Shown in pieces: positions 1 through 25,219 of a stretch of 25,219 nucleotides of DNA. Numbering within the stretch: the stretch's first letter is position 1; each line of letters starts with the position of its first letter. The notes below the pieces were generated by a model. The model was given only the letters and a program-made list of their open reading frames with translations, did no database searches and had not been told where the DNA came from. The position numbers were made by a program, and so were the translations under genes. Origin of the DNA: Zymomonas sp. (GTDB taxonomy: Bacteria > Pseudomonadota > Alphaproteobacteria > Sphingomonadales > Sphingomonadaceae); assembly GCA_027489105.1 (NCBI GenBank), contig JAIYAJ010000317.1, positions 1 through 25,219 on the forward strand. The letters run 5' to 3'.

Positions 1-1106
1 ATGATCGATTCCACCTCGGTCTGCCCCTCCACGGGGAAGGCCATGCACCACAGGTCGAAGGTGCATTTGCCGGGGTCTTCCGGATGGGGTTCGGTCCGGA
101 AGAAGATGAGGTTGTCGGGCAGGAAGCTGATCGTGACGTTGGGGAAGATCACCGTGTGCGGGCTGTCGGTGATCTCTTCGTCGTTCATATGTTCATAGTG
201 AACATAGCCGCGCTCGCGCCACAGCCGCTTCTTCGCCGCCTTCAGGTCGAGCCAGCCCTGCATCGCCTTGGTCTCGTAATCGGGATAGGCGTCCGGATCG
301 ATGTCCCATTGCCGCAGGATATAGTCGAACGGATGCGGCACGCCCTCAGGCAGGCGGTCGCTGAGCGAGGGGCGCATCGGCTGGACCGTGCGGCCATGGC
401 CGTTGGGGTACATCTCGTGACGCGCCGTGTCGACGTCCTGGTCGATCCACGGCGGCACCTGCGGGTGGGCGGTGCGGGTGTGGTAGCTCTCCGAGAAATT
501 GTCGGTCGCGAACTTCCAGTTGGTGTTGAGATTGATCTTCATCCAGAAGACGCGGACCGCCGTCTCCATCGGGTAGTTCTTGTACAACTCGGGGATGGGC
601 GCGAGATAGTCGAGCAGCGCGGGTGCCTCGTCATCCATCGTGTACCAGACGAAGCCGCCCCATGTGTCGCAGCGCAGCTCACGCAGGCGCAGCTTCCCGC
701 AGGGATTGCCCTGTGGAAAGTCATGCGCGTCCTGGGCATGTTCGAGCAGCCCGTCCTTGCCCCATTTCCAGCCATGATAGGGGCAGTGAAAGGCCTCGGT
801 GCTCGAGCTGGCGTCGGTCAGCCGCATGCCGCGATGCCCGCACGCATTGTAGAAGGCGCGGATCGAGCCGTCGTCCTGCCGGATGCAGATGACGCTCTCG
901 TGCCGGAAGTCGTGCACGACATAGTCGCCCGGCTCCTCCAGTTCCGCCGTGCGCCCGGCGACGTGCCAGATCCGTGTCCACAGATGCTCCCATTCGCGCT
1001 CCATGAAGTCGCGGCTGGTGTAGCGGTCCCCGGTAATCGGATCGCCGCGCAGATTGGCAGGATCGCGACCGTCGATGGTCAGGGGATGGAGATCGGGCTG
1101 TCCCAT
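1..1106 (-). CDS. Rieske [2Fe-2S] aromatic-ring-hydroxylating oxygenase alpha subunit (3' end outside window)
   Basis: This is the catalytic subunit of a Rieske non-heme iron oxygenase, a cytoplasmic enzyme that uses O2 and electrons from a reductase to hydroxylate or dealkylate its substrate. At least 368 residues are present and the C-terminus lies beyond position 1. The Rieske cluster motif is Cys89-x-His91 and Cys108-x2-His111 (CGHRG and CPYHGW). The mononuclear iron site follows at residues 202-214 (DNFSESYHTRTAH), with His209 and His214 as ligands. Glu206 occupies the place of the bridging Asp205 of naphthalene dioxygenase; a Glu here is typical of alpha-only oxygenases such as carnitine monooxygenase CntA. 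GAAGGAG seven bases upstream supports the ATG at 1106. The SDR gene stops 29 nt upstream on the same strand, so the two are probably cotranscribed. No ferredoxin or reductase gene is in the window. The substrate is unknown. Confidence 0.93.
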   Translation of the reverse strand, partial: MGQPDLHPLTIDGRDPANLRGDPITGDRYTSRDFMEREWEHLWTRIWHVAGRTAELEEPGDYVVHDFRHESVICIRQDDGSIRAFYNACGHRGMRLTDASSSTEAFHCPYHGWKWGKDGLLEHAQDAHDFPQGNPCGKLRLRELRCDTWGGFVWYTMDDEAPALLDYLAPIPELYKNYPMETAVRVFWMKINLNTNWKFATDNFSESYHTRTAHPQVPPWIDQDVDTARHEMYPNGHGRTVQPMRPSLSDRLPEGVPHPFDYILRQWDIDPDAYPDYETKAMQGWLDLKAAKKRLWRERGYVHYEHMNDEEITDSPHTVIFPNVTISFLPDNLIFFRTEPHPEDPGKCTFDLWCMAFPVEGQTEVESI

Positions 1107-1135
1107 GGCGACACTCCTTCAGTGGGTTGCGGACA

Positions 1136-1897
1136 TCACTGCGCGGTCAGGCCGCCGTCGACGGTAAACTCGCCGCCGGTGACATATTTAGACGCGTCGG
1201 AGGCGAGGAAGGCGATCATCGCGGCGATGTCGTCGGGTTCGCCCATGCGGCCCATCGGGATGGCGGCGTTGATCGCGTCATATTGCTCCGGATTGTCCTT
1301 GATCGCGACCTGCTGCATGTCGGTCCAGATCACGCCGGGCTGCACCGAATTGACGCGGATATTCTCCTTGGCGCACTCCATCGCGATCGCCTTGGTCATG
1401 ATGCGGACGCCGCCCTTGGACGCGGCATAGGCGGCGGCACCGGGAATGCCGACGAGGCCGGCGACCGACGACAGGTTGATAATCGATCCGCCGCGCCCCT
1501 GCGTACGCATCTGCTTCAGCGCGGCGCGGCAGCCGAGATAGACGCTGCTGAGGTTCACGTCGATCTGGCGCTGCCAGTCGGCGGGCTCCAGCGCGTCCAT
1601 CCACTTTAGCACGGCGATGCCGGCATTGTTGACGAGGATGTCGAGCCCGCCGAAGCGCTCGACTGTTGTCGCGACCACCTTGTCCCAACCGGCGGCGTCG
1701 GTGACGTCCTGCGGCAGCGCCGCGACCTCATGACCCTCGGCGCGCAATTCCTCTGCGCGCGCGGCGACCGCGTCGGCGGCGATGTCGGTGATCATGACCC
1801 GGGCGCCGGCACGCGCCATCATCCGCGCGGTGGCGAAGCCCAGGCCCATTTCGGAAGCGGCGCCGGTGATCAGGGCCGTCTTGCCTTGCAGTGTCAT
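1136..1897 (-). CDS. Short-chain dehydrogenase/reductase (SDR), classical type
   Basis: This 253-residue protein is a classical NAD(P)-dependent SDR. It starts with a Rossmann fold (LITGAASEMGLGFA, the TGxxxGxG dinucleotide loop with Glu-Met in place of the common Gly-Ile), then has D in DV near residue 64, NNAG near residue 90, and the catalytic Ser with YxxxK in INLSSVAG and AAYAASK around residues 140-160. It ends with the usual VTGGEFTVDGG. An open frame continues 58 codons upstream, but that part is compositionally a shadow of the SnoaL gene, so I use the ATG at 1897, preceded by AAGGA. It lies between the SnoaL-like gene (23 nt away) and the Rieske oxygenase (29 nt away). A likely role is oxidation of the alcohol or dihydrodiol formed by the oxygenase, but this is inferred from position only. 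Confidence 0.93.
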   Translation of the reverse strand: MTLQGKTALITGAASEMGLGFATARMMARAGARVMITDIAADAVAARAEELRAEGHEVAALPQDVTDAAGWDKVVATTVERFGGLDILVNNAGIAVLKWMDALEPADWQRQIDVNLSSVYLGCRAALKQMRTQGRGGSIINLSSVAGLVGIPGAAAYAASKGGVRIMTKAIAMECAKENIRVNSVQPGVIWTDMQQVAIKDNPEQYDAINAAIPMGRMGEPDDIAAMIAFLASDASKYVTGGEFTVDGGLTAQ

Positions 1898-1920
1898 TCT
1901 TCGAAATCCTTGCTGGTAAG

Positions 1921-2433
1921 TCAGGCGGTGCGGAGCCACTCGCGCTGGGAGGAGCGATCCTCGGCGCCGCGGGCACCCATGATGATGCCGGTCAGGTCGG
2001 CGAGGAAGCCGTCGGCGGCGGGGTCCATCCGGCCCCAGTCGACCAGCTCGCTGCGATGCGCGAACTTCCACACGCCGTCGCGCCGCTCATAACGGTCGAC
2101 ATAGCGGCCGGCGATGATCATGTCGCGATCCTGCCCGTCGATCTCGACCCGGTGGAAGGCGAAATAATAGACCTCGCCGAAGCCGATATCGCCCTCGATC
2201 TCGATCAGCGACTGGCCGATCAGATGCTGGTTCGCCCTATGGCCCTGGAGCAGGTCCTGCGCGAAGGCGACGAAATCGTGGCCCGATCCCTTGAAGATGC
2301 CATAGTCGGTCGTCGCGTCCGGCCAGAAACAGTCGCGCTGCATCTCGGCATCCAGCCGGTCCTGCCCGCGCATGTAGCGTGATTGCAGATCCCGGATCGC
2401 ATCCTTGGCGACCAGCATTTCCAGTGCGTCCAT
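1921..2433 (-). CDS. SnoaL-like / NTF2-fold protein (SnoaL_4 type)
   Basis: This 170-residue protein has the pattern of the SnoaL-like (PF13577-type) branch of the NTF2 superfamily. There is an N-terminal helix (AKDAIRDLQSRYMRGQDRLD), then a CFWPDATTDYGIFKG turn, then beta strands ending in WKFAHRSELVDWG. Asp25 and His70 fall where the related dehydrochlorinase LinA has its His-Asp dyad (Asp25/His73), so a lyase, isomerase or dehydratase role is possible. The family also contains ring-hydroxylating oxygenase beta subunits, but the neighbouring alpha subunit looks like an alpha-only type. The start is supported by AAAGGAC six bases upstream of ATG 2433. It is the first gene after the hairpin that separates it from the receptor gene and is probably in an operon with the SDR and the oxygenase. 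The reaction is not known. Confidence 0.85.
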   Translation of the reverse strand: MDALEMLVAKDAIRDLQSRYMRGQDRLDAEMQRDCFWPDATTDYGIFKGSGHDFVAFAQDLLQGHRANQHLIGQSLIEIEGDIGFGEVYYFAFHRVEIDGQDRDMIIAGRYVDRYERRDGVWKFAHRSELVDWGRMDPAADGFLADLTGIIMGARGAEDRSSQREWLRTA

Positions 2434-2447
2434 GGCTTGTCCTTTCG

Positions 2448-2490
2448 AAGAAAAGGGTACCGGCCGCCGCTGTGGGTGGCGGCCGGTACC
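2448..2490 (-). terminator. Rho-independent terminator or attenuator between the receptor and the SnoaL/SDR/oxygenase genes
   Basis: A perfect 13-bp inverted repeat lies 12 nt after the receptor stop codon. The arms are GGTACCGGCCGCC (2456-2468) and GGCGGCCGGTACC (2478-2490), with a 9-nt loop. Read on the minus strand the stem is followed by CTTTTCTT, the T-run expected of an intrinsic terminator. The next gene on the same strand starts only 22 nt further on, so the element may cut transcript level between receptor and enzymes rather than end the operon. There is no obvious separate promoter for the enzyme genes. Confidence 0.8.
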
Positions 2491-2501
2491 AGGGAGGAGC
2501 C

Positions 2502-4943
2502 TTAGAAGCGCGCGGTCAACTGCAACTGCACCGTGCGGGGAAGCGAGACGAAGCCGATCTGGTCGGCCGGGGTGGCGGTGTTGGTGCCGGTTCCCACGCC
2601 GGTGTTCGGCGCATCGACCACGCCGCCGACGATGAAGCGGTTGGTCAGATTCTTGCCGATCAGTGCGATTTCGTAGCGGCTGTCGTCGAACTTGACGCGA
2701 ATCGTGCCGTCCATCGTCAGGTAGCGCGGCTGGCGCGACAGCGGATGGGCGAAGCTGGAGGCGAGGTAGGAGCTCGAATAGCGCGTATCGACCGACAGGC
2801 CGAGGACGGCGTTGCCCGACAGCGGCGTGTCATAGCTGGCGCCGAGCGATCCGGTCCATTTCGGCGCGACCGCGGTCGGCTTGCCCGACAGGTCCTGACC
2901 CAGAGCGCCCTGGAAGCTGGTGTCGCATCCGGCCGCGATCGACTGGCCACCATAGCAGGGCGCGATATAGCTGCCGTAGCGGGCGCGGTTGTAGTTGAGC
3001 GAGCCGTGCAGGTCGAAGCCGGCAAGGGCACGCGGCGCATATTGGAATTCGAGCTCGACGCCTTTGGTCCGCGCCGAACCGGCGTTGGTGGTGATGAAGG
3101 CGAAGGTCGCCGAGTTGAAATAGTCGACCTGCAGGTCGAGATATTTATAGCTGTAGAGGCCCAGGTTCAGGCGCAGCTGGCGATCGAACAGCGTCGTCTT
3201 GATCCCGCCCTCGAAGCCACGCGCGCGCTCCGGATTGAAGGCGACGTCGCTGGGGATGGTGGTGCCGCTGACGAAGCCGCTGTTCGAGAAACCGCCCGAT
3301 TTATAGGCGGTCTTGTAGGCGCCATAGACGGTGATGTCGCGGGTCGGCTGCCAGGTCAGCGTCGCTTCGGGGGACCAGTTGTTGAAGGTCTGGTCGCCGA
3401 AGATCGGGCTGTTCTGCAGGAAGATGCCCTGGATCGCGGCGTTCACATAGGGCTGGACCAGGAAACTGTCCTTGGTCTCGTGCGTGTAGCGGACGCCGGT
3501 CGCGAATTCGAGCGTCGGCACGATCTTCCACGACAGCTGGCCATAAGCGGACAGCGTCTCGCCCTCGGTTTCCGAACGCTTCAGATAGGCGAGGTAGCGC
3601 AGGTTGGCCGGCTGCGAGCTGTCTTCGATATTGGCGAAGGCGCCGGTCTGGGTGTGGTCGCGCTTGGTCGACTGATAATAGGCGCCGGCCAGCAGATTGA
3701 CCGGCCCGTCGAAGCTGGTCTGCGCGCGGAATTCGGACGAGAAGGCGTGATATTTCGACTTTTCGGACGAGGGCGCGGCCGCAAGGTTCGACGAGACGAA
3801 GGTGCAGTCGCACGACCAGCGGTTGTTGTTCTCGTTGTAATTGTTGATCCAGGTCAGCGTCAGCCCGTCGAGCGCATATTCCGCGGTGCCGGTAACCGCC
3901 CAGCTCCGATAGCGGTTGTAGAGCGCGCCATCCTTGCGGCTGAACGGCTGGTTGCCGGCGATGTCGACGGGGATGTTGTTCTGGTAGACGTTGAACTTGC
4001 GCTCGCACTTCACGTTCGGGTTGAGCGCGTAGGTGCCGGCCGCGCAGGCGAAGGGCACATAGTTCCAGCTGTTGTTGTCGGTGTCGTTCGACGAGAGATT
4101 GGCCTTCAATGTCATCGTCAGCCGATCGACCGGCTCCCATTTCAGCGTCACGCGGCCGAGCAGTTCCTGCTCGCCCGGATTGTCGCGGGTCGAAGCACGG
4201 GCCAGGTGCGGCGTGGTGACGCCGGTCGCGATGTCGAAGGTGTTGTAGGTCTTGTCGGTGCCGCGATTCTTGAAATAGCCGCCGAACATGTTCGACGCGC
4301 GCAGCGCGACGCGGATGCCGAGCGTGTCGGTCAGCGGGCCCGAGGCCATCGCCTCGCCAACCAGATTCTTGCCGCGAAATTCATAGCCGAGCCGGCCCAT
4401 ATATTCGGGCTTGGAGGTCGGATCGGCCGAACGGATAGCGATCACGCCGGCGGTCGCGTTCTTGCCGAAGAACAGTGCCTGCGGACCTTTGAGCATCTCG
4501 ACGCCGGCCAGGTCGAGGAAGCCCTCGTTGATCACGCGGCCCTGGCCATAATAGACGCCGTCGAGCACGACCGCGACCGACTGCTCGATGCCGATCGAGG
4601 TCGAGGAGGAGCCGATGCCGCGCAGCGTCAGCTGGGCGCCGGAACCGTTCGACGAGCGGCCGATGGTGAATTGCGGCGTCTGGGTGGAGATCTTCTCCAG
4701 GCTCGTCATGTCATATTTCTGGATCTGCGCCGCCGACAGCGCGGTGACCGAGACGGGGACGTCCTGCAGGCTTTCCTCGCGACGCCGCGCGGTGACGACG
4801 ATCTCGGTGAGGCCGCCCTGATCGCTTGCCTCGGGGGCTTGCGTCTGTTGAGCGGCGGCAGGCGTCGCGACGAGGGGTAGCAATATGGCGCTGCCGAGCA
4901 GCATGGTGCGCATGATCGTGCCGAAGCGGGTGTTCACAGGCAT
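2502..4943 (-). CDS. TonB-dependent outer-membrane receptor
   Basis: This 813-residue protein is a TonB-dependent receptor of the large sphingomonad/caulobacter group used to import hydrophobic or aromatic compounds. A signal peptide ends near residue 31 (LLPLVATPAAA), and the TonB box is at about residues 46-54 (TEIVVTARR). The plug domain follows (VPVSVTALSA, LRGIGSSS, GVYYGQGR, VEMLKGPQALFFGKNATAGVI), then a long beta-barrel that closes with the terminal-Phe signature QLTARF. GGGAGAG six bases before ATG 4943 supports the start. It lies between the TetR gene upstream and the oxygenase operon downstream on the same strand, so it probably imports the substrate of those enzymes and is controlled by the TetR protein. 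The ligand cannot be assigned; siderophore uptake is possible but fits the neighbours less well. Confidence 0.95.
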   Translation of the reverse strand: MPVNTRFGTIMRTMLLGSAILLPLVATPAAAQQTQAPEASDQGGLTEIVVTARRREESLQDVPVSVTALSAAQIQKYDMTSLEKISTQTPQFTIGRSSNGSGAQLTLRGIGSSSTSIGIEQSVAVVLDGVYYGQGRVINEGFLDLAGVEMLKGPQALFFGKNATAGVIAIRSADPTSKPEYMGRLGYEFRGKNLVGEAMASGPLTDTLGIRVALRASNMFGGYFKNRGTDKTYNTFDIATGVTTPHLARASTRDNPGEQELLGRVTLKWEPVDRLTMTLKANLSSNDTDNNSWNYVPFACAAGTYALNPNVKCERKFNVYQNNIPVDIAGNQPFSRKDGALYNRYRSWAVTGTAEYALDGLTLTWINNYNENNNRWSCDCTFVSSNLAAAPSSEKSKYHAFSSEFRAQTSFDGPVNLLAGAYYQSTKRDHTQTGAFANIEDSSQPANLRYLAYLKRSETEGETLSAYGQLSWKIVPTLEFATGVRYTHETKDSFLVQPYVNAAIQGIFLQNSPIFGDQTFNNWSPEATLTWQPTRDITVYGAYKTAYKSGGFSNSGFVSGTTIPSDVAFNPERARGFEGGIKTTLFDRQLRLNLGLYSYKYLDLQVDYFNSATFAFITTNAGSARTKGVELEFQYAPRALAGFDLHGSLNYNRARYGSYIAPCYGGQSIAAGCDTSFQGALGQDLSGKPTAVAPKWTGSLGASYDTPLSGNAVLGLSVDTRYSSSYLASSFAHPLSRQPRYLTMDGTIRVKFDDSRYEIALIGKNLTNRFIVGGVVDAPNTGVGTGTNTATPADQIGFVSLPRTVQLQLTARF

Positions 4944-5092
4944 GTCGTCTCTCCCAAGACCCTATGTTTTTCTGTCCGTGACGCTTGGTGAGGCGCGTCG
5001 ATCCCGTCGATCGACGTCGAAATCAGACTATCCTCTCGCGGCGCCAGCATGTGCTTTCGCGGACGAGCGAAGGAAACACGCAGCGTGAGAAG

Positions 5093-5122
5093 CGTCAATA
5101 TATTTTACAGCAGACTGTAAAA
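5093..5122 (-). promoter_or_regulatory. Putative TetR operator with a TTGACG -35 element upstream of the receptor gene
   Basis: TTTTACAG (5103-5110) and CTGTAAAA (5115-5122) form a perfect 8-bp inverted repeat with a 4-nt centre, a size and symmetry typical of TetR-family operators. On the minus strand it is followed by TATA and TTGACG (5093-5098), a good -35 box, but no convincing -10 follows at 17 nt. The dyad begins 3 nt after the TetR stop codon and about 160 nt before the receptor start. The stem could also act as a weak AT-rich hairpin after the TetR gene. Its use as the TetR operator is inferred. Confidence 0.5.
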
Positions 5123-5124
5123 AA

Positions 5125-5820
5125 TTACAGGTCCATTGGTGCGACGCTGCGCCGAGCCGCGTCCAGCTTTTCGCGGGCGGTGTCGAGCAAGTCGCGCAGC
5201 GGTGCCTGGCGGCCGGCAGGCACATAAGGCAGCAGCGTCTCGACGATGCGGGTGGAAATATAGGGCTCCAGTTCCACGTCGCTGAGTTCGTCTTTCGACC
5301 AGAACAGGACCGCGGCCGTGACCCCGAGCCGGATCAGGCGGATCAGCAGCGCATGCGGATAGGCCGGGTCGAGATCGCCCGCCTCGGCCATCTGCTCCAG
5401 CGCCAGTGCGATCCGCCCTTCATAGACCGTCTCCAGGCCGACCAGGTCCGAATGTTCGAGCAGCACCGTCGCCAGCGCCCGGGCCATCGGCGGGTCGGCC
5501 AGGGTCAGTTCGGCCGCCATCCGCGCGAAGGTGCGCAGCATCGGCCAGCCGCCCTCGGGCGCGGCTTCGACCGCCGCTTCGAACAGCTTGGCGCTGCGCT
5601 CGCGCGCGGCGGTCGCGATCAGGCGGTTCTTGCTGCCATAGACATTGTAGAGCGTCTTTTCGGTCGTGCCGCTCTCGGCGGCGATCGTGCGCATCGAGAC
5701 GCCGTCATGGCCGTGGAGGCCGGTCAGCCGGCAGGCGACGTCGAGGATGCGTTCATGCCGCGCGGCCTTGCGCGGCGTCAGCTTGGCGGTTCTGGAAAGC
5801 CCGGACATGGCACGAGCCAT
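5125..5820 (-). CDS. TetR/AcrR-family transcriptional regulator
   Basis: This 231-residue protein has a TetR-type N-terminal helix-turn-helix at about residues 22-68 (RILDVACRLTGLHGHDGVSMRTIAAESGTT, then KTLYNVYGSKNRLI). An all-alpha ligand-binding domain follows that I cannot assign to a substrate class. Two starts are possible, ATG 5820 and ATG 5808 (Met5), and neither has a good ribosome-binding site. The helix-turn-helix begins well after both. It precedes the receptor and oxygenase genes on the same strand, and a perfect dyad just after its stop codon is a good candidate target. A likely role is substrate-responsive repression of the catabolic block. It lies 49 nt downstream of the anti-sigma gene, so some read-through from that operon is possible. 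Confidence 0.92.
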   Translation of the reverse strand: MARAMSGLSRTAKLTPRKAARHERILDVACRLTGLHGHDGVSMRTIAAESGTTEKTLYNVYGSKNRLIATAARERSAKLFEAAVEAAPEGGWPMLRTFARMAAELTLADPPMARALATVLLEHSDLVGLETVYEGRIALALEQMAEAGDLDPAYPHALLIRLIRLGVTAAVLFWSKDELSDVELEPYISTRIVETLLPYVPAGRQAPLRDLLDTAREKLDAARRSVAPMDL

Positions 5821-5854
5821 GGCGGCTAATCACCGTCTTGCCAAGACGCCGCCG
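5821..5854 (-). promoter_or_regulatory. GC-rich hairpin just upstream of the TetR start codon
   Basis: CGTCTTG-C-CAAGACG (5834-5848) is a 7+1+7 palindrome flanked by GGCGGC (5821-5826) and GCCGCC (5849-5854). On the minus-strand transcript the structure would form directly before the TetR start codon and could fold over the initiation region, or serve as an autoregulatory operator. There is no T-run, so it is not a classical terminator for the preceding anti-sigma gene. The role is unknown. Confidence 0.3.
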
Positions 5855-5869
5855 CCGCCGCCATGCGGT

Positions 5870-6568
5870 TCAGCTGCGGGACGGCAGGCGAACCATCTGG
5901 CCGGAATAGACCACGGGGCCGGTCGGCAGGCCGGTCGGCGATCCACCCTTGGGTTCGACCGAAACCGCGATGGTCATGTCCTGCGCGGTGTCGAGGCGGA
6001 GCTGTTCGAGCGCCGGGCTGCCATCCTCCGGCATCAGCCCGATCGACTTCGGCGCCGCCTTGCCCGCGATCACCCACAATTCCATGCTGTGACCGGGCTT
6101 GTCGGCGACATTGACCGGGGTGACCTGAAGCCGGCCCGATACCTGATCATAGGTGACGAGCAGGGCCGGGGTGCCGCCCTTCTCGCTGAGCGCCGCGACC
6201 GACTGGATCGTTGCTCCGCCCCGTTCGGCGACCTGCGTCGCAGGGGCAGGCGGCGGGGCAGGCGGACGCAGCGCCATGCCGATGCTGCCCATCGCGACGA
6301 GAAGCGCGGCGGCGGTCGCCATCTGCCAGCGGCGCACCGCGCCATTGTCGTTCGCCGGTTGTCCGGCCGCAACGCGCGCCCAGACGCTCGCAGGCGGATC
6401 GACCGCTTCGACCGTCAGCAATAGCGGGGCAAGCCGGTCCTGCCAGGCCGCCACTGCGGCAACGGCGGCCGGATCGGTCAGCAAACGGCGCTGGAAGGCG
6501 CGCCGTTCGTCGGCGTCGAGCGTGCCGAGCACATATTCGCCGGCGATCGGATCGATATCCTCAGCCAT
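5870..6568 (-). CDS. RskA-type anti-sigma factor, single-pass membrane protein
   Basis: This 232-residue protein has the layout of an anti-sigma-K factor. A cytoplasmic N-terminal sigma-binding segment (residues 1-50, DIDPIAGEYVLGTLDADERRAFQRRL) is followed by one membrane helix at about residues 83-100 (MATAAALLVAMGSIGMAL). A Pro/Ala-rich linker leads to a periplasmic RskA domain (HSMELWVIAG, SIGLMPEDG, AVSVEPKGGSPTG). No HxxxCxxC zinc motif is present, as is usual for this group. The ATG overlaps the end of the sigma gene by 8 nt (GATGGCTGA), so the two are translationally coupled. It probably holds the sigma factor at the membrane until a periplasmic signal, in other systems redox or proteolysis, releases it. 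The signal here is unknown. Confidence 0.9.
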   Translation of the reverse strand: MAEDIDPIAGEYVLGTLDADERRAFQRRLLTDPAAVAAVAAWQDRLAPLLLTVEAVDPPASVWARVAAGQPANDNGAVRRWQMATAAALLVAMGSIGMALRPPAPPPAPATQVAERGGATIQSVAALSEKGGTPALLVTYDQVSGRLQVTPVNVADKPGHSMELWVIAGKAAPKSIGLMPEDGSPALEQLRLDTAQDMTIAVSVEPKGGSPTGLPTGPVVYSGQMVRLPSRS

Positions 6569-7088
6569 CGAGGCATCCTCTCAGCCGGGCGAGGCCGCGA
6601 TGCAGCCAGCTCTTGATGGTTCCGGTCGGATGACCGAGCCGCTCGGCCAGTTCCTCGCGGCTCTCTCCGTTGAGATAGGCGGCCAGGATCAGCGATCGCT
6701 GCTCGCTGTCCAGCCGTTCGAGACAGACCCGGAGTGCCGCCAGCTGTTCCGCCGAGACGGCATTGTCGGTCAGCGTATCGAAGTCGAAATCCTCGTCGCG
6801 CTGGCGACCCGCCGGGCGCTCGCGGCGGCGCAGGTCGATCGCGACGTTGCGCGCGATCGTCGCCGCCCAGGTGATCGGGCTGCCGCGCTGGGCATCGAAC
6901 CCTGCGGCGTTGCGCCAGATCTTCGCATAGGCATCCTGCATCGCGTCTTCCGCTATCGACCGTTCGGGCAAGATACGCAGGATGACCCCGAAAAGTTTTG
7001 CCGAAGTGCGCTGGTAGAAGCGCGCAAAGGCCGCGCGGTCGCCATTGGCGATGGCCAGCAGCAGGTCGGGCAGCTCCTCAGCGGCCAT
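6561..7088 (-). CDS. ECF RNA polymerase sigma factor (SigK-like)
   Basis: This 175-residue protein contains sigma-70 region 2 (about residues 22-90: ILPERSIAEDAMQDAYAKIWRN, TWAATIARNVAIDLRRR) and region 4 (about residues 112-170: LERLDSEQRSLILAAYLNGESREELAERLG, PTGTIKSWLHRGLARLR). Regions 1 and 3 are missing, the ECF arrangement. Its stop overlaps the RskA-like anti-sigma gene, which identifies the regulatory pair. Its ATG overlaps the moaE stop codon by one base (TGATG), so it is coupled to molybdopterin-synthase translation. RNA polymerase would be directed to an unknown regulon, and I could not define a target promoter. Confidence is high for the family; the SigK label rests on the RskA partner. 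Confidence 0.93.
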   Translation of the reverse strand: MAAEELPDLLLAIANGDRAAFARFYQRTSAKLFGVILRILPERSIAEDAMQDAYAKIWRNAAGFDAQRGSPITWAATIARNVAIDLRRRERPAGRQRDEDFDFDTLTDNAVSAEQLAALRVCLERLDSEQRSLILAAYLNGESREELAERLGHPTGTIKSWLHRGLARLRGCLDG

Positions 7089-7543
7089 CAGCGGCGCTCC
7101 CAGCGGGCGGCGGCATCGTCATCCTCCTTGCGCGCCTCGACCCAGCGGGCCGAGCCATCGTCGAAATGCTCCTTCTTCCAGAAGGGCGCGCGCGTCTTCA
7201 GCCAGTCGATCAGGAAGGCGGTGGCCTCCAGCGCTGCCGCCCGGTGCGGCGAGGCGGCGGCGACCAGGACGATGCGCTCGCCCGGCGCCAGCCGGCCATG
7301 GCGGTGGATCGCGGTCACGCCCAGCAGCGGCCAGCGCGCGCAGGCTTCCCCGGCGATGCGCGTCATCATCGCCCGCGTCATGGCCGGATGATGTTCGAGT
7401 TCGAGCGCGACCAGCCCATCGCCGCCGCGCACGACGCCGGTGAAGCTGGCGACCCCGCCGCCGCCGAGCGCTTCGAGCCGGGCGAGTTCGGCGCCTGCGT
7501 CGAAATCCTCGGCCCGGACGTCGATATGCAGGCTGCCGCTCAT
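7088..7543 (-). CDS. moaE: Molybdopterin synthase catalytic subunit MoaE
   Basis: MoaE is the large subunit of molybdopterin synthase. With thiocarboxylated MoaD it inserts the dithiolene sulfurs into cyclic pyranopterin monophosphate in molybdenum-cofactor synthesis. The 151-residue protein carries the family landmarks ASFTGVVRG (residues 32-40), AIHRHGRLAPGE and the active-site segment KTRAPFWKKE, in which Lys116 and Lys123 match the essential Lys119 and Lys126 of E. coli MoaE. The frame stays open upstream, but that part is a shadow of moaD, so ATG 7543 is the start; it overlaps the moaD stop by 4 nt (ATGA). The stop overlaps the sigma-factor start by one base. Confidence 0.95.
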   Translation of the reverse strand: MSGSLHIDVRAEDFDAGAELARLEALGGGGVASFTGVVRGGDGLVALELEHHPAMTRAMMTRIAGEACARWPLLGVTAIHRHGRLAPGERIVLVAAASPHRAAALEATAFLIDWLKTRAPFWKKEHFDDGSARWVEARKEDDDAAARWERR

Positions 7544-7797
7544 CCGCCCGTCACCGGTGGAAAGAGCGCGATTTCGCGGGCGCCGGCTATGGGCTGGTCC
7601 GGTTCGGCGAAGCGGTCGCCGATGGCGGCGCGGATGCGGGCTGGCTCGGCGAAGGCCTGGGCATAGCCGTCGCCGCGCGATGCGAGCCAGGCGACGAGGT
7701 CCGCAATGCTGATCACCTCTGGCGGCGGCGAGACGCTTTCGGCGCTGCACCCGATCGCTTCGCGGACCCTCGCGAAATACAGGAGGTCGATCGCCAT
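7540..7797 (-). CDS. moaD: Molybdopterin synthase sulfur-carrier subunit MoaD
   Basis: MoaD is the ubiquitin-like sulfur carrier of molybdopterin synthase. The protein is 85 residues, normal for the family. It begins with a beta strand (IDLLYFARVREAIG) and ends in the required Gly84-Gly85 tail (FPPVTGG), which is adenylated and thiocarboxylated. The central REIALFPP segment is the expected last strand. ATG 7797 is chosen because the sequence begins exactly at the family start; AGGAGG appears inside the coding region and is not its ribosome-binding site. It sits 11 nt after pgsA and overlaps moaE by 4 nt, forming a coupled pair. Confidence 0.93.
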   Translation of the reverse strand: MAIDLLYFARVREAIGCSAESVSPPPEVISIADLVAWLASRGDGYAQAFAEPARIRAAIGDRFAEPDQPIAGAREIALFPPVTGG

Positions 7798-7808
7798 CCG
7801 GTCGCGCC

Positions 7809-8360
7809 TCAATCCATATGCCTGATGCCGACGCGCAGATAGTCCCAGCCGGTCAGCAGGGTGAGGACGGCGGCGGCCCACAGGCAGAACAGGCCGGTCG
7901 TCTCGATCCAGGCCCAGGCGGGCAGGGCGTTGCCGAGGATGATCGCGCCGAGCGAGATCAGCTGGAAGGTGGTCTTCCACTTGGCGAGCTGGCTGACCGG
8001 GACCGAGACCTGCACGCCCGCGAGAAACTCGCGCAGACCCGACACCGCGATCTCGCGCAGCAGGATGACCAGCGCTGCGATCGTCGCATAGCCCGATACG
8101 TCACGGTTGAGCACCAGCATCAGGATCACCGCCGCGACCATGATCTTGTCGGCGATCGGGTCGAGGAACACGCCCAGCTTGGAGACGGTGCCCTGCGCCC
8201 GCGCCAGATAGCCGTCGAAATAATCGGTGATGGCCATCAGCGAATAGAGGCCGAAGGCCACGCCATATTCGACGCGGCTGGGGTCCGGCCAGAGGAGGAA
8301 GACCAGAATCGGCACCGCCAGGATGCGCGAGAGCGTCAATATGTTCGGCAGGGTCAGCAT
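7809..8360 (-). CDS. pgsA: CDP-diacylglycerol--glycerol-3-phosphate 3-phosphatidyltransferase
   Basis: PgsA makes phosphatidylglycerol phosphate from CDP-diacylglycerol and glycerol-3-phosphate at the inner membrane, the first committed step to phosphatidylglycerol and cardiolipin. The 183-residue protein has the complete CDP-alcohol phosphotransferase motif: Asp46-x2-Asp49-Gly50-x2-Ala53-Arg54-x8-Gly63-x3-Asp67-x3-Asp71. The N-terminus (LTLPNILTLSRILAVPILV) is typical of PgsA, and there are about five to six membrane segments. ATG 8360 has only a weak ribosome-binding site. It heads the minus-strand run pgsA-moaD-moaE-sigma-anti-sigma and is divergent from the MFS gene at 8564. Other CDP-alcohol transferases such as PssA or cardiolipin synthase are less likely given the N-terminus. 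Confidence 0.95.
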   Translation of the reverse strand: MLTLPNILTLSRILAVPILVFLLWPDPSRVEYGVAFGLYSLMAITDYFDGYLARAQGTVSKLGVFLDPIADKIMVAAVILMLVLNRDVSGYATIAALVILLREIAVSGLREFLAGVQVSVPVSQLAKWKTTFQLISLGAIILGNALPAWAWIETTGLFCLWAAAVLTLLTGWDYLRVGIRHMD

Positions 8361-8563
8361 GCGCCCATTGCTCTAGCGCGGAAGCGCCGCCGACATAAGC
8401 CCCCCGCTACAAGCTGATGGAACGCGTAACTCTCTGGGAAGGAAGGGGCGTCATATATCGTACATGGGTGGACGTTATCGGCTTGGCCCTTCCTGCTCCG
8501 CTCGGCTAAGGGAGGGCGACCGAGAGATGCCCGTAAACGAAATATAAGGCGCAGTATCCCCGC
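8361..8563. promoter_or_regulatory. Divergent intergenic region between pgsA and the MFS gene
   Basis: This 203-nt spacer must hold promoters for both the pgsA operon (minus) and the MFS gene (plus). On minus, GATATATG near 8450-8460 resembles a -10 region but has no strong -35. On plus, TTGGCC near 8484 is a possible -35 with a poor -10. A six-codon ATG reading frame (MPVNEI) starts at 8527, just before the MFS gene. I see no RNA gene or strong operator dyad here. Confidence 0.35.
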
Positions 8564-9829
8564 ATGACCCCGACCTTCCGGCTTCTGGCCAAACGGCGGT
8601 TCCTGCCGTTGTTCGTCACGCAGTTTCTCGGCGCGTTCAACGACAACCTCTTCCGCACCGCGATGATCATGCTGGTCATCTACAAGATCTATAACGATCC
8701 GGCGCGCGAAGCCGCCTTCTCCGCCGTTGCAGGCGGGCTGTTCATCCTGCCCTTCTTCCTGTTCTCCGCCATGGCGGGACAACTCGCCGACAGCCACGAC
8801 AAGGCCCGCATCATCCGGATCGTCAAGACCGCCGAGATCGCGATCATGGTGGTCGGCGCCGGCGGCCTCATTCTTCAGAACGTGCCGATGATGCTGGTCG
8901 CGCTGCTCTCCATGGGGGCGCACTCGACCTTCTTCGGTCCGATCAAATATGCGATCCTGCCCCAGCATCTGGAGGATGATCAGGTGCTTCCCGGCACGGG
9001 GCTGGTCGAAGCGGGTACCTATATCGCGATCCTGGCGGGCACGATCACCGGCGGCATCATCGCGTCCGAACATGCGGCCGTGGGCGTGCTGATAGTGGCC
9101 GCGCTCGGATGGTTCGCGGGCAGGCAGGTGCCCGCTGCGCCTCCGATGACCAGCGATGCCCGCGTCGATTTCCATGTCGTCCGCTCGTCGATCCGGCTGG
9201 TGTCCGATACGATGCACGTCCGCCGGCTGTTCCTGGCGATCCTCGCGATCAGCTTCTTCTGGGCGCAGGGCACGATCCTGGCCGCGCAATTCCCCCCTCT
9301 GGTCAAGAATGTCCTCGGCGCGAAGCAGGACGTCGCTACGATGTTTCTGGGCATCTTCTCGGTGGGCGTCGCGATCGGCTCGATCGCGATCAACCGCATC
9401 TTGAAGGGCGCGGTGTCGGCGCGTTGCTCACCGGTGGCGGCCCTCGTGATGGGCGCGTTCGTCTGCGATCTCTGGTGGACGTCACACCATTGGCCCGACC
9501 CGCAGGGCGCGCTGCGCGGGCTGGCGGACTTCATGGCGATGCCCAATGCGGAGCGCGTCCTGATCGATCTGCTGGGGGTGGCGGTCGCCGGCGGCATCTT
9601 CGTGGTGCCGCTCTACGCCTTCCTGACGACCACCGTCGCCAAAGCACAGACCGCGCGCACCGTGGCTGCGAACAACATCGTCAATTCGGGTGCGATGGTC
9701 ACGGCCACGCTGCTGCTCGCGGGGCTGGTCCATGTCGGCGTTTCGGTCGCAGAGACGTTGCTGATGGTTGCGGTCGGGAGCGTCGGGGCTTCCTTCCTCG
9801 CCTGGCGCCTGCACAAGGCGTGCGACTAA
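8564..9829 (+). CDS. MFS transporter of the LplT / Aas-MFS type
   Basis: This 421-residue protein is a 12-helix major facilitator. Its N-terminus (LPLFVTQFLGAFNDNLFRTAMI) and the motifs MAGQLADSHDKARIIRIVKTAEI and HSTFFGPIKYAILPQHL are those of the lysophospholipid transporter LplT and of the MFS half of acyl-ACP synthetase/acyltransferase fusions (Aas). Members flip lysophospholipids inward for re-acylation. Here the protein stops after the transporter; no PlsC acyltransferase or acyl-ACP synthetase domain follows, and none is encoded nearby. It is divergent from pgsA, which gives a loose phospholipid theme. The ATG at 8564 has only TAAGGCG about 14 nt upstream. Transport of lysophospholipid is inferred from family similarity. 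Confidence 0.88.
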   Translation: MTPTFRLLAKRRFLPLFVTQFLGAFNDNLFRTAMIMLVIYKIYNDPAREAAFSAVAGGLFILPFFLFSAMAGQLADSHDKARIIRIVKTAEIAIMVVGAGGLILQNVPMMLVALLSMGAHSTFFGPIKYAILPQHLEDDQVLPGTGLVEAGTYIAILAGTITGGIIASEHAAVGVLIVAALGWFAGRQVPAAPPMTSDARVDFHVVRSSIRLVSDTMHVRRLFLAILAISFFWAQGTILAAQFPPLVKNVLGAKQDVATMFLGIFSVGVAIGSIAINRILKGAVSARCSPVAALVMGAFVCDLWWTSHHWPDPQGALRGLADFMAMPNAERVLIDLLGVAVAGGIFVVPLYAFLTTTVAKAQTARTVAANNIVNSGAMVTATLLLAGLVHVGVSVAETLLMVAVGSVGASFLAWRLHKACD

Positions 9830-9835
9830 GCGCGT

Positions 9836-9946
9836 TCAGGGGATGAGCGCGCCGAACGCGATCAGCCCGCAGACATAAGCGAGCAGGAAGAGGCGCACGT
9901 CATAGCGCCATCGGTCTTCGGTCGGATCGAACCTCACCGGTCGCAC
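9836..9946 (-). CDS. Possible 36-residue single-pass membrane peptide
   Basis: A short minus-strand frame reads with GTG at 9946 as start: a charged N-terminal half (VRPVRFDPTEDRWRYDVR) followed by a hydrophobic helix (LFLLAYVCGLIAFGALIP) and a TGA. TTG codons upstream in frame are alternative starts. The charged-then-hydrophobic layout and GC-rich third positions in its second half look like a real small membrane protein, but there is no clear ribosome-binding site. It converges with the MFS gene, 6 nt away. I do not recognise a family. It could be the last gene after the stress-protein gene at 10032, though two hairpins lie between them. Confidence 0.35.
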   Translation of the reverse strand: MRPVRFDPTEDRWRYDVRLFLLAYVCGLIAFGALIP

Positions 9947-9951
9947 ATGCA

Positions 9952-9989
9952 ATGCGGGCGGCAAGGCCGTGAAGCCGTGCCGCCCGCAT
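9952..9989. terminator. Strong hairpin downstream of the stress-protein gene
   Basis: ATGCGGGCGGCA (9952-9963) and TGCCGCCCGCAT (9978-9989) form a perfect 12-bp inverted repeat with a 14-nt loop that can add three more pairs (GGC/GCC). It lies 42 nt beyond the stop codon of the gene at 10032-10499. No T-run follows on either strand, so it is either a terminator without a U-tract or a 3' mRNA-stabilising hairpin. Confidence 0.45.
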
Positions 9990-10001
9990 CAGTCGTCCGT
10001 C

Positions 10002-10020
10002 CTGTCCCGCGATAGGACAG
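10002..10020. repeat. Second short hairpin after the stress-protein stop codon
   Basis: CTGTCC (10002-10007) and GGACAG (10015-10020) form a 6-bp inverted repeat with a 7-nt loop, 11 nt after the stop of the minus-strand gene at 10032. Together with the 12-bp hairpin further on it makes a tandem 3'-end structure. Confidence 0.3.
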
Positions 10021-10031
10021 ACGATCCTCGA

Positions 10032-10499
10032 TCAGTGCATCGCCGCCGTGGTGTCGGCGCCGTTGCCGGTCGACGCTTCGGCGCGTTGACGCAGCTTGCC
10101 GATATTGTCGCGGGCTTCGTCGATGCGGTCATGTGCCTTGCGCGACAGATCGTCTGTTGCCTTGCGCAGCTTGTCGGTGCCGTCGTTGATCACTTCGCGA
10201 ACGCGGTCGCGGTTCATGAACAGGGCGACGCCCGCTGCAACCAGTCCGGCGATCACGCCAGCGGCGATCGACAGGCTCGTCCGATCGGTGGGCACCTTCT
10301 TCACGGCGCGGCTGGCGCGGGTGCGAACCGAGCGCACGACCTTCTGTGCTTCACGGGTCAGGGTCTCGCCCTGCGTCGGCTGGGCCGTCTTGGCTGCGGC
10401 GCGCTTACGGGCGGTCGTCGCCGTCCTGGTGCCTTCATTCTTCGCTGCCGACCGGGTGCCGGTCGAACGCGCGCGCGTGCTGGTCGTCCTGGTAGCCAT
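10032..10499 (-). CDS. Histone-H1-like, membrane-anchored hypothetical protein
   Basis: This 155-residue protein has three parts. Residues 1-70 are rich in Lys, Arg, Ala and Thr and resemble low-complexity histone H1-like tails (RTTSTRARSTGTRSAAK, ARKRAAAKTAQ). Residues 75-95 form one membrane helix (LSIAAGVIAGLVAAGVALFM). Residues 96-145 are a charged helix likely to form a coiled coil (RVREVINDGTDKLRKATDDLSRKAHDRIDEARDNIGKLRQR). The layout recalls YtxH- and ElaB/YqjD-type stress proteins, but I cannot assign a family with certainty. GGAGA before ATG 10499 supports the start. A consensus EcfG general-stress promoter lies 31 nt upstream, so stress or stationary-phase induction is likely. A role in envelope or nucleoid contact is speculation. 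Confidence 0.85.
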   Translation of the reverse strand: MATRTTSTRARSTGTRSAAKNEGTRTATTARKRAAAKTAQPTQGETLTREAQKVVRSVRTRASRAVKKVPTDRTSLSIAAGVIAGLVAAGVALFMNRDRVREVINDGTDKLRKATDDLSRKAHDRIDEARDNIGKLRQRAEASTGNGADTTAAMH

Positions 10500-10529
10500 T
10501 GTTCATCTCCATATATTTCGCCGGTTTAA

Positions 10530-10554
10530 AACGTCCGGAGACGGGGAGAGTTCC
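10530..10554 (-). promoter_or_regulatory. EcfG-type general stress response promoter
   Basis: On the minus strand the sequence reads GGAAC (10554-10550), 16 nt, then CGTT (10533-10530). This is an exact match to the alphaproteobacterial EcfG consensus GGAAC-N16/17-(C)GTT, recognised by the sigma factor released through the PhyR/NepR partner switch. Transcription would start about 20-25 nt before ATG 10499, after which a GGAGA ribosome-binding site is correctly placed. The site lies in the spacer between the stress-protein gene and dinB and points away from dinB. Confidence 0.8.
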
Positions 10555-10626
10555 TGACAGGGGCTGGCTGAACCCCGGCTGTCCGCTCTGGCGTGACGTG
10601 CGGCCTTTCTGTATTTGCTTTGTTCC

Positions 10627-11760
10627 ATGGAGGGGTCGCAGCCAGCCAGTTTCGAACCGGATGCTCCCGCCGAGGGTGGCCGAAAGATCATCCATATCGA
10701 CATGGATGCCTTTTACGCCTCGGTCGAACAGCGCGACGACCCATCGCTGCGGGGCAAGCCGGTCGCCGTCGGCGGCACGCGCGAGCGCGGCGTGGTGGCG
10801 GCCGCCAGCTACGAGGCGCGGCGCTACGGCGTGCGGTCTGCGATGGCGTCGGGTCTGGCGCGGCGCCTCTGTCCCGACCTGCTGTTCGTCCGGCCCCGGT
10901 TCGAGGTCTATCGCGAAGTCTCGCGCCAGATCCACGAAATCTTTGCCGAGTTCACCGACCTGATCGAGCCGCTGTCGCTCGACGAAGCCTATCTGGATGT
11001 GACGAGCAACCATCAGGGCGCTGCCACCGCGACCGAGGTGGCCCGGCTGATCCGGGCCCGGATCAAGGTGGAGACGGGCCTGACGGCGTCCGCCGGGGTC
11101 TCCTATAACAAGTTCATCGCCAAGCTCGCGTCCGACCATAACAAGCCCGATGGCCTGTGCGTCGTCCGGCCCGATCAGGGGCTCTCCTTCATCGCGCCTT
11201 TGTCGGTCGGCCGTTTCCACGGCGTTGGGCCCGTTACCGCCGCCCGTATGGAAAAGCTCGGCATCCATACCGGCGCAGACCTGCGGCGGTGCAGCCGCGA
11301 GTTTCTGGCGCAGCAATTCGGCAAGTCGGGCGACTATTTCTATCTGGCGGCTCGCGCGATCGATCATCGCCCGGTTCGCCCCGACCGGGTGCGCAAGTCG
11401 ATCGGGTCGGAGAACACCTTCTTCCACGACCTGTTCACCCATGACGATCTTGCGGCGGCGCTGCGGGAATCGAGCGAGACCGTGGCGCGCCATGCTGCGC
11501 GCACCGGAAAGGCCGGCCGGACCGTGTCGATCAAACTGCGCTACGCCGATTTCCGCACGCTGACCCGCGCCCGGACGCTGCCCGCACCGGTGTCGGACGT
11601 CGAGAGCCTCTACGACACCGCCCTGCAGCTGCTCGCGCCGCTGGAGCCGGTAGAGCAGGGGGTACGACTGCTCGGCGTGACGCTGTCCAATCTTGGCGAG
11701 GGCGAGGAGGAAATGGTGGTGACGGCCGAGCAATTGGCGCTGGCGCTCGAATGGGCCTAA
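10627..11760 (+). CDS. dinB: DNA polymerase IV (Y-family, DinB)
   Basis: DinB is an error-prone Y-family polymerase that bypasses lesions and extends misaligned primers. The 377-residue protein has the catalytic carboxylates Asp25 (HIDMDAFYASVE), Asp119 and Glu120 (SLDEAYLDVT). It also has the SAGVSYNKFIAKLASDHNKP and helix-hairpin-helix (VGRFHGVGPVTAARMEKLGI) segments and a little-finger domain (VRKSIGSENTFFHDL). The start is ATG 10627; no ribosome-binding site precedes it, so it may be leaderless. The first 18 residues are non-conserved. It is divergent from the EcfG-controlled gene. I found no GTTC-N7-GTTC LexA box in the spacer, so SOS control is not evident. The FrnE-like gene follows after 23 nt. 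Confidence 0.95.
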   Translation: MEGSQPASFEPDAPAEGGRKIIHIDMDAFYASVEQRDDPSLRGKPVAVGGTRERGVVAAASYEARRYGVRSAMASGLARRLCPDLLFVRPRFEVYREVSRQIHEIFAEFTDLIEPLSLDEAYLDVTSNHQGAATATEVARLIRARIKVETGLTASAGVSYNKFIAKLASDHNKPDGLCVVRPDQGLSFIAPLSVGRFHGVGPVTAARMEKLGIHTGADLRRCSREFLAQQFGKSGDYFYLAARAIDHRPVRPDRVRKSIGSENTFFHDLFTHDDLAAALRESSETVARHAARTGKAGRTVSIKLRYADFRTLTRARTLPAPVSDVESLYDTALQLLAPLEPVEQGVRLLGVTLSNLGEGEEEMVVTAEQLALALEWA

Positions 11761-11783
11761 GTCTCGGCAAGAAGGAGTCCTCT

Positions 11784-12446
11784 ATGGCCACGACGCTGAG
11801 CATCGATTTCGTCTCGGACGTTTCCTGCCCCTGGTGCGTCATCGGATTGCGCGGGCTGGAACAGGCGCTCGAAGCGCTGGATGGCGAGGTGTCGGCCGAG
11901 ATCCGTTTTCAGCCGTTCGAGCTCAATCCGGGCATGGCCCCAGAGGGCGAGGATATCGGCGAGCATATCCAGCGCAAATATGGCAGCAGCCCCGAAAAAT
12001 CGGCCGGGTTGCGCGAAGTGATCCGCACGCGGGCGGCAGATCTGGGCTTCACGATGAACATGGAGCCGGGCCGCCGCATCTACAACACGTTCGACGCTCA
12101 CCGCCTGCTCCATTGGGCGGGGCTGCAGGATCCCGGCCGGCAGCGGGCGCTGAAACATGCGCTGTTCGCGATCTATTTCACCGAGGGCGGCAATCCGAGC
12201 GACCGTGCCGCGCTGCTCGATGCCGCCGGTCGCGCGGGGCTGGATGTCGCGCAGGCGGCGGCGATGCTCGATTCCGGCGCCCATGCCGACGCTGTCCGAG
12301 AGGCGGAGCAGCTGTGGCAGCGCCAGGGCATCCAGTCGGTCCCGGCGGTCATCATCGACGGCCGCTACCTGATCTCCGGTGGGCAACCGCCCGAGGCGTT
12401 CGAGAAGGCGCTGCGCTCGATCGCCGCCGAAAAGGCGACGGCCTGA
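11784..12446 (+). CDS. DsbA-family oxidoreductase, FrnE-like
   Basis: This 220-residue protein is a thioredoxin-fold member of the DsbA/FrnE/2-hydroxychromene-2-carboxylate isomerase group. The redox motif Cys15-Pro-Trp-Cys18 follows the first strand (LSIDFVSDVSCPWC). The inserted helical domain covers about residues 60-160. The cis-Pro loop is SVPAVIIDGRYLISGGQPPEAF, the classic FrnE ending. No signal peptide is present, so it acts in the cytoplasm, probably as a disulfide oxidoreductase. GAAGGAG six bases upstream fixes the start at ATG 11784; an in-frame codon at 11751 lies inside dinB. It is 23 nt after dinB and probably cotranscribed, and it converges on the ACT-domain gene 9 nt away without a visible terminator. 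Confidence 0.93.
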   Translation: MATTLSIDFVSDVSCPWCVIGLRGLEQALEALDGEVSAEIRFQPFELNPGMAPEGEDIGEHIQRKYGSSPEKSAGLREVIRTRAADLGFTMNMEPGRRIYNTFDAHRLLHWAGLQDPGRQRALKHALFAIYFTEGGNPSDRAALLDAAGRAGLDVAQAAAMLDSGAHADAVREAEQLWQRQGIQSVPAVIIDGRYLISGGQPPEAFEKALRSIAAEKATA

Positions 12447-12455
12447 ACGGTCGGA

Positions 12456-12980
12456 TCAGCCGGCGGCAGCACCGTCGGGGAAGTCGACCATGATCTCGCC
12501 CGAAATATCCTCCAGCGCCTCGCGCAGGCGGTCGACCGAGACATCGGGCGGGAGCAGCAGGTTGGCGCGGCCACGGAACAGTGGTGAACCCGACCAGGCG
12601 CTGCCCTCGATCTCGCTCGAAAAACCTTCGATGTTCACGTGGAGTCCGGCGAGCACGGTCGTCACTTCGCGGACGATGCCCGGTCGGTCCTGGCCGACGA
12701 TCTCGATCGCGAGTAGGTCGCCCGAGCGGTCGTCTGCGGCGAGCGAGGGCGAGATCGAGACCGACAGGCCGTTCGCGTCGATCGCGTTTGCGGCCGCCTC
12801 CAGATCGCCGAGGCGGTCGGCTGGAAGCTCGACCAGCACCGATCCGACATATTGGCCGCCCAGCCGTGACAAATGGCTCTCCAGCCAGTTGCCGCCGACC
12901 TGATAGACGGCGTCGGCAAGCGCCTTGGTGAGGCCGGGGCGATCGCTGCCGACGACGGTCAGGATGACGGACTGGTTCAT
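12456..12980 (-). CDS. Double ACT-domain protein, GcvR-like
   Basis: This 174-residue protein consists of two ACT domains, at about residues 4-80 (VILTVVGSDRPGLTKALADAVYQVGGNWLESHLSRLGGQYVG) and 88-165 (LAIEIVGQDRPGIVREVTTVLAGLHVNIEGFSSEI). That is the architecture of the glycine-cleavage-system repressor GcvR and of related amino-acid sensors. It has no DNA-binding domain; GcvR acts by binding GcvA, and no gcvA is in the window. An earlier ATG at 12995 exists, but GGAGAG eight bases before ATG 12980 favours the shorter form. It lies 62 nt after the heparinase gene on the same strand. Glycine-related sensing is family-based inference. Confidence 0.88.
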   Translation of the reverse strand: MNQSVILTVVGSDRPGLTKALADAVYQVGGNWLESHLSRLGGQYVGSVLVELPADRLGDLEAAANAIDANGLSVSISPSLAADDRSGDLLAIEIVGQDRPGIVREVTTVLAGLHVNIEGFSSEIEGSAWSGSPLFRGRANLLLPPDVSVDRLREALEDISGEIMVDFPDGAAAG

Positions 12981-13042
12981 GGCTTCGCTCTCCATCTACA
13001 TTTTCGTTCGGACGGCCGCGCTGTCGTGCGCGGTGCGCCCGG

Positions 13043-14764
13043 TCATTCCGATCGCATCAGGCTCCAGCCTATCTCGATTCCGTCGGCGGGAACCGATCCG
13101 GCGATGACCAACTGGCGGATCGCCCGCGGCCGGCCGCGCGAATCGATCCAGATACTGTCCTCGATCGCGACCTCACCGCCGCTCGCGCGGAAGCGCCACA
13201 GCGCGCCCTCCGCGATCCGCAACAGCGCGCCGCTGCCATCGGCGGTCGCCGATACGTCGACCTCGGGCGCCAGATGGAAGCGGATGGCGTAGCTCGTGTC
13301 GTCGTCCTTGGCGCGGCGGCCGGCGGGGAGGAGATGATCTTCGCCCTTCACCTGGCGACCGCCCTGCGCGATCTGGATCACCCGGCGATGCGCGAAACCG
13401 AAGCGCCGGACATAGCCATCATGGCGCATGTCGATCCGGCTGCCCTGCATATCCTCGCGGCGCTCGACCTCGACCTCGGTCACGCCCTTGCCGAGTGTGC
13501 CATCGGCATGGACCGCGGTGGAGTTGCTGTCGGCCAGCACCAGCGTCGAATGGGCCGCCGTGCTGCGCAGCGCCTGAGCCAGTTCAGGATGCAGCGCATT
13601 ATTGGCGCCGCGCCCGCCACCGCAATTGACGATCAGCCGCCAGGGCCCGTCCGACATCTCCATCGCCAGCGTCGAGGCGCAGGCATTGCGCGCGAAACGC
13701 GACACCGGCGGCGGGGCGGCGTCGACGATGATCCGGGTGTGGCCGTTCGCCAGCCGCTGATAGCCCCAGTCGCGTGACTGGCGCAGCGGTCGGCCGCGAA
13801 TACCCGATCCCGCCACCACGGCATCGATCCGCCCGCCGTCGACAGGCGCCGCGCCCTGCCAACTCGACAGGCCGCCATCGCCCATGGTGAGGCCCAGCAG
13901 CGGTGGCACCGCGCGGGTGAGGGCTTCGAGCAGCGGCGCCGGGAAGCGCTGGCCGCGCATCTCATAATATTTGCGCAGCATCGCCAGCAGGCCGATGAGG
14001 TCCATCTGCTCGATCGGCGAGCGGCTGACGATGCCGCCATCGGGATGGAGCGCAGCGTCGAGAGCGCGACCCAGTCCCTGCTCACCGTGTATCTGGCGTA
14101 ACTCTCCGCCGGGGATCAGCAGCCCTGCGGCGGTGACGCCGGCCCAGGCGGCGACGCGGGGCAATCCCGGCGCAGCCTTGTCGGCGCTCCGGTCGAGATG
14201 CTTGGCGCCGCGGCTCAGCGTGTTGAGCACGGGTCCGCGCAGTTCGTCGGTCGAGACGATCAGCGGCGCGTGGCAGCCCCAGAAGAGGATGCGGCGGCCC
14301 CACAGGTCGGGGCGCCAGGCAGCCTCATGGACCTGCTTGCCGCAATTTTCGAGCCAGCGGCGCGTCAGCAGTTCGGCGATCGGTGCGACGCGCAACCGGG
14401 GTCCTGCCGCGCTCAGGTCGCGCAGCCATGCAAAGCTCTGCAGATGATCGCTGAACGCCGGGGAGATGGTGCGGGGGCGGAAATCGAAGGTCTCGATCGC
14501 GACGCTTTCGCCCTGCCAGAGAATTTCCCCGTCGAGCATCGCGCCTCCCAGGCGCACCAGCCCCTCGATCGGGTCGACCGGCACGTCGAGCAGCTTCAGC
14601 GGATAGCGGCCCCGCAACCGGAAATTGTGTACCGGGGTCCGCCAGGACAGAGCGTGGAGGCGACCGGAAACGCGCTCCGCCAGCGAATGGCTGCGGTCAT
14701 GCTCGACGCGGATCAGGCGTCGGCCGGGCTCAACGCCGTCGTCGAAGCCGGGCCCGTCGCTCAT
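13043..14764 (-). CDS. Heparinase II/III family protein
   Basis: This 573-residue protein matches the cytosolic alphaproteobacterial heparinase II/III-like family: an alpha/alpha-toroid N-terminal half (SGRLHALSWRTPVHNFRLRGRYPLKLLDVPVDP; NRWLENCGK-like helices; DGGIVSRSPIEQMDLIGLLAMLRKYYEMRG) and a C-terminal beta-sandwich (GYQRLANGHTRIIVDAAPPP, LIVNCGGGRGANNALHPELAQALRSTAAHSTLVLADSNS). No signal peptide is present. The substrate is unknown; conserved residues resemble polysaccharide lyases, but activity on heparin is not implied. ATG 14764 is chosen with TAAGG just upstream; it is 10 nt after the rpe stop. The frame remains open into rpe, but that part is a shadow. It is cotranscribed with rpe. 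Confidence 0.9.
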   Translation of the reverse strand: MSDGPGFDDGVEPGRRLIRVEHDRSHSLAERVSGRLHALSWRTPVHNFRLRGRYPLKLLDVPVDPIEGLVRLGGAMLDGEILWQGESVAIETFDFRPRTISPAFSDHLQSFAWLRDLSAAGPRLRVAPIAELLTRRWLENCGKQVHEAAWRPDLWGRRILFWGCHAPLIVSTDELRGPVLNTLSRGAKHLDRSADKAAPGLPRVAAWAGVTAAGLLIPGGELRQIHGEQGLGRALDAALHPDGGIVSRSPIEQMDLIGLLAMLRKYYEMRGQRFPAPLLEALTRAVPPLLGLTMGDGGLSSWQGAAPVDGGRIDAVVAGSGIRGRPLRQSRDWGYQRLANGHTRIIVDAAPPPVSRFARNACASTLAMEMSDGPWRLIVNCGGGRGANNALHPELAQALRSTAAHSTLVLADSNSTAVHADGTLGKGVTEVEVERREDMQGSRIDMRHDGYVRRFGFAHRRVIQIAQGGRQVKGEDHLLPAGRRAKDDDTSYAIRFHLAPEVDVSATADGSGALLRIAEGALWRFRASGGEVAIEDSIWIDSRGRPRAIRQLVIAGSVPADGIEIGWSLMRSE

Positions 14765-14774
14765 CGCCTTATGC

Positions 14775-15437
14775 TCAGCCTTTCCTGAGGCCGGCGATAT
14801 TGTCGGCGTAGCAGTCGGGGCCGCCCCGGAAGGTCGCCGTCCCCGCGACCAGCGCGGTCGCACCCGCCGCGATCACGCGCGGCGCCGTGTTCGCATCGAC
14901 GCCGCCATCGACCTCGAGTTCGATAGGCTTGCCGGTCTTGTCGATCATCTTGCGGATCGCCTCGATCTTGCGCAGTTGGCCCTCAATGAAGCTCTGTCCG
15001 CCGAAGCCGGGGTTCACGCTCATCACCAGCACCAGGTCGATATCCTCGATCAGATAATCGAGCATCTTGGCGGGCGTCGCGGGATTCAGCGAGATGCCAG
15101 CCTTCTTGCCGAGCGACTTGATCCGCTGGACGGTGCGGTGGACGTGGGGGCCTGCCTCCGGGTGAACGGTGATGATGTCCGCACCCGCATTGGCGAAATC
15201 TTCGAGGAAGGCGTCGACCGGCGAGATCATCAGGTGGACGTCGAACGGCTTGGTCGTGTGGGGGCGCAGCGCCTTCACCACCGCCGGACCGATCGTGATG
15301 TTGGGGACGAAGTGGCCGTCCATCACATCGACGTGAATCCAGTCGGCGCCTGCTGCGTCGATGGCGCGAACTTCCTCGCCGAGGCGGGCGAAGTCGGCGG
15401 AGAGGATCGAAGGCGATATCTTTACGGGCTGGGTCAT
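14775..15437 (-). CDS. rpe: Ribulose-phosphate 3-epimerase
   Basis: Rpe interconverts ribulose-5-phosphate and xylulose-5-phosphate in the pentose phosphate pathway. The 220-residue protein shows the complete TIM-barrel signatures: [34 protein letters not shown] (metal-binding His and catalytic Asp), [33 protein letters not shown] and the phosphate-binding GTATF. ATG 15437 matches the family start, although the ribosome-binding site is weak and the frame is open further upstream. It begins 94 nt after the tolC-like gene and is followed after 10 nt by the heparinase-like gene. Confidence 0.97.
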
Positions 15438-15531
15438 ATCCGTTCCGATTAGCCATGTGGGCAGGGCCGGGCAAGGTCGGAGGGCCGTGCGCCGGACACT
15501 GTCTGTCTCCCATCGGGAAGGCAGGAAGTGG

Positions 15532-16932
15532 TCAGAGCCCCAGCTGTGTCCGGTCGACCGTGGCCGCGACAAGTTCTGCGCGCGACGCCGCCTGGCGATA
15601 TTCGGCGTCGATCTGGCGTAGCCGCGCGTCGGCGGCCGTCTCCTCACGCAGGTTGACGAGCAGGAAGTCGCTGGCGCCCAGCTGGAAACGGCGACGTTCC
15701 GCTTCCGCCATGCGGTTCGCCAGTCGTGCTTCGTCGGCGGCAAGGTTCACCAGCTTGGACGTCGCGTCGACCTGGATGGAGAAGGAGCGGATCTCGACCT
15801 GGATCTGTTCCGACAGCAGCTTGCGGCGCAGCGTCAGGCTTTGGGCCTCGGCCTCGGCTTCGGCGATGCGGCCGCGCGCCTGGCGGCGCTGCAACGGGAC
15901 GGAGAAGCGCAGGCCGACGATGGTCTCGGTCGGTGAGCGGCTCGACCCGCCGAGCCCGGCCGGCCCGATGTCCTTGCTCGTCTCGGCCCGCACGTCGAGG
16001 CGCGGGGAGAGTTCATTTTCGGCCAGTTGGATCTTGGTGCGGTTCTGGTCGAGGCGAACGAGGATCGCGTCGAGATCGGGCCGCGAGATCGGCATGCCTT
16101 CGAGCGCGCTGGTCGGCGGGAGCGTGAAGGTCGGAAAACTGGCCGGCAGCCGGGAGCGGTCGACGACGACGGGGGTGCCGCTATCGTCGCGCAGAAACAG
16201 CGACAGGCTGTTGGCCGCCGCCGCGAGATCCTGTTCGGCCCGCACCAGCAGCGCTTCGCGCCGGATCATGTTCTGACGGTTCTCGGTCGCAAGGATGTCG
16301 GGCCGTGAGCCGCGCGCCACCTGTTGCTCGATCGACTGCTGCCGGTCGGTCGCCAGCTTCAGCAGATCGCGATAGATGGCGACCCGCTGACCCGCCGCCA
16401 CCCAGTTCTGATAGGCGTCGATCGCGCGCCGCTGAACGCCGATCGCGACCATTTGGCGGTCGAGCCGCGCGATGTCGATGTCACGCTCGGCGATCGATAG
16501 CTTGGCCCGGCGATCATCGATGAAGCGGTCGCGCAGCAGTGCGAAATAGCCGCCCAGCTTCACCTCGCCGAGCCGGTTGGTGAAGGACTTGTCTTCATAG
16601 ATCGGAAAGTCGCCGCGCGAGACGCGATAGCCAGCATAGAGGCCGCCGCCATTGTTGAGCAGCGGCTGGCTCGCCTTGCCCTCGACGATCGTGCCGTCAT
16701 AGGTGCCGGTCAGCCGACTGGTCGCATCGGCTTCGAACAGCAGGTCGAACGCGCCTTGTGCCGAGAGCCGCCGCCCTTCCACCTGCCGCTGCTTGGCGAT
16801 CGCGTCGAGGATCGCCGGCGCGTGCTGCGCAGAGGAGCGCAGCAGTTCATCGAGCGTCAGCGGGGTGGCTGCGCCGGCCGGAGCCGCCAGCAGACCCAGC
16901 AAGGCCAGAACCGGCAGCAGCCAGCGGATCAT
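15532..16932 (-). CDS. TolC-family outer-membrane efflux protein
   Basis: This 466-residue protein is a TolC-like outer-membrane factor that forms the exit duct of tripartite exporters. A signal peptide ends near residue 21 ([18 protein letters not shown]). Two OEP repeats follow, with long amphipathic coiled-coil helices ([99 protein letters not shown]) and the strand segments that build the barrel. It overlaps the HlyD-type gene by 4 nt (ATGA) and is the last gene of the exporter module. It may serve only this system, because the frame overlap indicates fixed stoichiometry. Confidence 0.93.
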
Positions 16933-17996
16933 TTGGCGGTGTCCTTCGCGGAGTCGGCCTTGGCCGCATAGCCCGCTTCGGCTTCCTGCGCCGGGCGGCG
17001 GAACTCGAGCGGGAAGTCGTTGAGCTGACGCCAGAGTTCGTAGCCGAGCGACACCGTCTCCATCTGGATCCAGCCGCGCACTTTCGCGCCTACGCGGACA
17101 TAGGCGGCGGCCGGCCAGGGGGCCTTGCCGGGGGTTTCTTCGATGATGACACGAAACAGGCCGGTGGCCTGGGCGGACGGGTCGATCGAGCGGACCCGCC
17201 CGTCGAACATGCCCTGCGCGACCGAAGGCCAGCCGCTGAACTGGATCGCTGGCCAGCCTTCGAAGGCCAGCCGCACGGGCCGGCCGGGCCGGACAAGCGC
17301 GATGTCACGACCGTCGATCATCAACTCGATAACGCGGGCGGGGGTTTCCGGTGCGAGCATCGCAAGCTGGCTGCCTGCGCTGACCAGCGTGGCGCCCGCG
17401 ACCGCATTGATCGACTGGATGCGGCCGTCGCGCGGGGCGGTGACGAGCAGCGCTGACTGGCGGTTGAGGGCGAGATCGGCGCGGTTGAGCTTGGCGCGCG
17501 ACTCTGCCAGCTTGGCACGCTGTTCGGCGACCTTGATCTGCGTCGCTTCATAATCGCGCCGCGCGATCAGCCCCTCCGAAAGGAGCTGCGCCGACCGGTT
17601 AACGTCGAGCTGGGCGACGGCGATCGCCTGCTCCACGGACGCGACCTCGGCCGCCACCTGCGCCCGTTCGGCCTGCAGGCGGGCGACCACATTGGGGTCG
17701 TTGTCGACGAGCAGGGCAATCTTGTCGCCCTTCGCCACCACCTGACCGTCCTGCACGAACCATTTTTCGACACGTCCGGGTACGAGGGCGGTGATCGGCT
17801 GGACACGGTCGAGCGGCGACAGGGCAATCACCTGCCCGGTACCGGCCGAGGTCTGCACCCAGGGCACGATGAACAGCAGGACGGATATGATCCCGATGGC
17901 GATGCCCAGCATCCACGCGATGACGCGCGCCATCCTGGGTGGCTGGAGCGAATCCAGCGTGCGGAAGTGCCGGATATGTTCAGGCCTGAAGGGCAT
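16929..17996 (-). CDS. HlyD-family membrane-fusion (periplasmic adaptor) protein
   Basis: This 355-residue adaptor has a short cytoplasmic N-terminus and one membrane helix at about residues 23-46 (ARVIAWMLGIAIGIISVLLFIVPW). The first lipoyl half follows (ITALVPGRVEKWFVQDGQVVAKGDKIALLVDNDP), then a coiled-coil hairpin (about residues 100-180), the second lipoyl half (VTAPRDGRIQSINAVAGATLVSAGSQLAMLAPE) and beta-barrel domains (VELMIDGRDIALVRPGRPVRLAFEGWPAIQFSGWP). It joins an inner-membrane pump to the TolC-like channel. AAGGA before ATG 17996 fixes the start inside the ABC gene, giving a 17-nt overlap, and the 3' end overlaps the tolC-like gene by 4 nt. The three genes are therefore one translationally coupled unit. 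Confidence 0.94.
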   Translation of the reverse strand: MPFRPEHIRHFRTLDSLQPPRMARVIAWMLGIAIGIISVLLFIVPWVQTSAGTGQVIALSPLDRVQPITALVPGRVEKWFVQDGQVVAKGDKIALLVDNDPNVVARLQAERAQVAAEVASVEQAIAVAQLDVNRSAQLLSEGLIARRDYEATQIKVAEQRAKLAESRAKLNRADLALNRQSALLVTAPRDGRIQSINAVAGATLVSAGSQLAMLAPETPARVIELMIDGRDIALVRPGRPVRLAFEGWPAIQFSGWPSVAQGMFDGRVRSIDPSAQATGLFRVIIEETPGKAPWPAAAYVRVGAKVRGWIQMETVSLGYELWRQLNDFPLEFRRPAQEAEAGYAAKADSAKDTAK

Positions 17997-19671
17997 TAGC
18001 CGATCCTTCCCGCTTGGCCGTTTCCATGAGTTCTGTATCGGTTGCGCATCGCGTCTGGCTGGTCGTGCCGATCCAGAGGTAGCCGTCACGCACGATGCCT
18101 TGCGGGCGGCGCGTGAACTGCAGCACGGTCGTTCCGCTTTCGCGCAGCCTGGTGAGTGCACGGTTCAGGCAGTCCGGCGGCATCAGATCATAGAGTGGGG
18201 ACAGTACCAGCAGCTTCGGGCGCGCGAGCAAGGCCGCCGCCAGCTTGAGCGCGATCAACTCGCCGACCGATAGCGGCCAGCCCGAGCTGGAGATGATCGT
18301 ATCGAGGCCCTTTTCGAGGCTGCTGATCCGCCCGGCCAGATCGACCGTCTCCAGCACGCCGATCATCCCGTCCTGCGTGCCGGAAGCGGCCAGGCGCAGA
18401 TAGTCGCGGATCGACATTTCGACGAAGCTGGGGCGGTCGAACACCATGATGTCGGCGCGGAGCCGATACATGTCGAAGCCGGAAATATCTCCGCCCCCGA
18501 TCAGCACCATGCCGCGCCGCGCCACGGCATGCCGCTTGAGCAGGCGTGACAGCGAGCCTTCCACGCCCGCCGCCGCCATGACCACCAGCTGCTCGCCGCT
18601 CTCGATCGAGAAGTCGAACCGATGGTCGCCATATTCGGCGCCGCGCAGCCTCACCGCACCGTCGACCGGACCGGTGCCGCCCGTCTGTCCCTGTTCCTGC
18701 GGGATCTCCCAGAACAGCGACAGCTCCTCGAGCCCGGCGGCGAACTCGTACAGTGCCTCGAGATAGGTTCCGAACTGCGAGATGCCGTAGAAGACCCCGG
18801 ACAGGATCAGTTCGGCCGCGACCAGCTGGCCGATCGACAATTCGCCGCGGATGATCAGCCACCCGCCCAAAGCGAGCAGCGTGGCGCTGGCGAGCGCGTA
18901 GATCAGCAGCAGGGCGATCGTCTGTGCGAAGGTGTAGCTGAAATGCTTGCGGTGGGCCGCGACATAGCCCGCCGTCAGCGTTTCCGAGCGCTGGATGGCG
19001 TAGGCCAGGTGACGACTCGACTTGTAGAATCCGTTCGAGCCGCCGACACTTTCGAGCCAGTGGGCTGCACTGTGCTTCGCCTGGCTCTTCTCGACCGCGC
19101 TCGAGATGGCTGCGGACGCCCAGAACTGCCAGACAAGCAACAGCAGGAGGACCAGGACCGCGTTGAAGGCCAGGAAAAAGGGATGATAGAAGCTGGTCAC
19201 TGCCAGCCCGATCACGCCCTGAAGCGCGATGGTAAACCCGCCGATGATGAGGCTGGGCAGCGCTTTCTGCACAGTCATCAGGTCGAAATAGCGGTTAAAC
19301 AGGTCGCCGCGCAGCGCGTCGGTGAAAAAGGGGTTCTGCGCGTGCACCGCGCGCAGCGTGATCTCCGCGACGATACGGGCGAACCAGCGCCGCTCGAACC
19401 GCGCCATAAGGTGGATGCGGATTGCGGACAGGATGCCCGACAGCGCGAGCAGCAGGAACAGGATCAGCGCCAGGGTGAACAGCGGTGCGGGCAGGGCGGT
19501 GTTCGCGACCGAATTGATCAGCAGCTGGACCGAGATCGGGGTTGCGAGCGACAGCAACGAGATCGCCACGCCATAGACGGCGGCGATCTTGAGATAGCCG
19601 GCGTCCGGAGCGAGGACGAGCTTGATCCAGCCCCGCAGCGCTCTCACCCCATAATTTTGTCCCGCCACCAT
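17980..19671 (-). CDS. ABC exporter half-transporter with degenerate (pseudo-ATPase) nucleotide-binding domain
   Basis: This 563-residue protein has a type-I exporter membrane domain (residues 20-310, six helices, with FERRWFARIVAEITLRAVH and FNRYFDLM landmarks) fused to an ABC domain (residues 340-540) of normal length. The ATP-handling residues are lost. Walker A reads AAAGVEGS (366-373), lacking the Lys; the Q-loop Gln is Phe411; the signature is LSVGE (467-471); Walker B ends in Leu-Ser-Pro (490-492) without Asp or Glu; the D-loop is not recognisable; the H-loop His is Arg521. Secondary-structure landmarks around each motif remain, so this is not a frameshift or a truncated gene. There is no C39 peptidase domain. 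GGGAGG stands 2-3 nt before ATG 19671; the next codon, GTG, is an alternative start. It is coupled to hlyD- and tolC-like genes. It may pump without ATP hydrolysis, pair with an unlinked partner, or be a scaffold. Confidence 0.88.
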   Translation of the reverse strand: MVAGQNYGVRALRGWIKLVLAPDAGYLKIAAVYGVAISLLSLATPISVQLLINSVANTALPAPLFTLALILFLLLALSGILSAIRIHLMARFERRWFARIVAEITLRAVHAQNPFFTDALRGDLFNRYFDLMTVQKALPSLIIGGFTIALQGVIGLAVTSFYHPFFLAFNAVLVLLLLLVWQFWASAAISSAVEKSQAKHSAAHWLESVGGSNGFYKSSRHLAYAIQRSETLTAGYVAAHRKHFSYTFAQTIALLLIYALASATLLALGGWLIIRGELSIGQLVAAELILSGVFYGISQFGTYLEALYEFAAGLEELSLFWEIPQEQGQTGGTGPVDGAVRLRGAEYGDHRFDFSIESGEQLVVMAAAGVEGSLSRLLKRHAVARRGMVLIGGGDISGFDMYRLRADIMVFDRPSFVEMSIRDYLRLAASGTQDGMIGVLETVDLAGRISSLEKGLDTIISSSGWPLSVGELIALKLAAALLARPKLLVLSPLYDLMPPDCLNRALTRLRESGTTVLQFTRRPQGIVRDGYLWIGTTSQTRCATDTELMETAKREGSANALQA

Positions 19672-19732
19672 GACCTCCCAATTCGCTGTCCTAAGGTGGT
19701 ATCGCCGATCAATATGTCTAGCCCGACCTCAG

Positions 19733-19769
19733 CTATATGTTCGATAGGTATTTCCTATTGGTTGCACTG
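19733..19769 (-). promoter_or_regulatory. OxyR-type operator upstream of the ABC/HlyD/TolC module
   Basis: CTAT (19733-19736), 7 nt, ATAG (19744-19747), 7 nt, CTAT (19755-19758) reproduces three of the four tetrads of the E. coli OxyR consensus ATAG-N7-CTAT-N7-ATAG-N7-CTAT with exact spacing. A fourth position at 19766-19769 (ACTG) matches ATAG only partly. The site lies in the AT-rich 111-nt spacer between the OxyR-like gene and the ABC gene, about 62-100 nt before the ABC start codon, a usual place for a LysR-type activator. I cannot define a clear -35/-10 pair. Confidence 0.6.
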
Positions 19770-19782
19770 CAGCAAAACTTTG

Positions 19783-20673
19783 TCACGCAATCGTTTGCCT
19801 CAACATCTCCGCCAGAGCAAGAAATGCCGGTGCGCGGCCCGAGCCCGCGCGCCAGACCAGACCGATCTCGCGATAATAGCGGCCTTCGGCAAAGGGGCGG
19901 ACGACGACGTCGTCGTCCTCGCGCACTTCCTGCCGCACATAGCGCTCGGGCAGCAGAGCCAGACCCATGCCCATGCCCGCCATCTGGCGGATGGCGTCGA
20001 GGCTGGTTCCCTCATAATCACGCAGAACCTGCGCATCGGCTGCGGCGGCCAGTGCCATGATCTGGTCGCTCATCCGATATTCGGGCTGCAGCGTGAGCAG
20101 CCCCCGTCCGCGCAGGTCGTCGAGCCCGATGCCGTCCGCCCCACGGAGCGGGTCGTCCGCCGCCATGGCGATCAGCAGCGGCTCGCGGAACAGGGACTCG
20201 ATGTGCAGATTGCCGCCATCGACAGGCAATTGCACCAGGATGACGTCGTGAATCCCGCTCAGCAGATTCTCGGTCAGCCTGTTGGGCAATCCCTCGCGAA
20301 CATGGACCCTGAGCGAAGGGCTTACCGAGTGAAGTCGCGCCACGACCTGCGGGAGCACATAGGGCCCCAGGGTCGGGCTGACGCCCAGTCGGATCGTCCC
20401 GACCAGCGGATCGTCCGACCGACGCGCGGTGGCGACGAAATTGTCGACTTCCACCAGCACCCGGCGCGCTGCTGCGACGGCCTCCCTGCCCAGCGGGGTC
20501 AATATCGCGCGCCGTCCGCGTTCCACGATCCGCCCGTTGAGCAGGCGTTCGATCTGGTGGATCTGTTCCGAGAAGCTCGGCTGGGATACGCCCTCGGCCG
20601 CGGCCCCGCGCGTGAAGCTGCCATGATCGGCCAGGGCGACCAGATAGCGCAGCTGTCTTAGCGTCGGGTTCAT
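19783..20673 (-). CDS. LysR-family regulator, OxyR-like but without cysteines
   Basis: This 296-residue protein has the LysR winged helix-turn-helix (residues 1-60: LRQLRYLVALADHGSFTRGAAAEGVSQPSFSEQIHQIE) and an effector domain close to OxyR throughout (TIRLGVSPTLGPYVLPQVV, HDVILVQLP, GTSLDAIRQMAGMGMGLALLP, REIGLVWRAGS). Aligning LLTLQPEYRMSDQIMALAA with LLMLEDGHCLRDQAMGFCF of E. coli OxyR puts Arg200 at Cys199 and Ala209 at Cys208, and the whole protein contains no cysteine. It cannot use the OxyR disulfide switch. It lies directly upstream of the exporter module on the same strand, and an OxyR-type operator follows its stop codon, so it probably controls that module. The inducer is unknown. 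ATG 20673 has a weak ribosome-binding site. Confidence 0.93.
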   Translation of the reverse strand: MNPTLRQLRYLVALADHGSFTRGAAAEGVSQPSFSEQIHQIERLLNGRIVERGRRAILTPLGREAVAAARRVLVEVDNFVATARRSDDPLVGTIRLGVSPTLGPYVLPQVVARLHSVSPSLRVHVREGLPNRLTENLLSGIHDVILVQLPVDGGNLHIESLFREPLLIAMAADDPLRGADGIGLDDLRGRGLLTLQPEYRMSDQIMALAAAADAQVLRDYEGTSLDAIRQMAGMGMGLALLPERYVRQEVREDDDVVVRPFAEGRYYREIGLVWRAGSGRAPAFLALAEMLRQTIA

Positions 20674-20688
20674 CGCGCGAGTTTAGCG

Positions 20689-20717
20689 CACCCGCCGGGT
20701 TTGCAGAAGGGCGGGTG
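20689..20717 (-). terminator. Hairpin between the EmrB-like and LysR genes
   Basis: CACCCGCC (20689-20696) and GGCGGGTG (20710-20717) form a perfect 8-bp inverted repeat with a 13-nt loop, placed 17 nt after the EmrB-like stop codon and before the LysR gene. No T-run follows on the minus strand, so termination would be weak or Rho-assisted. Confidence 0.35.
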
Positions 20718-20733
20718 GATGCCCCGTGCGGGT

Positions 20734-22263
20734 TCAGTGCGCGGCGCTGGTGTCGACGTCGGCGGGCGGCCTCGGCGAGAACCAGATGACCAGAGCGGCC
20801 GCGATGAAGATGACCGTCGACACGGCGAACAGCTGGGTGGTCGCCAGGGTTGCGCTTTCCTGGTCGACCAGTCGCTCGATCGTCGACAGCGCCTGTTCGA
20901 CGCTCATGCCCATCGACGCCAGAACCGACTGGGTTTCGCCGGGCTGCAGGGTCGAAGCGAGGTCGTTGCGCGCAACGCGGGTGCTGTTGTCCCACCATGT
21001 GCTGGAGAGCGACGTGGCGATCGCCCCCGCCATGGTGCGCAGGAAGTTCATCACCCCGGCGGCCGAGGCGGTTTCCTCGGGATCGACCGCGCCCAGTGCG
21101 ATGATCGTGACCGGTACGATGAAGAAGGGCAGGCCGAAGCCCTGCATCAGCTGCGGGAGGGCCAGCGTCCAGAAGTCGGCCTCGCTGGTCCATAGCGCAC
21201 GGGGAATGCAGGCGAGTCCCATCGACACGATGCCGAAGCAGACGATGGCGCGCGGATCATATCTCTCGGTCAGTTTGGCCGCGACCGGGGACATGACCAC
21301 GGCGAGGACGCCGGTGAAAGCGGTCGCGTAGCCGGCCCAGGTCGCGGTGTAGCCCATGCTCGTCTGCAGCCATTGCGGGATGATTACTGCCGAGGCGAAG
21401 AATGTCCCAAAGGCAAAAGCGAGGCTGGCGACCGCGACAGCGAAGCCACGGTGCCGGAACACCCGGATGTTCACGATAGGCTCTTTCTCGGTAATCTCCC
21501 AGATCAGAAAGACGACGAAGCCGATCGCCGCGACGATGCCCAGGCTGACGATGAAGCCGTCTTCGAACCAGTCGTGCTCCCGGCCCAGGTCGAGCATCAG
21601 CTGCAGCGCGCCGATCCACAGGACCAGCAGGACGAGGCCGACCATGTCGACGCCCATCCTGACCCGAAGCGTTTCCGACCTGGCGAGCATGATCGACGCA
21701 CCGGCGGCACAGAACAGCGCGACCGGGATGTTGATGAAGAAGATCCAGTTCCACGACCAGTTGTCACTGATCAGGCCGCCGAGGATCGGGCCGAGCACGG
21801 GCGCGACAACGGTCGTCATCGCCCAGATGCCCATGGCCTGGCCATGTTTCTCCTTCGGAAAGATGCGCAGCAGCAGCGTCTGGCTGAGCGGCATCAGCGG
21901 GCCGCCGCACAGTCCCTGTCCGACGCGGCAGGCCACCAGCATGGTCAGCGTGGTCGAAAGCCCGCAGAGGACGGAGAAGATCCCGAAGCCGAGCATGGCG
22001 ACGGCAAAAGTGCGGACAGCGCCAAAGCGCATCGCCAGCCAGCCGGTCAACGGAACGCAGATTGCCTCTGCCACGGCATAGGAGGTGATGATCCACGTCC
22101 CCTGGGACGGCGAGATGCCCAGCGATCCGGCGATGTGCGGGACCGAGACATTGGCGATGGTCGTATCGAGCACGACCATGAAATTGGCGAGAGCCAGCAC
22201 GATCCCGGCGGCGAGCAGGCGTCCACCGCGCAGCGTCTCGGCGGGAAGATCATTGGGTGCCAT
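20734..22263 (-). CDS. DHA2-family MFS multidrug transporter (EmrB/QacA type)
   Basis: This 509-residue protein is a 14-helix proton-driven exporter. The N-terminus LANFMVVLDTTIANVSVPHIAGSLGIS is the DHA2 motif D1. GWLAMRFGAVRTF is motif A, and VVAPVLGPILGGLISDNWSWNWIFFINIPVALF is the antiporter motif C region typical of EmrB. Substrates are usually hydrophobic drugs or uncouplers. ATG 22263 is preceded by GGAG eight bases away. No emrA adaptor gene is adjacent, although the HlyD- and TolC-like genes of the next module could in principle serve it. Two operator-like repeats stand in its promoter region, yet no TetR or MarR gene is beside it. It lies between rsmB upstream and the LysR gene downstream, all on minus. 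Confidence 0.94.
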   Translation of the reverse strand: MAPNDLPAETLRGGRLLAAGIVLALANFMVVLDTTIANVSVPHIAGSLGISPSQGTWIITSYAVAEAICVPLTGWLAMRFGAVRTFAVAMLGFGIFSVLCGLSTTLTMLVACRVGQGLCGGPLMPLSQTLLLRIFPKEKHGQAMGIWAMTTVVAPVLGPILGGLISDNWSWNWIFFINIPVALFCAAGASIMLARSETLRVRMGVDMVGLVLLVLWIGALQLMLDLGREHDWFEDGFIVSLGIVAAIGFVVFLIWEITEKEPIVNIRVFRHRGFAVAVASLAFAFGTFFASAVIIPQWLQTSMGYTATWAGYATAFTGVLAVVMSPVAAKLTERYDPRAIVCFGIVSMGLACIPRALWTSEADFWTLALPQLMQGFGLPFFIVPVTIIALGAVDPEETASAAGVMNFLRTMAGAIATSLSSTWWDNSTRVARNDLASTLQPGETQSVLASMGMSVEQALSTIERLVDQESATLATTQLFAVSTVIFIAAALVIWFSPRPPADVDTSAAH

Positions 22264-22297
22264 CACCGGACTCCGAAGGCGGATTGCGAGTCGAACG

Positions 22298-22379
22298 CTG
22301 TACTAGGCCGTACAGTTTTCGCCCTGCCGCGCTTCGACTGTCCTGTCAATCATTTCGTACTCGGTGGTACAGTTTTCGC
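22298..22379 (-). promoter_or_regulatory. Duplicated operator in the EmrB-like promoter
   Basis: Site A is CTGTAC-TAGGCC-GTACAG (22298-22315), a perfect 6-6-6 dyad. Site B is GTAC-TCGGTG-GTAC (22357-22370). Both are followed by AG-TTTTCGC, giving an identical 13-base tail GTACAGTTTTCGC at 22310-22322 and 22367-22379, exactly 57 bp apart. A perfect -35 hexamer TTGACA on the minus strand (22344-22349) stands between them, with a weak -10. The arrangement is what is expected of a TetR-type repressor bridging or flanking a promoter. Site B touches the end of rsmB. Confidence 0.6.
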
Positions 22380-22381
22380 GG

Positions 22382-23653
22382 TCAATCCTTGCGGGTGAAA
22401 CGCGCGACGAAGAAGCCATCGGCGCCGCCGCTGTCGGCCAGGGTGCCGGGCCTTACCCGCACCCGTCCGACCTTGTCCGGGACCACGCCGCTCGGCAGCT
22501 CTTCCGGCTGCACGGGATCGAGGCGCCAGTCGGCGTGGGCAGCGAGGAAGCCCTTGGCGATCTGCTCCCCCTCGTCGGCTTCGAGCGAGCAGACCGCATA
22601 GATCAGCCGCCCTCCGGGTGCGACCAGCGAAGCGGCGTGCGCGATCAGTCGCTGCTGCTGCTCGGCGGCGTCGGCGATGATCCGTACCGTTGCGCGGTGA
22701 AGGACGTCGGGGTGGCGCCGGAATATTCCGGTGGCCGAGCAGGGAGCGTCGAGCAACACCAGGTCGAACCGACGCTCCGGCGCGAACTCGGCCGCATCGG
22801 CGACCTGAATGTCGGCGCCGAGGCGGGTCCGCTCGAGATTTTCGCGAAGCCGCGCCAGCCGTGTGTCCGACTGGTCCACCGCCGTCACCTGCCAGCCGGC
22901 TGGGGCGAGTTGCATCGTCTTGCCGCCGGGGGCAGCACAGAGATCGAGCGCCGTGCGGTCGTCGCCTGCCCCCGCCAGCCGTGCAGGCTGGCTCGCGGCG
23001 ATGTCCTGGACCCACCAGCTGCCCTCGTCATAGCCGGGCAGATCGACGATCCGCTGGCCCGCCGCGATGCGCACATGGCCGGGCTGGAGGCTTACGCCCT
23101 CCAGCCGCTCTGCCCAGACCGCGCTATCCTCGCCGGGTTTGAGGCTCAGGTCGACCGGCGGCGGCGCGGCAAGCGACTGCCGCGCGGTTTCGACCGCCTC
23201 CGTGCCCCAGCTCTTCTGCCAGCGATCGGCCACGGCGGCGGGCAGATGCGGGGGATCGGGAAGCGCGGCGTTTTCGCGCATCGTGCGGCTGAAAACGGCA
23301 TGGATCAGCTTGCGGGGGCCGCCGTCGGCGAGCGGAAGAATGGTGGTGATCGCCGCATGGGCGGGCGTCTTCAGGACCAGCGCCTGCACCAGCGCCATCC
23401 TGAGCAGCATGCGCGCCTTGGAGTCGGGTGGCAGTGGCCGTTCGGTCGAGACGTCGATCAGGCGGTCGAGATCGTCGAGGCGGCGGAGCGTCTCGGCGGC
23501 GATGGCATGGGCGAAGGCGCGGTCGTCGCCCCGGTCGAGTTCGGCGCACGCGCCGTCCATCGCTGCTTCCAGCGGGGCGCCCCGGCGCAGGACCGCGTCG
23601 AGGAGCTTGAGCGCGGCAAGGCGCGTGGGAGTGCCGGGGGGAGAGTCTTTCAC
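22382..23653 (-). CDS. rsmB: 16S rRNA (cytosine-967-C5)-methyltransferase
   Basis: RsmB methylates C967 of 16S rRNA using S-adenosylmethionine. The 423-residue protein has an N-terminal NusB-like domain (residues 10-135: RLAALKLLDAVLRRGAPLEAAM, RAFAHAIAAETLRRLDDLD, ARMLLRMALVQAL) and a C-terminal Rossmann methyltransferase domain. The motifs are the SAM-binding DLCAAPGGKT, then DAPCSATG with one active-site Cys, and VCSLEADEGE with the catalytic Cys, as in RNA m5C methyltransferases. The start is GTG 23653, with TAAGG about 10 nt upstream; no ATG is near. It is followed by the EmrB-like promoter, and 124 nt separate it from htpX upstream. Confidence 0.95.
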   Translation of the reverse strand: MKDSPPGTPTRLAALKLLDAVLRRGAPLEAAMDGACAELDRGDDRAFAHAIAAETLRRLDDLDRLIDVSTERPLPPDSKARMLLRMALVQALVLKTPAHAAITTILPLADGGPRKLIHAVFSRTMRENAALPDPPHLPAAVADRWQKSWGTEAVETARQSLAAPPPVDLSLKPGEDSAVWAERLEGVSLQPGHVRIAAGQRIVDLPGYDEGSWWVQDIAASQPARLAGAGDDRTALDLCAAPGGKTMQLAPAGWQVTAVDQSDTRLARLRENLERTRLGADIQVADAAEFAPERRFDLVLLDAPCSATGIFRRHPDVLHRATVRIIADAAEQQQRLIAHAASLVAPGGRLIYAVCSLEADEGEQIAKGFLAAHADWRLDPVQPEELPSGVVPDKVGRVRVRPGTLADSGGADGFFVARFTRKD

Positions 23654-23776
23654 CGGCCAGCCCTTAGAGCGTGTGAAATCATCTGACGATTAAGAAAATG
23701 CGAGGACCGTTCTCGTCGTTCGATCGCGGGGGGAAAGTCGTCGTCGACGTTGTCCAACGCCCCTGCTCAGGGCGCC

Positions 23777-24739
23777 TCAACGGCGGCGGTTGGGATCGAG
23801 CGCGCTGCCGCGGGGGCGGGTCTTGGGCACCGAGGAGATGGCCCCGGCCCGGCGCTGCGGGACCGTGCGGGCAACGGCGCGCGCGGGCGCGGGGACGCTG
23901 CCCATCTCGCGGGCAATGTCATGCAGGTGCGCGATCCGGTTCTCGGTCGCCGGATGGGTCGAGAAAAGGCTGTCGCCGCCACGGCGAAGGCCGGGCACGA
24001 TGTAAAGCGCGGAAGCGGCAGGATTGCGCTCCGCCACCGGGTTCGGGATGTGTGCCGCGCCATTGGCGAGCTTCGCCAGCGCCGAGGCAAGGGCATGCGG
24101 CTTGCCCGAAATCTCCGCCCCGCCCCGGTCCGCGCCATATTCGCGGGCGCGGCTGATCGCCATCTGGACGATCATCGCGGCGAAGGGAGCCACGAACACC
24201 GCCAGGATCGTCGCCAGAACCTGCCCGCCATCGCGATCGCGGCCGCCGCCGAAGAACATGCCGAAATTGGCCAGCATCGAAATCGCGCCTGCAATCGTCG
24301 CTGTCATCGTCATGATCAGAGTGTCGCGGTTGCGGACATGGGCAAGCTCATGTGCCATCACGCCCTCGATCTCGTCGCGGTCGAGGATCGCAAGCAGGCC
24401 GGTGGTCGCGGCGACGGCGGCGTGTTGCGGATCGCGACCGGTAGCGAAAGCGTTGGGATGCTCGCTGTCGATCACATAGACTTTCGGCATCGGCATGTTC
24501 GCGCGCCGGGCAAGGCCGTGGACGAGACCGACCAGTTCGGGGCAGTTGCCGGCGTCGACCTCGCGCGCGCCGTGCATCTTCAGGACGATTTTGTCGGCGT
24601 TCCAATAGGTGAACAGGTTCATCGCGCCGGCCACAGCCAGCGCGATCAATGCGCCGCCCGAGCCACCGATCGTGAAGCCCAGCGCCATGAACAGCGCAGT
24701 CAGCGCCGCCAGCAGCATCGTGGTACGTACCAAGTTCAT
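23777..24739 (-). CDS. htpX: Heat-shock membrane zinc protease HtpX
   Basis: HtpX is an inner-membrane M48 metalloprotease that degrades damaged membrane proteins. The 320-residue protein has two N-terminal membrane helices (about residues 5-45), the [10 protein letters not shown] segment, the zinc motif His130-Glu131-Leu-Ala-His134, two further membrane stretches (about residues 141-195) and the third ligand region SRAREYGAD with Glu200. The last 35 residues are Arg/Pro-rich and not conserved. AGGAG lies 11 nt before ATG 24739; a three-codon frame (ATG ACA AGA TGA) overlaps this start. A RpoH-like promoter lies upstream, fitting heat-shock control. It is divergent from the DUF1674 gene. Confidence 0.96.
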
Positions 24740-24764
24740 CTTGTCATCGCTCCTCGAGACGACA

Positions 24765-24793
24765 ATGTGGGGGGCATGTCCTGCCCGTTCAAT
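24765..24793 (-). promoter_or_regulatory. Putative RpoH (sigma-32) promoter of htpX
   Basis: On the minus strand ATTGAA (24793-24788) is followed, after 15 nt, by CCCCACAT (24772-24765). This resembles the heat-shock consensus CTTGAA-N12-16-CCCCATnT with one mismatch in each box. It lies 26-54 nt before the htpX start codon. htpX is a heat-shock gene in E. coli, which agrees. The assignment is by eye. Confidence 0.45.
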
Positions 24794-24854
24794 CGCCCGC
24801 CCATTCTATCCGAGGTCGATCGATCCGGCGTCAATGTCAGCAGAGGATGAATCC

Positions 24855-25025
24855 ATGGCCGGAAAGCGCCCACCGCACGTGAAGGCCCCCGCGCATCTGT
24901 CGCCGAGCCCGCCCGTACCGCAGCCCGAAGAGGTGCGCCCCACTGCCGAATCGGGCGGACGCGACGGACCCGACCCCACCCGCTATGGCGACTGGGAGCT
25001 CAAGGGTATTGCGGTCGATTTCTGA
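24855..25025 (+). CDS. DUF1674 protein, SDHAF4-like
   Basis: This 56-residue protein ends in the DUF1674 signature GGRDGPDPTRYGDWELKGIAVDF-type sequence (Gly-Gly-Arg-Asp to the final Asp-Phe), preceded by a Pro-rich variable stretch. The family includes the mitochondrial succinate dehydrogenase assembly factor 4 (Sdh8), which binds flavinated SdhA; a similar role in bacteria is inferred. GAGGA eight bases before ATG 24855 favours this start over the in-frame ATG at 24834. It is divergent from htpX, with 115 nt between the two starts. Confidence 0.92.
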   Translation: MAGKRPPHVKAPAHLSPSPPVPQPEEVRPTAESGGRDGPDPTRYGDWELKGIAVDF

Positions 25026-25028
25026 CGG

Positions 25029-25219
25029 TCAGCGGCTGCCGGCAGCAGCTGGCATAGCGGTGACGGAAGCCGGAGCGCTCGGCTGCACCGGAGCCGGCTT
25101 GGTTCCGGGCACCGCGGGTTCGAGCAGGGCAAAGCTTTCGATCCGGTCGAGCGCTGCCCTGGCCTGAACATAGCGCCGTGCCTCGCCGATCCAGCCGGCG
25201 GCGGCGGCACGGGCCGGAA
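25029..25219 (-). CDS. C-terminal end of an unidentified protein (5' part outside window)
   Basis: The last 62 codons of a minus-strand gene enter from the right edge. The visible part has a helical segment (GWIGEARRYVQARAALDRIESFALLEP) followed by a Pro/Ala-rich tail (KPAPVQPSAPASVTAMP) and TGA. The helix resembles the C-terminus of alphaproteobacterial mitofilin-like (COG4223-type) inner-membrane proteins encoded near hem genes, but this is a weak impression. It converges with the DUF1674 gene, with 3 nt between the stop codons. Confidence 0.6.
   Translation of the reverse strand, partial: PARAAAAGWIGEARRYVQARAALDRIESFALLEPAVPGTKPAPVQPSAPASVTAMPAAAGSR

Follow-up and report, generated by a model that had tools for sequence, protein, structure and literature searches.

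HlyB, of the Escherichia coli haemolysin exporter HlyB/HlyD/TolC, is a working ATPase. The inner-membrane part of EmrAB-TolC and MacAB-TolC is either a proton-driven MFS protein or a MacB-type ATPase. In the papers found, whether an ABC-exporter membrane domain can work without ATP was asked with truncated forms of LmrA and MsbA made in the laboratory. Full-length MsbA with the Walker A lysine deleted reportedly did not export ethidium, although the cassette-less form did (PMC4979069), and the equivalent deletion in LmrA is reported to have strongly inhibited ion transport (PMC2704374). Dead cassettes can thus block, rather than free, the membrane domain.

The locus described here encodes an exporter of this fold with a degenerate cassette. 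The window, a 25,219-nucleotide stretch from Zymomonas sp. (contig JAIYAJ010000317.1), carries the gene on its minus strand as an intact ATG-start open reading frame of 563 codons (17980..19671), in agreement with the first-pass annotation. Residues 1–330 (18682..19671, minus strand) are the transmembrane domain, which matched Pfam ABC_membrane at 45.2 bits (cut-off 28) and has its helices in the predicted structure. Residues 331–545 (18037..18681, minus strand) are the degenerate ABC cassette, which fell below the cut-off of ABC_tran, PF00005 (14.3 against 25 bits). A dedicated HlyD-type adaptor of 355 residues (16929..17996, minus strand; ATG at 17996) overlaps the 3' end of the exporter gene by 17 nt, and a TolC-family outer-membrane channel (15532..16932, minus strand; Pfam OEP, 97 bits) overlaps the adaptor gene by 4 nt. 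The three genes had been called translationally coupled; the overlaps are there, and because of them coupling is probable. A candidate LysR-type regulator (19783..20673, minus strand) lies directly upstream of the exporter, and a LysR-like ORF was present anywhere in 50 of 80 clade loci. The window contains 109 ORFs of at least 80 amino acids, many overlapping on opposite strands, and 28 were given to Pfam. No further ABC gene was found among these 28, as had been noted from the letters alone. Scanned for Rfam families and tRNA genes, the window gave no match, and no linked substrate gene was recognised.

The catalytic motifs of the cassette were located by motif alignment. The former Walker A, AAAGVEGS (A366–S373; 18553..18576, minus strand), has no lysine. 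The former signature motif reads LSVGE (residues 467–471; 18259..18273, minus strand), the former Walker B reads LVLSPL with S491 and P492 in place of Asp and Glu (18193..18210, minus strand), and Arg521 replaces the H-loop histidine (18109..18111, minus strand). These residues are as first reported. The Q-loop glutamine had been read as replaced by phenylalanine; it is indeed absent, and a one-residue gap decides whether the position is Phe411 or Asp412. Of the motifs that mark a catalytically active ABC protein (Walker A, Q-loop, LSGGQ, Walker B with its catalytic Glu, H-loop), the window exporter has none. Its scores against the NCBIfam models for HlyB (TIGR01846, 87.1 bits; cut-off 725.55), LssB (TIGR03375, 81.9 bits; cut-off 693.1), and PrtD (TIGR01842, 55.5 bits; cut-off 510.15) are far below threshold, and no curated NCBIfam model covering the clade was found among the best 25 models per protein.

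The fold is predicted to have outlived the motifs. An AlphaFold model with 24 alignment rows was poor (pTM 0.47), and the model used was built with 102 rows (pLDDT 90.5, pTM 0.83). It predicts a HlyB/TmrAB-like ABC exporter fold, consistent with the earlier reading that the fold persists around the dead motifs, and the cassette is modeled mostly at pLDDT >90. On this model the protein has the fold of a type I (ABCB-like) exporter, in which the six helices of ABC_membrane are joined to an ABC cassette. The best 60 of 273 and best 60 of 262 matching chains included no recognisable solved structure of the clade.

The first-pass annotation took the protein for a single case. The odd protein is real, and it belongs to a system that is widespread across a clade, defined by a TM6 glutamate (Glu287) and a linked WR-motif adaptor, both of which the window locus has. 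The motif loss is common to the 120 closest homologues of the window exporter and was found in 80 of 80 clade genome loci. The wider set of 499 clade sequences draws in part on three sets of the 120 nearest homologues. It is redundant (488 distinct), so its counts refer to sequences, not to events. Motif columns come from a single MAFFT alignment that included five canonical references (L110, L111, L112, L114, and one MsbA-like ORF of L042; the fragment L113 was left out of counts). None of the 499 keeps more than three of the six catalytic motifs, and every relative seen with an intact P-loop was at ≤31% identity; no close homologue with intact Walker A and B motifs was found. Gln, Glu, or Asp occupies the Walker A lysine column in 346/499. 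A complete Walker A survives in 135/499, of which 134 fall in one subclade. The P-loop or the Walker B Asp is kept in 153/499 (31%), where a role for nucleotide may persist; these sequences are subclade B, which includes P-loop-bearing relatives of the Methylobacillus type, group G, and a single Bacteroidota protein. The window's own group A (n = 208) has no complete Walker A and no Walker B Asp. The signature Ser and second Gly are kept in 154/499, mostly as LSxGE, and the signature is lost in other subclades (e.g., LQPLE, FTELE). Near-threshold matches in G443, G481, G571, and G666 and the second match in G587 (L110–L114) are type I secretion ATPases with canonical motifs and were placed outside the clade. 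By alignment, then, the window cassette lacks the conserved ATP-hydrolysing residues, and its own branch lacks the ATP-binding ones as well.

The clade branch has support of 98–100. The window's group, the intermediate group, and the Alteromonas-type groups are joined with support of 99 in the transmembrane-domain tree against only 45 at full length, and the subclade with a surviving P-loop is a possible intermediate. Its members come from Alpha-, Beta-, and Gammaproteobacteria, among them Novosphingobium aromaticivorans DSM 12444 (SARO_RS19820), and some are carried by plasmids of Bacteroidota. The clade was found in 11/398 sampled Pseudomonadota genomes, in 3/289 genomes from the class of one member genome (G002), and in 42/121 and 55/112 genomes of two orders picked for holding a match. 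In public records, most named members bear the title 'ABC transporter transmembrane domain-containing protein' or else 'ABC transporter ATP-binding protein', names from which ATP-driven transport is easily assumed. A literature search (open-access PMC; listings and abstract openings) found no papers on the clade.

The adaptor and channel accompany the exporter throughout. An HlyD-type adaptor is linked in 80/80 loci and TolC is at its expected place in 79/80, extending the gene set first noticed in the window. These counts use end-based positions; strict start-codon distances gave HlyD in 64/80 and HlyD plus TolC in 37/80, which is too low because of alternative starts. Such linkage is the gene arrangement of tripartite efflux and type I secretion. 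The best adaptor of 147/147 clade loci (13 of them re-fetches of the same place) carries the C-terminal pattern [YF]E[LIMV]WRxxNxFP, compared to 0/3 canonical adaptors; in the window it reads YELWRQLNDFP (17010..17042, minus strand). An adaptor-only search and the exporter search picked out identical sets of genomes (11/398 and 11/274), with the genes always adjacent, and in neither sample did a genome have only one of the adaptor and the pseudo-exporter. The adaptor profile (A4) was built from clade adaptors, so a further-diverged adaptor could be missed. Ascertainment bias, in which a degenerate seed finds degenerate members, was rejected because the adaptor-only search returned the same genomes. 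In the genome sequences sampled, the pseudo-exporter was never seen without its adaptor.

The purifying selection envisaged in the first-pass annotation was found. The dN/dS for the clade exporter is 0.036, which shows at the codon level that the exporter is kept by selection and argues against drift as the explanation of the degenerate cassette. Adaptor conservation is about as strong as that of the exporter. Conservation is highest in the transmembrane domain, with a mean column entropy in group A of 0.73 bits compared to 1.20 bits for the cassette. Two new invariant or nearly invariant residues were identified. Glu287 of TM6 (GQLVAAEL; codon 18811..18813, minus strand) is Glu in 499/499 clade sequences and Asn, Gln, or Val in the five canonical references. 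Asp495 of the former D-loop (codon 18187..18189, minus strand) is Asp in 492/499 (99.2%) and Ser in the five references.

An export pump without ATP-burning parts that is kept with both partners in many bacteria probably works in an undescribed way. We are confident that the clade exporter is hydrolysis-incompetent and part of a functional, dedicated tripartite system. The window protein, a pseudo-ABC exporter, would be the inner-membrane subunit of a three-gene system completed by its dedicated HlyD adaptor with the WR motif and by a TolC channel. By analogy with HlyB, it would form a homodimer beneath TolC and a ring of adaptors in the periplasm, and the substrate moved would be small or hydrophobic. 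The pseudo-cassettes may keep the two halves joined and give the cytoplasmic gate its shape. A gradient of an ion or of the substrate, sensed in the transmembrane cavity, would drive the cycle, rather than ATP hydrolysis in the exporter's own cassette. Glu287, presumably not the same position as LmrA E314, would be the likeliest coupling residue; alternatively, it may bind substrate or be structural. Taken whole, an obligate three-gene exporter with a pseudo-ATPase ABC-fold subunit that is gradient-driven via Glu287 stands at an even balance of probability. Gradient-driven export itself, by ion or substrate, is the leading, unproven proposal and falls somewhat short of an even chance. It is a tentative suggestion that a natural class of ABC-fold exporters abandoned ATP, with a transmembrane domain acting as a secondary-active, ion-coupled transporter via the TM6 Glu and cassettes serving as non-catalytic dimer clamps.

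The main rival, which we regard as unlikely, is a non-transporting scaffold or gated channel that does no more than anchor and open the adaptor-TolC conduit for passive release or for handover from a biosynthetic enzyme or another pump. The exporter's energy source is only a proposal, the modeled cassette has the fold without its chemistry, and the adaptor is conserved about as strongly as the exporter, all of which would suit a scaffold. However, the conservation of the transmembrane domain above the cassette and its invariant residues are expected if substrate is handled, and no partner pump is a common neighbour. Only 7/80 loci have an EmrB-like ORF, and a linked EmrB MFS gene was rejected as the power source.

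An improbable alternative, raised in the first-pass annotation, pairs the protein with an active ABC half-exporter encoded at an unlinked locus, giving a heterodimer of the kind of TM287/288, TmrAB, and BmrCD. Degenerate chains are known in heterodimers (PMC7756269), and the predicted structure resembles TmrAB. The signature Ser and second Gly retained in 154/499 sequences fit this arrangement, as do at least two other PF00664 matches in 25/25 clade genomes checked and a canonical ABC ORF near 19 Xanthomonas loci of the 80, an intact MsbA-like exporter in the three inspected. However, the clade has its own adaptor and TolC and needs no linked ABC gene: the stretch retrieved for 60/80 loci showed no canonical ABC ORF, and no competent half-exporter is encoded among the 28 window ORFs scanned. 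Other subclades also lack the signature that a partner's site needs. Genome G013 has only two other PF00664 matches, both with Walker A, LSGGQ or LSGGE, Walker B Asp-Glu, and H-loop His; with all motifs canonical, they look self-sufficient. The private adaptor with full co-occurrence and the exclusively canonical exporters of G013 thus disfavour an unlinked heterodimer.

Nucleotide binding or use through a non-canonical site is very improbable: the fold retained in the model and the 135 complete Walker A motifs allow it, but group A has neither a complete Walker A nor a Walker B Asp, and the lysine column is acidic or Gln in most sequences. A decaying gene or sequencing error, which motif loss alone might suggest and which had been held up as a reason to doubt the protein, is scarcely credible and was ruled out by the shared motifs and dN/dS, with the frame open, the operon kept, and an independent MAG locus (L001) 96% identical with the same motifs.

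The preferred reading is an exporter, adaptor, and channel kept without the ATPase, and evolution appears to have run the truncation experiment. The clade offers a test system for energy coupling in environmental bacteria. If this is true, ATP-free ABC-fold exporters would be the natural counterpart of cassette-less LmrA and MsbA, with the P-loop-bearing relatives as intermediates.

The clade shares its fold and the idea of a degenerate site with TM287/288, TmrAB, and BmrCD (PMC7756269). In those exporters one of two sites is degenerate and the partner is competent, whereas here the only chain is degenerate, clade-wide. EmrAB-TolC and MacAB-TolC also have an adaptor and TolC, and chains of EmrA and MacA score below the HlyD chain against the clade adaptor profile; unlike the clade, their inner part has no ABC-exporter fold with a dead cassette. 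LmrA-MD and MsbA-MD resemble the proposed clade mode in that an ABC-exporter membrane domain is reported to work without ATP. They are laboratory truncations, whereas the non-catalytic cassette of the clade is natural and conserved. A TM6 glutamate is reported to matter in LmrA also, and that of the clade is presumably at another position. HlyB was the first tripartite-system chain among the chains listed for the exporter by sequence, and the adaptor of its complex (8dck_C) was the best match of the clade adaptor profile. HlyB/HlyD/TolC (PDB 8dck) has the same set of exporter, adaptor, and TolC, and the modeled exporter has the same fold (TM 0.85). The two exporters are 19% identical; the clade exporter differs by its lost motifs and by GQLVAAEL in TM6 where HlyB has GQLIAFNML, and the clade adaptor by its C-terminal WR motif.

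Three genes form an operon on the minus strand of the window: an ABC-exporter-like gene (563 aa; 17980-19671) is followed by one for an HlyD-type adaptor (16929-17996) and then by one for a TolC-family channel (15532-16932). The adaptor gene overlaps the exporter gene by 17 nt, and the channel gene overlaps the adaptor gene by 4 nt. Genes for a LysR regulator (19783-20673, minus strand) and an EmrB-type MFS efflux protein (20734-22266, minus strand) lie just upstream, and a ribulose-phosphate epimerase gene lies downstream. No second adaptor gene was recognized among those window ORFs that were scanned. The window also holds an ECF sigma factor gene (6561-7088, minus strand) that adjoins an RskA-type anti-sigma gene (5870-6568, minus strand), with a TonB-dependent receptor (2502-4943) near the pair. 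The first-pass annotation described an ABC domain stripped of its catalytic motifs, and its readings are correct: Walker A lacks the Lys, the Q-loop lacks the Gln, the signature is LSVGE, Walker B lacks its acidic residues, and the H-loop residue is Arg. The Pfam model ABC_tran scores 14.3 bits on this protein against a cut-off of 25.

Comparison with homologues indicates that the motif loss is a property of the family and no accident. The listed 120 closest homologues, with 61-96% identity, carry the same losses and mostly also replacement words such as DRP[ST]xVE, SGWPLSVGE, and LSPLYDLLPP. The losses likewise occur in 80/80 genome loci, the top 80 among 228 that were confirmed, whose hosts include Sphingomonas, Novosphingobium, Croceicoccus, Xanthomonas, Caulobacter, and Methylobacterium. 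Selection on the exporter is purifying. The dN/dS between the window and locus L001 is 0.036 for the whole exporter, 0.022 for the transmembrane domain (TMD), and 0.062 for the degenerate ABC cassette; the adaptor and TolC give 0.060 and 0.041, respectively. The cassette values range from 0.045 to 0.179 across nine other pairs. The genome of Sphingomonas sp. TDK1 contains two pseudo-exporter copies (L025 and L070), about 60% and 62% identical to that of the window.

HlyD follows the exporter in all 80 loci and TolC in 79; no TolC was detected in L061. A signature particular to these adaptors is present in 147/147 clade loci numbered up to L152, of which 13 are re-fetches: the word [YF]E[LIMV]WRxxNxFP at the C-terminus, together with F[ED]G[WF]P. 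The C-terminal word is absent from all three HlyD proteins detected at the five canonical type I secretion ATPase loci (L110-L114); no HlyD was detected at the remaining two. As the sole query, the adaptor profile retrieved 11/398 Pseudomonadota genomes and 11/274 genomes of one class. These are exactly the genomes found with the exporter query, after removal of four with canonical type I secretion matches only, and the two matches lie -15 to 308 nt apart in the 20 distinct genomes. Adaptor retrieval is independent of the exporter sequence, which argues that the lack of intact members is not due to a degenerate query. At the sequence level, an exporter without hydrolytic machinery is shown to be maintained with an adaptor and a channel.

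Distant relatives (~21-51% identity) occur in other Proteobacteria and on Bacteroidota plasmids (Aureibacter, Riemerella, and Persicobacter). Motifs were scored at the columns of canonical exporters in 499 clade sequences (488 distinct), with the Persicobacter protein left out. No sequence retains the Q-loop Gln, and none has more than three of the six motifs. The H-loop His remains in 10 sequences and the catalytic Glu in 11; 147 still have the Walker B Asp, and 135 have a complete Walker A. Complete Walker A motifs are found in 134/137 beta type B sequences and 1/2 from Bacteroidota, compared to 0/208 in the window's group A, 0/8 in the intermediates (I), 0/125 in Alteromonas type C, and 0/17 and 0/2 in groups G and g, which were first encountered in the class that includes genome G373. 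By eye, the Persicobacter protein has a near P-loop, GYSNSGKN, with Asn replacing Ser/Thr. Maximum-likelihood trees of 59 sequences split the clade from five canonical exporters (support 98 for the TMD and 100 for full length) and give it a long stem. Groups A, I, and C join with a support of 99 in the TMD tree versus 45 in the full-length tree. In the simplest history, the hydrolysis motifs would have been lost in or before the clade ancestor, and repeated losses of the P-loop would have followed.

Several relatives have unusual features. The L103 member (1063-3132, plus strand) comes close to being a working ATPase: it keeps the P-loop and the Walker B Asp-Glu and is altered at the Q-loop, signature (LSSSQ), and H-loop. 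Some beta-type and Persicobacter relatives have an extra N-terminal stretch of ~150 aa without a Pfam match (L120, 1462-3588, minus strand; L152, ~3003-5168, plus strand), which may be what is left of a C39-like domain such as that of HlyB. A 931-aa pseudo-exporter frame in genome G100 (L151, 1375-4170, minus strand; the same place as L092) has ~340 aa ahead of the exporter domain, which could be a fusion or merely reflect an upstream start codon. The operon may move between replicons because it is also present on plasmids of Novosphingobium, Sphingobium, Sphingomonas, Aureibacter, Persicobacter, and Riemerella (L115-L119 and L152).

The first-pass annotation offered another energy source, a scaffold, or half of a heterodimer as explanations. 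We tentatively favor the first: an exporter dimer would sit beneath a ring of adaptors and TolC, in the manner of HlyB/HlyD, its cassettes would act as non-catalytic clamps, and an ion or substrate gradient would supply the energy, with Glu287 in TM6 as the candidate coupling residue. The main alternative, which we consider less likely, is that the protein is a scaffold or gated channel. Pairing with an unlinked ATPase, the usual explanation for degenerate chains (PMC7756269), has possible partners, with at least two other PF00664 matches in 25/25 clade genomes checked (3 to 9 in all), but it is improbable given that the clade owns a private adaptor and channel, that 60/80 fetched loci have no canonical ABC ORF, and that the only other PF00664 matches in genome G013 are two exporters with canonical motifs. 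The 20 loci with such an ORF comprise 19 from Xanthomonas and one with a 303-aa ABC ATPase. In three Xanthomonas loci, an intact MsbA-like exporter gene ends ~1.1 kb upstream of the pseudo-exporter (L042 and L046, both 6093-7910; L060, 5706-7922), and in the other 16, a canonical ABC ORF occupies a similar position. The MsbA-like gene was not seen in sphingomonad loci.

No clade chain was recognized among the best 60 matches to solved structures, and no paper on the clade was found in open-access PMC. Among the best 25 NCBIfam models per protein, none covers the clade: no cut-off was reached by the window exporter (best 25 of 28 models), by its adaptor (top model TIGR01730, 87.5 versus 94.9), or by another four exporters and two adaptors of the clade. 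In sections of a 2021 Chemical Reviews review on tripartite systems, degenerate nucleotide sites are mentioned only for heterodimers (PMC8277102). If ion-coupled transport were demonstrated, the ABC-exporter fold would be seen to use energy in a new way. Excerpts from work on known exporters bear on this idea in both directions. When the Walker A Lys is deleted from full-length MsbA, the protein does not export (PMC4979069), and the equivalent deletion in LmrA strongly inhibits ion transport (PMC2704374). Thus, a dead cassette need not free the membrane domain, which counts against gradient coupling. The same body of work describes ethidium export by cassette-less MsbA that depends on the pH gradient (PMC4979069) and ethidium-proton symport without ATP by cassette-less LmrA, where E314A in TM6 abolishes the pH-gradient dependence (PMC2704374; PMC6155054).
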